NCBI GenBank assembly: GCA_023205875.1
Contig: CP060762.1
Location: 496,001 to 560,000, forward strand
Origin: Chloropicon primus
Lineage: Eukaryota; Chlorophyta; Chloropicophyceae; Chloropicales; Chloropicaceae
DNA length: 64,000 nucleotides
Reading direction: 5' to 3'
Shown in pieces: positions 1-64,000 of the stretch. Made by a program: the position numbers and the translations under genes. Each line of letters begins with the position of its first letter. The stretch's first letter is position 1. The notes beneath the pieces were generated by a model. It saw only the letters and a list, made by a program, of their open reading frames with translations. It was not told where the DNA came from and searched no databases.

Positions 1-592
1 CTCGAGCCGCTTCGCAGCACGTTCGCCAGTTCCACGCGAGGTCCTTCTCGCCCTTGAGCCACTCCAACACCGCGATGTGACCCCCTCCAGCGGCCCCGCT
101 CAGGCTCGCCCTGCTCGCGTTCCTCGCGCTCAGAGGGATTCCTTGGCTCACCAGCCACTTGACCGCGTTCAGGTTGCCCTGAAAGGAGGCGACGTACAGC
201 AGGTCGTACTCGTACCAGTGGTTCAAGTACGTGCGGTTGAAGTGCTCCTCCACCCTTTGCCAGCAACGACTGCCCTCCCTCCTGTCGAACGAGCTCCACA
301 TCCATTTGTACCACCCCAAGGTGAACGAAGGCCTCAGCTCGGACATCCTGTCCTTCCTCAAGTCAGTCTGCGTAATCACCTTCTTCTTCAAGGTGCACTC
401 GAGAGGGTTCGCTGCTTTCACCGCCTCGAGGAACGTCTTGCAGGTCAACCCAAACGCCAGGCGGTCGTAGGGCTCCAGCTTCCCTGCCACAACGCAGAGA
501 ACTTCCCACGGCAAGTCCGAAGCGGACTTCCTCCCCATCTTCTGGCGCTTCCTTTCCCTCTCCCTTGTCTCCGTCATCATCATCATCATCAT
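1..592 (-). CDS. F-box / ankyrin-repeat protein, N-terminal part, cut by window edge
   Basis: Seen: an open frame of about 197 codons runs from an ATG at 592 to the window edge. The ATG is preceded in frame by a TGA at 596-598, so the start must be one of six consecutive Met codons made by a (CAT)6 tract. After a basic leader (TETRERERKRQKMGRK) comes an F-box-like segment (about residues 25-65, DLPWEVLCVVAGKLEPYDRL then AFGLTCKTFLEAV). Ankyrin-like helices follow from about residue 130 (LLYVASFQGNLNAVKWLVSQ and GGHIAVLEWLKG). Known: F-box proteins recruit substrates to SCF ubiquitin ligases, and ankyrin repeats bind the target. Inference: a substrate adaptor of an SCF ligase. Divergent from FAN1. 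The C-terminal repeats lie outside the window. The plus-strand open frame here, with its poly-His, is only its shadow. Confidence 0.8.
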   Translation of the reverse strand, partial: MMMMMMTETRERERKRQKMGRKSASDLPWEVLCVVAGKLEPYDRLAFGLTCKTFLEAVKAANPLECTLKKKVITQTDLRKDRMSELRPSFTLGWYKWMWSSFDRREGSRCWQRVEEHFNRTYLNHWYEYDLLYVASFQGNLNAVKWLVSQGIPLSARNASRASLSGAAGGGHIAVLEWLKGEKDLAWNWRTCCEAAR

Positions 593-605
593 GACTCAAG
601 ATATC

Positions 606-748
606 GGTCACCAAATCCTCAAACGCGAGGCGTTTCTTTCGACCAAGAGCTCTTTCGAAAGAGGAAACCGTAACGCTTTCGACAGTTCACCTCATCTTCC
701 GAGCGAAACGCGCGCTTTCGCCGTCCTTCTCCCCCTTTCTTGTCACAA
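606..748 (+). repeat. 143-bp direct repeat, copy 1
   Basis: Near-identical to 805-945, with start-to-start spacing of 199 bp. Both copies begin with GGTCACCAAATCCTCAAAC and end with CCTTTCTTGTCACAA. They differ by scattered substitutions and a 2-bp length change. About 56 bp of unique sequence separates them. The shared palindromic element lies inside each copy. Confidence 0.9.
634..663 (+). promoter_or_regulatory. Recurring CTTTCGAAAG palindromic element, copy A
   Basis: TTTCTTTCGA, a six-base spacer, then the palindrome CTCTTTCGAAAGAG at 650-663. It is the first of five copies in the window (others at 833-862, 7537-7570, 19669-19702 and 39485-39521), all in 5' intergenic DNA. Consensus left arm TTTCTTTCGAGCGAGRG, right arm CTCTTTCGAAAGA. 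Confidence 0.6.
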
Positions 749-804
749 GAAACAATAATCCTCGAAAGTCGAAACAACTGCCTTGCAGACTTTTTCACAA
801 ACGT

Positions 805-945
805 GGTCACCAAATCCTCAAACACGAGGCGTTTCTTTCGACCAAGAGCTCTTTCGAAAGAGGAAAGTGTAACGCTTTCGACAGTTTACCTCAATCTCAG
901 CGCAACGTGCGCTTTCGTCGTCCCTCTCGCCCTTTCTTGTCACAA
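805..945 (+). repeat. 143-bp direct repeat, copy 2
   Basis: Second copy of the repeat at 606-748. Being closer to FAN1, it may serve that gene while copy 1 serves the F-box gene; that split is inference. Confidence 0.9.
833..862 (+). promoter_or_regulatory. Recurring CTTTCGAAAG palindromic element, copy B
   Basis: Identical over its core to copy A, with the palindrome at 849-862. It lies inside the second 143-bp repeat, about 360 bp upstream of the FAN1 start, in the same orientation as that gene. Confidence 0.6.
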
Positions 946-1218
946 CCTTCCTAAAGTCTGCAGCGAGCGAGAGAGTGAGTCACCTCATCGAGTTTGAAAA
1001 CATTGAAAACAGGTGGATGGAGGGAGAGGAGGTAAGTTGCCGATGACTTTAAGCCGATGGGTGGCACGTTTTTGCGCGCGATGGTTGAGGATTCGGAACC
1101 GCCTTGTCTTGATCTTTCCAACGAGGGTTCACTCGACGGGTTTGACGTCGTAACGAAGGTGCAAGAGACTGAAACGTGAGATGATGTCCTCGTTGGTGAC
1201 GCAGGAGGTGTCCACCCT

Positions 1219-3654
1219 ATGAGTGTGGAGCGGGCAGGAAGGCGGCCGATGAAGCAGACGACGCTGGTTTTCGGTCCGTCTGTGGCTCAGGAGCGCACCG
1301 TGTCGGTCTCTGGCTCGTCCGCGAAGAAGAGGAGGAGAAAGGAGGAGGAAACGGAGGAGGATGCCAAGGATGCCAAGGAGGATGTGTGGGAGGAGGCCAC
1401 GTTCTGGAGTGTGGTGCGGACCCGAAGGACGCAGGAGGCCAAGATGCTGTGCAAGATCGGGACGGAGCTCGTCGTTTCGAGGGATCCCACGAACGAGAAG
1501 GACCCCGAGCATGCGATAAAGCTGGTTGCCGAGTCGAAGACTGTCGGGCACTTGCCCGCCCTGGCAGCAGTCCACCTGAGTGCTCTGCTCGACGGCCCCT
1601 CGCCGCCTTGGGTTGCGAGGGCGACCGTAATCGGGGGCGACAGCGAGGGAAGCGTCGAGCCCATACAAGTGAGGATCAGGTTCAAGCTTGAGGAAGAGTC
1701 GAAAGACGGAGCCGAGCGAAGGAGCTTCCTCGAGTCCGTACTGGCCTCCGCCAGCAAGGGACAAGCGGAGCAGTTCAAGCAAAAGTGCGAGCAGCTTGCG
1801 GGCGCCCTAGACGCTGTCCTGGATTTTTGCGCCAATCGCGCAGCCCACCTCTTCCACGATTGCGAGGTCCGCCTCATGAGGACGGTGAAGGCGCTGCCTC
1901 TGCGGCCCAAGGCTCTTCTTGTGCGGCTCTACATGAGGAAGAGACAATGGTTTCGAGTTGGGTTGCTGAGCCGTTACGTGGAAGTTGGGGACATCGAAGC
2001 TGCAGTGAGCACGCTCCACGAGCACGGCCTCGTCTCCCGGCTTTCAGACTGTGTCGAGGACGTGTCCCTGGAATCTCAGCTGAGCCTCCTCAGTGTCAAG
2101 GAGCTCCAAGGCCTCGCTGGGAGGTGTCTGGTGAAAGACCACAAGCGCATGAGACGAAGAGACCTCGTGAGGGCCCTTTCTGCCGCTGGAGAAGGAGCCC
2201 AGAAGATCGCGGATTGCGTCAAAAGATGCGTGGGGGGGTGCGTGGAGATTGCACCCGATGCCATTGCCGTGCTGAACCTCGTCCGGTTCACGTACTTTCT
2301 CAACGACTCGCAAGGTCTGGAAAGGTTCGTTCTCAGGCACCAGGGGATTTGCAACTACCCGTCGTACGCCGTGAGCGTCTCTGGCAGCGTCTTCCGCACG
2401 AGGGAGGAGCTGATCGAGTACCAGTCCGCCTGCGAGGCAGAGTCACGCCTGCAGGCGGCCTTGGAGGCCAACAACTTGAAAACAGCGAGAAAACTCCTGA
2501 GCCACTCGTGTGCCAAGCTTGGTTTTCACTTGGACGACGAAGATTGGGGCACGACTACGAAGCAAAAGCTGAGCAGGGTATCGGGCAACCCAGAGCTTCC
2601 CAAAGGATCGGGCGAACCTTCTCTCCTGCAGAGCTTCAGGGCCTCGTGGGTGCACGTGGGAATCGCCCATCAGGGAATCGCCCTGCTTGAGAAAAAGAGG
2701 CGCTACTCGGACGCAATCGAGCTCATCCAAGTGCTCCTGGGAAGGCCAGAGCGCCCGTCCAAACGAGGGGACTGGTGGGTAAGGTTCACCGTCGACCTGG
2801 AGCACCTCGGTCAAAAAGAGACGTCCCTGGAGGTCGCCGAAAGTGCATTGGCGGACAAGTGGGTACGCGTGGGGCAAAGGCTGTCTCTGCAAAGGCGGAT
2901 TCTCAGGCTGGGCAAGCCTCCCAGGCGGTGGAAGAAGCCTGCCTTTGCAGAAAGGGCGTCGTGGAAGCCGAGGGAGAGGAAATTCGTGGGCAGGCCGACC
3001 AACAGGGAGAGGAGCGTCAGGAGCAATTTTGTTGGCTTCGATGATGAGAACGTTACAGTGGAACAACTCGCTCTCCAGTACTACAGCCAGGAAGATCATG
3101 GGAGCTGGAGGGGATTGCACTCTGAGAATGGAATTTGGGGGACCCTGTTCGCGCTTCTGATGTGGGACGTTCTCTTTTCGGACGTTCCTGACGTCTTTCA
3201 GCATCCGTTCCAAGCGGCCCCCTTGGACCTGGACTCTGACTTCTTCTACTCGCAGAGGAAGGAACTGATCGATGCAAGGCTTCGGGAGATCTCGGAGGGC
3301 AACGCCCCGTGCTTGATCCAGGCAGTGTGGAGCAGAGAGTCCGAAAGGAGAACCCTTTGCGTCGGCTTAACGTGGGGCAAGTACCAGCTTGACCAGTTAG
3401 TGACCATTGTGCAGTGCATTGGTGGGGCTGGCTTGGCTATTATCATGCGGTTGCTTGCGGAAGACCACAAGCACTGGCGCTCTGGCATGCCTGACCTTGT
3501 ACTGTGGAGGACTACCCCCTCGCCGTCCGCCTTACTGTCAGAGGTGAAGGGGCCCAGGGATACTTTGGCCGATAAGCAGCGCGCCTGGCTGGCTGAGCTA
3601 TCCTTCGGTGGCGTGGACGTCGAAGTGTGCAAAATCTTAGAAAAAGACATGTAG
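1219..3654 (+). CDS. FAN1: FAN1-like structure-specific nuclease (HIRAN + VRR-NUC)
   Basis: 811 aa, no introns. Seen: a basic leader with KQTTLVF, which resembles a PIP-type peptide; a HIRAN domain at about residues 61-155; a SAP-like segment at about 275-310 (LSVKELQGLAGRCLVKDHKR); helical TPR-like middle; and a C-terminal VRR-NUC domain. Catalytic residues fit FAN1: MPDLVLW (D759) and SEVKGP (E775, K777), plus the upstream WGTLFALLMWDVLF block that precedes the nuclease core in human FAN1. Known: FAN1 is a 5' flap endonuclease and 5'-3' exonuclease in interstrand crosslink repair. Plant FAN1 has HIRAN in place of the animal UBZ finger, and this protein has that plant-like arrangement. The ATG at 1219 gives the full leader. 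Converges with the next gene, with about 70 bp between stops. Confidence 0.93.
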   Translation: MSVERAGRRPMKQTTLVFGPSVAQERTVSVSGSSAKKRRRKEEETEEDAKDAKEDVWEEATFWSVVRTRRTQEAKMLCKIGTELVVSRDPTNEKDPEHAIKLVAESKTVGHLPALAAVHLSALLDGPSPPWVARATVIGGDSEGSVEPIQVRIRFKLEEESKDGAERRSFLESVLASASKGQAEQFKQKCEQLAGALDAVLDFCANRAAHLFHDCEVRLMRTVKALPLRPKALLVRLYMRKRQWFRVGLLSRYVEVGDIEAAVSTLHEHGLVSRLSDCVEDVSLESQLSLLSVKELQGLAGRCLVKDHKRMRRRDLVRALSAAGEGAQKIADCVKRCVGGCVEIAPDAIAVLNLVRFTYFLNDSQGLERFVLRHQGICNYPSYAVSVSGSVFRTREELIEYQSACEAESRLQAALEANNLKTARKLLSHSCAKLGFHLDDEDWGTTTKQKLSRVSGNPELPKGSGEPSLLQSFRASWVHVGIAHQGIALLEKKRRYSDAIELIQVLLGRPERPSKRGDWWVRFTVDLEHLGQKETSLEVAESALADKWVRVGQRLSLQRRILRLGKPPRRWKKPAFAERASWKPRERKFVGRPTNRERSVRSNFVGFDDENVTVEQLALQYYSQEDHGSWRGLHSENGIWGTLFALLMWDVLFSDVPDVFQHPFQAAPLDLDSDFFYSQRKELIDARLREISEGNAPCLIQAVWSRESERRTLCVGLTWGKYQLDQLVTIVQCIGGAGLAIIMRLLAEDHKHWRSGMPDLVLWRTTPSPSALLSEVKGPRDTLADKQRAWLAELSFGGVDVEVCKILEKDM

Positions 3655-3723
3655 CGTCACGCCACGTCGCATGTAAATCATGTATCATGTATCAGGTGTA
3701 TCAACAATCGTTGTGTCGTAAGT

Positions 3724-5538
3724 TTAGTTTACTTCTATCATGTTTTTCCCCATGTCCCAAGGCTCTGTGCTCACTTTGCCGTCTTCGTGAATCGTCAGCA
3801 GGAAGACAAAGGCATCCCCCACCTTTAGTGCCCCAGCGTCCGCCGCGGAGGGCTTGAAGAGCAGGAGCTCGGAGACGTCTTTCCATTTTGCGATGGCTTC
3901 TACGTTGACAGGACTCAGGCCTGCTAAATTTCCTGACCTGGTCATCACGACTTGATACTTGAGAGCCGCCGTGCCACGCCCCTTGATGAATTTGCTTCCC
4001 CCCTCCGCGGAAGTCTTTAGAAGTGCTGCCAGAGTACGTGCCGTGGATTTGTTTTTCCGAAGTGAGCTTCCGAGGACCTCTGATCCCTTGCTGAGCTCCA
4101 GCCCCTTCTTCTCCACCCTGGACCTGTACTTGTCCACAAAGACAGTCGTGAACGTGCCGCTCGCCACCTCGAGCTTTCGGATGTTACTTTGCACACGTTC
4201 GGATGTCCTGTTGAGCGCCACCCAGCCCAAGAGAAGGGCGGTGAGGATAGACACGGAGGCCTTTGCGGCGGCTTTCAAACTTCTCAGCCTCGCCCCGCTT
4301 TCGTAGATCTCCTGCTCGTTCAAGTCGCAACTTGCTTGCATGGAGAGGCACGGAAGGGTCTGCTCGTGCATGCCCACGAAATCCAGCATATCAAGCAGGC
4401 ACTGGAGGTCGGAAGGTTTGGCCAAGACTTGCTGCTCGCCTGTCCCGTCGCGGGAGGTGAAAACGACTTCGGCCAGGCCAGACGAGGTATCTGCCTGCCT
4501 GATTCTCACCAACGGCGGCTCGCACGTGATCCAATTCTGGGCCTTGGTCCTGCTCTTGAAGAATGCGAGAAGAACGGTTTTCATGACCCTCAAGTGATCC
4601 GTGCCGATTTCCACGGATTGATCCTCACTCGACCCTGTGTCAAGGTCAAGCACAACCCTTTCGGCATCCTCCAAGGTGATCCCAAACGCCATCCCCGTCA
4701 TCGCATTCCCGCTGAAGGCGTCGTCGTCTTCCCCCGCGTCCCCGAGCGAGAGCTCCGCCTCTGCCTCCTCGAAGTTCAAATCATGCGCCAGAGACGCCGC
4801 GACCCGCCTCCTTGCCCCTTCAGACCGGCCCCTGTCCACGGAGACCACCGTCCTCCACGCTGCCCTCCTCGCTACATAAGGCTGGTCCTTGAAAGTCCAC
4901 GAGAACTGCATGTCCTCAAACTCCTGCGGTTGCACGATGTCCTCGCTCCCCAGGGCCCAGGACAATACAGGAAGCAGCAGGCTCTCCCGCTTCGAGCCCT
5001 CCGATCCCCCAGGCGCCGCAGCGGAACCAACCCCCTCGGTTCCCGTCGTTTCCACCAAGCCAACCAGCACCCTGGCGAGCACTTGCTCGTCCACAAAACG
5101 AAACAGAGGCGCGTCACTCCTCTCCGCCTCTGCGAATATTCCTTGCACGAGCTCCGGCTCGAGGACGCCGACCTTCGATGCGTGAGCCAACACGTTCTTC
5201 AACAGGAGGTCCCTCCTTATGATCCACTCCTGGATGGCTGCAAGGCCTCCCACAACCTTGGCCGTCTCCTTGGAAACCTCGGACGAGTACACCTCCAGCT
5301 TCACGTCATCCGCCCAGAACACTCGCGCCAGCTGCACATCGCGGCCACGGCTTCCGTCATCGCGGCCACTCGACGGCTCGCTCACCTCAGAGAACGCCGA
5401 GGAGGACGCCGAGCACCAACTCCTTTGCCTTTGATGCAGCAACCTCTCTCTCTCAGGAGGCTTCGCGGTGCGACGGCCGTGGCGTTGGCGAGTGCGGCAC
5501 GAGTGCGGTGCCTTTGGAAGCCTGCTCGAGACCGTCAT
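3724..5538 (-). CDS. Unrecognised protein with one membrane segment, possibly plastid-targeted
   Basis: About 604 aa from the ATG at 5538; an in-frame upstream ATG at 5679 would give 651 aa. Seen from the 5538 start: a leader of about 50 residues rich in Arg, Ser and Gln with few acids (MTVSSRLPKAPHSCRTRQRH), which looks like an organelle transit peptide. An acidic-basic soluble region follows, then one hydrophobic helix near residues 430-447 (SVSILTALLLGWVAL), then a Lys/Arg-rich helical stretch and a compact end. I do not recognise the family and assign no function. Inference: a plastid or mitochondrial protein anchored once in a membrane. It is the only gene between FAN1 and HUS1 without a clear repair link. 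Confidence 0.75.
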   Translation of the reverse strand: MTVSSRLPKAPHSCRTRQRHGRRTAKPPERERLLHQRQRSWCSASSSAFSEVSEPSSGRDDGSRGRDVQLARVFWADDVKLEVYSSEVSKETAKVVGGLAAIQEWIIRRDLLLKNVLAHASKVGVLEPELVQGIFAEAERSDAPLFRFVDEQVLARVLVGLVETTGTEGVGSAAAPGGSEGSKRESLLLPVLSWALGSEDIVQPQEFEDMQFSWTFKDQPYVARRAAWRTVVSVDRGRSEGARRRVAASLAHDLNFEEAEAELSLGDAGEDDDAFSGNAMTGMAFGITLEDAERVVLDLDTGSSEDQSVEIGTDHLRVMKTVLLAFFKSRTKAQNWITCEPPLVRIRQADTSSGLAEVVFTSRDGTGEQQVLAKPSDLQCLLDMLDFVGMHEQTLPCLSMQASCDLNEQEIYESGARLRSLKAAAKASVSILTALLLGWVALNRTSERVQSNIRKLEVASGTFTTVFVDKYRSRVEKKGLELSKGSEVLGSSLRKNKSTARTLAALLKTSAEGGSKFIKGRGTAALKYQVVMTRSGNLAGLSPVNVEAIAKWKDVSELLLFKPSAADAGALKVGDAFVFLLTIHEDGKVSTEPWDMGKNMIEVN

Positions 5539-5912
5539 GTCATGTGACCCCGCCGTCCTTCCCTTGGCTCCCCTTCCTCCTCGTGATCTTCTGCTTTTCC
5601 AAGGGGAACGATGGAGGTTGGGGATGGGATGGAAGGAGTGATGAGGACGGTGTGCAATGCAGGGGGGGAGGGCGGTCACGATTGGCCTCCTCTGCCTCTC
5701 TCTCTGTCTCTTTCTCTCAGAAAAATCATGATTTGTTACAGTTTTTTTTACAAGCCTTTGCGCTTTGCTGGTACGCGTCGCGTCGTCCTCGGGCCGTCCC
5801 CCTACTCCTACTCCTCTTGGTTTTAATACTACAATAAAAGTACACTTTGGTCACCTTTGAGCGAGCAATCAATCCGTCCAGACTGGTCCGCCCTCGGCTT
5901 GCCAGTACAAAA
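5539..5912. other. Gap between HUS1 3' end and the unknown membrane gene
   Basis: Both neighbours are on the minus strand, so this holds the HUS1 3' end and the next gene's promoter. It contains pyrimidine runs (CTCTGCCTCTCTCTCTG) and an AATAAAA on the plus strand at about 5832. I see no gene. Confidence 0.5.
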
Positions 5913-7022
5913 TCACCCAGCGGACACGTAAGGGAGTTTGATGCTCATGCTTTCCTTGTCCGTGATGCTGCTGCCCGAGGAATCCAGATACACGTACAGA
6001 AAGTGGAGAAACCGCGAATCGGTGCCGCAGAGCAGTTTGGCCGGCTTGGTGTACTGGCACACGCTGACGACTTTCGCCAGTTGTTTCGTGGACACCGCCA
6101 GGCGGGCGGAGAGGCCCTTGGTGCGCGCAGTGCTCAGCCGGCTCGTTGGTTGGCGCTGCTCGGCCATGTCGGGATCTTCCGCGACCCTCTGATTCTCGGG
6201 GATCACCTCCAACCCCTTGTACTCGACGCCCACAGTGCACCCAGATTGCATTCTGAACGCTTGGAAGTGGGCGTCTCCCGTTCGAATCAGACTGACAAGG
6301 CTGATCGGCGAGAGCTTCTTCAGTTTCTGCAAGCTGGAATTCAAGTTCATTGCCACGGGCATGAGGTCGACGTAGAAGGGGCAAGCCTGGTCCGAGCGTA
6401 TCAAGTGGATCAACTGATCCACCTCGCTCGAGGGAAAGGGCTTTGAGATGGGAAGCTCGGAGGTGATGCTGATCGAACCGCCCATCTGGAAAGAGAGGAA
6501 CGGCCTCGCCTGGTTGTCCGCGTTGGGAACGCGGCGCATGGACAGCTTCATCTCGAGGCCCTCCGCTTCGTTCGAGGACGCGCCGTGGAGGACCCTCTCG
6601 AAGAGCTGCAAGGCGAGGCCAAAAGCAAAGGAAACAGCAGTGACGACGAAGACGAAGACGACGAACGAAGCGCAGAGCGGTTAGCGCGGGCTTGCACAGT
6701 CGTCGTCGGAACCACCAGGCCACCAAGCCGTGGCGGGAGAGAAAGTCTGGCATACCTTGAGATCAAACTCGAACGCTATCAGATTCATCCCGTGCTTGCT
6801 CTCGCAGATTGGACCCTTCTCGAACACGAGGGGCGAGCCGAGCCTGACGACGCACACGGCCGGCCCATCGCTCTCCCCTGCGAGACCGCCGTGGGACACC
6901 AGGTGAACCTCTTCTGGCCCAAGGATCATCACCACGGTCTTGCTGAACCTTTGAAACGTCGGAAGAAAACCTCGACCGAGGCATCTTTGCCCGCGTTGGG
7001 TCAGTGTCCCCTTGAACCTCAT
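5913..7022 (-). CDS. HUS1: HUS1-like subunit of the 9-1-1 checkpoint clamp (2 exons)
   Basis: Join of 6756-7022 and 5913-6605 on the minus strand, 319 aa. The 150-bp intron (6606-6755) has GTATGC at its 5' end and CCTTGCAG at its 3' end, and joins in phase 0. The start MRFKGTLTQRG matches the HUS1 N-terminus (human MKFRAKITG). Later segments fit too: SAELL-like SELPISKPFPSSEVDQLIHL, PFYVDLMPVAMNLNSSLQKL for the inter-domain region and QSGCTVGVEYKGLEVIP near the end. Known: HUS1 with RAD9 and RAD1 forms a PCNA-like ring loaded at damaged DNA that activates ATR signalling. It is slightly longer than human HUS1 (280 aa) through low-complexity insertions. The partner subunits are not in this window. 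Divergent from methionine aminopeptidase. Confidence 0.9.
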
Positions 7023-7577
7023 GCTTCTGATCTGAACCACCTCTCTCGCGATCCCACCGGACACTGTCGACCGACGTCTAGCGAGTCGTGCGACCACACA
7101 ATCGAAAGATATCGAGACGAAGGGCTCTTCCGCTTGTCGCACCGCCACTGCGCACCTTCCCCTCCCTCCTCACCTCCTCCCTTCGATGCAGATCACGATA
7201 CGTCCTCGCGATTCCCAAGGGAGACAAACGCAGAGAGGAGGCGTATTTTCGGGCCAAACGAGTCGTGCGACCGACCGATCGAAAGGTCTTGACACACTCT
7301 TTCGATTGATATAAGCCTCTTCACCTGTACCCTCTCACCCCGGCTTCAATCCAAAGCCGAAGCCGAAGCTCTCGAGCTCAAGCCCCTCCCCTCCCCTCGA
7401 TCGATTTCTGAAGAGGGGAAAGAAGCGAGGAGTGGGTTCGCAAAAGAACCGGAGGGTAAGGACAAGTCCTCCGTCAGAGGGTGAGGGAGGCGTCTGTTTC
7501 GACGAAGGATTAAAGAAGCGGTAGCTTCGTCTCGAGATCTTTCGAAAGAGCTCTCGCTCGAAAGGAATGGCGTCGGG
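7023..7577. promoter_or_regulatory. Divergent promoter between HUS1 and METAP1
   Basis: No open frame of interest. TTTCGA-type words are frequent (AATCGAAAGATATCGAG at 7100, GATCGAAAGG at 7279, CTCTTTCGATTGATATAAG at 7299-7317), and the full palindromic element (copy C) lies just before the METAP1 ATG. TATAAG at 7312-7317 could be a TATA-like site for METAP1; this is inference. Confidence 0.5.
7537..7570 (-). promoter_or_regulatory. Recurring CTTTCGAAAG palindromic element, copy C
   Basis: On the minus strand it reads CCTTTCGAGCGAGAG then CTCTTTCGAAAGA (palindrome core 7538-7549). It ends only a few bases before the predicted METAP1 ATG at 7578, and its orientation is opposite to that gene. 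Confidence 0.6.
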
Positions 7578-8041
7578 ATGAGGATGAGAGAGACTGAAAC
7601 GTCGTTTGGTTTTTCGTTTTGTTGTTCGATCGATTGGATGGACGGATGGATGGATGAATGGTTTGTGTTTGTTTGTTCTTGTGGTGGAGAGGGCGAGCGC
7701 CGAGTCGACAAGATAGAGGAGATCAACAGTACCAGGAAGCTTCCGGAAACGGAGAGCCTTTCCTCCGTGAGCCTCGACGACGAGTCGTCGTATTACGACT
7801 CGTCAGAGATGGAGGACGAGGACGAGGACGAGTGGAAGAACCAGAATGTGGGCGTGAGCTTGAACGAACACCTCAAGGAGAACGAGGATGGTGAGGTAGA
7901 GGTGCTGACCGAGGAGCAGGCGAAGCAGTACGGAATCCTCCTTCAAGAGGAGCTCGCGGAGAGCGAATGGCTGGTAAGTCAGCAGCAGCAGCAGCAGCAA
8001 CAACAACATCAACGTCATCCCAACGCAGCTGTGGATTGAAT

Positions 8042-8082
<41 letters not shown>

Positions 8083-9095
8083 ATACCTCTAGGACCAAAA
8101 CTGACCTCTTGGTTGCTTGCTTGGTTCCCCAGTACTGCCTCAAGGAGGGGAGGAAGTGGTCCATGAGGAGGCCGAAATTCTTGTGGACCGGCCGGTTACG
8201 TATGCACAGAGTGAGCCCCTACCGCATGGTGCCGGAGTCGATACCAAAGCCAGACTACGCCCTGGACGGCTTTCCTACGTCGGAAGTGGGCGCGGAAGTG
8301 AACGCGAAGAAGGGCGAGGTTCCGATAAAGTCCAAGGAGGAGATTGAGGGAATGAGAGAGGCGTGCAAGGTGGCGAGGGAGGTGCTGGACTCGGCGACGA
8401 GGATGATCAAGGAGGGGGTGACCACGGACGAGCTGGATCGGGTTGTCCACGACACCTGCATCGAACTCGGGGCTTACCCGTCTCCTTTGAACTACTACAA
8501 CTTTCCAAAGTCGGTGTGCTCGAGCGTGAACGAGGTGGTTTGCCACGGCATACCCGACAGGAGGGAGCTGGAGGACGGCGATATTGTGAACTTGGACGTG
8601 ACTTGCTTCTACAAGGGGTTTCATGGCGATCTCAACGAGACGCACTGCGTGGGAAAAGTCAGCGAGAAGCACAAGAAGCTAGTGAGGACGGCGCACGAGT
8701 GCATGGAGAAGGCCATAGCCATGGTGAGGCCCGGGGTGAGGTTCAGGGACTTGGGAACCCCGATCTCCCAGCACGCAAAGGCCAACGGATTTAGCGTGGT
8801 CCGGGACTATTGCGGACACGGCATCGGCAACCTCTTCCACTGCGCCCCAACGATTCCTCACTACGAGAAGAACAAGACGCCGGGAACGATGCGGGCGGGG
8901 ATGACGTTCACTATCGAGCCCATGATCAACGAGGGGTCCAAGCACTGCGTGACTTGGCCCGACGGGTGGACCGCCGTCACACGAGATGGCAAGAGGAGCG
9001 CCCAGTTCGAGCAAACCCTGCTTTGTACGGAGAATGGATGTGAGATCCTCACGGCTAGGACACCGAACTCCACCCCCTTGTGGTGGCATGAATAA
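7578..9095 (+). CDS. METAP1: Methionine aminopeptidase type 1 (2 exons)
   Basis: Join of 7578-7973 and 8133-9095, 452 aa. The intron (7974-8132, GTAAGT...CCCCAG, phase 0) carries a CAG run and a (TG)19 microsatellite. The catalytic domain is a close MetAP1 match ([40 protein letters not shown]). All five metal ligands are seen: D287 (NLDVT), D298 (HGDLNE), the His of CGHGIG, the Glu of TIEPMI and the Glu of QFEQTL. Known: it removes the initiator Met from nascent proteins in the cytosol. Odd: the N-terminal C6H2 zinc finger usual in cytosolic eukaryotic MetAP1 is absent; an acidic leader stands in its place. The start is uncertain, because the leader before the acidic stretch is low-complexity and a further 5' exon is possible. 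MEDEDEDEW is an alternative start. Confidence 0.9.
8044..8081. repeat. (TG)19 microsatellite in METAP1 intron
   Basis: Perfect 38-bp TG run inside the METAP1 intron, downstream of a short CAG/CAA run at about 7980-8010. Confidence 0.97.
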
Positions 9096-9200
9096 GTCGC
9101 GTGGCAATAAGTTAAAGTTTTACAAAGGGGGAAAATATTATTATTCGTACAGTTTTTCTTCTCCAGGAGAAGGAAGGCTTCGGCATCGGCCAGGAAACCT

Positions 9201-12200
9201 CTAGCTTTGCTTGTTCCCCTTCCTCTTCCTTCTCTTCTTGCTCTTCTTGGAGACCTTGCCCTTCAGCATTGCCTCGGCTTCGGCCTTCAAGAACTGGTTT
9301 CTCGCGTTTTCGGCGTGGTCCTTCAGCTTGTCAGCAAGTTTCTCGCTCAAGGAAGGGTAACCTTGGAAGCTCTTGATGAAAAAGTCCTTTTTGAGAATGC
9401 ACTTCTTCTGGTGGACAAAAAAGCGCTCGAGAGCCTTTTCGTACAGCTGCGCCACCTCCTCAAGCTTGCACCCGTTGAGAGACAAAACTTTCAGCGCGTA
9501 GAGAGCGATGACCTCAACGGCGGGGCAGAGTCCTCTCTTCTTTGGCCCCACGTGCGCAACGAAGTTCACGGACTTGTCGAGCAGGCCAAAGACTGCCTCG
9601 GCCTTGTCACCCTCGACCTCGCCGCTGATCTTTTGGCTCATGCCGGACATGATCCCGGAAAGCCTTGACAGGACATTGCTCTCGATACCTGTGCCCCCTT
9701 CGACGATGGAGGTCAGCACTTCGCCCAAGAGCGTCAGCGTGCCGTCAAGCGAGCCGGCTCTCAAGTACGTTTCAATCAATCTCAGTACCCTGAACTTGAA
9801 GTGCAACAGCTCCTCCAATCTCCTCTTTTTGTTCATCTGTCTCCTCATCTGAAACTGCGCTGCGATGATCGAATCCAGCTTGAACATCGCTTCATCATCC
9901 ATGTCAGAATCTTCATCCTCGTCCCCATCCACGTCCATATCCTCCATCATCTCCTTCCCGGACTGCTTCATGCCGCTCGCTGGAAACTCAAGCCCCTCCC
10001 CAATGCCCTCGTCTCCTTCCTCCTCCTCCTCCTCCTCCTCGTCGCTCTCCTCCTCGCTCTCCTCCTCGCTGTCCATCTCCTCGTCCTCGTCCTCGTCCTC
10101 GTCGTCCTCGCTGATGGTCTGCTGAAGAATTTCCACCAAGTTCTTGATGCCAGACTCCGTAACGTCGGAAAGGAAGGAGGAGAAGACCGAGTCCACGCTC
10201 TTTCTGACGAGCTGATTGGGCAGAGAAAGCAGAGAAAGCATCAAGTCCAGCAGCACGTCATTCCACTGTACAGCCGATTCGTCGTTCAACTTTCTTCTCT
10301 TCCGCTTTCCTCCTGCCTCGAGCATCTGCTCCAGTATCGCGACAATGTCATTCGCGTGGGAGCTGAAGTCAACTTCGAGCTCGCCAAGCTGCAGAAGGAA
10401 GATGTGGTTCACGAGCACGAACAATGAGTTCAACTTCGCGCGCTGCTGCGAGTCCCCCTTCTTCTTCAGCTGAGCTTGAATCTTCTTCCTGGCGTCCTTG
10501 AGAACCCCAAGGGTGTCCAAGTTCGTCTGCGTGTACTGTCTTGTGTAGTTTGCCTGCTTCGAGGTGCTCAGGTCAGCGTTGAGCTTGAGAATCTTCTCGA
10601 TCAGAGACATGTACGCCTCGGAAAACTTCGGCCTCTGGAACAGGGACGCGAGAACATTCACCAGGCAGTCGAAGCAGTACTGGTTCAGGGACAGCGGAAG
10701 GGCCCTAATGTTTCTTGCGATGTCCTCCCTCTTCTCCTCCGGAAAGTCCAGCATTTTGTGACACGTCTTTGGGGAGAACTCGAAAAAGGCGTGGTGGACG
10801 AAGAACTTGAGGGCCTCCTCGGCTTCGTCCTCCTCGATGTTGGGATTCTTGCACACCGTGCTGATCTGATTCAGAATTTCCTTCTGCCTCTTGAGCAGAT
10901 GCGCGTCGTAGCCCTCTTCCTCCCCCTCCTCCATGCCCACAAAGGAAGAGTAGAACATGTCCTTCAAGATTCTGAACTGAGCCTTGTTCGTTGCGCTCTC
11001 GTTGGTGCTCTCGAACGCGACATCGGCGCCCTTCACCCAAGAGCTGAATTGCTTCAGGGATATCGTGAGCAGCGACTTGCTCTCAAGGGACAGGGAATCC
11101 CTCTTCATCAGCGAGTAGAGGTACCTCACGCACTTTTTCGCGCTCGTGTGCAAGTAGTTCTCCTCCTTCTTCAAATTTTGCTTCAAGCATATCATCATGG
11201 GCTCCGAGAGGATGACCTGCAGGTCGCTCGCGCTGAGCAGGGGGCTGAGCCTCTTCAACAGCTCCATCGCCAGGTACTTTCTCTCCAGAGAGGACTGGAG
11301 AAGGCCGTCGTCCACTATGGTGGACCAGAAGCCCTGCAACTCGTTGCTGGTGCCGTCGTCGATGGACGCCTCCGGCGAGGCCTCCGTGCCCTTCTTGAAC
11401 GAAGGCACGATGAGGCCGACCAGATCGTACCAAACCGTGTGCAGACGGGGGTGAGAGCTGGTCGCCATCATGAGCGAGGGCCTCAGCCCCCTCAGGAACT
11501 CTTCTCGGAAGATCTCCTTCACGTCAAAGTCCTTGTACAAGAACCCGAAGCTCTCCTCCCCCTTGAGCGCGCCCTTCTGCTTTCCGAAGGCCTTCCAGAT
11601 CCAAAGAGCGAGCTGAAACGCCTCGATCTGGCAGGAGTCCAGCTCGACCTCCAGCGCCTCCCTGATCTTGGGAGCCATGTTGCAAAGGATGGAGAAGTCC
11701 TTCTCGGACACGGTCTTCAGCAGCTCCATGAGGACGCCAAAGGATATCTCGGACAAGTAGTCCTTCTTCTTGGAGATCTCCAGCAAGCTCGTGGCCGCCA
11801 GGGCCTTCAGCTTCATGGTGGACAGGCGGCCCGCCTTCAGCAACGAGGCGTACACGAAGACTCGACCCAAAAGAGTCTCCCTTATCTCCCCCCCCTTGGG
11901 CTTGCCCGCCCCCTCGATCACGAGCGTCTTGTCCATGAGGTCCAACACAGTTTTCGTCTCCACCTTGCTCACCGACTTGAGGATCTCGCACAGCGCCAGC
12001 CCGAACCCCTGCCGAGCGCTTCCCCTCCCGGAGGACATCCCCCTTATCAGCCTCTTGCACGAGTACGCGGCAAGCGCGCAGACCTCCTCCTCCTTCTTGA
12101 TCACCTTCCCTGCACTCACTTTCCCCTTCACTTCCTCGTCGTGGTCGGTTTGGTCATCCAAGCAGCACTGCGCGAGCTGCTTCGCGGCGGTCACCCTTCC

Positions 12201-12278
12201 ATCTTCCTCCGGCACCACCAGCTTGTCGAACAGCTCCATCCTCTCCTTGCTGAACGAAAGGGCCCTCACTTCCTTCAT
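9201..12278 (-). CDS. DNA polymerase V / MYBBP1A (POL5) family nucleolar protein
   Basis: 1025 aa, one exon. Seen: an all-helical N-terminal two-thirds whose opening, a family hallmark, reads RMELFDKLVV, then AAYSCKRLIRGMSSGRGSAR and QGFGLALCEILK. A very acidic block of about 40 residues follows (EDDEDEDEDEE and EEESDEEEEEEEE). More helices end in a basic KKSKKRRKRKGNKQS tail, a likely nucleolar signal. Known: despite the name, POL5/MYBBP1A proteins lack polymerase activity in vivo and act in rRNA transcription and ribosome biogenesis. Length agrees with yeast POL5 (about 1020 aa). Converges with METAP1 (about 105 bp between stops) and diverges from the flippase. A 673-residue plus-strand open frame over it is a codon-bias shadow. 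Confidence 0.88.
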   Translation of the reverse strand: MKEVRALSFSKERMELFDKLVVPEEDGRVTAAKQLAQCCLDDQTDHDEEVKGKVSAGKVIKKEEEVCALAAYSCKRLIRGMSSGRGSARQGFGLALCEILKSVSKVETKTVLDLMDKTLVIEGAGKPKGGEIRETLLGRVFVYASLLKAGRLSTMKLKALAATSLLEISKKKDYLSEISFGVLMELLKTVSEKDFSILCNMAPKIREALEVELDSCQIEAFQLALWIWKAFGKQKGALKGEESFGFLYKDFDVKEIFREEFLRGLRPSLMMATSSHPRLHTVWYDLVGLIVPSFKKGTEASPEASIDDGTSNELQGFWSTIVDDGLLQSSLERKYLAMELLKRLSPLLSASDLQVILSEPMMICLKQNLKKEENYLHTSAKKCVRYLYSLMKRDSLSLESKSLLTISLKQFSSWVKGADVAFESTNESATNKAQFRILKDMFYSSFVGMEEGEEEGYDAHLLKRQKEILNQISTVCKNPNIEEDEAEEALKFFVHHAFFEFSPKTCHKMLDFPEEKREDIARNIRALPLSLNQYCFDCLVNVLASLFQRPKFSEAYMSLIEKILKLNADLSTSKQANYTRQYTQTNLDTLGVLKDARKKIQAQLKKKGDSQQRAKLNSLFVLVNHIFLLQLGELEVDFSSHANDIVAILEQMLEAGGKRKRRKLNDESAVQWNDVLLDLMLSLLSLPNQLVRKSVDSVFSSFLSDVTESGIKNLVEILQQTISEDDEDEDEDEEMDSEEESEEESDEEEEEEEEGDEGIGEGLEFPASGMKQSGKEMMEDMDVDGDEDEDSDMDDEAMFKLDSIIAAQFQMRRQMNKKRRLEELLHFKFRVLRLIETYLRAGSLDGTLTLLGEVLTSIVEGGTGIESNVLSRLSGIMSGMSQKISGEVEGDKAEAVFGLLDKSVNFVAHVGPKKRGLCPAVEVIALYALKVLSLNGCKLEEVAQLYEKALERFFVHQKKCILKKDFFIKSFQGYPSLSEKLADKLKDHAENARNQFLKAEAEAMLKGKVSKKSKKRRKRKGNKQS

Positions 12279-13243
12279 CCTGGCACTCCACTACCTCTGC
12301 ACCTCTCTCTCTCTCTCTCTCCTCGGACAGATGTCTCCTCTTCGCGTCACACTTGCTTCCAACGCCGCGAAACAATCAAACCAGTGAGCGACGGAGCAAG
12401 GGAGGTATCCCAAACCAAGTGCTTCGCCTTCCGTCTCCACCGTAACCTCTCCCCTCCTCACCGTGTCACCAACCACCAACACCTCTCCCTCTCTTGAGCC
12501 TTCCACGAACACGATCCCCCACGGGAACACCCTTCCTCTTGGCCAAAATCGACAAACAAGGTATCAATCGAAAGCTCGCGAGACGTACTCTCGCACTGTA
12601 CCCCTGCTTTCTTCCTTACGTCACGACCTCGTCGCGAAATTACTCGCTCTTTCTCCTCCAGTCGCACCGCCCAAGGTTGTGCAGACTTTGTGCGCACTCA
12701 TGACGGCGCTTGGCCCCTCTGTTCAAATTTACCAATACTAGTGATGAATTTGAATAGGTCAAACAAGGTAACGGAAATTGAAATCGTAACCGACGGGCGG
12801 AGGAAGTCAAAAAAAACGAACGATCGATCGATCGCGGAGGGCGAAGGCCTAGGACTAGGAGAGAAGGTCGTGGGTTGTCGTCGCTCGGAAGGAGTTTCTT
12901 TTTCTCTCTCTTTTTTTTTTTCTCGGGTCCGTTTCGTTTGCGCTCTCTTTCTTTTCTTTTCTTTCTTTCTTTTGTCAAGGAAGGAGTGAGGGGGAGGGCA
13001 ACGATCGATCGTGGTGTCGTGACTTGTTCCAACGACGAGGAGGGCAAAAGCTTGGCGTAGCGCCACTCGCTCACTTCTCGCTCCGGTGTGGTGGAGAGCA
13101 GAACAGGAGTGAAGGGAAGGAGTGCGCTTGGGCAACTCGCAAGGGGTTCTCCTTCTCGCTCGCTCTCTCGTTTCCTTCTTGGGGCGGAGCTGAGCTGCTG
13201 CTGCGCTGTCCGTGGGTCGAGCGAAGAGGGGAGCCAGAGCGCT
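12279..13243. promoter_or_regulatory. Divergent promoter between POL5 and the P4-ATPase
   Basis: 965 bp with no convincing gene. Contents: CT runs (12302-12322), TTTC/TTTTC runs (about 12897-12975), two GATCGATC tracts and paired GGTAACGG and CGTAACCG words at about 12768-12792. An upstream in-frame extension of the ATPase from 13088 has no ATG, so it is treated as leader. Confidence 0.45.
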
Positions 13244-16200
13244 ATGGCTGTCGCCGCCGCCAGGAACGCTCCGTCGTCGCAGCGCGGCGAGCGCGAGGAC
13301 AAGTTCCGCGTGGTGGAGTTCGGGCCAGCGAGCGGGGAGAACACCTCCAGGACGCCCGTGTGGACGCCGAGAATGGGAGATGGGGGGGTGGCTCACATCG
13401 GGAGGCACAGGTTCTGCACGAACAGGATCAGCACGGCCAAGTACAACTACTTTACGTTCCTGCCCAAGTTCTTGTACATCATGTTCTCGAGGGCCGCCTA
13501 CTTTTACTTTTTGGTTCAGATGTGCCTCTCGTGGTGGACGGAGGTGAGCCCCTTCGGGGGCATCGGCTTCACCATGGCCCTTGTCTTCGTCCTCCTCGTC
13601 GCCGGCGTCAAGGAGGTCGTCGAGGACGTGAAGAGGCACCAGTTCGATCGAGTCACGAACCAGTCAACGGCGCACATCGTTCACCTGGACGCGGACCGCG
13701 ACGGGGTCGAGATCAGGGACGAGAAGTGGGAGGACGTGAGGGTGGGCCAAATCATCCTGGTCCAGGACGGGGAGGAGATCCCGGCGGACTGCGTCTGCCT
13801 CCACGCCGCCGTGGAGAACACGTGCTACGTGAACACGGCAAACTTGGACGGGGAGACGAACCTGAAGATCAGGAGGGCCATGAGGGGCGCCGAGCTCTGC
13901 AGGGGGGAGAGGCACGACGAGATCGCGCGCACCGACAGCGTGTCCAGCGGCCAGCAACCCAGGGTCTCCAGCGAGGAGCGAGCCAAGACCATGAGGGACA
14001 TGGACGGGATGAAAGAGCAGGCCCAAAAGCTGGCTCACATTCAGGGCCAGGTGCATTGCGAGCCTCCGTCGGCGAACCTCCACACCTTCAAGGGGTTCGT
14101 GAGCATCGAGAACAACCCCTGGGTCGACGAGGTGGGGGCTCCGTATTCCTCTGACGGCGGCGCGGCCAAGTACCCGCTGGACATGGGGGAGGTGATGCTC
14201 CGTGGCACGCGTCTCATGAATTCCGGCTATGCTTTTGGCCTGGTCGTGTACACCGGGAAGGAGACCCGAATCTTCATGAACAACTTGAAGATGCCCATCA
14301 AGCACAGCTCCATGGACAACTTCTTGAACATCCAGATTGTCATCCTCGCCATCATCCAGATCGTCATCTGCGTTGGGTGTGCGGTCGGGAGCTACGTGTG
14401 GAGGGAGGAGTACGGATTCGCGAGGCAGTACATGATGTACAACAGATTCGTGCAGAACAACTATCCGAACGACGGGGTGTACATTATCGTGTACACGATA
14501 ACGTTTTGGATCTTGTTCTCGTCCATGCTGCCGATCTCTCTCATCGTTTCCCTCGAGATTGTGCGGATGTGGCAGTGCATCGGGTTTATTAACTTTGACA
14601 CGAGCATGAGGGTGGACAACGAGGACACGTCGCTGTGGCCCAAGGCCAGGAACTCGAACGTGAACGACGATTTGGCTAGAATATCCTACGTCTTCAGTGA
14701 CAAGACGGGGACGCTGACGTCGAACGAGATGCAGCTGAGGTTGATGTCTGCGGGGATGCGCTTGCTCGGGGACGAGGCCCACAAATTCGAAGACATGCTT
14801 CCGGACGACGAGGCGGCCCACGTGGCTTCGCGCTTCGATCCTCAGCTGGAAGAGAGCTACAGAAAAATCGCGAGCATCGAGCAGATCGTCGACGCCTTGC
14901 AATTGGGAGCTCCCGCCCAGGCGAGTGCAGGGATGACCTCGGAAGACGCCCAAGTGCTGAAGTTTTTCACCTCGATGGCCCTTTGCCACTCGGTCCTTCC
15001 GGAGATGAAGGGAGGCGATCTGTCGGGATACCAAGGGCCTTCGCCCGACGAGGTCTGCATCGTGAACACGATGAAGCAGTTGGGTTGGATCTTCAAGGGA
15101 AACAAGTCAAACGTGATGTACCTGGACATCCTCGGGAAGAAGTGCAAATTTCGCTTGCTGAACGTGCTGGATTTCTCCAGCGACAGGAAGAGAATGAGCG
15201 TGATCATCCAGGACCAGAGGAAGAAGATCTATCTCATCTGCAAGGGTGCCGATGCAGTCATGATTCCCAGGACCACTTACGGGCCAGCCACGAATGCTTC
15301 GAGCGTGGAAGAGGTTGATAAGATCGTCCACGGCTACAGCTGCAAGGGCTTGAGGTGCCTGATGTACGGGGCCAAGCAACTGTCTCAGGAGGAGTGGGAG
15401 GTCTGGGATCAGGGTTTCAGGCAGGCAGCGAATGACATCGAGAACAGGGAGGAAAGGATGGCAGAATGTATGGAGGAGATCGAGAAGGGCCTGCACTTCA
15501 TGGGGATCACGGCCGTGGAGGACAAGCTGCAGGAGGAGGTCCCCGAATCAATCCAAATCTTGAGAGACGCGAACATCAAGGTCTGGGTGATCACCGGGGA
15601 CAAGCAGGAGACTGCCATCAACATCGGCATTTCTTGCAAACTGGTCAGCAACCAGGAAGAGTTGATGATCTTCAACGAAGGCTGCAAGGAGAAGCTTGGA
15701 GACAGCATCAACGCCCACCTCGCCGAACTATCGAGGAAAGAGAAGTCGTCGAGGAAGGAGAAGGAGCTCGTCATTGACGGCAAGACCCTAGCTGTGGTCC
15801 TGTCCGATCAATCGCTCAGCAAATCGTTTGCCTCTCTCGGCGCGCTGTGCGACTGCGTGCTCGTCTGCAGGGCGTCGCCGTCCCAGAAGGCGGCGATCGT
15901 CACGCTGATGAAGAACTATGAGAAGAACAAGTGCGTCGAGGGCAAGATGTGGGGGCTCAAGTGGACCGGAAAGCTGGACCACATGATCTCAAACAAAGTT
16001 TTGTCCATTGGCGATGGCGCAAACGACGTCCCAATGATTCAGAGGGCTGATATTGGCGTGGGCATCGTGGGGAAGGAAGGCAGACAAGCCAGCAACAACT
16101 CGGACTTCAGCATTGCAAGGTTCAGGTTCCTTGTCAGGCTCTTGTTGGTCCACGGACAGACGACCCAGTACAGGAACGCGAACCTTATCAAGTACTCGTT

Positions 16201-16978
16201 CTACAAGAACATTGCCATTAGCATGGTTATGTTCTACTACCAATTTTATTGCGGTTTCTCGGGGCAGCCCTCGATAGACATGCTGACGCTGAACTTTTAC
16301 AACACGGTCTTCACGGCTGTTCCAATAATCATCTTCTCCTTGATGGATTCCCCCGTGGAGTGCTTGGAAACACTGATGAAGTACCCGCAGACCTACAACA
16401 AGTCCAGAAGCCTGCACACCGGCATATTCTGGAAGGCCCAAGTCAAAGCCTTCGTGGATGCGGCGATATGCTTCTTCATTCCGTACTACTCGACGTTCTA
16501 CTCGGGATCCGATGACTTGTCTGGGCTTTTTGCGGTGGGGAGAATCTCGTACATTGCTCTGCAGGGCGTTGTCACCCTGGAGGTGTTCATGATTGCCAGG
16601 CACGTCACCACGCTGTTTGTGACGTTCGTGTTCTACTCGTGGGTCATCTTGTTCCCTTTCTTTTACTTATTTGATTGGTCGATGCAGGTTCTGGGCGTCC
16701 CTGACCCGGGCCAGGCTGGTATGTCAAACCAAATATTCTCCTCGGCGGCCGCGTGGCTGCAGATGGTTCTTGTGATCCTCGTGTCCCTGGGCCTGCGTTT
16801 GGGTGAGAAGGGGCTCAAGGCAGTGTTCTATCCGGACGATATCCAACTGTTGGCGGAAATGGAAGTGGGCGAGAAGAAGACGCAAGCGATCACAAGAAGC
16901 CTGCTGAATCAGAGCAACAGCCCGAAGAAGATGCTGAAGAAGATCTCGAAAACGATTCCATCGTTGAACAACTTGTAA
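13244..16978 (+). CDS. P4-type ATPase, phospholipid flippase (ALA/DRS2 type)
   Basis: 1244 aa from the ATG at 13244, no introns. Seen: the N-terminal motif YNYFTFLPKFLY, P4 actuator signature DGETNLKIRRAM, the P4-specific LPISLIVSLEI in the fourth membrane helix, phosphorylation motif SDKTGTLTSNEMQ (D486), nucleotide-domain KGADAVM, hinge GDGANDVPMIQRADIGVGI and a C-terminal membrane domain with about six helices. Known: P4-ATPases with a CDC50 partner move aminophospholipids from the outer to the inner leaflet in Golgi, endosome and plasma membrane. The CDC50 subunit is not in this window. Some protist P4-ATPases are fused to guanylyl cyclase. This one ends shortly after the last helix with a basic tail (KKMLKKISKTIPSLNNL) and carries no cyclase domain. 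Confidence 0.96.
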   Translation: MAVAAARNAPSSQRGEREDKFRVVEFGPASGENTSRTPVWTPRMGDGGVAHIGRHRFCTNRISTAKYNYFTFLPKFLYIMFSRAAYFYFLVQMCLSWWTEVSPFGGIGFTMALVFVLLVAGVKEVVEDVKRHQFDRVTNQSTAHIVHLDADRDGVEIRDEKWEDVRVGQIILVQDGEEIPADCVCLHAAVENTCYVNTANLDGETNLKIRRAMRGAELCRGERHDEIARTDSVSSGQQPRVSSEERAKTMRDMDGMKEQAQKLAHIQGQVHCEPPSANLHTFKGFVSIENNPWVDEVGAPYSSDGGAAKYPLDMGEVMLRGTRLMNSGYAFGLVVYTGKETRIFMNNLKMPIKHSSMDNFLNIQIVILAIIQIVICVGCAVGSYVWREEYGFARQYMMYNRFVQNNYPNDGVYIIVYTITFWILFSSMLPISLIVSLEIVRMWQCIGFINFDTSMRVDNEDTSLWPKARNSNVNDDLARISYVFSDKTGTLTSNEMQLRLMSAGMRLLGDEAHKFEDMLPDDEAAHVASRFDPQLEESYRKIASIEQIVDALQLGAPAQASAGMTSEDAQVLKFFTSMALCHSVLPEMKGGDLSGYQGPSPDEVCIVNTMKQLGWIFKGNKSNVMYLDILGKKCKFRLLNVLDFSSDRKRMSVIIQDQRKKIYLICKGADAVMIPRTTYGPATNASSVEEVDKIVHGYSCKGLRCLMYGAKQLSQEEWEVWDQGFRQAANDIENREERMAECMEEIEKGLHFMGITAVEDKLQEEVPESIQILRDANIKVWVITGDKQETAINIGISCKLVSNQEELMIFNEGCKEKLGDSINAHLAELSRKEKSSRKEKELVIDGKTLAVVLSDQSLSKSFASLGALCDCVLVCRASPSQKAAIVTLMKNYEKNKCVEGKMWGLKWTGKLDHMISNKVLSIGDGANDVPMIQRADIGVGIVGKEGRQASNNSDFSIARFRFLVRLLLVHGQTTQYRNANLIKYSFYKNIAISMVMFYYQFYCGFSGQPSIDMLTLNFYNTVFTAVPIIIFSLMDSPVECLETLMKYPQTYNKSRSLHTGIFWKAQVKAFVDAAICFFIPYYSTFYSGSDDLSGLFAVGRISYIALQGVVTLEVFMIARHVTTLFVTFVFYSWVILFPFFYLFDWSMQVLGVPDPGQAGMSNQIFSSAAAWLQMVLVILVSLGLRLGEKGLKAVFYPDDIQLLAEMEVGEKKTQAITRSLLNQSNSPKKMLKKISKTIPSLNNL

Positions 16979-17249
16979 ATCCAAGAAACGATCCTTTCAT
17001 TTTATAATCCCCACAGCCAGGCAGCACTGCGGTATTTTTAAGAGAGAGCCATAAGATAAATGTGTAGCATGGGTCAGTGCTTGAATAGAGCATTGTTATC
17101 GATATCACTACAAGCTCCCAGGATGATTCATGCGTCCATTTCGCAGTCGCTACTACTGTGGCATCAACCAAAGAAAGGATGTACAGCACAACGTGGACTG
17201 CTTTTTGCGGTCGACGGCGAGATGTTCGGGAGAAACTTACCTGCGTCCT

Positions 17250-19601
17250 CTACAGAGCGTTGCCCGACAGGGCTTTGAGCGCGACGGCGGACTTGACCTT
17301 GAGGTCCTTCAAGTCATCCGCTTCCATCTTCGAGTGCTTGAGGTACTTGGGAAAGAATTTTATGATGTACATGGAGAGGCTCGTCTTCAGAGTCTTGTAC
17401 TCGGGTCTCATGTACAGCGTCAACAGTTGCTCGTGGATCGCATCTTCGCTTGACGCCAAGAGGTACATTTCCAGCAACATCTGCAAGAACAGCGCTTCTT
17501 TCTTGTTCACGTTCCCCGAGATGCTCAGCGCCTTGATGATGGTGAAAGGCAGCAGCTTTCCTTTGACGAGGGCGGCCACCAGCTTGGATATGTTCGCGAT
17601 GCTCCTCGCGCTCAGCTTACTCAGTTCCTTCAGCTTGTCCGAGATTGTGAAGATGAACGACAGCTTTTGCTGCTTCGACTGCTTTATCAGGGACTTTGCG
17701 ATGTAAAAGTAGTATGGGTTGTAAGCCGCCTCCTGGATGCAGCAGTGGAGGAGAACCCTTGAGATCTCCCTTTCCTGGGATCCCTTGAGCCCAAGACCCA
17801 CCAGCCTCTCAAAGGCGTCCACGTAATCCTCCGAGCTCATGATCACGACGAAGATGGATCTTCGGATTTCGGTGTTCATCCTCTGCTCCGAGGCTATTTT
17901 CATGTAGTCCACGCCCGACTGCTCCGTGGCCTTTGAGCCCCACCTCTTTGCCCTTTCCAGCTCCCTCTCCGCCTTCTCGTTTGCTGACTTCAGGTCCGAC
18001 CCCTCCAGCCACCAAAGCCCCCTCTTGTCCGGCGACAGAAGCGTGTGCCACGACAGGTTCTGAAGGCAGAGCTCCGTTGCCTTGGCGCTCTTGAACCACG
18101 AGGACAGGTTCGGGCTGATCGGGTGGCACCCCCTGCCGAAGTTCCCCCGCTGCCGGTTGTTCTTGATGTCCACCACACTTTTCAGCAAGATCTCTTGCTT
18201 CTGACTGAGGCTGCCTCCGTTCGAGCTCGACCGGATTCTCCCGGCCTTTTCGTGAACGGAGATCACGAACTCCTTCATTCGGGTCGGGTCCGACGTTCTA
18301 AGGGGCGATCCCACGAACCTCAGAACGGTGTAGATGCACTCCACCTCGGCGACCCCGAACGTCTCTTTCAGGTGAAAGAGGAAGGAGAAGATCGTCGAGT
18401 AAGGCAGCGCGCCGATGTTCCCCAGGTGCACCAGGGTCAGCACGAGGTTGTGGAGCGCTCTGCCGTCCTCCCCTTGGAGGGCGGCCTCGATCTTCTCGGC
18501 CAGGACCGCCGCGAATTTGGCAACGAGCTCGCTCGAGCCTAGCTGGGCCGCGAGGCCAAAGATGCAGCTCGAAGTCACCGCGGCGAATTGCGCGGACGCC
18601 CTCGGCCCCTCGACCGCCGACCGAATCAGCTCCTGGCAGATGAGCTCCTGTATGACCTTCTTCTTCACCCGGTGGGTCTCCACGGTGGTCGCGATCTCGC
18701 AGGCGATGTTCTGCACGCTCGACTCTGTGATTCTGTTCAGGAGGCCCCTCACCTTCCTTGCTATGCCGTTGTCCAGCGAATCGGTCTTCTTCCTCAGCCC
18801 TGGCGGAATGTACCTCCCCACGGGCGCGCCGCTGCTCGAGGCGCCGCCTTGCCGAGAGGAGGGCGAGCGAGCCCCCACATCCACCTCCTCCCCCACCTCC
18901 TCCTCCGAGGAGTACTCCGACAGGGAGTACTCCGGCGACGAGGAGTCCCCCTCGACGTCGTCGCTCCCACTGTCGCCGCCCGAGGAGGAGGAGTCCCCCC
19001 CGCCAAAGATCGGGAGCCCTTCCAGGACGTCGTTCAGCCCGTCGTCCAGACCAAACTTGGCGTCCGCGCTCTTCATCTTGAGCTTCTTCGCCAAAGACCG
19101 CCTCAGCCTCTCGTCCTTCTCGTTGTCCTCCCTCATCCTCCGCTTCCTCGCCTCGGCCCCATCGTCCCCTCTCCTGCCAGGAGGATCCTGCGACGAGGAC
19201 GGCTCCCCCCTGGGGCGAGGGGCGCCCTTCTCCCGAGGCCCCTTCTCCCTCCTCCCACCTTTGCCTGGCTTGCCACGACCTCCTCCTCCCTTGACCTCCT
19301 CCTCCGTTTCGATCCCCAGCTCCCTCTGAAGCTTCCACGGCAGCGTCGGCCTCCTCGTCCTCCCCGCTTTGTCGTGAAGACGCCTCCCTCCTCTGCCAAA
19401 CCACAAAGCAAAGCAAAGCAAAGCAAAGGAAAAGGGGTCAATACCATATATACATCATAACCATCCCTTATTGGATGAAAAAGCAACTAGAGAGAGAAAG
19501 AGGGATGCTTCGATCGAGGAGGATGAGCGTGTTCCATAGGCGCAAGGCTGACGCGCCAATCCCAGGCGAACTCACCTCCCTCTTCCACGGCCGCCCCTCA
19601 T
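17250..19601 (-). CDS. NOM1: NOM1/SGD1-like nucleolar MIF4G-MA3 protein (2 exons)
   Basis: Join of 19576-19601 and 17250-19392, 722 aa. The first exon is only 26 nt (MRGGRGRG and part of an Arg codon). The 183-bp intron has GTGAGT and a TTTGGCAG acceptor behind CTTTG repeats. Splicing restores a Gly/Arg-rich RGG-like start directly followed by RRLHDKAGRTRRP, which the unspliced frame lacks. Then: a basic region, an acidic Ser-rich region, the PVGRYIPPGLRKK motif that marks the start of the family's core, a MIF4G domain (about 215-440) and an MA3 domain (about 520-640). Known: yeast Sgd1 and human NOM1 are nucleolar proteins of 18S rRNA maturation, and NOM1 also targets PP1. Converges with the flippase and diverges from P450 reductase. 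Confidence 0.9.
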
Positions 19602-20267
19602 GCTCTCTTGTTCCCCCAGGGGCACACGCCGGGTCACAGACTCCCCTCAAAGATGGTTCAAATCCCACGCGTTTCTTTCGAGCGAGGGCTCTTTCGAAAG
19701 ATCAAAACCTCCTCTTCCGCCTCACGCCAACCCCTCTCCTCCGTTCCCACACCTCCGCCCTCTCCCCCGTCGAGAACAACCCGCAGCCGATCGATCGAGC
19801 GTCCCCTTTCCACCGCCAGAAAATGGCGGGTTCGCGAAGCTAATGTTGAATACTCCAGTAGTAGTGTTGAATTTCGTGACTTTGGAATCTGGAGACGTGT
19901 GGCGGGCGATCACTCACGGCGACGACAGAGGACGAGATAGACGACGACGACGACGACGACGACGACGAGGAGGAGAAGGAGAACGAAGGAAGAGCATCTC
20001 GCTTTGTCGCTTTGTCACTTTGTCGTTCTTGGGAATCGAATCGAGTCGAGTCGAGTCGAATAGAATCGAACTTGGTTTCGTTTCGATCTTGGCAAGCCTA
20101 GAGGAGGGACACACGCTCACGCTCACGCTCACGCTCGACGAGGAGGAGGAGGAGGAGGAGGTGTTGGTCTGTTGACAGCGGTTACGTCTTCTTCTTCTTC
20201 CTTTTAGAGGAGGAGCTTGTGCTTGTGACGGTGACGGTGACATCTGTGTGAGGAGGAGGAGATTGGA
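19602..20267. promoter_or_regulatory. Divergent promoter between NOM1 and P450 reductase
   Basis: Holds element copy D and three simple repeats: GAC triplets at 19937-19969, a TCGAG-based pentamer run at 20039-20065, and CTCACG hexamers at about 20116-20140 followed by GAG triplets. No gene seen. A GGTTCAAATCCC word at 19655-19666 looks like a tRNA B box, but no tRNA fold fits it. Confidence 0.5.
19669..19702 (+). promoter_or_regulatory. Recurring CTTTCGAAAG palindromic element, copy D
   Basis: GCGTTTCTTTCGAGCGAGGG followed by CTCTTTCGAAAGA (19689-19701). It is about 68 bp upstream of the NOM1 start and about 570 bp upstream of P450 reductase. Confidence 0.6.
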
Positions 20268-22301
20268 ATGTTTGGTACTGCTGCGAGTGGTGGGGCGTCG
20301 TCGATGGAGCCAACGGGCGTCGTTCATGTGAACCTGATGTTCTACGTCTCGGCGTTGGTCGTCCTGACGTCCCTCGGTGCGTTGTACGTCAAGTACGCAG
20401 CGTCCAAATCCAAGGAGTACGACCTGTATGCTCCCAGGCAGAACGGGACCCAGGAGCAGCAGGCGGAGGGTCCCAAGGTCTCGGTGCTGTTCGGGACGCA
20501 GACCGGAACCGCGGAGAGGTTCGCGAACCAGATCAGCGAGGAGATCAACGAGAGGTACCCCAAGGTGAAGGCTGCGGCGTATGACATAGAGACGTACGAC
20601 CACGAGAACAAGCTAGAGGCCGAGGAGCTCGCCTTGTTCTGCGTCGCCACGTACGGCGACGGGGAGCCGACGGACTCCGCCCTGAACTTCACGACCTGGA
20701 TGGGCGACTTGGTGTCCAAGGGGGAGGAGGACGGCTCGATGCCGTTGAAGGGCCTCAAGTATGGCGTGTTCGCGCTGGGGAACAAGCAGTACGAGCACTA
20801 TTGCGCCTGCGGAAAGCTCGTGGACAGGCGCCTCAAGGCCCTCGGCGCGACGCAGGTGATCGAGAGGGGCGAGGGCGACGACGACGCCAACATCGAGGAC
20901 GACTTTGCCGCCTGGAAGGAGAAGCTTTGGGTCGAGTTGGACAACTTGGGCTACGCCGCCGCCACGAAGATGAACGGGGCGAACGGCCACCACGCCAACG
21001 GGAACGGGGTGGCGGTCAAGAAAACTCCCAGCAAGGCCCCGGAGGAGTTCTCCGTGGAGAAGGTTGCGGGCACGGCGAGCCTCTGGCGCTTCGACAAGGC
21101 GGAGATCGGACCAAACTCCCCGGTCGAGGTCCCGGTCTCGGAGAGGAGGGAGCTCCACACGTCCGAGTCGGACAGGTCCTGCATCCACGCCGAGCTAGAC
21201 ATCTCGGGGACCAACCTTTCGTACGAGACGGGGGACCACGTGGGCATCTTCGCCAGCAACCCGCCCGAGCTGGTCTCGGAGGCTCTCAAGCGCCTGGATT
21301 ACGACGGCAAGTCCTTCGTCAAGCTGACGGCCAAGCCTGGGTCCAAGCTCTCCAAGCTGATGTTCGAGGGGAAGGCCATGTCGATCAGGGACCTCGTGTC
21401 CTACTTCTTGGACTTGCAGTCCCCTCCGCGGAAGGAGTCCCTGCTGGCGCTGGCGGCGTGCGCCTCCGACCCAAAGGAGAAGGCCAGGCTCGAGCATCTC
21501 GCGAGCAAGGAGGGGAGGGACGAGTACAGGAGCTACATTTTGGACGACCTGAGGTCTCTGCTGGAGGTCCTCCAGGCTTTCCCGAGCGCCAAGCCTAGCT
21601 TGGGCGTCTTCGCGGCCAGGATCGCCCCAAAGCTGCAACCCAGGTTCTACAGCATCTCCTCCTCCCCTCTCAAGCACCCCAAGAGCATCCACATCTCGTG
21701 CGCCTTGGTGGAAGGCGACTCGCCCACGGGAAGGTACCACAAGCGCGTAGCGAGCACTTGGCTCTCCAGGTGCAAGCCAAACTCGTCCAAGATCGCCGTT
21801 TTCGTCAGGAAGTCTAACTTCAAGTTGCCCCAGAAGGCGGAGGCCCCCATCATCATGATCGGCCCAGGCACCGGCTTTGCCCCCTTCAGGGGGTTCTTGC
21901 AGGAGAGGGAGGCCCAGGCCTCGATGGGCGGAGCTGGGCTCGGGGAGGCTCACCTTTACTTTGGGTGCAGGAGCAGGACCAAGGACTTCATCTACGAGGA
22001 CGAGATCATGGGCTGGAAGGAGTCTGATGTGCTGTCCATGTTGAACTGCGCGTTCTCGAGGGACCAGGCGAAGAAGGTCTACGTTCAAGATCTGATCAAG
22101 CAGAGGGCACAGGAGTTCTACCGCCTGATCGGGGAGGAGAAGGCTTCTCTGTACATTTGCGGGGACAAGAACATGGCGAAGGACGTCAACCTCGTCTTGC
22201 ATTCCATTATCCAGCAGCAGGGGGGCAAGACCAGCTCCGAGGCCGAGGGGATGATCAAGGACATGCAGACGGAAGGAAGGTACATGCGGGACGTGTGGTG
22301 A
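20268..22301 (+). CDS. CPR: NADPH-cytochrome P450 reductase
   Basis: 677 aa, one exon, the usual length for the family. Seen: a short N-terminal anchor at about residues 18-44 (LMFYVSALVVLTSLGALYVK); a flavodoxin-like FMN domain with LFGTQTGTAERFA, ATYGDGEPTDSAL and FALGNKQYEHYC; a connecting domain; the FAD motif PRFYSISSSP; the NADPH part with MIGPGTGFAPFRGFLQER and YFGCRSRTKDFIY; and the aromatic C-terminus DVW, where the last Trp stacks on FAD in known structures. Known: transfers electrons from NADPH through FAD and FMN to ER cytochromes P450, and to squalene monooxygenase and heme oxygenase. Convergent with PEX13. Confidence 0.97.
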   Translation: MFGTAASGGASSMEPTGVVHVNLMFYVSALVVLTSLGALYVKYAASKSKEYDLYAPRQNGTQEQQAEGPKVSVLFGTQTGTAERFANQISEEINERYPKVKAAAYDIETYDHENKLEAEELALFCVATYGDGEPTDSALNFTTWMGDLVSKGEEDGSMPLKGLKYGVFALGNKQYEHYCACGKLVDRRLKALGATQVIERGEGDDDANIEDDFAAWKEKLWVELDNLGYAAATKMNGANGHHANGNGVAVKKTPSKAPEEFSVEKVAGTASLWRFDKAEIGPNSPVEVPVSERRELHTSESDRSCIHAELDISGTNLSYETGDHVGIFASNPPELVSEALKRLDYDGKSFVKLTAKPGSKLSKLMFEGKAMSIRDLVSYFLDLQSPPRKESLLALAACASDPKEKARLEHLASKEGRDEYRSYILDDLRSLLEVLQAFPSAKPSLGVFAARIAPKLQPRFYSISSSPLKHPKSIHISCALVEGDSPTGRYHKRVASTWLSRCKPNSSKIAVFVRKSNFKLPQKAEAPIIMIGPGTGFAPFRGFLQEREAQASMGGAGLGEAHLYFGCRSRTKDFIYEDEIMGWKESDVLSMLNCAFSRDQAKKVYVQDLIKQRAQEFYRLIGEEKASLYICGDKNMAKDVNLVLHSIIQQQGGKTSSEAEGMIKDMQTEGRYMRDVW

Positions 22302-22463
22302 TTGGAGGGGGGCTTTGGTGATTGATCCCGGTTTTTTCATTCTATTTTTATATTAAGTTTGTGTGTAATAATGTAGCTCTTCCTTTTCTTTTTCTGAAAA
22401 AGAAAAACAAGTATTGTTGTTGTTGTTGTTGTCCGAGTCTCATCATCAGAATTGTGCCGCCCC

Positions 22464-23452
22464 TCACGAGGACTTGGGCCAAAAGTTGTCCAGCTTCTCC
22501 TTTCCGACCGCCGATGATGGGGTCACGCCGCTCACGGGGGTTCCATTGAGGCCCTGCACCTGGCCCATCATCGGGTTGCCGTGGGGGCCAGGAGGGCCAG
22601 GAGGAGGCTGAGGCCTGAGCGAGGCCGGTATCTTCAGACCAAGCATCCTCAGCACAAACCTCGCCATCTCGGCGTACAAAGAGCCGCTCCTGTCGACGAG
22701 CATGAGAATTGCGCTGATGAAGAAGTTCAAAGCGTGAACGTTCTCGTCCACCAGGAACGCGAGCCTCCCAAACAGGTCGAAGGCCGAGTGAAGGGCTCTC
22801 AAGAATGTCTGCCAGCCGCTCGGCGGGGCGGGAGGTCCCCCCTGCATGCCTGGCTGCATGCCGTTCATACCGTTCATGCCCATGCCCATGCCATACCCTG
22901 AAAGAGAGAGAGGGAGAGAGAGGGAGTCAGCAGCGAGCCTTGGAAGCTTCGAAGAAGAAGGACTTGGACACCCACGCAAACCCACGCAACACGTGCGTTT
23001 CGGAGGAAAGAAGAAAGAAAGAAAGAAAGAAAGAAGAACCTACCTCCCATGCCGCCGTATCCCATGCCTCCCATGCCGCCGTACATAGAACCGTATCCTG
23101 AGCCGTACATAGAACCGTACCCTGAGCCCATGTAGGAGCCTCCCATGTAGCCTCCTGTTCCGTATGAACCGTACCTGTTCCCGTAAAGACCTCCCCCGTA
23201 GCCTCCCATGCCTCCCATGCCGTACGAGCCCCCGTACATGCCCGATCCACCCGCGAACGCGCTCCCGTACTGCCTCTGGCCGTACGACGTCGACGCTTCC
23301 ATGGCGTCCTCGCCCCTGAGGTCTGCCCCTCCTCCCTCTGGCGTCTGCGCTTGCGTCGCTGCTGCTTGCTGCGCCACTTGAGTCACTTCGACGGACGTCG
23401 GCGTCGCGCTTCCGCGAGATATCTGCCAAGGCTTAGCCGGTGGTGCTGACAT
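22464..23452 (-). CDS. PEX13: PEX13-like peroxisomal import protein, no SH3 domain (2 exons)
   Basis: Join of 23044-23452 and 22464-22897, 280 aa. The 146-bp intron (22898-23043) has GTAGGT and TTTTCAG and restores the frame inside a Gly-rich run. Seen: start [10 protein letters not shown] (family N-termini share a PPxxPWE-like motif), a long Gly/Tyr/Met/Ser-rich stretch of YGxMYG and GGYGG repeats at about residues 60-160, then the conserved membrane region [20 protein letters not shown] and [14 protein letters not shown]. Known: PEX13 docks import receptors at the peroxisome membrane, and its YG-rich region forms a cohesive selective phase in the pore. It ends after a Pro/Gly-rich tail with no SH3 domain, as in plants and unlike yeast or animals. 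Confidence 0.85.
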
Positions 23453-23743
23453 AGTTCCGCTCTCTCAAAGCCCAAGCGCTCCTCTTGTTTGCTTCCTCTT
23501 CGCCTTCCTCGCCTCTCGCCCTTCTGCCGCCTTTTTCTGACCACGACGACGAGGATCCCCAGGGCAGATGAATGGAGATATTGGATGATGATGATGTCAC
23601 TGGAGGAGGATATGGATATGGAGAGGACATTAATGTGATGATGGTGGATGATTACAGGCCATGCCTGGTTACTATTACGTCTTCTTCTTCTTCTTCAGCT
23701 TCGTTCGTCCTTCTGTATGCTCCTCTCTCGCTTCTCTTGGGTC
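23453..23743. other. Gap between PEX13 start and the AGC kinase 3' end
   Basis: 291 bp with both neighbours on the minus strand. GAT/GGA-rich runs (about 23570-23650) and CTT runs (about 23682-23698). No gene seen. Confidence 0.4.
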
Positions 23744-25468
23744 TCAGAGCTCGTTCTGGGCCGACTTCTCGGAGTTGAAGTTGAAGCTGGAGATCCAAGG
23801 AATCTCTGGCACGTTCTCGTCGATCACAGAGTCGACGTGCTTCTCCCTGGTGAACATGACGTCAAAGTTGCTCACGTCGATGGAGTCCTCCATCGATGGC
23901 TTCCAGGGCCCCGGGTCCTCCCTCTTCATGACCCGGTCCCAGTCCACCGCGGCGAAGAAAGGGTGGGACTTGACCTCCTGCATGCCCCCCGCACCGATCC
24001 TCTTGTAAGGCAGCTTGCTGAGGAGGCCCGTGAGAAGGGACTTGGCTTCGCCCGACATGGTCTCCGGGTACTTGGGCTGCGCCTTCAGGATGTTGTTGTA
24101 CATCTGCATGTGGTTGGGGTGGTAAAAAGGGTGCCGGCCCACGAGCATCTCGTACAGGAGAACCCCCAGGGCCCAGCAGTCGATCTCCTCGCCGTACCCC
24201 TGCTTCTGCAGGATCTCCGGCGCCATGAACTCCGGGGTGCCGCAGATGGTGTACGTCTGAAACCCGTTGCACTCCTTGACGAGCCCAAAGTCCGTCAGGC
24301 GCAGGTGGCCCTCCTCGTCGATCAGGATGTTCTCCGGCTTCAAGTCGCGGTAGATGACGTTCATGCGGTGGAGGTACTCGATGGCCAGGATCACCTCCGC
24401 GCAGTAGACCCTGGCATCGGGTTCGCTCAACCTCTTGACCTGCTGCAGCCTGTGGAAGAGCTCCCCTCCGGGGCAGTAGTCCAGGGCCATGTAAGCCCTC
24501 GTTTCCGTCTGGAACGCGTAGTGGATGCCCACGATGAAGGGGTGCTTCACCCTCGACAGGATCGACCTCTCCACGAGGGTGTTCCTCAGCTGGCCTTTCG
24601 CTTCGAGGACCTCCCTCTTGAGAATCTTGACCGCGTACAGCTTGCCCGTGTCCTTCTTCTTCGCGAGGACGACCTTGCCGTACTGCCCTCTGCCGATGAC
24701 GCTGAGCCAATCGAACTTGTTCTTGTGCATCTCGCTCGCGGAGTTCAGCTCCATCACCTGCTGGGTCCACTTGCGGACGGACTCCTCGCTCTCCGCGCAC
24801 AGCAGCAGCGTCCTGTAGGGGGAGATGACCGCGAACTTGTGCTTCTCGCCCCCTCCCCCGGCCTCCCCATCCATGGGGATGACGGAGGCCTCGTCGATGT
24901 GGCGCACGCAACCGATGGGCGTCTCGTCCTTCTGGCTCTTGAAGTAGTAGAGCTTGTCGTCGTAGAGCTTGAACCAGCGCTTCTTCCACGTTCTCACGAA
25001 GCTCCCTTGCTTTGTCAGGTACCCCTCGAAGCGGACGTCGCCACCGAGCTCGGGTATGTCGTACTCCAGCACGGTCTTGTCGCTGAACTCGTGGCTGATG
25101 AACACTTGCATGATCTTCCTCGACACTTGGCCCTGGATGCTGTTCAGGGCCTCGATGATCTCCTCGATGAACACGAACCTCTTCCTCTCGTCGCTCACCA
25201 GGAAGTTCGAGATGTTGTACTTGCTCGTGAAGTACTTGCTCGACTCAGGGAGGACCTTCTTCAGGATCTCGTGCAAGTGCTTGAAGTGGCCAAAGCTCCT
25301 TCGAACCTTGCGACTCTGCCGGAATGCCGCGCTGCTCGTCGTCTCCGTCACCTTCACGTTATAGTAAAGCTTCCCGCCGTGGTCCAGGCCCGTCCCGCTC
25401 AGCTCCAGCTTCAACGCTCGCACGGAACCCACGGAGGCTCCGCCAGAGGTGCTCGGTTGTCCATCCAT
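23744..25468 (-). CDS. AGC protein kinase with PX and PH domains (AKT/SGK-related)
   Basis: 574 aa from the ATG at 25468 (MDGQPSTSGG). The frame stays open upstream to 25885 but is low-complexity there. Domains: PX at about 15-130 (RRSFGHFKHLHEILKKVLPE), PH at about 140-245 (GYLTKQGSFVRTWKKRWFKL), kinase at about 252-510. Kinase motifs: IGRGQYGKVVLA, AVKILKRE (Lys about 277), VIYRDLKPENIL, LTDFGLVKE, activation-loop YTICGTPEFMAPE. The C-tail has an AGC turn motif (FDVMFTREKHVDS). Known: AKT uses PH and CISK/SGK3 uses PX to find phosphoinositides. Here both precede one kinase. Odd: the hydrophobic-motif-like end ISSFNF has Asn where the phosphorylated Ser/Thr usually sits. Inference: a phosphoinositide-responsive kinase at endosome or plasma membrane. 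Confidence 0.93.
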   Translation of the reverse strand: MDGQPSTSGGASVGSVRALKLELSGTGLDHGGKLYYNVKVTETTSSAAFRQSRKVRRSFGHFKHLHEILKKVLPESSKYFTSKYNISNFLVSDERKRFVFIEEIIEALNSIQGQVSRKIMQVFISHEFSDKTVLEYDIPELGGDVRFEGYLTKQGSFVRTWKKRWFKLYDDKLYYFKSQKDETPIGCVRHIDEASVIPMDGEAGGGGEKHKFAVISPYRTLLLCAESEESVRKWTQQVMELNSASEMHKNKFDWLSVIGRGQYGKVVLAKKKDTGKLYAVKILKREVLEAKGQLRNTLVERSILSRVKHPFIVGIHYAFQTETRAYMALDYCPGGELFHRLQQVKRLSEPDARVYCAEVILAIEYLHRMNVIYRDLKPENILIDEEGHLRLTDFGLVKECNGFQTYTICGTPEFMAPEILQKQGYGEEIDCWALGVLLYEMLVGRHPFYHPNHMQMYNNILKAQPKYPETMSGEAKSLLTGLLSKLPYKRIGAGGMQEVKSHPFFAAVDWDRVMKREDPGPWKPSMEDSIDVSNFDVMFTREKHVDSVIDENVPEIPWISSFNFNSEKSAQNEL

Positions 25469-26214
25469 CGCAGCAGATGAGGCTGATGCTGGTGCTGATG
25501 GTGTCCCAACGCTTCCAACGAAGCAAAGATACCGTCTTGGTGGCACGCCTCGAAAGGTGATCAGACGTGCTCTCGCCCCAAGCCCTCCTCGGCTCAACCT
25601 CGGCCTTCCTCCAGCACGGACTCCCCCACCCCACTCCTTGGCTTCACCCCTCGTCTGCCGAGTAGACCTTCCCTCACGCCCTTTCCAACCCCTCCGACCT
25701 CCAAATCGCTCGAGAGAGGTGTCCCTCGAAAGAGAATGAGTTACCCTTCCACCAAGTCTCGACCCCTCGCTCCCTTCCGTTACTCCTCCGACTCCAGTGC
25801 CCTCCGAAGGAACGCCACCACCGACTGCTGGGCCCCACAACACAAGTTTTTGAACCCGTCCGTTAATCAACGACTTTAACACCATTCCATGAGAGACGTT
25901 ATTTTTAGAGGAAGGATAATTTGAGGCGCAGAGAGCCCGGAGGCCCTCGACATCTCGTGGTCAGGGGTGGCGAGCACAGTGGCGGGCACTTTTGAGGCAA
26001 GGTAAGTCCGTGTGGATGGTGACGAGAGGTGTCGTCGCGTTGCATCTGGACGTATTCCTCGTCTCGTTCTCTTTCCGTGAACCCCTCTCATGAAGCGAAT
26101 GGCGCTGGGGCGAAGATGCCAGGAGTTGTTGTTGTTGTTGTTGTTGATGATGATGATGATGATGATGACTAAAACTTCAAGCTCTCCTCCCTTTGCTTCC
26201 TGTGCCGTGATGGA
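25469..26214. promoter_or_regulatory. Divergent promoter between the AGC kinase and the HLIP gene
   Basis: 746 bp. Contains a GTT/GAT triplet run (26125-26168). The kinase frame stays open over 25469-25885 without a better start, which is read as leader with codon-like bias and not as protein. No other gene seen. Confidence 0.45.
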
Positions 26215-26850
26215 ATGATGGCAGACAACACGCGAGCGACGGACGGAGAGATGATGCAAGGGTCTGTTGGAGTGAGGGGACTGGGGTGTGGGAAGGTCGG
26301 CGTCGTCCGGGCGAAGGCGAGGGCGGTGCCGTCTTCGAGGGGGCTGAGGCTCAGGGGAAGGAGGGACCAGCAGTCTCTCTCGTCGACGGTGGTGGTGCGG
26401 GCTCAGGAGGAGGAGGGCATCCAGGAGGTTCTCTCCAAGGGCTTCGCGTCCGCGATGAAGTTCGTCGAGAGTCTCCGGGACGAGAAGCCGCCGTCGTCCG
26501 GTGGTGGTGGAGGAGCCCCGAAGAGCGAGGGGGACTCCGGCGTCGTCGGCAGCGTGGTCCAGTGGGTCAACGAGCAGATCTACGACAAGACGGAGGGTGA
26601 CAACAGGGTGACTCTGGTCGACGAGGACCTGGTCTCGAGGGTCAAGGCCCCCGACGGCGTCACCTTCCCCACGCAGAGCCCAAAGCTCCCAAAGCTCACC
26701 ATGGGGTTCACTCACATGGCGGAGAGGTGGAACAGCCGCGCGTCGATGGTTGGGTTCTTCTCCCTCCTGTTCATTGAGCTCGTCACGGGCAAAGGTCTGC
26801 TGGAGCTCTTGGGACTCCAGGTGGGCAACGGACTCGGATTCGAGCTGTAA
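26215..26850 (+). CDS. High-light-inducible / LHC-like protein, plastid
   Basis: 211 aa, single exon; alternative ATGs lie at 26218 and further in (MMQGS). Seen: an Arg/Ser/Val-rich leader ending near STVVVRAQ, typical of a chloroplast transit peptide; a polar Gly/Ser linker; then near residue 170 the chlorophyll-binding signature AERWNSRASMVGFFSLLFIE and one hydrophobic helix running into LVTGKGLLELLG. Glu, Asn and Arg are the LHC-type ligands (ExxNxR). Known: HLIP and one-helix proteins bind chlorophyll and carotenoid and protect photosystem assembly under light stress. Only one helix is visible, so it is HLIP/OHP-like, not a three-helix antenna protein. It is the clearest sign of a photosynthetic host in this window. 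Confidence 0.9.
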   Translation: MMADNTRATDGEMMQGSVGVRGLGCGKVGVVRAKARAVPSSRGLRLRGRRDQQSLSSTVVVRAQEEEGIQEVLSKGFASAMKFVESLRDEKPPSSGGGGGAPKSEGDSGVVGSVVQWVNEQIYDKTEGDNRVTLVDEDLVSRVKAPDGVTFPTQSPKLPKLTMGFTHMAERWNSRASMVGFFSLLFIELVTGKGLLELLGLQVGNGLGFEL

Positions 26851-26990
26851 GGAACAAGAGATGGGTGACCGGACAACAAAAAGAGAGGCGCCGCGGTACT
26901 GCTTCACTACTAAGGTACACAAAAGATGTAATATAGGTGTTTTTGGAAGAGCGCTTCTCTCTCTCTCTCTCTACCTGCCTGCCTCTCTCG

Positions 26991-27005
26991 CCCCCCCCCC
27001 CCCCC
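26991..27005. repeat. C15 homopolymer in a convergent 3' gap
   Basis: Fifteen consecutive C after a CT run (26956-26971), between the stops of the HLIP gene and RAE1. Such tracts are prone to length error in assemblies. Confidence 0.95.
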
Positions 27006-27028
27006 GCCTTGCATCGATCCTTCCACGG

Positions 27029-28497
27029 CTACTTCTTCCTCGGCTTCGACTTGACTTCGCTGTCTTGCACGGCGTGGAGCATGATGTAGTTCTGCGACTG
27101 GCTAGGGTTGTACTCAGAGCTTCCCCGGCTCCAATCGTAAGACACAGCGTAGGCCAAGATCGACCCATCCCCGTTAAAGCTGCAGCACGGAATCGGCTGA
27201 GAACACGCTTGCATCGCCTTGAGCCTCTGCTTCGTGTCCTTGTCCCAGAAGTTGTAAGCACCGTCGCCACCAACCGTCGCAAACGTGCCGTACCGAGGGT
27301 GAAACGCTATGTCGTTCACCGAGTAGATGTGATTCCCGTCGCCCCTGTGGCATTTGAAAGTGAAGTTCGCCTTGGGGTCGCTTGGATCCTCCACGTGATG
27401 CACCGCAACCCTTCCTTCGATGGAGCCTATGAGGTAGCCCATCCTGTTCGGGAACGCCGCGATCGTCCTCGTCTGATACTTCAACGGGGAGACGACCTTC
27501 TTGTACACTTGCTGCGGGGCGGTCTGAAGGTTGAAGATCTCAATGTGCCTCTCCGCGGTTCCGACAACGAGAAGAGGGAAGTTCAAAGAAAGCGCGTAGC
27601 ACCTCTCCGGAAGCTGGTGCACGTGGACGGCGTTTGGCGATCTCAAATCCCAATACCTGAGAGTCCTGTCCCAGCCACCTGTGACGAGCATGTTGAGCTC
27701 TGAGATGTAGGCCATCCGCCTGATGGGAGCATCGTGGGCCGCAACCTGCTGCTGCTGGTTCGACTGCAAGTCCCACATCTTCGCCTGGTTGTCACAGCCC
27801 GCGGAGAATATCTTCGACCCGTCACTGTGCCAGGCACTGCAAAGCACCGGAGCCTGGTGCGTTTGGGACGCCTTGGGAATCGCTTGGCCGTTCTGCTGCA
27901 CGTCCCAGCAACGCACCTGCGGAGCCGAGCGAGAGGAGGGCGGCAACGAAAAACCAAACCAAACCAAACCAAATACCAAAAGAAAAGTCAGTCTCCGAGG
28001 CTTCCCTCCCTCTCGTCACCTCAACCGCTGCTTCAGGCGAGGCGGAGGCGAGGACAGGATCGACTCGCTCACTGCACCGCATCGCATCGCATCGCTTGTC
28101 CTGCTCTCTTACCTGATTATCCCAAGACGTCGCTACGAGCAAGTTGGCTCTTGGGCTCCATGCCAAGCTCGAGACTCCATCCGTTGGCGGCTGCGAGACC
28201 TGCGGCATGAGGAAGCGACGACGAGACGAGCGGAAGGTCAGAGCACATCGCGCCAGGCTTCGATCTCAGCCCCACACGGCCATCCCACTTCTCCGCCTCC
28301 TTTGGAATGAAACCGAACACACTCCTCCATCATCACTCCATCTCCATCACTCGAGCGAGGAGAGGAGGAGAGGAGAAACAGACGAGAGAGGAGAGGAGAG
28401 GAGGGGAGAGGCAAAAGTCGATGGAGAGGGTGTCAGTCTTCCTTACCTCGAAATCATTGTTCGGGTTGTGGTTCTGAGGACTGGCGCGGAAAGCCAT
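27029..28497 (-). CDS. RAE1: RAE1/GLE2 mRNA export WD40 protein (3 exons)
   Basis: Join of 28447-28497, 28113-28199 and 27029-27916 on the minus strand, 341 aa. Introns of 247 bp (GTAAGG...CCGCAG) and 196 bp (GTAAGA...CCGCAG), both phase 0. Joined, the start reads NPNNDFEVSQPPTDGVSSLA followed by SWDNQVRCWDV, matching the RAE1 opening (human NPNKDIEV..., VRCWEV). The remaining WD repeats match RAE1: SAGCDNQAKMWDL, VTGGWDRTLRYWDLR, VGTAERHIEIFNL, GSIEGRVAVHHV, HPRYGTFATVGGDGAYNFWD. Known: RAE1 binds the GLEBS motif of NUP98 at the nuclear pore, aids mRNA export and functions at the spindle. Length agrees with the usual 340-370 aa. A non-ATG upstream extension is open but not needed. Confidence 0.94.
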
Positions 28498-28918
28498 TGC
28501 GTCCCAACTGCCGTTCGTCGACGGCGCCAAAGGAAAGTTTTAGTTTTTTTTTTCTGAGAGGGGAGGGGAGGAAATGGCGGATGGTGAGTGAATGGCGGAT
28601 GGTGATGGGTGGCGAATGGTGGTGATGGAGTTCCGAGCTGATGCGTGATCATGGAAGTTGGACACAAAGATTGTTGCTTTCAAGCTGACACCGGACTAGA
28701 CCTGCTCGAGGAGGAAGAGAGCTGCTTCAAGTTCATCCAGTGGTGGTGACCTTCTACACACAAGTTGGACTGATTCTACAGCCAAGCCAAGCAGAGGAGG
28801 GAGGGATTGGAGATGGAGGGAGCACAGGAGGAGGCGCGGGTGGTGTGGTGTGATGGGGACGAGGACGGGGACGAGGTGCGTGACGGATGGCACTGCACTT
28901 CGCTATCCTTTTGCATTT
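28498..28918. promoter_or_regulatory. Gap between PWP1 3' end and RAE1 start
   Basis: 421 bp upstream of RAE1. AATGGCGGATGGTG occurs twice (28572-28585 and 28590-28603), followed by degenerate copies to about 28630. No gene seen. Confidence 0.45.
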
Positions 28919-30430
28919 TCAGAAAGAAGGGTATTTATTATTGATTTCATCCTCGCTGCGGATGTCCCAAACGAGGAGCTCTCCCTTGGCACCTCCAACG
29001 GCCAAGAGGGGCTTCGCCTCTGGTGAGAAAGTCGTGGTGAAGACAGGACCAGTCTTGAGCTTCTTGCTTAGGATCAGCTCGGGCTCGGATCCCGAAGTGA
29101 TGTCCCACAGCTTGACCGTCTTGTCCATGGAGCCCGTGGCCAGGAGACCCTTTGCCGCTGGGTTTGGGCACAGGGAAAGGTCGCAGCAAGGTTTGTCGTG
29201 CGCTTGGACGGACCACAGAGGCTTCGATCCGCCGCCCAGCCTCGTGTCGTACTTGGCGACAACTCCGTCCTCGCAGGAAACTAAGAACGAGGTCGGGTCG
29301 TGCACATCCCAAATGAGGCTCTCCACGTCCGCTTGAAGCTCCCACCTGACGGAGTTCTCGGCCCCGGAGCGCAGGTCTGACAGGTGAATCCTTCGATCGA
29401 ATCCTCCGCTCGCCAGGACCTGGGACTCCGCCGGGTTCCACGAAATGGACTGGACCTTGTCAGTGTGGTGCCTGAGCGTGTTCACGCACAGCAGCTTCTC
29501 CAGGTCCCACAACTTGATCGTCTTGTCAGCGGAGCCGCTGGCAAGGACGTTCCTGTACTCCCAGTTCCACGCGAGCGAGAGGACGGAATCCTCGTGACTC
29601 CCGTCCTTCAGCTTCCTGCGCTCCGGCATCTTGCCCTTCTTCTTCTTCTTCTTCTTCTTCTTCTTCTTCTTCGAGGACACGCTCGAGTCCATCGCGTCGT
29701 CCCCCAGCTCCTCGTCCTCGTAGCCACCCAGAACCGCGGCGGGCTGCAGGGAATCTATCGTGGTGAGGTCCCAAATCTCGATCTCGGGGTCAAAGGTCCC
29801 GATGGCGCACATCGGCTTCCTCGAAGAGGCGCTGGACGCGTCCCTCGGATCAAAGTCCCCGCCGGCCACGCAGAGCGCGAAGGCGGGAAGGATGATATCC
29901 TGGTACACGTAAAGGTTTCCCTCCGCCCCGAGGTCCTCGTAGACCCAAACCTCCAGCTGGGACAGGTCTTCCTCGTTCTTGGCCGCCAGAATCATGTGAT
30001 CCGTGGCTCGGAGCACCATGTCGTTCTCGTCCTCAGAGTCACTGGAAGCCTCGTCGTCGTTGATGTGAGGGTCTTCCTTGTTCTCCCTGTACATGGAACC
30101 GCCCGGCCGCTTGCCTCCGTAGATTGAAGTCACGAAAGCCTTCTCGTCGTCCTCATCGTCGTAAGCGTCCATGTTCAGCTCCGCCAGGGCGCCCTCCTCC
30201 CCGGACGCCGCCGCGGCCGCCACCTTGGCCTTCCCCTTGGCTCCACCCTCCTCCTCCACCTCCTCCATCTCCTCCTCGTCATCCTCCATCACCTCCTCCC
30301 AAGATTCCTCCTCCTCATCAATCGCCAAACTCTTCAGCAGCTCCTCGTCCACTTGAAGCCCTTTCGTCGGCTTCTTCCCGGCTTGAGCTCTCACCGCCTC
30401 ACGATTCAGCCAAGCACTGCAGGATATCAT
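28919..30430 (-). CDS. PWP1: PWP1-like WD40 ribosome-biogenesis protein
   Basis: 503 aa from the ATG at 30430 (MISCSAWLNREAVRAQ; family proteins begin MISxxxWVxRG); an in-frame upstream ATG at 30445 is less likely. Seen: acidic segments near residues 35-70 and 85-150, then WD repeats including SLAWNWEYRNVLASGSADKT, HTDKVQSISWNPAESQVLAS and GLLATGSMDKTVKLWDI. A run of about twelve Lys, coded by a CTT/AAG microsatellite at 29637-29672, sits where the family has a basic insert after DSS and before the main propeller. Known: PWP1 acts in pre-rRNA processing and rDNA transcription. Divergent from the prolyl hydroxylase at 31199. Confidence 0.92.
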   Translation of the reverse strand: MISCSAWLNREAVRAQAGKKPTKGLQVDEELLKSLAIDEEEESWEEVMEDDEEEMEEVEEEGGAKGKAKVAAAAASGEEGALAELNMDAYDDEDDEKAFVTSIYGGKRPGGSMYRENKEDPHINDDEASSDSEDENDMVLRATDHMILAAKNEEDLSQLEVWVYEDLGAEGNLYVYQDIILPAFALCVAGGDFDPRDASSASSRKPMCAIGTFDPEIEIWDLTTIDSLQPAAVLGGYEDEELGDDAMDSSVSSKKKKKKKKKKKKGKMPERRKLKDGSHEDSVLSLAWNWEYRNVLASGSADKTIKLWDLEKLLCVNTLRHHTDKVQSISWNPAESQVLASGGFDRRIHLSDLRSGAENSVRWELQADVESLIWDVHDPTSFLVSCEDGVVAKYDTRLGGGSKPLWSVQAHDKPCCDLSLCPNPAAKGLLATGSMDKTVKLWDITSGSEPELILSKKLKTGPVFTTTFSPEAKPLLAVGGAKGELLVWDIRSEDEINNKYPSF

Positions 30431-30917
30431 GATGACCACGACCACGACAACCTCTCCCTCGTCCGAACCAATCCCAACCTAAAACAAAGCAAGAGCGCGA
30501 CCCAACACCACGTCACACAATGCGACGCTTCTGCAAACCCTCCACCGAGACCTTGACCACCGAAGGTGCTGCCTCCTTCCTCTCTCTCCCTCCCTCTCTC
30601 TCTCTCTCTCTCTCTCGATGCAGATTGCAATACGTTGCGATGCCTTTGCCGTTTCCGAAGCCGCAAGAGCGACCACTCTTTGGAAAGCTCGCGAGGTGCT
30701 CCTTCCGAACGCACGGATCAATCTTCCTCGTGCCCTCCTCGTGCTCCGTCCTCCTCCTCGGCCGTCAGCTCTCTTCAGTCTCCTCGGCCGTCAGCTCTGC
30801 TGTAGCCCTAGGACTCTCAGACCTCATCAGTGCTGTGGTGCGCGAGAGCGGAGGGAGAGAGAGAGAGAGAGAGAGAGGAGGCGAGGAAGGGGTTGGGAGG
30901 AGAGGGGAGGGAGACCG

Positions 30918-30992
30918 ACCGGTAGAGCTTGTCGCGAGCATTCCAAAGAGTGTTCGCACGAAGCGAGGGGCGCTCTGGTGACGCGGGAGAGA
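30918..30992 (+). repeat. Direct repeat, copy 1 (CCGGTAG...CGCGGGAGAG)
   Basis: Matches 31096-31180 with scattered substitutions and a roughly 10-bp insertion in copy 2. Shared blocks are CCGGTAGA.CTTGTCGCGA, AAGAGTGTTCGCACGAA, GCGCTCTGGTG and GTGACGCGGGAGAG. Confidence 0.85.
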
Positions 30993-31095
30993 CGAGAGAG
31001 AGAGAGAGGAGGGACACCAGAGGACGAGGACGAGGAGACAGAGGGAGGGAGACAGCGAGGAGGACGGGAGGTGAGACGGGCACAGGGGTCCATCA

Positions 31096-31180
31096 ACCGG
31101 TAGATCTTGTCGCGATCATTCCGAAGAGTGTTCGCACGAAACAAGGAGCGCTCTGGTGGAGTTTTGGTGACGCGGGAGAG
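31096..31180 (+). repeat. Direct repeat, copy 2
   Basis: Second copy of the repeat at 30918-30992, ending about 20 bp before the prolyl hydroxylase start at 31199. Confidence 0.85.
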
Positions 31181-31198
31181 GGGAACCAACAAGAGAGG

Positions 31199-32275
31199 AT
31201 GAGGATGAGGTTGGTGAGTCGAAGATGGTTGAAGGTGGCGACGATGGCAGTGGTGGTGCTGGGTCTCTGCGCAGCTGCGCTGACGACGGAGGCCGCGAAG
31301 CCGAAGAAGGCGCGGAGGGAGGGGGAGCCCTTTCCCAACTGGATGGGAGAGGTGAACCTGAACCTGGAGAACGGCGAGGGGGGCGAGGAGGTCGTCTCCG
31401 ACGCCGCGGGGGGGGGAGAGGCGCAGAAGAAGAAGCACGTCCTTGATCCGGACGAGGTTCCGGGGCCGAGCGGCTCGATCACGAAGAAGCTCGTGGCTTG
31501 GAAGCCGCGGCTGTTTCACTTGAGCGGTATCGTGAGCCCGGAGGAGGCCCAGTACGCCGTGGCCCTGGCCGAGAACAACTTGGACTCCTTCGACGTCCTT
31601 GACCCCCTTTACGAGCCCCAGGGGATCGTCACGCACTGGAGCATCCCTGTCTTCGACGATGACCTGGTCTACAACATCGTGAGGCGCGTCTCGACCATCA
31701 CCATGCTTCCCGTGGAGAACTTTGCGGACGTCGAGATTTACCGCTTCGGGGACTCGGACTCCTTCCTGGACGTGCACACGGACATCCTCCCTGGCATCAA
31801 GCGCGAGGACCCGGGTCTGCTGCAGCGGGATCCCGCGAGGAAGGACCCAGGCCAGAGGGTCGCGAGGGTCATGGTCAACATCGACCCAGGCAGCTCCATG
31901 GGCTTCGTGTTCCCGAGGGCTCAAAAGATGTACGACGCCCAGGAGGAGTTTAACATGGGTGACCCCGCGAACAAGTGCAGAGGTGCCGTGGGCGCGGAGC
32001 TGAAGCCAACGGAGACCCTCCTGTACCACACGATGGACACCAAGGGCGACGTGGAGAGGTATTACGGCGACTACAAGACTTGCACGAGAGATGAGGCCGG
32101 CTCCTCTTTCCACTCCAACGTGGGTTGGCTCATGGTCCTGAGCATCAACGCGTACTCTCACAACAAGTGCAAGGACGACAACGCGTCCTGCGAGGCTTGG
32201 GCGGACAGCGGGGAGTGCAAGAACAACCCAAAGTACATGTTCGAGCAGTGCAAGCGATCTTGCGGCAAGTGCTAG
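31199..32275 (+). CDS. Prolyl 4-hydroxylase-like 2OG-Fe(II) oxygenase with C-terminal ShKT domain
   Basis: 358 aa from the ATG at 31199. Seen: a signal or signal-anchor helix (KVATMAVVVLGLCAAAL, about residues 12-28); a charged linker; a P4H-like fold from about 95 (FHLSGIVSPEEAQYAVALAE); the iron ligands H193 and D195 in FLDVHTDI; a later His in SSFHSN; and a six-Cys ShKT domain at 323-358. Known: plant and algal P4Hs hydroxylate proline in secreted glycoproteins, and several end in ShKT. Odd: the usual C-x-V...G-x-K-W segment that binds 2-oxoglutarate through Lys is not recognisable, and an extra stretch (YYGDYKTCTRDEAG) lies before the last His. Substrate is therefore uncertain. A second, more canonical P4H lies at 38018. 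Confidence 0.85.
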   Translation: MRMRLVSRRWLKVATMAVVVLGLCAAALTTEAAKPKKARREGEPFPNWMGEVNLNLENGEGGEEVVSDAAGGGEAQKKKHVLDPDEVPGPSGSITKKLVAWKPRLFHLSGIVSPEEAQYAVALAENNLDSFDVLDPLYEPQGIVTHWSIPVFDDDLVYNIVRRVSTITMLPVENFADVEIYRFGDSDSFLDVHTDILPGIKREDPGLLQRDPARKDPGQRVARVMVNIDPGSSMGFVFPRAQKMYDAQEEFNMGDPANKCRGAVGAELKPTETLLYHTMDTKGDVERYYGDYKTCTRDEAGSSFHSNVGWLMVLSINAYSHNKCKDDNASCEAWADSGECKNNPKYMFEQCKRSCGKC

Positions 32276-32497
32276 AATTTAAGTGCCTTTTGTCCTTTTT
32301 TGTAATCCAAGTTTTCAGCCAAAAGCAAAAAATCAGGCTTGAGTAGCGGGGAACAGATGCACTTCAATCCCTCCCTCCCTCCCTCCTTGCCCCTTCCCCC
32401 CCCCCATTGCCCTCCTGGCCACCATCACCACGGCCCTCTCTCTCCAATTCCTGGGTTCCCGCCCTTCTCTGACAGACAGATCCTTCTTCGCCGCGCG

Positions 32498-34819
32498 ATG
32501 GAGCAGCTGGAGGGGAAGGTAGAGGCGCTGCGTCGCAAGGTGAGGAGGGGCGGGAGCAACCACGACAACGACGGCGGAGGAAGGATGACCGCAACCTCCG
32601 ACCGCGGCTCCTCACCCTCGTGTGCCTTGCTCCGTGACGCACTCGACGTCTTGCGGCCGGAAACGAGTCAAACGTGCAGAGACAAACTCGTGGTGATGGA
32701 AGAGGCGGGGAGGGCCGCGGCGTACCTAGCGGTGCAGAAGGAGGCGGCGGAGATCGTGCAGAGGGACTTCGTGAAGGTGTTATGCGAAGAGGACGGGAAG
32801 GAGGGAGACATGCGGGAGGGTTTAACTCTCCTCGTCGAGGCGGGGACGAGCTTGGCGAGCTTCATCGACGGGGGGGAGGGTGGTGGTGGTGGTGGCCCTT
32901 CCTCGGTTGGTGCGACCTCCTCCTCGAAGGAGTTCAGGCCGTTCGCCGCCCTAAGCGCGTGCTGGTCGGCTGCTGGGAAGATCGCGCCGGTCATGACGGC
33001 GAGAGGCTTGTGGCACTGCAAAGAGAGCGAGGCGGAGGAGGTTGTGCTCCTCAAGTGGCTCCTGCCCAAGGTGAGCGCGGAGGCCGTCAAGTACGTGAGG
33101 GGAAGGGGGGACAAGAAGGTGCAGAAAGTCATGAAGTTCTGGTTCCAAACCTTCAACAAGCTGTTCAACTGCAAGGACTTGGAGGAGTCTCCTTTGCACA
33201 AAACGAGCGGATCGTTTGCGGGGTACGGGGAAGTGGTTCCGCTGTTCCACTCGGCATGCTTGAGCGTGGAGAAGGCGATACGTGGGGTGAAGGAGGGTGC
33301 GAACGAGCTCAGGGCGGCCGTTCTTTCCAAGATGATGCCTTTCTCGTCCTTCATCTTCCAGGGAGACCACAGCACTTGCGCTGAGAGCGGACCGAAGGCG
33401 GGCCCGCAGCTGATCAAACTGCTCTTGGCGGCGCCGGGAGAGGGGGGGAGGCACCTCCTCGTGGAGGCCCTCTCCCATTACGGGAACAAACTTGACCTGG
33501 ACTGCTTGGAAACTCTGGCGCCTGAGCTCGTTTCGATTGCGAGCGACACCATTCTGAGCCCAAGCACCTCTGCGCCGGTTCGGAACAGGGCAAGCAAGGT
33601 GGCCATGAGTGTGATGATGCAATGCGCGCAGAGAAGGTCCCTGTGGGACAAGGTGGAAGTGTCCGTCCTCAAGATTTTCGCGAGGACGGCGAACCCTGTG
33701 AAGCTCGGCGCGACGCTGGACATTTGGTGCGAAGTGCTAAAATTCGCGTCGTCCAGCAGCTCGGTGCAAGGCAACAAGCTCGTGAGCGTGCACTTGGCGC
33801 ACTTGCTGGAGTGCATGCTTTTGGTTGCCCCCAACTCGGCTGAGTCCAGGAGAAGCATGATCGTCTCGGAGCAGCTTGCTGCTGTGATTTGCAAGCTTGT
33901 GGAACAAAAGGTGATTGCGAAAGACGTGCTGACCGGTGCGCTGGAATCCTTTGAGAAGGACCACCACGGCAATTTCGAGAGCAGGCTGGCTTTCTGCGCG
34001 ACAAAGTTGTGCCTGTCCCAGTGCTGCCCAGAGCTCCTGGCCAACGTCCCCAGGGAGAATTTGATTTCGGTTTGCCGGGGCGGTAAGAGGGGCAGGGATG
34101 ACTCTCAGGTCGCTATGGATGCCCTTCAGGAGATCCATTCGGCGAAGAGGTCCAAGGCCTGGCGCGATCACGTGACGAGCTGCGCCTTGGAGCTCCTTGC
34201 GCAGACTTCACTTGAAGCGCTCAGCCCAAGCGATGTGACGCGCTTGGAATACCTTCTGTCGAGGTCCACGGAAGACCCTCATCTGAAGCACTACTTGGCC
34301 AGAATCGTTGGCAAGATGCCAATCCACAGGCGCCAAGAGGAGCACTTCCACGACCTGTTGCAGTCCCGCAGCTTTTCCCTGGTGCACTTGGCCATGGAGT
34401 CCCTGACCCAAGTCTGCAAGAGACTCCATGGAATGGGCCAAGACTTTCGCCACCTGGTGCCAACCCAAGTTCACGATTACAAGCAAGGCAGCGCCGGTGG
34501 GAAGTTCGTGAAATGCCTCAATGAGCACTTCAAGAGGCCCCTCCACCCGATGAGCCCAGACGCTCGCTCCCCTCGGGTGGTTGAGGAGAGGATCGGAGCC
34601 CTCCCTTGGGTCTGCTCCTCGGCGCCGGAGAGTGAGACGGACAGGAAGGAAATCGCAAGCGCCTTTCAGCAAGTGCGTCTCCTTCTGGATTTCATCAAGA
34701 GCGAGATGGCCTTGCACGCGCGGGACGACGATGTGACCAAAGCCGTGGAAACCTCGCTCAAGGCCGTCGGCCAGGAATTGGACAAGGCAGCAAATTTGGG
34801 AGGGGTACCGAGCGCCTAG
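32498..34819 (+). CDS. Unrecognised large alpha-helical protein
   Basis: 773 aa from the ATG at 32498 (MEQLEGKVEALRRK); an in-frame ATG at 32357 would add a Pro/His-rich leader. Seen: almost entirely helical with repeated Leu/Ala-rich helices, suggesting HEAT/ARM-like repeats; a Gly run near residue 125; basic KRGRDD near 530; no catalytic motif, membrane helix or signal peptide. I do not recognise it with confidence. One weak idea is the DUF4487 family (FIRRM/FLIP, partner of FIGNL1 in recombination), based on size, helical make-up and a segment with KVMKFWFQTFNKLFNC followed by PLF; this needs a profile search. It follows the prolyl hydroxylase head to tail, with 220 bp between. Confidence 0.75.
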   Translation: MEQLEGKVEALRRKVRRGGSNHDNDGGGRMTATSDRGSSPSCALLRDALDVLRPETSQTCRDKLVVMEEAGRAAAYLAVQKEAAEIVQRDFVKVLCEEDGKEGDMREGLTLLVEAGTSLASFIDGGEGGGGGGPSSVGATSSSKEFRPFAALSACWSAAGKIAPVMTARGLWHCKESEAEEVVLLKWLLPKVSAEAVKYVRGRGDKKVQKVMKFWFQTFNKLFNCKDLEESPLHKTSGSFAGYGEVVPLFHSACLSVEKAIRGVKEGANELRAAVLSKMMPFSSFIFQGDHSTCAESGPKAGPQLIKLLLAAPGEGGRHLLVEALSHYGNKLDLDCLETLAPELVSIASDTILSPSTSAPVRNRASKVAMSVMMQCAQRRSLWDKVEVSVLKIFARTANPVKLGATLDIWCEVLKFASSSSSVQGNKLVSVHLAHLLECMLLVAPNSAESRRSMIVSEQLAAVICKLVEQKVIAKDVLTGALESFEKDHHGNFESRLAFCATKLCLSQCCPELLANVPRENLISVCRGGKRGRDDSQVAMDALQEIHSAKRSKAWRDHVTSCALELLAQTSLEALSPSDVTRLEYLLSRSTEDPHLKHYLARIVGKMPIHRRQEEHFHDLLQSRSFSLVHLAMESLTQVCKRLHGMGQDFRHLVPTQVHDYKQGSAGGKFVKCLNEHFKRPLHPMSPDARSPRVVEERIGALPWVCSSAPESETDRKEIASAFQQVRLLLDFIKSEMALHARDDDVTKAVETSLKAVGQELDKAANLGGVPSA

Positions 34820-34900
34820 GAGGCTTGCCAGATACAGAAGAAAAATACACACATACGCGTACACTACAACAACAAGCAAAGCATTAATTTACAAAATCGA

Positions 34901-37555
34901 TCACTTTCGCCCGCAAGCAGCCGTCCGCATGGCCTCGTCGATGATTTTCCTCATCTCCTCGCACCTCTGCGCGACATCTGGGCTGTCGAAGACGGAGCTG
35001 ACGACGGCCAAGCCGTCAGCATTCGTTTCCACCAACACGCTCTTTGCATTTTTTTGATCGATTCCCCCGATCGCCACGACGGGAATGTCGACGGCCTCTT
35101 TGATCTTCTTCACGGCCTCAAGGCCGATGAGCGTTGAGTCTGACTTAGTGCTGGTAGAGTAGCACGCCCCAGAGCCGACATAGTCTGCGCCATCCCTTTC
35201 AGCTCGCATCGCCTGCTCGGGCGTTTTCACAGACGCTCCTACAATCTTCATGGGCCCAATCATCTTCCTGGCGATTTTCACCGGCATGTCATCCTCCCCG
35301 ACGTGGACTCCATCCGCGTCCACGGCAATCGCGACATCGACCCTGTCGTTCACAATCACTGGCACTCCAAGTGGCCTGCACACCTCGATGACGGCCTTGG
35401 CCTGATCGATTAGATCCGAGGTGCTGACGCCCTTTTCTCTGAGCTGCACGATCGTCGCCCCGCCCTGCACAGCTCCTTTCACGGCACCAACGAGGTCTCT
35501 GCCACACCTGGCGTTGATCCTTGAATCTGTCACGGCGTAAAACTTGTAATTTGAGGCGCTCTTCAGCAGAGGGTCCCCGCAGGTTCTCAGCCCGTGGTGG
35601 TGCATGGGTCCCTGAGGACGCTGCTGGCCGCCCAGATCCAGGCCCTTGGATTCTGAAATCACCCTGGCCAGATACGTCTTCGCGGTCCTCACGGAGGAGT
35701 GGACGTCAAGCCCCCCTGCCAATCCGCATGCTATGGCGCTCCCGAGCGTGCACCCCGTTCCGTGAGAATTGTTGGTCTCCACCATCTCACTCTCAAGTTG
35801 GTACATTTGCTCCCCGTCGTAGAGCACGTCAGTGCCCGCGGACGATGGGAGGTGGCCGCCTTTGACTAAGACGCACTTGGGTCCAAACGCATGCAACTCT
35901 TTCGCCGCCTCCATGGCGTCCTCCACCGTCCTGATTCGGCCCTTGCCCCAGCCGAGAAGGATCTCCGCTTCCGGGATGTTTGGAGTCACAACGGTTGCCA
36001 CCGGAAGCAGCTCCTTGAGAAAGGCTTCCACGATATCCTCCTTCGCCAGAGCGTCCCCGCTCGTGGCCACAAGCACCGGATCGACCACGACGTTCGCCAG
36101 TCCTTTGCTCCTTACTAGGTCTGCGACCACGCTCACGATCTCCTTGGTCGCGAGCATGCCTGTCTTGATCGCATCGGTCCCGATGTCGTCCACAACCGCT
36201 TCGATTTGGGCTCTCACGAATTCAGGGTCCACGCCGCTGATGGCGCTCACTCCTTGGGTGTTTTGCGCCGTCAGTGCAGTGAATGCCGACATGCCGTACG
36301 CCCCGTACGACGAGCACGTCTTGATGTCCGCCTGGTTCCCTGCCCCTCCCCCTGAATCAGAGCCCGAGATGCAAAGAACCCTTGCGGGATTCCTCACCTT
36401 CTCGACAAGACCCTCGTTCTCCAGCAGAGCTCTGAGGACCTTCCAGGACTCCACCCTGAAGATGAGGCTGCCGGTCCCCGCCGCCCTCGCCTCTCCGGCG
36501 AGGTCGGAAAGGGATCGGTCTGGGGTGGCCTCCGCCACGCGGACTCCGCAAGACTTGCAGATGGCTTGGAGGGAGTCCCGCACCCCGCCCATGATGATGC
36601 CGACGTCCGCGGACACCAGGGCCATCAGGTCCCCCGTGGAATCGCCCACGAACAAGGTCTTGACCCTCCTGGCGCCCCCCGAGGAGACCTCGGCAGCGAA
36701 TTTGCCCATCAGCTCCGACTTGTCCAGAGGATCCTGGACCGTGCAGAGCAACTTGCCGTCCACGCAGACGTCGTTCTCCCACACGATCCTGTTGCAGTGC
36801 ACGCTCACGGACCCACCCACGTGGCGGGGCAGCTGGAGAGCCTCGCGCAAGAAGATCTCGGACCAGCACAGAGAGACGACGTGGACGTCAACCGCAGGCC
36901 TTCCGGGCTTGGGGTTCCTTTCCCTCGACAGGAGATCCGTCAGGAGCGACCGGGCCCCTTGCCTCAGCCGAATCTGCCTCGCGTAACGCCGGAGGGTCCC
37001 CGCCTCCAGACCCCTGAGGAGTCCAGTCCCCTCGAAAGCCTCGTTCATCCTCCTGTTGAACACCCTCTCGGCCTGGGAGTACTCGGTCACGCTGCTCGAC
37101 GCGGAACCTGCAGTCCGCATCAAGTCTCCGAACTCGGCAAAGTACCTCTCGAGAATCCCTTTCCACTTCTCGGCGCCCTCCTCCGCTGTGTAGAACCCCT
37201 CGGGCGACATCGCGTTGTCCTCCATCGCCGCTCTCGCGATGTCCTCGACCGTGTCCCTCTCCGTTATGGTGCCATCAAAGTCAAATCCTATGATGTAGAC
37301 ATCATCCCCATCTCTCGTCGAGAGGTTTGCCATCCCTCTCAACCTTTCGCGACAACGAAAGCGATGCGGCGGCGTCGTCGACCTCGATGTGCCCCTCGTC
37401 CACGCCGCGCCCCTCCCTCGCCCACCCGTTGCCGTCCCAGCCTTGCCACAACCAGGCAGCAGCATACCCCTCACCATCGAGTGAGGCGAGGATTGCCTTA
37501 TCGAGAACGAGAGGCTGAGAATCAATGGTCCTTGGTGGTTCGGTTGGGGGAGCAT
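34901..37555 (-). CDS. HAD phosphatase - ThiD - ThiE fusion, thiamin biosynthesis
   Basis: 884 aa from the ATG at 37555; MVRGMLLPG, 26 codons later, is an alternative start. A basic Gly/Arg/Thr-rich leader looks like a plastid transit peptide. Domain 1 (about 85-370): HAD phosphatase, [12 protein letters not shown] (D92, D94), [15 protein letters not shown] and [20 protein letters not shown], closest in wording to the HAD half of plant TH2, the TMP phosphatase. Domain 2 (about 390-650): HMP/HMP-P kinase ThiD ([37 protein letters not shown]). Domain 3 (about 668-870): TMP synthase ThiE ([40 protein letters not shown]). Known: plant TH1 is ThiD-ThiE, while the phosphatase is a separate TenA-HAD protein. 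Inference: one chain makes HMP-PP, joins it to the thiazole and dephosphorylates TMP to thiamin. Confidence 0.93.
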
Positions 37556-37659
37556 CGAGGAGAGAGGAGGAGGAGGAGGAGAGGGAATCGATGGGAAGGG
37601 AAGAATGGAGTGCTCCTCCTCCTCGCCTCTTGCCAATCATCCATCCCTTGATTCATTCT
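37554..37659. repeat. About 106-bp direct duplication, copy 1
   Basis: Matches 37713-37820 (ATCGAGGAGAGA start, GAGGGAATCGATGGGAAGGG core, CCAATCATCCATCCCTTGAT and TCATTCT end). The copies are about 160 bp apart and very similar. Copy 1 begins at the initiator codon of the thiamin gene. Confidence 0.9.
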
Positions 37660-37712
37660 ATCAAACCAAACCCTTGCTGCAACCCTTGCTGTGATGGATC
37701 GGATCGGATCGG

Positions 37713-37820
37713 ATCGAGGAGAGAGAGGAGAGAGAGGAGGAGGAGAGGGAATCGATGGGAAGGGAAGAATGGAGTGCTCCTCCTCCCCCCCTGCCAATCA
37801 TCCATCCCTTGATTCATTCT
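37713..37820. repeat. About 106-bp direct duplication, copy 2
   Basis: Second copy of 37554-37659, preceded by a GGATC tandem run (GATCGGATCGGATCGGATCG, about 37697-37716). Confidence 0.9.
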
Positions 37821-38017
37821 GCCTCTCTTCACATCTCTCTTGCTCCTCCTCCTTTTGCTCCATTGCTCCAGTTTGTGCTGAGTGAGTTGGCTCCCCTCGA
37901 GGGAGGAGCTGGCCGAATCTTGCCAAGGGTTTGGAGTCCAGGCGAAGAGAGGCGGCCTCTTTCGGTCCAGGAAAGGCCTCAGCCGGTGTCCCAGGCGCCA
38001 GAGGGGACGGTAGGGAG

Positions 38018-39192
38018 ATGGATACCAGTCCAAGTGACGCCAGCTTCCTTCCAGCCCTCGTCCCTTACGTGTTCACAGTTATCGTCATAGCTGCTGTGCT
38101 GAGATGTCTCCAAGCTGCAAGCTTTTCGAAACGAACGAGGCGTTACGCTCTGGCGTTGATGTGTCTAGGCGTCGTTTACCTCCACCTGTTCCCTGGCACT
38201 CCGCCGATACCACCGGACAGGCATTACTTCACCAAGGAGATGGAGGTGAGGTACTCGGAGCCGGAGGCCAATGCCACGACGACGACTTGGATAGAGACAG
38301 TTAGTTGGGAGCCAAGAGCTTTCGTGATTCACAACCTGCTCACGCCCGAGGAGTGCGAGGTAAGGATTCGAGCAGACTCACGCCGGCGGCCATCTGCCTC
38401 CACCGCAAGCCTGAAGTGCCGTCCACATCAACCCAGCCACCACGACCGCCATCGTCAAGAGCAACAACGAACAGCAAGTTTTTGTGACACACTTTTTTTG
38501 TTTTGCAGCACATCATTGAGCTGGGAAGAAAGGATGTGCAGCCCAGCCTCACCGTGGGTGGGCAGAACCAGACGGGGTACAGGACAAGCAGCGGTTCCTT
38601 CTTGATGAGGTACGGGCTATCGAGGACGCTCGCCGCCGTCGTCGAGCGCGTGTCGTTGCTCCTTGGCACACCGCCCTTCAACGGAGAAAGGGTTCAGCTC
38701 CTGCACTACGAGGTGGGACAGTACTACCTGCCACACACGGATTACTTTTTCTACGAGGGGACCGAGCCCACGAACACAAGGGTGGTCACCGCGCTGCTCT
38801 ACCTGTCGGATGTGGACGATGGCGGCGAAACGAACTTCCCCTTGGGTCGGCCCACGAAAGAATACAAGGAGAGGAACGCCGAGTACCTGTCCCGACCAAC
38901 GACTTGCCATGGCGTCCAGAAAGACCTCGTGGAAACGGCGGAGGTCGGAGACCTCTCCAACCTCCAGGGCGGGAAGCGTGCGAGGGTCCGACCGAAGAAG
39001 GGAAACGCCATCGTGTTTTGGGATGCACACCCCGGCTTCGTGAGGTCTGACCCCTCCAGCCTCCACGAAGGTTGCTCGGTCGCCCAAGGCGACAAGTGGT
39101 CGGCAACGTTTTGGATCTGCCAAGACCTCATCTCCCCTTACGAAGTCCTGTACGAGCTCGCGAACGCCAAGGATCGTGGATTCATCCCATGA
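38018..39192 (+). CDS. Prolyl 4-hydroxylase, membrane-anchored (2 exons)
   Basis: Join of 38018-38359 and 38509-39192, 341 aa. Intron of 149 bp (GTAAGG...TTTTGCAG, phase 0). Seen: N-terminal hydrophobic helices (LVPYVFTVIVIAAVLRC and YALALMCLGVVYLHLF), consistent with an ER/Golgi anchor; start of the fold at RAFVIHNLLTPEECEHIIEL, restored only by splicing; iron ligands H190 and D192 (YLPHTDYF); last His and 2OG-binding Lys in SLHEGCSVAQGDKWSATFWI. Known: hydroxylates peptidyl proline, in algae mainly for hydroxyproline-rich cell-surface glycoproteins. All canonical residues are present, unlike the ShKT-bearing paralogue at 31199. Divergent from the thiamin gene across the duplicated segment. 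Confidence 0.93.
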
Positions 39193-39613
39193 TGCATCGC
39201 GGACCGGAACGGGACGTCCACACGCACGCGTTCTCGAGGCCGGCGAGCGTCCCCGCTCCGGACCCAACCTCCTTACCTCTACCTCTACTTACCTTCTCCT
39301 AAAAGATGATCTATACGATTGCTTGGCGTGCCCGGCCGTTACGTTACGCTGAAGCTGAAGCTGAAGTGAAACGGCCCCGGGAGAGAGAGAGAGGAGAGAG
39401 AGAGCGACAGAGAAGAGGAGGAGGTGCGAGGGCGGTGCGAGGGAGGGGAGGACGGGAGGAAGAATACAGTGGTTGGGGCACCTTTTGCTCTTTCGAAAGA
39501 GCCGTCGCTCGAAGGAAGAGGCGCCTCGCCTGCCTCAGAGGGAGAGGGGCATGGCGGACGCGCCCGAGCGTGAAGACTCTGCGCCGGAATAGAGTCGGTC
39601 GCGAAGGGAGAGG
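39193..39613. promoter_or_regulatory. Promoter region of the guanylyl cyclase
   Basis: 421 bp between two plus-strand genes. Holds GCCGTTACGTTACGCTGAAG (39336-39355), a GAGA run (39380-39400) and element copy E (39485-39521). No gene seen. Confidence 0.5.
39485..39521 (-). promoter_or_regulatory. Recurring CTTTCGAAAG palindromic element, copy E
   Basis: On the minus strand: CCTTCGAGCGACG, then the 16-bp perfect palindrome GCTCTTTCGAAAGAGC (39487-39502). It is about 110 bp upstream of the cyclase ATG, in opposite orientation to the gene. Confidence 0.6.
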
Positions 39614-42600
39614 ATGGCGTCGGCGAGGGAGGTGGGGGCGGAGAAAGTGAACTTCGGGGAGGGGCTCTTCGCGCAAGACGCGGAGGACGTGCTCGACGCG
39701 AGTGCGCTGCCTCTGGTGCTGTCGGTGTCCGAGCAGAATCTGGAACAGCTCAGTAAGGAGAGGCTGAAAGCGAGCGTTGACTATGCCCAGCGTTTCTACG
39801 TGGAGGCTCTTGACTCTTCGCCCGTGGAGGACAAGACTTTCAAGGAGCACACGTGGTGGCCAGGGCTTTTCTTCAAAACGTGGCGGACGGAGCGCGTGTT
39901 CCTCGACGGCTTTGCCAAGAGCAGCGTGAGCTTGGTGTACACTGGGTACGCCACGATGCTCATCATCAGCATATTGATCCCGCTACAAGTCTTCCTGAAA
40001 GCTGTGTTCAAGTACAACGCGCCTTGTCCTCCGGACTTGGAGTATCTCTGCAAGTGCTTCCCCTACTACTCTGGCCGCGAAGACGTGTGCTTTGAAGGGA
40101 CCACCACCGACCTGTTCATGGAGGCGATGCGCGATTACTTGACGCGCAGCCTTCCTATCTTGGCAACGATCATGGCCCTGGGGAGTTTGAGTCACTTCTT
40201 CATTCACTGGTGGGACAGGGCCCCGAAGGCCCTCGCGATGGTCCCGACCTTTGTCGCGTACCTGGTGCTTCTGGTCTTCTCTTACATCAATGGGTTGAAG
40301 CTGCAGAAGGCAAGCGATGGACGGCTGAACAGCGAGTGGGTGAATCAGTTCTTCTCCGCCTTTCTGTTAATTCTGCCGTCCTTCCTTTTCTTCTCTGGGA
40401 GTCCCCAAGTGCTACTGTACTTTGTTCTCGTGGTGATTGGTATGGCTGAATTTGGCACGATCCTCACGGAGAGTTCTCGCACGCTCGAACAATATGGATC
40501 AACCTCAGTGTACTTCGTCAGACTGCAAGCATATTTCAACCAGACTGCGTACATGATCGCCATATTTATCTTGGTAACTCTTTGCGGGGCTCTGCTTCAG
40601 GAGCTCAAAGCTCGAAAGGTGTTTCTGCAACGCGTTCTGCTCACTGACCAGCAAGAAGAAATCATCCGATACAAAACGCAGAACACGAAGCTGCAGAAAG
40701 ACCTGCTGAACAAGGTGCTTCCCTCTACGATTGTCGAGCAGCTGGAGGAAGAAAATTTTGTCATCCAGTCTTGGTCTCAGCTGAGAAACCTGTCGCAGCA
40801 TCACTCTGGAGTCTGCATCGCGTTTGCCGAGCTCGAGGGCTTTGCGACGTTCTCTTCGCAAGTGCATCCGTCGTCCGTGCTGAATTATCTTGACGATCTG
40901 TTTCTCGTGTTTGATGGTCTGTGCGACGATCACGAGGTGTACAAGGTGGAGACTGTGGGGGACCAGTATGTGGCCGCCGTCGGTGTTGTCACGGGGAAAA
41001 TGCACAACGAGAGAGTCAGCGTGAATTCTGCAGCGCTGCCAGAAAACGAGTGCAACGGTGAGTTGAGAGACGTCTCCGTGTTCAATACAGACTTGATGAT
41101 TAGCTTCGCCAAGGCCATCATGAAGGGTTCGAGGTGCGTGGAAGCTCCCGAGGCTGACGTGAAGCCTGTGTTGCGAATCGGGATCCACACGGGCCCCTGC
41201 ATGAGCGGGATCGTGGGAACAAAGACCTTCAGGTTTTGCTTGTTCGGGGATGCGATGAACACCTCGGCCAGGATGGTTCAGATTGGCCCGGCGGAATGCA
41301 TACACACCACACAGGATGTGGTTGGCCTCGTCCCTGACGAGCCCTGGGAGAAGCTGAAGAAGATGGAGGTGAAGGGCAAGGGGGTGATGCAGACGTACTT
41401 GCTTCGTTGTGATAATGCCGCACTTGCCGATCCTGAGGATCCCGCTCATGGGTGTGATATTGCCCCAGACGACTTGGATGACTTCTTCTTCTTGCGGTCT
41501 GAAGACGACTTGCGTGTGAATGAAAGCAAAGGCGAGGGTCGTAAGGACTACCAGGACATTCAACCCGTGAGCAGGCACGAGTTTAGGATGCACACCAAGT
41601 ACCTTGGTCTCTTCTTCAAGAGCTGGAATATCGAGCGGGCGTACTTGGATGGGCAAGCACGACAGGATAAGACCGCAGTCTATTTCGGCTACGCAGCCTT
41701 CGTACTCATCATGCTTTCAAACGTTCTGTTTGGATACTGTTTCCAGCAGTTCGAAGAAAGTGTGTGTTCAGAGTCGTACGACGTTTGCGTCAGTGAATTC
41801 GGGGTGCTGGCTGTGGAGACTGGCAGCGGGGTATCTTGGGAGAGCATGCAGTCAGCATCAATACTGAATTTGAGTCCTCTGTGCGCTGGACTCGTCTTCG
41901 CTCTCCCGGTTATGGGCGTCGGGAGTCACTTTGCCATTCACAGGCTCGTGCAGGAAAAGTGGTGGGCCTCGGTCTGCTCTCTCGCAGTCTACATTCTCCT
42001 GATGCTGTTCTTGTGCCTCAACGCATTCTTCTGGGGGAAGCGCCCCCTTGACAACAAAGAATGGACTTTAAACGTTTTCTTTTCCGTTCTGGTGTGCTCC
42101 ACGCTCTTGACTTTTTTTGGTGGCGTCGCATGCCTAGGGTGCCTCACGTGGTGGCTCTGCTGCTTTCTCCTCGTGTACACCTTGGGTCCTATCACCGTTC
42201 AAAACGACATGGCGGCCGGGGCTGAGGAGAACGTCTTTGCGCCGATTGCTGCTGGGAGCAACTTTGCTGCTTCCGCCACGGCCTTGGTCATGTATGGCAT
42301 CCTCCTACTCATCGGGGCTTACCTTCGAGACATCGCGAGCCGAAGGAGGTTTTTGCAGGGCGTTATGTCTCGGCGTCAGCAGAATCAGATATTGCAAGAG
42401 AAAATTAAGGCCGAGACCATGACGAGGATTTTCCTGGAGAGTATTCTACCTCCTCGTGTTGTGGAGCAAATGAAACGAATCAAGAGATCGCTAGGACAAC
42501 CATCGTGTCTGTCCCAAAGGCATTTTGGCGTCTCAATCTTGTACGCTGACCTGGTCGGCTTCACGGAGTTTTGCAGGCGAGTCGACCCTTTCACGGTCCT

Positions 42601-43111
42601 AGTGTTTCTCAACGACTTGTTCGTCATCTTTGACCAGCTCTGCGACGACTTCAACGTGTACAAGGTCGAGACTGTGGGAGACTGTTACGTGGCAACAGTG
42701 GGCGTTGTGTCTGGGGAGTTGAATGGCAACAAACTCGATGGACCAGAGTCCCCGAATGTTCACGGTGCTGAAAACACCATTGACATGATCGGATTCGCAA
42801 AGGCCGTGGTGTGGGGATCGAGGGAGATCACGAAGCCAGTTGTCAACACCCCCGCGACGTTGCGCGTGGGCGTGCACACAGGCTCGTGCATCAGCGGAGT
42901 CATCGGGACAAAAGTGCCAAAATTCTCGATCCTGGGCGATGACGTGGCCCTGGCCGCCTTGATGGAGAAGAAGGGGAAGCCTGACCACATCCACGCCTCT
43001 GAGAGCGTCGTCGCTCTTGTTCCTAATGAGGCTTGGGAGAAGCACACACTTGTCGTCGATAGCGCCGATGGCCGAGAGCGCGTCGTCGAGACGTTTCTCT
43101 TGAGCGTGTAG
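39614..43111 (+). CDS. 12-TM class III cyclase, predicted guanylyl cyclase with split active site
   Basis: 1165 aa, one exon. Layout: about six membrane helices, catalytic domain C1 (about 395-575), six more helices, C2 (about 965-1160), as in mammalian adenylyl cyclase. C1 has guanine-type base residues E446 (KVETVGD) and C542 (RFCLFGDA) and the transition-state N549 and R553 (NTSARM), but Glu406 replaces the first metal Asp (AELEGF). C2 has both metal Asps, D979 (YADLVGF) and D1023 (VGDCY), but lacks the Asn and Arg (VALAALM). So each half supplies what the other lacks, like soluble guanylyl cyclase beta and alpha in that order. Inference: one intramolecular site making cGMP. The halves look like an old internal duplication (GLFFKTWRTERVFLDG against GLFFKSWNIERAYLDG). 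Confidence 0.93.
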   Translation: MASAREVGAEKVNFGEGLFAQDAEDVLDASALPLVLSVSEQNLEQLSKERLKASVDYAQRFYVEALDSSPVEDKTFKEHTWWPGLFFKTWRTERVFLDGFAKSSVSLVYTGYATMLIISILIPLQVFLKAVFKYNAPCPPDLEYLCKCFPYYSGREDVCFEGTTTDLFMEAMRDYLTRSLPILATIMALGSLSHFFIHWWDRAPKALAMVPTFVAYLVLLVFSYINGLKLQKASDGRLNSEWVNQFFSAFLLILPSFLFFSGSPQVLLYFVLVVIGMAEFGTILTESSRTLEQYGSTSVYFVRLQAYFNQTAYMIAIFILVTLCGALLQELKARKVFLQRVLLTDQQEEIIRYKTQNTKLQKDLLNKVLPSTIVEQLEEENFVIQSWSQLRNLSQHHSGVCIAFAELEGFATFSSQVHPSSVLNYLDDLFLVFDGLCDDHEVYKVETVGDQYVAAVGVVTGKMHNERVSVNSAALPENECNGELRDVSVFNTDLMISFAKAIMKGSRCVEAPEADVKPVLRIGIHTGPCMSGIVGTKTFRFCLFGDAMNTSARMVQIGPAECIHTTQDVVGLVPDEPWEKLKKMEVKGKGVMQTYLLRCDNAALADPEDPAHGCDIAPDDLDDFFFLRSEDDLRVNESKGEGRKDYQDIQPVSRHEFRMHTKYLGLFFKSWNIERAYLDGQARQDKTAVYFGYAAFVLIMLSNVLFGYCFQQFEESVCSESYDVCVSEFGVLAVETGSGVSWESMQSASILNLSPLCAGLVFALPVMGVGSHFAIHRLVQEKWWASVCSLAVYILLMLFLCLNAFFWGKRPLDNKEWTLNVFFSVLVCSTLLTFFGGVACLGCLTWWLCCFLLVYTLGPITVQNDMAAGAEENVFAPIAAGSNFAASATALVMYGILLLIGAYLRDIASRRRFLQGVMSRRQQNQILQEKIKAETMTRIFLESILPPRVVEQMKRIKRSLGQPSCLSQRHFGVSILYADLVGFTEFCRRVDPFTVLVFLNDLFVIFDQLCDDFNVYKVETVGDCYVATVGVVSGELNGNKLDGPESPNVHGAENTIDMIGFAKAVVWGSREITKPVVNTPATLRVGVHTGSCISGVIGTKVPKFSILGDDVALAALMEKKGKPDHIHASESVVALVPNEAWEKHTLVVDSADGRERVVETFLLSV

Positions 43112-43247
43112 AAGCAACTACTAAATTGTTGAATTGTGTTTTTCCTTGTCAAAGAGAAGACGCGCCTCGTATGAAAATAAGTAACCGTCGTCTATAAAGT
43201 GCATTAGGGATTAGAATGTTTTCCCGCCATATAAGTTAGGCTCAGCA

Positions 43248-43278
43248 CTCGGGCAGCAAGCCCCGACTGCATTGCTGC
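43248..43278 (+). repeat. 31-bp perfect repeat, copy downstream of the PYROXD2-like stop
   Basis: CTCGGGCAGCAAGCCCCGAC then TGCATTGCTGC. It is identical to 43738-43768 inside the coding region of the same gene, and lies just 3' of its stop codon. Confidence 0.95.
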
Positions 43279-43302
43279 TGGCACGAGTGAGAGCGGATAA
43301 TA

Positions 43303-44973
43303 CTACAAAAGGTTTTGACGCAGCCTCTGAAGGATCGCTTGTGAGCAGTTGTATCCAGGCGCCCCGCTCACGCCGCCACCGGGATGCGCGCCACTCCCGC
43401 ACAAGAAAAGGTTCCCGATCGGCATCTGGTAGGACGAGAACTTTGGGACAGGCCGTTGGTGAAAGAGCTGGTGGAGGCTCAAAGCACCGTGAAAGATGTT
43501 GCCCTGATGGATGCCGAAGACCTCTTCCAAGTCCTTGGGCGTCAGGGCGTCGACACACAAGATGGACTCGGTAAAGCCCGGCGAAAACTTCTCGATTCGC
43601 TTCAAGACCCGATCCACGAGCGCCGCCCTGTCACAGGAGTACGGAACGTATTGTACAAAGAGCTGCACGACATGGCAACCCTCCGGAGAGATCGTTTTGT
43701 CCAAGCTGCTCGGGATCGTCATCTCGATGACTGGTTGCTCGGGCAGCAAGCCCCGACTGCATTGCTGCCAAGCGAGTTCCAGCTCTTGCACGGAATGCTC
43801 GAAGTGAATCGTGCCACGGTGCTCTGGGCCCGGGTTGCCCTCGCCCCCGAAATAGGGAAGGCCCCTCACGGCAAGGTTGACTTTTGCTGCGCCGCAAGAG
43901 AAGTCGATCCTCTCGACCTGGTTCACAAACGATCCGAGTCCATCGAAAGGCTCGCCGGTGTCCCTCTGATCGATCAATCCCACGAAAGTCGTGTAAGGGT
44001 CGCAACCGGAGCAGACGACCCGAGCTCGGTGCTCGGTGCCATCCTCAAGGACCACTCCAGAAGCTTTCGCGTCGCTTCCCGAGCCCTCGAGGGAGATTTT
44101 CTTGACTCTTGAGTTGATCGCTATCGTGGCCCCAGCATCCGATGCAGACTTCGCGAGCGCCTGCGTGATTGCTCCCATGCCGCCCTCTGCGTAGCACCAC
44201 GAGCTCTGCCCAACGTTCCCGTCCCCGGAGTACTGCAGGGCTTCCCCCATCACGTGGTGGAGCAACACGTACCCGCTCCCCGGCTGCGATGGGGGAATCA
44301 TCGAACCGATGATTGCGTCCGTGCACAACGTCGCCTTCAGCACGTCGGATTCGAACCACTCGTCCAGCAGGACCTTTGCAGGGCAGGTGAACAACCTCGA
44401 AACGTCCAGCGCAGAAAAGTTGTGGCTTCGCTTGCCGGGAGCAAACGCTCGCATGCTCTTCACGATCCTCTTCCCCGCCTCCCACCTCTCCGCCATCGTC
44501 GACCTGTCGTCGAAGAGGTCTGGGGGAGCTCCGTCCAGCAAGGGCACTATCGCGTCCTTCGCCGTGTTCAAGAAGGCCTCGTACCTCTCGAAGTTCCTCG
44601 CGTCCTTCCCCGAGCACACTCTTGCGATGGAGGCCTTCGTCTTCTCCTCGTCGGACCAAAGCGTCAACCCCTCCGCACCGGGTGTGAGGCTCGGCGTGTA
44701 CGAGTAGGGGTCCCGGCCGATCAGCTTCAAGCCATAACGCTCGACCAGCCCGAGCTCGTGAACGATGTGGGGGCGGAGCAGCCCCGCCAAGTAGCTTGCT
44801 CGAGAGAACTTGAAGTTCCCCACGCCCTCCAAGTCGAAAGATTCAGTCACAGCGCACCCACCGACAACGTGCCTTCTCTCCAGCACGAGAACGCTCAACC
44901 CGGCTCTGGCCAGGTAGCTGGCACAAGTCAGTGCGTTGTGCCCAGCACCCACAATGATCACGTCCCTCATCAT
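43303..44973 (-). CDS. PYROXD2-like FAD-dependent oxidoreductase
   Basis: 556 aa from the ATG at 44973. Seen: an immediate FAD-binding Rossmann motif (VIIVGAGHNALTCASYLARA), then LSVLVLERRHVVGGCAVTES, and the C-terminal FAD signature PIGNLFLCGSGAHPGGGVSG. Family: phytoene desaturase/carotenoid isomerase superfamily, and the wording CGSGAHPGGGV.GAPG is that of PYROXD2 rather than CRTISO. Known: human PYROXD2 is a mitochondrial inner-membrane/matrix protein of unclear chemistry. No clear transit peptide precedes the Rossmann fold here. The next gene upstream is also on the minus strand, about 617 bp away. The 3' flank holds a 31-bp copy of its own coding sequence. Confidence 0.92.
   Translation of the reverse strand: MMRDVIIVGAGHNALTCASYLARAGLSVLVLERRHVVGGCAVTESFDLEGVGNFKFSRASYLAGLLRPHIVHELGLVERYGLKLIGRDPYSYTPSLTPGAEGLTLWSDEEKTKASIARVCSGKDARNFERYEAFLNTAKDAIVPLLDGAPPDLFDDRSTMAERWEAGKRIVKSMRAFAPGKRSHNFSALDVSRLFTCPAKVLLDEWFESDVLKATLCTDAIIGSMIPPSQPGSGYVLLHHVMGEALQYSGDGNVGQSSWCYAEGGMGAITQALAKSASDAGATIAINSRVKKISLEGSGSDAKASGVVLEDGTEHRARVVCSGCDPYTTFVGLIDQRDTGEPFDGLGSFVNQVERIDFSCGAAKVNLAVRGLPYFGGEGNPGPEHRGTIHFEHSVQELELAWQQCSRGLLPEQPVIEMTIPSSLDKTISPEGCHVVQLFVQYVPYSCDRAALVDRVLKRIEKFSPGFTESILCVDALTPKDLEEVFGIHQGNIFHGALSLHQLFHQRPVPKFSSYQMPIGNLFLCGSGAHPGGGVSGAPGYNCSQAILQRLRQNLL
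43738..43768 (+). repeat. 31-bp perfect repeat, copy inside the PYROXD2-like coding region
   Basis: Identical to 43248-43278, 490 bp away. In the gene it codes QCSRGLLPEQ, part of an ordinary-looking surface region. Confidence 0.95.
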
Positions 44974-45590
44974 CCTCAACCAGACTCAAACTATCGCCAA
45001 GGAGAGAAAGGACACAAACTCTCGTCACCGACCCCTCACGCTGCTTTCACGGCCGAGCGCCCACGAAATTGAAAGCTCGCGATTCAAAGAACCCATCCAT
45101 CTGCGCTCCACTCCGCCACTCCTTCCCTCGCCCTCGCTTTCGCCCTCCACTGATCATCCCCACATCAGCAGAGCAGCAGCGGAGGAGAGCATCGATACGC
45201 ATACGAGACGAGGAGTTACGAGGAGGGCAGCGAGTGAAACCCATGCAGCAGCACAAGAGAGAGAGAGGAACTTGCAGGAGCATAGGATGAAGATGGGAAA
45301 GGGGACAGAGAAACTACAATCCAAGGATGGACTCTTGCTTGCTCTCCACTGCTTTCGATGGAGAGGACAAATCCTCCTGATCCCTGACGAGGAGGAGGAG
45401 GAGGAGGAGGGAAGGGAGGAGGAGAACCTGTCTTGGATTGGGATTGGGGTGGCCTTCCATGGACGCACTCACTCTCATTGTTTCTCCACCTCCATCTTGG
45501 CTTGGGTTTCATGCAGCAGCACAAGAGACAGAGAGAGGGATGGGAATTGGTTTGGGGAGCCGTGGAGGCACTACACCAGAGAGTTCGGAG
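44974..45590. other. Gap between the PYROXD2-like start and ABCF 3' end
   Basis: 617 bp. CATGCAGCAGCACAAGAGA occurs twice (45242-45260 and 45510-45528), with GA runs after each. GGA triplet run at about 45389-45425. Open frames on both strands here are low-complexity, and I support no gene. Confidence 0.45.
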
Positions 45591-47648
45591 TTACTTAAAT
45601 TTATTCAAGTATTGTTCAGGTGTTCCTTGAAAGATTCCGGCTTTGCCAGCTTCGACCAACAAGATGTCGCGTGCAACTGATTTGATCAACGCTCTGTCGT
45701 GGGTGCAGATGACGACACCGCCGTCGAAATTGGCAAGCGCTTCACCAAGAGCTTCGATGCTCTCCATGTCAAGATGGTTGGTAGGCTCATCCAAGACCAA
45801 CAGGTGGGGATCTCTCAAAGCGCCGGCAGACATGGCCACTCTCACCCTTTGACCCCCCGAGAGCTCCTTGAGCGGCCTTAGTGCTTCTGCGCCGATGATG
45901 CCAAACCTCCCCAGGTGCTGCCTGAGCTCAGGCACTCCCTTGGTGGTCTCCTTCATCAAGAGCTCGACCGGATTGATCGAAAGCTCCGAGAGAATCTCGC
46001 TGCTTTGCTGATTCATGAAGAAAAGGCGCCAGCCTTGCATTCTCTTCACTTCCCCTCGGGTTGGTTTCAGGTCCCCAAGGAGCAATTTCAACAAAGTGGT
46101 CTTGCCTTGGCCATTCTCGCCGCAAATTGCAATCCTGCACTTTTGGTGTATACCGAACTCGCCAGCAGAAAGCACAAACGCGGAAGACTGAGGATCACCG
46201 TACCGGAATGAAGGACGGCGCAGCTCGAAAACTTTCTCGCCCTCATCATCGCTGGTCTCGTCCGCTTGCTTGAACCCAAACCCAAGCTGAGGACTTGGTG
46301 CAATCAATGTGAAGTCAGATTGGCTGCTGGGACCGTTGCGAAAAAGAATGCGAGAATCTCCGAAGCACTTACTTTTTTTTGGCATGAGTAGCAGCGCTCA
46401 TCCTCTTCTTCCCGTTCCTTCCCTTGATCCAACCCCCATCATTGTTGTTGTCCGCACCTATTCGAACGCCATGCTTCTGTGCGTTCCACTTCTTACCATC
46501 AGCTGTCTTCTCCAAGCCTGTCCTGCCGAGCTTCTTGGAGAGCGCAGCAACCCTGTTGCCTGCTTTCTCCGACCCCGACCCCGCGGCAAGCTCTGCTTGC
46601 TTCCTGATCTGCTTCTCCAAGGCCTTCTTCTTGCTGTCCAAATTCTTCTGCATAACGGCTGTGCTGGTGGCGCGCTTGGCCTTGGCCTCCTCAAACTTGG
46701 CGAGCCTGTTTTCAGAGGCACACACACACACAAGTGAGAGAGAGAAAGAGAAAGAGTCAGCGGGAGTACTGAGGGAGGGAACGACGTCGTGAGAAAATGG
46801 AAGCCCTACCCCATGTTTGCATAATCCAGTCGCTGGTCAGCCATCTCGATGATGTCTGTGGCGACGACCTCGGCAAACGCCCGGTCGTGGGTGACGAAGA
46901 TCAGGGACTCGCCCCTGTACCTCTTGATGAGGAACTTCTCCAACCACGTGGTGGCCCGCAGGTCCAGGTGGTTCGTGGGCTCGTCGAGGAGGAGGATCTG
47001 CGGACGCTCGATGAGCGCGCAGGCCAAGCCGACCCTAGCCCTCCACCCACCCGACAGGGACGAGATGGTGGCATTTTCCTTGCCACCCCTGAAGCCAAGG
47101 CCCTTGAGGAGCACCCTGACCTCCTCCTCCCTGCTGACGGCCTCCCCCTCGAGATCGTCCAGGAGGTCATAGATCTCGCAGAGCCTCTCGCAAGCCTCCT
47201 CCGCGTCCATGGCATCCTCCTCGCTCCTCATCGACCCGCTCCGCTCGAGCTCCGCAGCCTCGGCCCGAAGGGCCTCCAGTCGCCTCATGGCACGGCGCAT
47301 CACGTACGAGGCGACAGCCTCCTCCTCCCGAGCATCACTCATGCACCTCAGCTCCTGGTCGAAGAGGTACGTCGTGACATCCTCTGGAAACTCCTCGAGA
47401 CCATTGTCTCGATGAGCAATCGCCTTGAGGAGCGTCGACTTGCCAACGCCGTTCCTGCCAGACAAAAAGTACCTGGACCCTAGCTTGATCACGAGGTTCT
47501 GCTCCTGATGAACATAACAAGCTTTTTGGTGCATCGGCCAGTTCCTGCTCGGTTGCAGCAAGGCCTTGAGCTCCCTCTTCGGCTCCAACGGAGACGCGCC
47601 GTTCCCAAGGCCAGCGGTCAGCTCATGCGTCGGACAGTTGCACAACAT
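45591..47648 (-). CDS. ABCF (GCN20-type) ATPase, translation factor (3 exons)
   Basis: Join of 46810-47648, 46373-46705 and 45591-46326 on the minus strand, 635 aa. Introns: 104 bp (GTAGGG...AAACAG) and only 46 bp (GTAAGT...TCCCAG). Without the short one the frame stops at a TAA within the donor. Two ATP-binding cassettes: Walker A GRNGVGKSTLLKA and GENGQGKTTLLKL, signatures LSGGWRARVGLA and LSGGQRVRVAMS, Walker B LLLDEPTNHLDL and LVLDEPTNHLDM. Between them is the charged helical linker of the family (AKFEEAKAKRATST and later KKALEKQIRKQAEL). No membrane segments. Known: ABCF proteins act on ribosomes, and GCN20/ABCF3 types work in stress signalling or quality control. Divergent from the HECT ligase. 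Confidence 0.9.
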
Positions 47649-47918
47649 CTCTCCTCCAAGGGTGCGCTCGCAGTCACCTAGCGAGCGTTACGTTCGCGCC
47701 GCTCGTTCTCTCTCTCTCTCCTTTTAGGGTTTTCACAGAGGAAACCTGCAGCGCTTGATCACCAGAATCGATCGATCGATCGGCGCCATAGCGGAGAGAG
47801 GAGGGGAGAGAGGAGGAGCGGAGAGAGGAGAGGAGGACGAGGACGAGGACGTTCGTGCGTTGCTGTCTTTTTTTTTATCTTTCGTTCTTTCTTTGTTTTA
47901 TTGGCTTGGCTTATTTAA
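47649..47918. promoter_or_regulatory. Divergent promoter between ABCF and the HECT ligase
   Basis: 270 bp with GCGTTACG at 47685-47692, a GATC tandem (47767-47781), GAGGAC repeats (47831-47849) and TTATTTAAAT immediately before the ligase ATG. Confidence 0.45.
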
Positions 47919-50900
47919 ATGGAGACGCGTGCGAGCGGAAGGAAAGAGAAACACAGCAGCAGCAAGAAGGGCGTCGTCGTGTCTCGAGGGGACGAGAAGA
48001 AGAAGAGCAAGAAGGGGAGCACAAGCGGAGGAGGGGGAGCGGGGAAGAGGAGCAAGGCGAAGGGGAAGAAGCGAGGGAGGGAGGTGGGGATGGACAAGGG
48101 TGGGGAGGGTTCGGGTGGTCGCGCACCGGAGGCCATGGACACGGACGAGGTGGACGACGTGGGGGAGGGGAGTGCGAGGGGAGGGGCGAGCACGAGCGCT
48201 TTGAGTCACCACAGCGCCCTCCAGGGGCTCCTGAAGAAGCTAGGGGCGGGGTTGGAGGATTTGCTTCCGACGACGGGGGGCTCGGGGTCCGAAGGGCCTC
48301 ACGGTCTCTTCGGGGGTCCCGGGGGCCTGTTCGGGGGGGGGTCCTCCCTGTCGCATAGGCTGAAGCCCGTGCTGATCGGCTTGAAGAGCTTTGACGACGA
48401 GCAGAGGCAGCTTGGAGCGCTGACGGAGCTCTGCGACGTATTGACCGTGAGCTCGGAGGAAGTTTTGGTCGCCAGCTTCTCCTGCGAGGCTTTCTTGCCT
48501 CCTCTGGTGGACTTGTTGAGGTGCGAGCACAACCCGGACGTGGCCCTCTTCGCGGGGAGGGCCCTCACCACGCTGGCCGACCTCATGCCGCCCCGAATGG
48601 CTGTAGCAGGGATGCTGAGACTAGGAGCCGCGGACGCTTTTTGCGCCAAGCTCATGTGCGTGGAGTACATTGACGTGGCCGAGCAGAGCCTGCAGGCGCT
48701 GGAGAAGATAACTTCGGCGGGGGAGGAGCACGCTGGGCTGTGCATGCGCTCGGGGGGCGTGCAGGCCGTGCTCAGCTTCTTGGATTTCTTTCAGACGGGG
48801 GTGCAGAGGGTGGCGGTGAAGACGGCGGCGAACATGCTGGCGTGCGTGTCGTCCAAGCAGGACGTTGTCATGATAAAGGACGCCCTGCCCATCCTGGTCA
48901 ACCTCCTGTCGTACGGCGACGACAAGATCGTCGAGCACGCTTTCCTTGGACTCGCGAGGGCCCTCAAAGCGATTTGCTCCTGCATGGCCCGCTCCAAGCA
49001 GGGGGACGCCTTGAGAGACGAGTACACCTCCACCATTCTGTCGACCAAGATGCTTGACGAGATGTCAAAGCTGCTTCAGGTGTCAGAGTACGGCTCGATA
49101 AACTCCAGCCTGAGCACGTCCTCGTACTACGAGGCCGTCAGAAGCCTGGAAAAGTGCTGCAGCGAATCCGCCCTGCTGGCAGAGAGACTCTTGGAGCTCG
49201 ACGTCCCGGTGACTTGCATGAGACTACTCCAGACCTCAACGATGGGGTCCGCCTCGAGCACGGGGACCACCCCTATGACGTCCCCGAAGGGGGTTCCGAC
49301 GCCTTCTTCGACGGTGTCCCCCATGGTCTCCCCGAGCATAAGGTCGACTGAGAACACGATCTCCATCCTCAAGCTGGTGGACGCCATGCTTCCCGAGGTC
49401 CCGGAGAACGCGAGGGCCTTGGGGGTGGACAGCAAGCAGCTTTCTTTCAGCAGCTCCCCGGTGCCAACCATTCAGCCGGACATCGTGGAGGGGAAGGCCT
49501 GCAGAGTTTTGCTCCCCACCTTGTTCGCGATGGTGAGCTCGACCCTGGCCTACCAGATGAAGCACGTCTGCTTGTCTTGCATGAAGAAACTCCTTGTGTC
49601 CACAAGCTCTGACGGTTTGAAGGACATGCTGAGGGATCTCCCTGCTTCAAGCACTGTGGTGGGACTCCTTGCCAGCAAGGACTGCGCTGTGCGACTGGAT
49701 GCGATCTTCATGGCCAGCGTTCTGTTGGACAAGCTTCCCGACATCTTCATACGCTATTTCATGAAGGAGGGCGTGATGTTCAGCGTCAACAGGATTGTCG
49801 AAGAAGCAGAAGCCAGCGGCGTTCCGGAGTTTACTTTGGAAGACATGGTCGAGGAGGATGCTCCCACTACGAGCGGGCTAGGATTGGGCAGAGGCAGGTT
49901 GGGGCAGTCCGATGCTTTCGTCACACCAACAAGTACGTTGGAGACAAAGGTTTTGCAGGCCGCAAAAGAATTCCACTCCAAGTATGTCAAGGTGAGCGCG
50001 GAGTTCGGCATCAATTCGGAGGCCTTGCCTGAGGAGATGGAGGCCCTGCAGAAATTGGCGGGGAAAATTGAGAGCGGCGACTGTGGTGCGCTCTCAGCCT
50101 TCCTTGATCTGGTCCTCGCGGAGAACGGGGGCTTGTCGTCCTTTGAGCTCGTTCACGCGGGGTTGGAAAAGGCTTTGCTTGCCTACTTTCGTGGGGCAGA
50201 TGGCGAGGTGTGCTACGAGCGGATGAGCAAATTTGCCGAATGCTTCTCCGTCAGGGGGGACTCGGAGGACATTTTCAAGATGCTCTTGAAGCGCCTGCAT
50301 GAGATTGTGTCGTCAAGGGAGAAACTTCCCGTTCTGGCGTGCAAGTCTAGGCCTCCGCAATCATCGTCGATGAGATACCTCTTCCTCGAGCGAAGCCAGC
50401 CTTCTGATCGTTCCAACGAAGCCAATGGCTTTGCGGCTTTGGCACATCCCTTCAAGCTCCGCTTTGTGAGAGCCCAGGAGGAAAAGAAGCTTCGGGACTA
50501 TTCCTCAAACGTGGTCCTTGTGGAGCCACTCTCAACCTTCGAAGTCATCGAAGACTTTCTCAGAACGCGTGTTGAGCCTCCTCAGCGAAGCTCGGACGCC
50601 TTCAAGGCGAGGTCTCGCTCCTCTTTTGGGGATGACAAGCAGTCTTCCTCCAAGTCGAGCATTCTGACGAGGTCAAAGATGAAGCAGAAGAAGCAGGAGG
50701 AGGAGCAGCAGAAGAAGCTTTCTGACGACAAGCCAAGGAGGGTCACCCGGTCTGCAACAAAGCAGATGATGAGTGATGGGGCTGCACCCGAGGATGACGA
50801 CGATGAGGAAGAAGAAAAGTATCACAGCATGGACGAGGAGGAAATGCATGGCGGCTCTCACATGGAGGACGACCATCCGGATCTAGAAATGGAAGACGAG

Positions 50901-53105
50901 GAGGACCTTGATATGCTCGAGGATGACATGGAGGACGATATGGAGGACGATGATGACGAGTACGACAACCCCTTCCGATTCAGGAGAGACTCCGAGGTGC
51001 ACGAGGTTGACGTGGGAGAGTCTTCCAGCAAGGCAGAGGGCAGCAGATCAGACAATTATGCGGATAAGGCTGCCTCGAAGAGTTACAACTTGCAGTTCTT
51101 CCTGAATGGAAAGCTCATGAGCGCTCAGTCGAGCATTTTCCAAGCCGTGCTCCGAGCCAACGACGCCTTTGTGAATGCGGACGACCCGGAGAACAGCCAG
51201 CACGGCCCAAGCGTGTGGGAAAGGGTCCACACCTTCACTTACAAGAGGCAGGTGGCCTCCTCCGCAACTGAGCCTGATGCCAACCCTGCGAGGGGTGAGC
51301 AGAGCGGATCGCAGATTGTGAGCGTGAAAGATTTGGTTGGCAAATCGATTTCGGGGAGCAACGGAGGACTGGTCGAAGCGCTTGATAAGGACACTCTCGG
51401 GGCCTTGGACCTCATCAACATCCTCGTTTGGCTTCAAGGAAATCATTCCAGAGCATACGAGGGCAGCAGTCGGTTCTTGTTTCTCAATGGGGTTTCCCAG
51501 GAAGATCTCATTTCCCCCAGGCTCACTTCTAAGGTGTCGAGGCAGCTGCAGGACCTCCTGATTATCTGCGGCAAGTGCTTGCCCCCGTGGGTCCACAGCG
51601 TCGTGACGAACTACCCGATGGTCTTCCCATTTGACCTCAGGAGGCAGTACCTGCACCTGACTTTTCTGGGTGTCCCGCACGCTATCCAGTACCTGCTTCA
51701 GCAGATTCCCAACGGCGATAGCTTGAGGCAGGAGCTGAGGGACGTGCGCCTGGTCAGGAACAAGAGGCAGAAGGTTAGGATTTACAGGGACAAGCTCCTT
51801 GATTCTGCGTGCAAGGTTATGGAGCTGTATGGCAAGTCCCGGGCATCCCTTGAGGTGGAGTATCACGGCGAAGTCGGGACAGGTCTGGGCCCGACCCTGG
51901 AGTTTTACACACTGCTGTCCTCGGAACTCCAGAGGCGAACCCTGAACATCTGGCTGACGGCAGACAAGAAGAGCGAGCCTGCCATACCCAACAATGAGGT
52001 GGACATGGAAGTCAGTGGGCAGGAGTCCTCCGACATGGAGAGCGAGGGGTTGATCTTTGGGGAGATGGACAGCGTGTCCAACCCGGTGAGACGGCGGGAG
52101 ACCCTGCCGTCCGACAAAAGCAAAAAGGCGGACGCTAACGAATTTGTGGAGCCACTTGGAGATGGTTTGTTCCCCGTACCGAAATCAAAGGTAGGCAAGA
52201 GAGAGCTTGCCTACTTCAGGTTGCTCGGCACGGCCTTTGCGAAGGCTTTGTACGACGGCAGGCTGCTGGACATCTCTCTGTCCACGGCCTTTTGGAGGCG
52301 GGCGCTAGGGGAAGATTTGAGTATTTATGACCTGGCCTGCGTCGATGGCCAGATGAGCAAGTCCCTCACTAAGCTCTACGAGGCAGCGCACTCCGACTCG
52401 GAGCCAGGAAAGATGGACGGCGTCCCAATTGAGGACCTGGGTCTCTACTTCACTCTGCCGGGACACGACGGCTACGAGCTGTGCCCCAACGGGGCTGATC
52501 GATTGGTGACGGGGAAGAATGTCAGAGATTTTCTCGACAAAGTCCTTGACGCTTACTTCGGGAGTGGGACCGCGAAGCAGTTTTCCAAGTTCAGGGACGG
52601 CTTCGAGGAAGTTTTCCCTCTCGAGAAGCTGGCGATCTTCAAGACGGACGAAATCGACACCCTCTTCTGCGGTCAGACCGAGAAGTGGACGGTGGAGATG
52701 CTTTCGGACTGCCTCAAGTTCGACCACGGGTACACTGCGACGTCTCCTTACATCAAGCAGTTCCTTCACATTCTCGCGGACTTTGACTCGGAGGAGCAGA
52801 GGCAGTTCCTGAAATTCGTGACGGGGGCCCCAAGGCTCCCCCCCGGGGGGCTGAGCGCCTTGAACCCAAAGCTGACGATTGTGAGAAAGAACTTTTCGAG
52901 CGCCAGGGACAGCGCGGGCAACACCCCCAGGAGCGAGGGCATGCACACGCCAGTGAACGAGCTGGTGCTGGAGAACTACGACTTGCCGTCGGTCATGACT
53001 TGTGCCAACTACGTGAAGCTTCCACCGTACACCTCCCAGGCCGTCATGAGGGAGAAACTGATGTACGCCATGAAGGAGGGCCAGCACAGCTTCAACCTCA
53101 GTTGA
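47919..53105 (+). CDS. UPL3/TRIP12-type HECT E3 ubiquitin ligase
   Basis: 1728 aa, a single exon of over 5 kb. Seen: a basic Lys/Gly-rich leader (KEKHSSSKKGVVVSRGDEKK) likely to act as a nuclear signal; an armadillo-like region at about 150-650 (FDDEQRQLGALTELCDVL, ALPILVNLLSYGDDKIVEHA); a long acidic Asp/Glu-Met block near 960-1030; and a C-terminal HECT domain. The catalytic Cys is C1695 in VMTCANYVKLPPYTS, and the HECT N-lobe shows LEVEYHGEVGTGLGPTLEFY. Known: the UPL3/UPL4, UFD4 and TRIP12 group adds ubiquitin to N-degron/UFD substrates and, in plants, to transcription regulators. Length is close to Arabidopsis UPL3. Convergent with the sugar transporter, 121 bp between stops. Confidence 0.95.
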   Translation: METRASGRKEKHSSSKKGVVVSRGDEKKKSKKGSTSGGGGAGKRSKAKGKKRGREVGMDKGGEGSGGRAPEAMDTDEVDDVGEGSARGGASTSALSHHSALQGLLKKLGAGLEDLLPTTGGSGSEGPHGLFGGPGGLFGGGSSLSHRLKPVLIGLKSFDDEQRQLGALTELCDVLTVSSEEVLVASFSCEAFLPPLVDLLRCEHNPDVALFAGRALTTLADLMPPRMAVAGMLRLGAADAFCAKLMCVEYIDVAEQSLQALEKITSAGEEHAGLCMRSGGVQAVLSFLDFFQTGVQRVAVKTAANMLACVSSKQDVVMIKDALPILVNLLSYGDDKIVEHAFLGLARALKAICSCMARSKQGDALRDEYTSTILSTKMLDEMSKLLQVSEYGSINSSLSTSSYYEAVRSLEKCCSESALLAERLLELDVPVTCMRLLQTSTMGSASSTGTTPMTSPKGVPTPSSTVSPMVSPSIRSTENTISILKLVDAMLPEVPENARALGVDSKQLSFSSSPVPTIQPDIVEGKACRVLLPTLFAMVSSTLAYQMKHVCLSCMKKLLVSTSSDGLKDMLRDLPASSTVVGLLASKDCAVRLDAIFMASVLLDKLPDIFIRYFMKEGVMFSVNRIVEEAEASGVPEFTLEDMVEEDAPTTSGLGLGRGRLGQSDAFVTPTSTLETKVLQAAKEFHSKYVKVSAEFGINSEALPEEMEALQKLAGKIESGDCGALSAFLDLVLAENGGLSSFELVHAGLEKALLAYFRGADGEVCYERMSKFAECFSVRGDSEDIFKMLLKRLHEIVSSREKLPVLACKSRPPQSSSMRYLFLERSQPSDRSNEANGFAALAHPFKLRFVRAQEEKKLRDYSSNVVLVEPLSTFEVIEDFLRTRVEPPQRSSDAFKARSRSSFGDDKQSSSKSSILTRSKMKQKKQEEEQQKKLSDDKPRRVTRSATKQMMSDGAAPEDDDDEEEEKYHSMDEEEMHGGSHMEDDHPDLEMEDEEDLDMLEDDMEDDMEDDDDEYDNPFRFRRDSEVHEVDVGESSSKAEGSRSDNYADKAASKSYNLQFFLNGKLMSAQSSIFQAVLRANDAFVNADDPENSQHGPSVWERVHTFTYKRQVASSATEPDANPARGEQSGSQIVSVKDLVGKSISGSNGGLVEALDKDTLGALDLINILVWLQGNHSRAYEGSSRFLFLNGVSQEDLISPRLTSKVSRQLQDLLIICGKCLPPWVHSVVTNYPMVFPFDLRRQYLHLTFLGVPHAIQYLLQQIPNGDSLRQELRDVRLVRNKRQKVRIYRDKLLDSACKVMELYGKSRASLEVEYHGEVGTGLGPTLEFYTLLSSELQRRTLNIWLTADKKSEPAIPNNEVDMEVSGQESSDMESEGLIFGEMDSVSNPVRRRETLPSDKSKKADANEFVEPLGDGLFPVPKSKVGKRELAYFRLLGTAFAKALYDGRLLDISLSTAFWRRALGEDLSIYDLACVDGQMSKSLTKLYEAAHSDSEPGKMDGVPIEDLGLYFTLPGHDGYELCPNGADRLVTGKNVRDFLDKVLDAYFGSGTAKQFSKFRDGFEEVFPLEKLAIFKTDEIDTLFCGQTEKWTVEMLSDCLKFDHGYTATSPYIKQFLHILADFDSEEQRQFLKFVTGAPRLPPGGLSALNPKLTIVRKNFSSARDSAGNTPRSEGMHTPVNELVLENYDLPSVMTCANYVKLPPYTSQAVMREKLMYAMKEGQHSFNLS

Positions 53106-53226
53106 GGGAAAGAAAATACGTAACGGCTAAAGAGAGAAAACTCGTAGCAATACATTCCTAAATCTTGATTTTTTCTTTGTTTATTTCCAGCTGTGCACAA
53201 CGGTGAAGCCCGGAGCCAGGGAGCCT

Positions 53227-54834
53227 TCACAGCTTGCCCTCGGGCGACTCGACCTCCGCGGCGACGTTCTTTCTCCTGCGCAGGTCCGTGGCATTCTGCT
53301 TGATGTACTCCTTCATGGGAAGATCGAACTTGGCCTCCATCTCCTCGAGTGGCACGTTGTTGGTCTCCGGGAGCAGGAACCACAGGAGCGGAATGCCGAT
53401 GAGGTTCAAGATCGCATAGATAAACATCAGAGGGATGAAGCCGATGGTGCTCACCCCGATCGGCGTGGTGTAGGTCACAATGAAGGTGAACGCAAAGTTG
53501 TCGAAGGTGGCCAAGCCTGTTCCCTTTCCCCGGAGCCTCAGTGGGAAGACTTCGTTCGGAATGATCCAGCCGTTCGGGCCCCACGCGAACTGGAAGCACG
53601 CGCAGTACAAGCAGCTCAGGACGACGATTCCGTAAGCCAGCGGCTTGGTTACCGGGTCGATGATGAAGCCAGGGATGCAGACGGCAAGCAGGATCACGAA
53701 GATGGCGCAGCTAGTGTACACCAGGCCCCTCTTCCTCCCCAAGCGGTTTCCGAGCCAGAACACCGTGATCCAAGAAGCGACCCAGTTGGTGGCGTTCTGG
53801 GCGATTGCGACCCCCAAGCCGTTCAAGCACATGTCGTTGAAGATGGTGACGCTGAAGGTCATGAAGACGTTGATTCCGGTGAGCTGCTGCATGATCGGCA
53901 CCGCGAGAGCCACCATCGTCGCGAGCCTGACCTTGCTCGAAAAGAGGTCCGCGAAGGACGAGGTCATGGACTTCTCCACCTCGACCTCCGACTCGATCTC
54001 CCTCATCTCGGCCTCGGTGACCTCCGAGCCCGCCTCCCCCCTCAACCTCGAGAGAACCTCCCTCGCCTTCTCGGTCTGGCCGCTCTTGAAGAGCCAGCGT
54101 GGCGACTCCGGGATGCCGATCATGGCGATCGCCATGACGAGGGCGATGACCAGCTGCAGTCCGACCTCGATCCTCCAAGTGTAGTCCGCCTCCTTGGGGA
54201 TCACGGCCTGCATGATGGGGCACCAGATGGTCGCAAAGAGCGCGCCGGTGGTGATCCCGAGCTGGAACGTCGTCCCCAGCCCGCCCCTCAGGTGGTGGGG
54301 AGCGATCTCGCTGATGTACACTGGGACGACGGAGGCGAGGACGCCGACGGACACGCCCGCGATCATGCGGCCGGCCATCAGCATGCCGTAGTCAATCGCC
54401 CCCGTCTGCAGGGCGGCCCCCACGAAGAAGACCAGCATTCCGAGCCAGAGCGTCTTGTACCTCCCGAACCTGTCGTTAAGCGCTCCCGCGAAGGGGGCGG
54501 ACACGGCGCAGCCAATCGGATAAAGGGAGTTGACCAGACCCAGGCGGTTGCTGACCCACAGGGGGTCCTTCTCGCCGGTCCCGCAGGTGTCCGGCGCGAA
54601 CGGCATCCCCATTTGCGTGCGGAAGTCGTCCTCCGGGAGGATGGCATTCATCACGTTCTGGTCGAAACCGAACAGGAAGCCGGCCGTGGCCCCGATGACG
54701 ACGGCCGCCACGGCGTACCTCGTCAGCTTCTGCTTCTTGCCCTCAAAGAGGTCCTCCACGTGCTGCAGGGACCCCAGGGAGCGCGCGGACACGATGTCCA
54801 TCGCGTCCATCTTCTTCATCTCTTGGACGGACAT
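53227..54834 (-). CDS. MFS sugar porter (hexose or polyol/H+ symporter)
   Basis: 535 aa, no introns, twelve membrane helices. Sugar-porter motifs in order: GFLFGFDQNVMNAIL in TM1, NDRFGRYKTLW (loop 2-3 D-R-x-G-R), PVYISEIAPHHLRGGL, PESPRWLFKSGQ after TM6, PIMQQLTGINVFM in TM7, FAWGPNGWIIPNEVFPLRLR, and PETNNVPLEEME at the end. The QQLTGIN and PETxxxPLEE blocks mark hexose/H+ symporters such as algal HUP and plant STP proteins. Direction and exact sugar cannot be read from sequence. The start MSVQEMKKMDAMD is hydrophilic, so there is no organelle leader. Confidence 0.94.
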   Translation of the reverse strand: MSVQEMKKMDAMDIVSARSLGSLQHVEDLFEGKKQKLTRYAVAAVVIGATAGFLFGFDQNVMNAILPEDDFRTQMGMPFAPDTCGTGEKDPLWVSNRLGLVNSLYPIGCAVSAPFAGALNDRFGRYKTLWLGMLVFFVGAALQTGAIDYGMLMAGRMIAGVSVGVLASVVPVYISEIAPHHLRGGLGTTFQLGITTGALFATIWCPIMQAVIPKEADYTWRIEVGLQLVIALVMAIAMIGIPESPRWLFKSGQTEKAREVLSRLRGEAGSEVTEAEMREIESEVEVEKSMTSSFADLFSSKVRLATMVALAVPIMQQLTGINVFMTFSVTIFNDMCLNGLGVAIAQNATNWVASWITVFWLGNRLGRKRGLVYTSCAIFVILLAVCIPGFIIDPVTKPLAYGIVVLSCLYCACFQFAWGPNGWIIPNEVFPLRLRGKGTGLATFDNFAFTFIVTYTTPIGVSTIGFIPLMFIYAILNLIGIPLLWFLLPETNNVPLEEMEAKFDLPMKEYIKQNATDLRRRKNVAAEVESPEGKL

Positions 54835-56274
54835 GACTCAACTCAAGAGAGTATACTGTGTGTTGGTGCTGGTTGTGCGTTTTTGAGCGTTACGCGTACT
54901 CGGTCGACGGCGGCAACAAGTGGCAAGTGGCAAGTTGCGTTACGCGAATGGAAGGGAATGGATGGTTGCCCCGAACGCGTAATCGGTCGACGGCGTCGAA
55001 CTCTGAACTGAAAATGGCTTCTCAATTGGCGGCGAACCATACCTCAACCCTCGTCCAGGATCACGGTTTTAGCAGGATCGTGACTGTAGCGGATAAGAAT
55101 TTTATCCTAATCATCACCAGATATTTTCGGCAAGAGAGAGAGAGAGAGAGAGAGGCGTCATGACGAGAACACTTGGTGCCAAGAAACGGCCGACAAAAAA
55201 GCAGACACATCGTTTCGGGATAGGGTCGGAACCTGCCTTGACGCACAAGCACGAGGGAAGACAACAAGCTCTTCATGAGGAGTTGCCGGGGGAGAAGACG
55301 TATCGACCCAAGGTGTTTTGCTACATATATGGCTATTCCTGGAAAGGCGGTGTCACCGTCAAAAGCGAGCGATGTTTGGCACAAGCATAAGGAGGCCGTC
55401 GAACAAGAAGAAGGAGGAGGAGGAGGAGGAGAGGGGGGCGAGGGGGAGGGGACGGGGGCTCTGCTGCTGCTGGTGGAGGAGGAGGAGGACGAACAGGGAG
55501 AGGAGGAGGAGGGGACGAGGGAGGGTTGTCCTCAGGTGCCATGGACATGGACGTGGACGGAGAGTCTGTGCAGAGTTTCTTGACGGGCTCCACCACCATC
55601 ATCGAAGAGGAGAGCGACAGTGAGGAGGATAGTGGTGGTGAGGATTCGTCTTTTCAGCCTGGGCCTCTCACTCTCACGCTCTCTGCTGTGTTGGATTGGG
55701 TTGTCCTAACGGTGATGTCGCGGCGAGCTTTGAGTGAGGAGGATCCACAAGCTATCCCACGATCACCCGATCCAAAGCCTTTGCCGTTATAAAGTTGGGT
55801 CGCCGGTCCCTTCGCGCTCTCGTCGTCGTCCGTCGTCCGTCGTCGTGGCACGAAAACACGCGGTTGATGATCCCACGACCTGGTCGTCGTTCGTGGCTTT
55901 GCTCTGGGATCAACCACATTCCATCCGGGATCCATCGCCGTCGTTGTCCTGTCGTGTCCCTCAGGACAGTGCCACACCCCGTGGACGTCTGGTGTGAAGT
56001 CCGTCACTCCCAAAACTCAGAGTACTCCTCCGTCCCTCTCCCTCCCCCTCGGTCAAACAGCGAGGTCTTTCCTGCAGGAGAGAGAAGTTACCCCCTCAAA
56101 GGGATCAAAGTGGTTCTCCCTTGTAATGGGACCACTTTCGTTTCTGTGGGACCACGTCTCTCGTAGAATTACGAGGAGGAAGAAAGTCGTTGATGACGAG
56201 CAGGAGAAGAGGAGGAGACATCACAAGGCAAGGTCGTCTTGGTGTGTTATCGATATCCATTACTCCTGTCCAAG
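54835..56274. promoter_or_regulatory. Long divergent region between the sugar transporter and SPAG17
   Basis: 1.44 kb, the longest gap. It holds a 27-bp imperfect repeat (54891-54917 and 54974-55001, core TCGGTCGACGGCG), two GCGTTACGCG words (54887 and 54937), a GA run (55135-55153), and GTTATAAAG at about 55788-55796, which could be a TATA-like site. It also contains an unresolved possible coding stretch (55160-55792). Confidence 0.45.
55160..55792 (+). other. Possible small gene, unresolved
   Basis: A 76-codon ORF at 55160-55390 begins MTRTLGAKKRPTKKQTHRFG and is basic and unlike repeat. In the same frame after its stop come an Arg/Gly-rich stretch and then, from an ATG at 55541, MDMDVDGESVQSFLTGSTTI and an acidic EEESDSEEDSGGED run to a stop at 55792. 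GGA triplets dominate 55410-55520. No exon join I tried gives a clean frame with good splice sites. It may be one disordered protein gene with an intron, two small ORFs, or leader DNA with chance frames. Confidence 0.25.
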
Positions 56275-59200
56275 ATGGCGGCCGAGCAGGAGGACCACGA
56301 CCTGAGCGATGGTGCGGGTGGAACTTCTTCTTCCTTGGCAGTGCCCCGGTTGGCGTACCACGCCGTCCCGGTGCTGCTCCTGAACGACGAGGGGGACTTG
56401 AGTGAATTTGATATTAGGGACAAGCTAAGGGTGTGCTTCGAGGAGAGCGAGGAGGAGAGCGACAAGGAGACGCAATTGAAGGTGCTGACGCAGGAGGACA
56501 TCGATTCCCTCGTCGTGGACGGGGAGGAGAAGGGACAGGTGGCCTTCAGCACGCTGGTGGAGCGGCAAATCGACAAGGACGTCGCTGCCCTGGAGAAGGA
56601 GCTGTGGGAGAAGGCGGAGCACGCGAGGATAGAGAGGGAGGAGGCCGAGAAGGCTGCCAAAGCGGCGGAGGAGGGTGGAGGGGACGATGGCGCCGCCAAT
56701 CCGGAGGAGGCTGCCAACACGGAGGAGGCCCAGGAGGAGGACGACGCCCAACCTGCGCCCCAGGAGCCTCCTCCGGAGGTCGTCGTGAGCAAGACTTGCC
56801 TGTACATCTGCAAGTACGCCCTGAGCGAGAGGGAGATGGAGGGAGCCTCGTCCCAGTCCCTGAGGTACCCCCTGTCCGCACTGGCTTACGTCCACGGCAA
56901 GGTGGAGGAGCCCGAGGCCGCGGAGGGGGAGGAGCCGGTGGCCAGGGAGCCGAACGAGGTGGAGAAGCTCTTCAAGCGACTGAAGGAGGTGTCGGTGACG
57001 GAGGCGCCGAACACTTGGACGCTGGACGTCGCCCTCATCGAGTGCGAGGCCGAGGAGCAGTCGAGCTACGAGTCCCTCAAGAGGGACCTTCTCAAGGTCT
57101 CGAGCTGCGTCGGGGTTCTCAAGGGCTGGCAAGACTCCACCTTGTTCCTGAACGTGCCCGACCACGAGGAAGTCAGGCTGGGTTACTACAAGCAGCTCGC
57201 CGACAGCGTGCCCCTTTCCTCGTGCTCGGTGCCCGTGCTGCTGCACTGCATGCTGGAGCAAGTGGCCCAGAACGCCGAGAGCGACGTCAAGGTGAGCCCG
57301 GAGAAGTCCCTCGCGGACAAGGCCGGGGAGCTCTTCGACTCGATCATCGGCGGGATGGAGGAGGACCCCGAGCCCGTGGAGAAGGACAAGGTCGATGTGG
57401 TCTTCGAGCTGAGCCAGACTCTCAAGGGCTCGCCCCGCAAGTCGAGGAAGAAGGCCGCCAAGTTCGCCCTCTTGGAGACCAAGGAGGTCGAGGAGCGCAT
57501 GTGCAAGCTCACGGGGATCCCGGGCACGGGAAGCTTCGGCGCTGACGGCGGAAAGGCCGCGATCTCCCAGGAGGACAGGGCCACGAGGATGACCTCGAGG
57601 GAGTACTTCTGCGAGAAGCATGCCCTGCCCCTGTCGACGCTCGAGCACCGCGAGCAGCTCTCGGAGGCGGCGGGGTGCCTTCCGGAGGCCCACAAGTCCC
57701 ACAGGGAGAACATCCTGGGTAGGAGGCACGTCGAGATCTTGGACGCCGGGAGCGCAGCCCAGAGCATCATGCACTCCTCCCGTGTTCTACCAAGTCTCAA
57801 GTCCAAGTACCTGGACTTGGAGGACGCCACCCTCCTGGTCCTGTCCGCGAGTTCCAAGGAGGACGCCAAGCCAAACCCAAGCCTCCCCCTGCCAGTGAGG
57901 CTGCAGGACGCGTACAACGGCCAGGACACCGCCGACTCGTCGTCCTGGCCCGAGTACGTGTACGACATATGCATCCCGGTAACGGACATCATGGAGAGGA
58001 ACACGCCCAAGGAGATCTATCCTTGCGAGGGGTCCCGGGTCTGCACGTATTCCGACGATGCTTGGACGCTGTGCAAGGGCATCAACACCCTGCACTACAG
58101 CGAAAAGGGCCTCCAAGGGACGACGATCGATGGAAGCTCCGTCGTGATCTCCGGCTCGGACACGCAGGTGGTCCTGGAAGAGGGAGTCGTCCTGAGCATC
58201 AACGAGGACGGCACCCTGGCCTTCACCCACGTGGAGGAGCAAGAGGAGTCTTGCTGGACAATCTTGCGCAACGGCACGGTCGTCAAGTCGGAGTTCAAGA
58301 CCGGGAAGAAGGTCGTGATGCTCCCCGACGGATGCATCGGCAAGTACGAGTCCGACACCGAGACGTGGACGAGGGTGAACTCCAAGGGGGAGCAGTGGAG
58401 CGAGAGGCCAGCGCCTCCCCAGGCTGCCAAGACGGAACCAGAGGAGGGAGCCGAGGAGGGCACCGCCGAGCCGGCAGAGGCAGAGGCAGAGGCCGCCGCC
58501 GAAGAAGAAGCGGAGGCCGAGGAAGGGGAGAAGGTCGAGGAGGAGAAGGTCGAGGAGGAGAAGGCGCCAGAGTTCGAGAGGGTCGGCCTGCCAACCTTGT
58601 CCATCGCCAGAGTAAGAGACCCGGACACGGGTGCTTACGTTCTCACCAGGGAAGATTTGACTATGATGATCCAGTACGAGGAAGGCCACAAGCTCTCCCT
58701 GTTCTCCGACGGCACCAGGATGATCACCTATTCCTCTGGGGTCTGGGAAACCATGCTCCAGCTGAAGAACATCAGTCTCCTGTTCAAGGGAGACGGGAAC
58801 CAGATCAGCATCGGGAAGCTTACGGTCGACAAGGCCGAGGAAGGGGGCATCAGCATCAAGATACCATTCGACTCCTCTGTGCTCGAGGTGGAGAAGAGCG
58901 GAGAGGACGCCATCTTTGTCAAGCTGGGTGACTTCCACGTGGACGTGGGATCGGGGTCCCTGCGCCACCAGGGCAAGGTCCTGTGGGAGAAGTCTTCCTC
59001 CCAGGCGCAGCAGGAGGAGGAAGTGAAGGCCGCTGAATCTTCTGCTGCCGCCGCAGGCGAGGAGGGAAGCGCCGCCGAGAACGAGGACGAGAATGCGGAA
59101 GCTCCCGGGGAAGAGGAAAAGGTGGAGGAAGAGGGCAAGGAGCCCGCCGAGGAGGAAGGGGGCGAGGAAAATGCGGACCAGGGAGAGGATCAGCAGGCGG

Positions 59201-61667
59201 AGGAAGAAGAGGAGCAACCTGTGCTGGACACTGCGGCAAGGTTCAAGCCGAGGGTGTTCAAGGTGTACAGCAGCGGCGAGGCCGTGGAGTTCATCGACGA
59301 GGAATCTTTCCAGGGCATCAAAGAGAAAGCGGAATCTCGAGGCGATCAGCACATCTCGGAGGCCGACATTCACAACAGCGAAACGAGCACGGTTCCTGTC
59401 AGCCACACGTTTCTCTCTGAGAGTGATGTGAGTGGCAGCAAAGGGATTGTTGTTGCTCACAACATTGCGGGAGAGAGCCAGGCTCCACGAGCTTTGCAGA
59501 CTCTCACGGTGCCTTCTGCGATTACTTTTGCGTACGTCGGGAACCACAGCGTTCCGCTGCCTATGATATCAGCAATTCCTTCTGACGCGGACACTTGCCT
59601 TGGCCACTCAAAGGTCCTCCTGGTGAGGCAAGTCCAGGAGTTCCCAAAGATCGAGGACAAGGAGATCGCCTCGGTGGAGGAGGTCTTGAAGGACCTGAGC
59701 GAATTTGATCTGGTCAACGAGGAGACTTCTCCGAGCACCTACATAGTCCCAGAGAGCCAGCACGGAAGCAACGCTGCAGACATAAAGAAGCAGATCAGCG
59801 CAACGTCCGAAAAGATCAAGAGGCTCAGATTGGCCAAGGCAAACGACTCGAGAAGTGAACCCGAGGAAAGCGATGGCAAGGCACCAAGCGGGAAGGAGGG
59901 GAGGGCGTCCTTACTAAAAGAGGTAATGTAAAATTACGTTTTCCTCTTTTGAGGTGCTGATAAAAAGAAGAAGAAAAATGATTATATTGATTATTGTATT
60001 GGCTGCGAACTGACACACGTTCTTCTGCTCGTCTTGCTTGCCTCGCTGTGATAAATCACAACACACAGGACTCCAACGCCGGCATCAGGGAAAGGCCCAA
60101 GCAAGGCGTGCTGCTTCCCTACTTTGGGTCCGAGGAGGCCGAGGAGATTACTGCGGAGGAGCTGGAGAGGAAGAAGAATGCCCCTCACGAGTCCGCTGCA
60201 GGGGTTGAGAAGTACCTCACGACCGAGGTCACTTACGATAATATCCAGAAGCTGGACAGCACCTTGGATGCGTGCTTCAAGCATTCTTACGACGACTTGA
60301 GGGTCTTTGCTTGCGCGCTCGGCATGGCTGAAGATGAAATGCCAGAGTCTCAGAAGGAGAAGGAGAAGGAGTGGACGGATGCCGTCAGAGTTGCCAAGGG
60401 CATCTGCGAGGGCGGATCCTCCTACGAGAAGAAGTACGAGTCCTTCGCCGGAGAGTCGGTCCAGACCCAGATAAGGAGGCACTTTCTCTCGAACATGGGC
60501 GTGGGGTTGGACATCCTCGAGCTGTGCTTGAAGTCTCTGAAGGCTCAGAGGTATCTCGAGCTGTTCGCCGACATTGAGAGCACGTCCAGAGTCGACACGG
60601 CCTTGGAGGCCTTGTTCGAAATCCTGAACTATGACTTCCCGTACTTGAGCGACCTCCTGGTGCAGTTCAAGACCGCACTCCCGGCAGACAACGAGGAGGT
60701 GATCCAGGCTGCTGAGAGGGCGAGCAAGACTTGCTCTTCGGTGTCCCCTAGAGACGGAATCGAGAACATCTTCAAGCACCTTCGCTCGGATGTCCTTCTC
60801 GCTGGGGCTGCAGGTGCAGCTATGCTGGATGACCTTCTTGACTGCCTGAACCTCGAGAAGAAGAAGAAGGACTTCATGAAGCTTTTCGTTCAAGTGGACA
60901 GCGATGACGACGGGTACCTGACCAACGAGGAATTCAAGTCCCTGATCCCAAAATTGAACACCATGCTCCTGTCCACGGACGCCATCGAGGAGTCGGAAGT
61001 CAGCGAAACCTTTGATGGAAACATCTCCATCTCGGATTGCATCGACTTCTTGTTCCAGAAGCAGACTCAGAATTCGCCCCTGTTCCCCAGCGAGCTTCAC
61101 AGCGAGGAGACAAACTTCACGATGTACTCAAAATCGGTCGGCGAGAACGAATTCTCCAGCTTCAAGGACATCGCCCACGTGTACGACACAACGAGGGTTT
61201 CGTCGAACAAGGTAGCCCCGTGCGTGATGAACGCCGAGTACCTTTCCATCGAGGGAGAGACCCGAAGGACGTTGAAGACGGGCCTTTGCTCGATGCAGAA
61301 GATGAAACTCCAGGAGGGAATGGCGGTGAAGAACTTCCAGATGACCCCGGCCTACCTGTTCCTGGGAAGGCTTGAGCCAGGAGCCTCGGCCAAGGGGAGG
61401 CTGACTTTGCAGAACGTTGGTCCCGAGGCCGCGAGGTTCAACGTTGGCAACGTGGACGCCCCGTTCGAGCTGCACTACACACCTGGATTACTCGCCGCCG
61501 GGATGAAGCGGTTCATCGACATCGAGGTGAAGATCCCAGAGCAAGCGGACCCTGAGCAAGGCGACTGCTACTGCACGGAGGTGGTCATCAAAACCGAGTG
61601 CAACATCTTGTACTGCGTAGTTGCTGCGAAGGGCCTCGACAGGAGCAAACTCAACCCAATAACATGA
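56275..61667 (+). CDS. SPAG17: SPAG17/PF6 central-pair apparatus protein (2 exons)
   Basis: Join of 56275-59922 and 60069-61667, 1748 aa. The 146-bp intron has GTAATG and ACACACAG, phase 0, and joins LLKE to DSNAGIRERP. Seen: long Glu/Ala-rich low-complexity segments (about residues 120-165, 720-770, 920-990), a DEFKSL-type EF-hand (VDSDDDGYLTNEEFKSL) in exon 2, and a C-terminal ASH-like domain whose wording (RLTLQNVGPEAARFNV, HYTPGLLAAGMKR) closely fits the end of human SPAG17. Segments like PWPEYVYDICIP and ILRNGTVVKSEF fit its middle. Known: PF6/SPAG17 builds the C1a projection of the flagellar central pair and is needed for motility. It is shorter than PF6 or human SPAG17 (about 2200-2300 aa). 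Confidence 0.9.
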
Positions 61668-62011
61668 TCTGGTTCCTTTTCATCTCACGCTCACGCTCAC
61701 GTACAAATCTTTCGACCGTTACAACGCTCTCCGCCCCCTCCCCCCCCTCTCTCTCCCGTGTACGAGGACGAGGACGAGACGCCGTCCATTCCTTTCGTCT
61801 GACCCCTCAAGACCGGCCGTTACGATTAATTACGATTGCGTTACGCTCGCGAAGGGGAAGCGGTGTTCTGGTTGGGTGTATGTCTAGCGGAGAGGCATAG
61901 TAAGAGGACCAAGAGGGCTGCAGCCAGAGGAGGGTGCAATCACGCCTTCTCCTTGGGCACCGTCCAGAAGGACGAGATTAATACTACTACTACACGAGTC
62001 TTCGTTTGATA
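61668..62011. other. Convergent 3' gap between SPAG17 and JMJD7
   Basis: 344 bp, both genes ending here. Contains CTCACG repeats (61688-61700), C/CT runs, CCGTTACGA (61818) and GCGTTACGC (61838). No gene seen. Confidence 0.4.
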
Positions 62012-62995
62012 CTATACAACTCGCGTCAGCTTCTCGCAGAAGCTGACGTACGGATAAGTGTGACACATGTCCATGCCGTACCAATAGTTGATGGCGATGC
62101 AAGGGTGGCCGTCCTCGTCTGAGGCCTGGGAGACGGCGTGGAGCCACATAGCAGGCAAGTACAAGGCTTCCCCTGCTCTCACGGTGACTTGCATGGGAGG
62201 AGGTCCTGGTCCGTACGCACTCGGAGGTGAGTTGGGATAGATAGGACACCAACGCACAAGGCGCAGAGGGTCTTCTACATCAAGCTTGAGGCCTCTGTCG
62301 TACCGAGCAGCGGGAGCGGACCGCATACCGAGCCTGAACGAGTCCGTTGGCGGCAGCAGCATGAACGTCTTGATCCCGGTCACAACGAAGTACAAGTTCT
62401 CGTAGTGATCTCGATGCATTGTCGTCACGCTCCTCTCGTCCCCGATCCAGATGTTCACGGCCTCCGGAGGGCTTCCAAACGCTTCCGTTGCGAATGGCAC
62501 ATCCACGCCACAATCCTCCAGTAACGCAGGGAGCTCCGAGCTCAGCGAGGAGTTCTGTGCCGAAAGGTAAGGCACGCCTCCTCCGTCTTCCCTGCCCTTG
62601 AGCGCGGCCAGAAACTCGGCGAACTTCATTGTCCTCTCGAACGGCTGCGCGAAAACCTCGCGGCCCGACCCCTTGTCGTGCACCAGAGCATCGGCGTAGC
62701 CATCCGGCGTGAACGCCACCGTCACCTCGCAGTCCCCGACCCTCTCCTCCAGGTACTCGGCATTTGCCCAGGGTGATGTTCGCCACCTTTCGCGCTCCAC
62801 AGCTCCGCGAAACACCGCTGGTCTCGATGGCACGACGTACTTTCGAAGGAATCCCGCCGCATCACCCATCGGGTAATCTTCCGGAGAGACCCGCTCCACC
62901 CTCGTCCCAATCAATTCCCTTAACTCCTCGCTCAGCTCCACCAGCATCCTCCCTTCGTGTTCGCGTTCCTCCATCTCATCACAAGGACTCGGCAT
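62012..62995 (-). CDS. JMJD7: JMJD7-like JmjC oxygenase
   Basis: 327 aa, one exon. Seen: the N-terminal helical cap with FLRKYVVPSRPAVFRGAV, then the JmjC barrel VNIWIGDERSVTTMHRDHYE followed by NLYFVVTGIKTFMLLPP, with iron ligands His and Asp in HRD and the last His in LPAMWLHAV. The 2OG-binding residues fall in the same block. Wording fits human JMJD7 (SLHKDHYENLYCVVSGEK). Known: JMJD7 is a (3S)-lysyl hydroxylase of DRG GTPases, and peptidase activity has also been claimed for it. It is a full-length family member (human 316 aa). Divergent from the CoA-binding protein, convergent with SPAG17. Confidence 0.92.
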   Translation of the reverse strand: MPSPCDEMEEREHEGRMLVELSEELRELIGTRVERVSPEDYPMGDAAGFLRKYVVPSRPAVFRGAVERERWRTSPWANAEYLEERVGDCEVTVAFTPDGYADALVHDKGSGREVFAQPFERTMKFAEFLAALKGREDGGGVPYLSAQNSSLSSELPALLEDCGVDVPFATEAFGSPPEAVNIWIGDERSVTTMHRDHYENLYFVVTGIKTFMLLPPTDSFRLGMRSAPAARYDRGLKLDVEDPLRLVRWCPIYPNSPPSAYGPGPPPMQVTVRAGEALYLPAMWLHAVSQASDEDGHPCIAINYWYGMDMCHTYPYVSFCEKLTRVV

Positions 62996-63000
62996 TCTGT

Positions 63001-63118
63001 CTTCACCCCCCTTGGCATTGGCTTCACCCCTCTGCTCCCCTTGGCATTGGCTTCACTCCCTCTGCTCCCCTTCCCTTTGACTTCACTCCCTCTGCTTCAC
63101 TCCCTCTGCTTCACTGCT
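63001..63118 (+). repeat. Minisatellite, about 29-bp units
   Basis: Two near-identical units of CTTGGCATTGGCTTCAC.CC plus TCTGCTCCC (63011-63039, 63040-63069), then degenerate units of CCTTTGACTTCACTCCCTCT and a shorter GCTTCACTCCCTCT run. Confidence 0.85.
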
Positions 63119-63266
63119 TGGCTGCCAAGTGGACCTTCCCGAGGCTTGGCGAAGTAGTGCACGAGGGAGGTTGGAGGAGAGGGGCGGACCACACGATTCT
63201 ACGTCTCAAGATCTTTCGTTTGACCGGTCGCTTGCGCTCTTGCGCTCTCGTTCACGACCTCTGTGC

Positions 63267-63267
<1 letters not shown>

Positions 63268-63306
<39 letters not shown>
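63268..63306. repeat. (CAT)13 microsatellite
   Basis: Thirteen perfect CAT triplets, ending 30 bp before the CoA-binding protein ATG. Confidence 0.97.
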
Positions 63307-63307
<1 letters not shown>

Positions 63308-63336
63308 TTCAACGAGGCATCCAACAGGGGAGGAGG

Positions 63337-63915
63337 ATGGCAAGCGAACGGAGTGTGACGACGCGCTCAATGTCAGCGTCCTACAGAGGGAACCTCCTGT
63401 CCGAGAGACAGGCCTTGGAGGTCGCCAGGGCGGCGAAGAGAGTGGCAGTACTCGGCATCAAGACGGCAGACAAGTCGAGCCAAGCTTCCTATTACGTGCC
63501 AGAGTATCTGCAGAGCCAGGGGGTGGAGGTGGTGCCAGTGCCAGTGTACTATCCAGAGGTGAAAGGTAAGGTTGCTCGGCTGCTGTGATTGCCATTTGGC
63601 GTCCCGCTGCTGACACTCATGAACTGCGTTCGTCTTGAATGGGTTGCAGAGATTCTGGGCGAGCGAGTGTATCGCACGGTGTCAGAGGTCCCATCAAGCT
63701 CCTCCCTGTGCATCGTGGACGTGTTCCGGAGGCCCAAGGACCTCCACCAGCATCTCGAGGACCTTTTACAGGCCAAGCCAAAGTGTGTCTGGCTTCAGAG
63801 TGGCATCTCCGACAGAGATTTCGAGGAGGAGCTTGCCAAGAATGGAATCAAGGTCGTCAGCTCGCGCTGTCTTCTCATGGACCACCAAAGAGCTGTGAGG
63901 CAGTCCAGCCTCTGA
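63337..63915 (+). CDS. CoA-binding domain protein, YccU type (2 exons)
   Basis: Join of 63337-63565 and 63650-63915, 164 aa. The 84-bp intron (GTAAGG...GTTGCAG) joins in phase 1, giving VYYPEVKEILGERVYRTVSE, a continuous family segment. Seen: a Rossmann-like fold with KRVAVLGIKTADKSSQASYY, VPEYLQSQGVEVVPV, LCIVDVFRRPKDL and KCVWLQSGISD. These match the CoA_binding family (bacterial YccU, related to the N-terminal part of succinyl-CoA synthetase alpha). Biochemical role of the stand-alone proteins is not established. The start at 63337 leaves a short Ser/Thr/Arg-rich leader, which could be a weak organelle signal. Confidence 0.88.
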
Positions 63916-64000
63916 GCAGCCCAGCCTCCGAGTCCTCGGAGTCGACGTCGGGGACTGACGACCAAACTAGGTTCGGTGTAGATGAAAAGTAAATCGGTTA
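63916..64000. other. Sequence after the last gene
   Basis: Short 3' flank of the CoA-binding gene. A CCTCCGAGTCCTCGGAGTCG hairpin-like stretch at about 63926-63945. Nothing else is seen before the window edge. Confidence 0.3.

What the first reader, a model, noticed from the sequence alone, without database searches (positions are those of the whole stretch)
39614..43111. Single-chain guanylyl cyclase with complementary half-sites in inverted order
C1 keeps the base-selecting Glu446 and Cys542 and the transition-state Asn549 and Arg553 but has Glu406 at the first metal position. C2 keeps both metal Asps (979, 1023) but has Ala1112 and Leu1116 where Asn and Arg should be. This is the soluble guanylyl cyclase beta/alpha division of labour in one 12-TM chain, and it is the reverse of mammalian adenylyl cyclase, where C1 gives the metals. 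Inverted order is known from ciliate and apicomplexan guanylyl cyclases that are fused to a P4-ATPase; here there is no such fusion.
Basis: partly seen in the sequence, partly recalled or inferred. Interest (0 to 1): 0.75.

Follow-up and report, generated by a model that had tools for sequence, protein, structure and literature searches.

The report
Algal membrane cyclase with swapped half-sites
A tiny marine green alga encodes a membrane enzyme, predicted to make the messenger cGMP, whose single active site is shared between two halves in the reverse of the animal order, and its close relatives carry the same parts unfused, self-pairing or in the opposite order, with catalytic parts copied between genes while the membrane parts diverge.

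Summary
ORF 39614-43111 is an intact 1165-aa, 12-TM protein of Chloropicon primus with two PF00211 domains. C1 carries Glu446, Cys542, Asn549, Arg553 and Lys587 but Glu406 at metal position 1 (Asp450 at position 2 is kept). C2 carries Asp979 and Asp1023 but Ala1112 and Leu1116. One complete, GTP-type site is predicted; an AlphaFold model pairs C1 and C2 like mammalian AC9.

Inverted 12-TM guanylyl cyclases without a P4-ATPase are not new: Dictyostelium GCA lacks it, and dinoflagellate-type proteins found here share the order. The new part is the family. The same genome holds a 6-TM relative with a complete site (P0194) and a paralog of opposite order (P0017). P0017's membrane halves match two separate, unfused environmental 6-TM proteins, one metal-only. 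So the divided site was apparently fused at least twice, in opposite orders.

Catalytic cassettes also move between genes. A 497-bp stretch of C1 is identical to two of three copies in a contig 7 array (one mismatch in the third) whose membrane regions are about 35% identical, and P0017's second cyclase domain has a breakpoint and groups with the window's C1. Activity and substrate remain untested.

The parts
39614..43111 (+). 12-TM pseudo-heterodimeric nucleotide cyclase, 1165 aa, single open frame
39881..40624 (+). first six-helix membrane block (about residues 90-337), ending in a long helix toward the catalytic domain
40775..41413 (+). C1 catalytic domain (residues 388-600): E406, E446, D450, C542, N549, R553, K587
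40786..41282 (+). 497-bp tract identical, synonymous sites included, to two of the three contig 7 array genes (one mismatch in the third); gene-conversion tract
41624..42343 (+). second six-helix membrane block (about residues 671-910)
42503..43108 (+). C2 catalytic domain (residues 964-1165): D979, D1023, E1019, S1105, A1112, L1116; Lys motif absent
42509..43110 (+). C2 stretch 91.7% identical in DNA to the contig 7 array genes, 97-99% over codons 1061-1165; second, less complete conversion tract

Best explanation
The gene encodes a membrane guanylyl cyclase of the green alga Chloropicon primus. The chain folds into two six-helix membrane blocks, each followed by a helical stalk and a class III cyclase domain; C1 and C2 pair head to tail. 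One site is complete: C2 binds the two metal ions (D979, D1023), while C1 reads guanine (E446, C542) and stabilises the transition state and phosphates (N549, R553, K587). The mirror site is dead because C2 lacks Asn, Arg and the Lys motif. The membrane blocks most likely sense an unknown ligand or membrane state and set the geometry of the pair, as proposed for bacterial and animal membrane cyclases. In origin, a 6-TM homodimeric guanylyl cyclase, of which P0194 looks like a living representative, was duplicated and its copies split the site between them. The halves were fused as Asn/Arg-half then metal-half in the window family, and apparently separately as metal-half then Asn/Arg-half in P0017. 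Gene conversion keeps catalytic cassettes alike while the membrane blocks diverge. Shown by sequence: residues, order, paralogs, identical tract. Inferred: activity, GTP use, pairing in the cell, sensing, order of events.
Against: No activity, expression or ligand data. E406 is a conservative change and D450 is kept, so C1 might still bind a metal ion. The tree of whole halves is poorly resolved: it put both P0017 halves weakly with P0194 (50/80), and AU did not reject all first halves as one clade (p 0.066), nor grouping by half-site type (p 0.29 to 0.56). AU groups were named after the trees were seen. The bootstrap had not settled. The membrane-sensor idea rests on analogy.
Confidence: 0.8

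Rival explanations
1. The inverted order is inherited from the same ancestor as the dinoflagellate, ciliate/apicomplexan or Dictyostelium 12-TM cyclases, and the P4-ATPase was lost or never gained; no separate fusion occurred in this alga's lineage.
For: The same order is found in many dinoflagellate-type proteins retrieved here and, from the literature, in Toxoplasma (PMC6592433, passage).
Against: In the domain tree the two halves of the algal family and P0194 group with each other (100/99), not half by half with the dinoflagellate-type domains, five of whose first and five of whose second domains form clades of 100/100 each (the sixth such protein used, P0063, falls elsewhere). The two algal membrane blocks are still alignable to each other (P0001 TM1 to TM2, 26.7% over 344 residues). 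Ciliate, apicomplexan and Dictyostelium sequences were not in the tree.
Confidence: 0.1
2. It makes cAMP, or both nucleotides, rather than cGMP.
For: Class III signatures do not always predict substrate; the overall topology is that of adenylyl cyclases.
Against: The Glu/Cys pair is in the half that reads the base; the animal adenylyl cyclases in the same table have Lys/Asp there.
Confidence: 0.12
3. The window gene is a recent mosaic with little function, or the identical tract is an assembly artefact.
For: A perfect 497-bp match between contigs could arise from a mis-assembled repeat; an environmental protein, P0004, also looks like a mosaic (d1 with P0001/P0002, d2 identical to P0006 over the kept columns).
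Against: The frame is open over 1165 codons. The published assembly drew on 73x PacBio and 370x Illumina (PMC6731263, passages). The window gene and the three array copies share the tract (0, 0 and 1 mismatch) with diverged flanks. The residues of the composite site are all kept.
Confidence: 0.07
4. P0017 is a permuted copy of the window family (tail of one tandem copy joined to the head of the next) and not an independent fusion.
For: Its second cyclase domain groups with the window family's C1 (87/86) and shares the unusual Glu; the contig 7 array shows that tandem copies occur.
Against: Its membrane blocks do not: AU rejects block 1 with the window family's second blocks (p 2e-6) and block 2 with its first blocks (p 1.6e-4). 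The linker resembles the N-terminus of free-standing P0027/P0026 (by eye). A breakpoint lies at residues 929-936, 0 of 2000 permutations.
Confidence: 0.15

Closest known systems
Dictyostelium discoideum guanylyl cyclase A (DdGCA)
   Same: 12 TM, two cyclase domains, no ATPase region (PMC1435932, PMC11988041 and PMC6592433, passages); transposed domain order and GTP use (recalled, Roelofs et al. 2001, not held)
   Different: Sequence kinship was not tested; the algal halves group with their own 6-TM relatives, so a separate origin is likely
Alveolate P4-ATPase guanylyl cyclases (Toxoplasma, Plasmodium, Paramecium)
   Same: In Toxoplasma GC1 gives nucleotide and transition-state residues and GC2 the two Asps (PMC6592433, passage)
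   Different: No P-type ATPase domain in the algal gene
Mammalian membrane adenylyl cyclases (ADCY1-9)
   Same: 12-TM topology, long helical stalks, C1-C2 pair; model matches AC9
   Different: Metals come from C1 in ADCY and from C2 here; base pair Lys/Asp against Glu/Cys
Mycobacterial Rv1625c/Cya, 6-TM homodimer taken as progenitor of animal membrane cyclases
   Same: Layout like the algal P0194: one six-helix block and one cyclase domain (PMC9552081 and PMC9433096, passages)
   Different: Bacterial adenylyl cyclase; the algal counterpart sits in the same genome as its presumed fused relatives
Trichomonas transmembrane cyclases (TMAC)
   Same: Large family of membrane cyclases with evidence of gene conversion (PMC2914791, passages)
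   Different: Single cyclase domain, one strongly supported conversion or crossover reported there, about 46% pseudogenes; here the tract covers a half-site cassette inside two-domain proteins

Membership tests
Class III nucleotide cyclases (PF00211) | Cyclase homology domain over the curated cut-off | tested here: met
   Two stretches, 257.5 bits against cut-off 21.9
12-TM pseudo-heterodimeric cyclases | Two six-helix blocks, each followed by a cyclase domain | tested here: met
   Hydropathy and AlphaFold model
12-TM pseudo-heterodimeric cyclases | Exactly one complete set of catalytic residues shared between the domains | tested here: met
   by alignment only, site geometry not measured
Guanylyl cyclases | Glu and Cys at the base-reading positions | tested here: met
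   E446 and C542; the meaning of the pair is established knowledge, recalled
Guanylyl cyclases | GTP turnover | not testable with these tools
   No assay
Alveolate P4-ATPase guanylyl cyclases | N-terminal P4-ATPase domain | tested here: not met
   Pfam shows PF00211 only; in-frame stop upstream of the ATG
Dictyostelium GCA type | 12 TM, transposed order, no ATPase | tested here: met
   the transposed order of GCA itself is recalled
Dictyostelium GCA type | Common descent of the fused halves | not tested
   GCA was not among the sequences used
Soluble guanylyl cyclase | H-NOX/HNOBA regulatory domains | tested here: not met
   Only PF00211 found
Mammalian-type adenylyl cyclase | Metal Asps in C1, Asn/Arg in C2 | tested here: not met
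   Reverse order

The most novel reading that the evidence does not exclude
In this algal family the order of the half-sites is an accident of gene fusion: a homodimeric 6-TM guanylyl cyclase, unfused specialised halves, and fusions in both orders coexist among close relatives, and gene conversion moves catalytic half-cassettes between different membrane sensors, even from the first position of one fusion to the second position of an opposite-order fusion. A cell thus keeps one shared catalytic engine behind a diversifying set of membrane sensors.
Probability: 0.55. Interest if true: 0.68.

Novelty: new variant of a known kind. Interest (0 to 1): 0.57.

Why it matters
How a homodimeric 6-TM cyclase became a fused pseudo-heterodimer with one site is usually inferred over a very long span, from bacterial Rv1625c to animals. 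Here candidate stages sit in one algal family: a complete-site 6-TM form and fusions in both orders in one genome, and separate metal-only halves in environmental relatives. That makes the steps testable by expression, and asks whether order matters at all. Catalytic tracts identical in DNA behind membrane blocks about 35% identical point to the membrane blocks as the diversifying, perhaps sensing, part, which bears on the open question of what the membrane domains of cyclases do.

Tried and rejected
Homology by position (P0017 first half = window first half): AU on whole halves gave first halves p 0.066, first halves plus P0194 p 0.017, second halves p 0.0496; it was disfavoured more clearly when membrane and catalytic parts were treated apart. 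The whole-half tree was too poorly resolved to use by itself.

P0194 as a second clear case of cassette conversion: mixed. Its membrane block sits with P0195/P0017/P0027 and relatives (96/89) and its cyclase domain with the Asn/Arg-type domains of the window family (93/95). AU gives 0.025 and 0.062 for two versions of the cyclase grouping and 0.033 for the membrane grouping; six breakpoint tests gave 0, 1, 1, 17, 34 and 193 of 2000 permutations, with breaks at different places. I leave it open.

Positive selection on the membrane blocks: not shown. Among the three contig 7 copies pN/pS in the membrane blocks is 0.72 to 0.93. Synonymous differences are fewer in catalytic than in membrane parts: P0002/P0003 1 of about 331 against 8.5 of about 318 sites, P0002/third copy 1 against 10, P0003/third copy 0 against 3.8; Fisher p 0.019 and 0.005 for the first two with rounded counts, the third was not tested. 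The three pairs are not independent.

Older conversion between the window gene and other paralogs by synonymous runs: P0006 supported (7 of 2000 permutations), P0010 not (181 of 2000), P0017 not (948 of 2000). P0017's case rests on protein trees and the breakpoint only.

Whether P0028- and P0027-type genes lie side by side in environmental contigs: not tested, because metagenome scans are capped at 0.
Full report
What is there. The window lies in a 17.58-Mb, 20-contig genome. The nearest named proteins are from Chloropicon primus; 20 chromosomes and an average G+C of 57.5% in the published genome fit (PMC6731263 and PMC12301720, passages read; window composition). The ORF 39614-43111 encodes 1165 residues on the + strand in one open frame, with a stop 7 codons upstream in frame. 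Pfam finds PF00211 in two stretches and nothing else. The upstream neighbour is a 2OG-Fe(II) oxygenase-like ORF on the same strand and the downstream neighbour an FAD oxidoreductase-like ORF on the other strand.

The half-sites. I built a profile from 165 cyclase domains of retrieved proteins and read six positions from each domain (metal 1, metal 2, base 1, base 2, Asn, Arg). The Lys motif VKGKG (K587) is in C1 only. Animal adenylyl cyclases in the same table read D D K D x x first and S S K D N R second (P0113 departs: DDRDIH, STKDNT). Thus C2 supplies the metals and C1 the rest, with Glu/Cys as the guanine-reading pair. Which residues do what in solved cyclases, the sGC subunits included, is established knowledge that I recall and did not re-derive.

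How common is the order? Three protein searches (each scored only the 7994 candidates sharing most words, listing 120 of 292 hits) left 241 proteins with at least one cyclase match; 77 have two matches over 60 bits. Of these 77, 60 have the Asn/Arg domain first and Asp-Asp in the second; in 8 of the 60 the Asn/Arg positions of the second domain, and in 2 the metal positions of the first, were not covered. 14 have the opposite order: P0017 and 13 proteins of adenylyl cyclase pattern. One (P0113) fits neither by my rule and two (P0117, P0136) are single domains matched in two pieces. The 60 include the algal family and a large group reading mostly x E E R N R / D D E H x x; the five of that group that carry an organism name are dinoflagellates (Effrenium, Durusdinium, Prorocentrum). 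Their Pfam labels show no P-type ATPase, but proteins much longer than the query could not be returned. So an inverted order without an ATPase is not rare. It is also known from Dictyostelium: PMC6592433 says a two-GC-domain protein lacking the ATPase region exists there (passage), and PMC1435932 and PMC11988041 describe GCA as 12-TM (passages). That its domains are transposed is recalled.

The family around it. In C. primus I count eight two-domain genes of this family: the window gene, three in a tandem array on contig 7, two on contig 15, one on contig 5 (P0006) and one on contig 12 (P0017). P0194 on contig 9 (L027) is a 619-aa, 6-TM protein with one domain and the complete set D D E C N R. 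Environmental P0195 and P0027 carry the same set in one domain. P0028, P0029, P0030 and P0032 are 719-728 aa, one-domain proteins reading D D E C T K, that is metal-only halves; they end in a stretch matching the end of a cyclase domain. In a tree of 59 cyclase domains (26 chosen proteins and 8 chosen genomic frames, catalytic columns masked), both halves of the algal family and P0194 form one clade with 100/99 support, apart from the animal, dinoflagellate-type and other algal cyclases included (the bootstrap had not fully settled). The split of the site therefore most likely arose within this lineage.

Opposite order in the same family. P0017 reads D D M C S S first and E D E C N R second. 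In separate trees of membrane blocks and cyclase domains (20 chosen proteins, 31 rows each), its first block and first cyclase domain group with the metal-only P0028/P0030 (100/100 and 100/99) and its second block with free-standing P0027/P0026 (100/100). Its linker resembles the N-terminus of P0027/P0026 (read by eye, not tested). So P0017 looks like a separate fusion, metal half first. Its second cyclase domain, however, groups with the window gene's C1 (87/86); AU rejects grouping it with P0026/P0027 (p 0.018), and rejects its second membrane block with the window family's first blocks (p 1.6e-4). A maximum-chi-square scan puts a break at residues 929-936, just before the domain: 104 of 124 informative sites on the left match P0027 and 58 of 77 on the right match the window gene, 0 of 2000 permutations as extreme. 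The natural reading is that a window-type C1 cassette replaced the original one. Against this: the groups were named after the first trees were seen, synonymous runs between P0017 and the window gene are not significant (948 of 2000), and an earlier tree of whole halves was unresolved and weakly placed both P0017 halves with P0194.

Gene conversion in the window gene itself. Against the contig 7 gene P0002, codons 398-537 are identical in DNA, while the 35-codon blocks of the membrane regions share 11-57% of their residues and the two membrane blocks 36 and 35% overall. The exact tract is 497 bp, 40786-41282, with a further 86 bp at 41297-41382; within it two of the three array copies have no mismatch and the third has one. 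The C2 region is 91.7% identical over 602 bp, 97-99% over codons 1061-1165. The longest run of identical synonymous codons is 195 (residues 382-589), reached in 0 of 2000 permutations. Against P0006 there is a weaker signal (7 of 2000), against P0010 none (181 of 2000). Within the array, synonymous differences between P0002 and P0003 are 1 in the catalytic parts and 8.5 in the membrane blocks (Fisher p 0.019 with rounded counts). pN/pS in the membrane blocks is 0.72-0.93 over the three pairs of copies, so relaxed constraint cannot be told from diversifying selection. Direction of copying was not determined.

Mechanism. I take the protein to be a membrane guanylyl cyclase with one site, set by the membrane blocks through the stalks. 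Shown: residues, order, topology in sequence and model, family and tracts. Inferred: activity, GTP, sensing, direction and order of fusions and conversions. That membrane blocks act as receptors is a proposal in the literature (PMC9433096, passages). The genome has 7 matches to class I phosphodiesterases and 97 to cNMP-binding domains, some of these below the cut-off, so possible breakers and readers of cyclic nucleotides are present.

What is in print. The genome papers report a large guanylyl cyclase family in C. primus (30 members) and isolate-specific expansions in C. roscoffensis (passages). Ten paper searches listed no title on half-site order or gene conversion in these algae; several listings were capped (for example 10 of 9,416), the library holds only open-licence papers, and I read passages, not whole papers or supplements.

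Verdict. As a single protein it is a new member of a known inverted 12-TM type. The family, with both orders, unfused and complete-site 6-TM relatives, and catalytic cassettes moving between genes, is a new variant and worth testing.

Noticed in passing
L009 (G000:C11:689000-696500), frame 675-5438 +: A 1588-aa two-cyclase protein with an N-terminal cNMP-binding domain, reading QEERNR then DDNEEK. In the domain tree its second domain groups with animal ADCY C1 (97/93) and its first near ADCY C2 and CpC18 d2 (89/83), long branches throughout: possibly an inverted relative of the animal adenylyl cyclase line that may be fed back on by its product.
   Followed up: partly
L010 (G000:C18:52500-62000), minus strand: A 1998-aa frame with a cyclase domain near each end in the animal order (DDEHAH then SDEHNR), a cNMP-binding match between them and, by eye only, a metallo-hydrolase-like stretch..
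   Followed up: no
P0188, Chloropicon primus, 1279 aa: An animal-like receptor guanylyl cyclase layout in a green alga: ANF_receptor, protein kinase and cyclase domains, all far over Pfam cut-offs.
   Followed up: no
P0018 and P0026 (environmental): Their Asn/Arg-bearing domains changed metal position 2 (Glu or Asn for Asp) and kept position 1, unlike the window family, which changed position 1: the mirror site may have decayed by different routes.
   Followed up: no
P0004 (environmental, contig of 3739 bases): A mosaic: first half close to P0001/P0002, second half identical to P0006 over the kept columns. Either natural recombination through the shared cassette or a metagenome assembly chimera.
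   Followed up: no
L013 (G000:C7:813500-822500): Two neighbouring cyclase matches reading DDECNR, the second split over two frame pieces; the first falls outside the window family in the domain tree.
   Followed up: no
window 47919-53105 +: A 1728-aa TRIP12-like HECT ubiquitin ligase frame.
   Followed up: no
window 56239-59931 +: A 1230-aa open frame with no Pfam match, in a stretch of strong AT skew (0.204 at 56001-60000) and 60% G+C; may be a gene without known domains or a chance frame.
   Followed up: no
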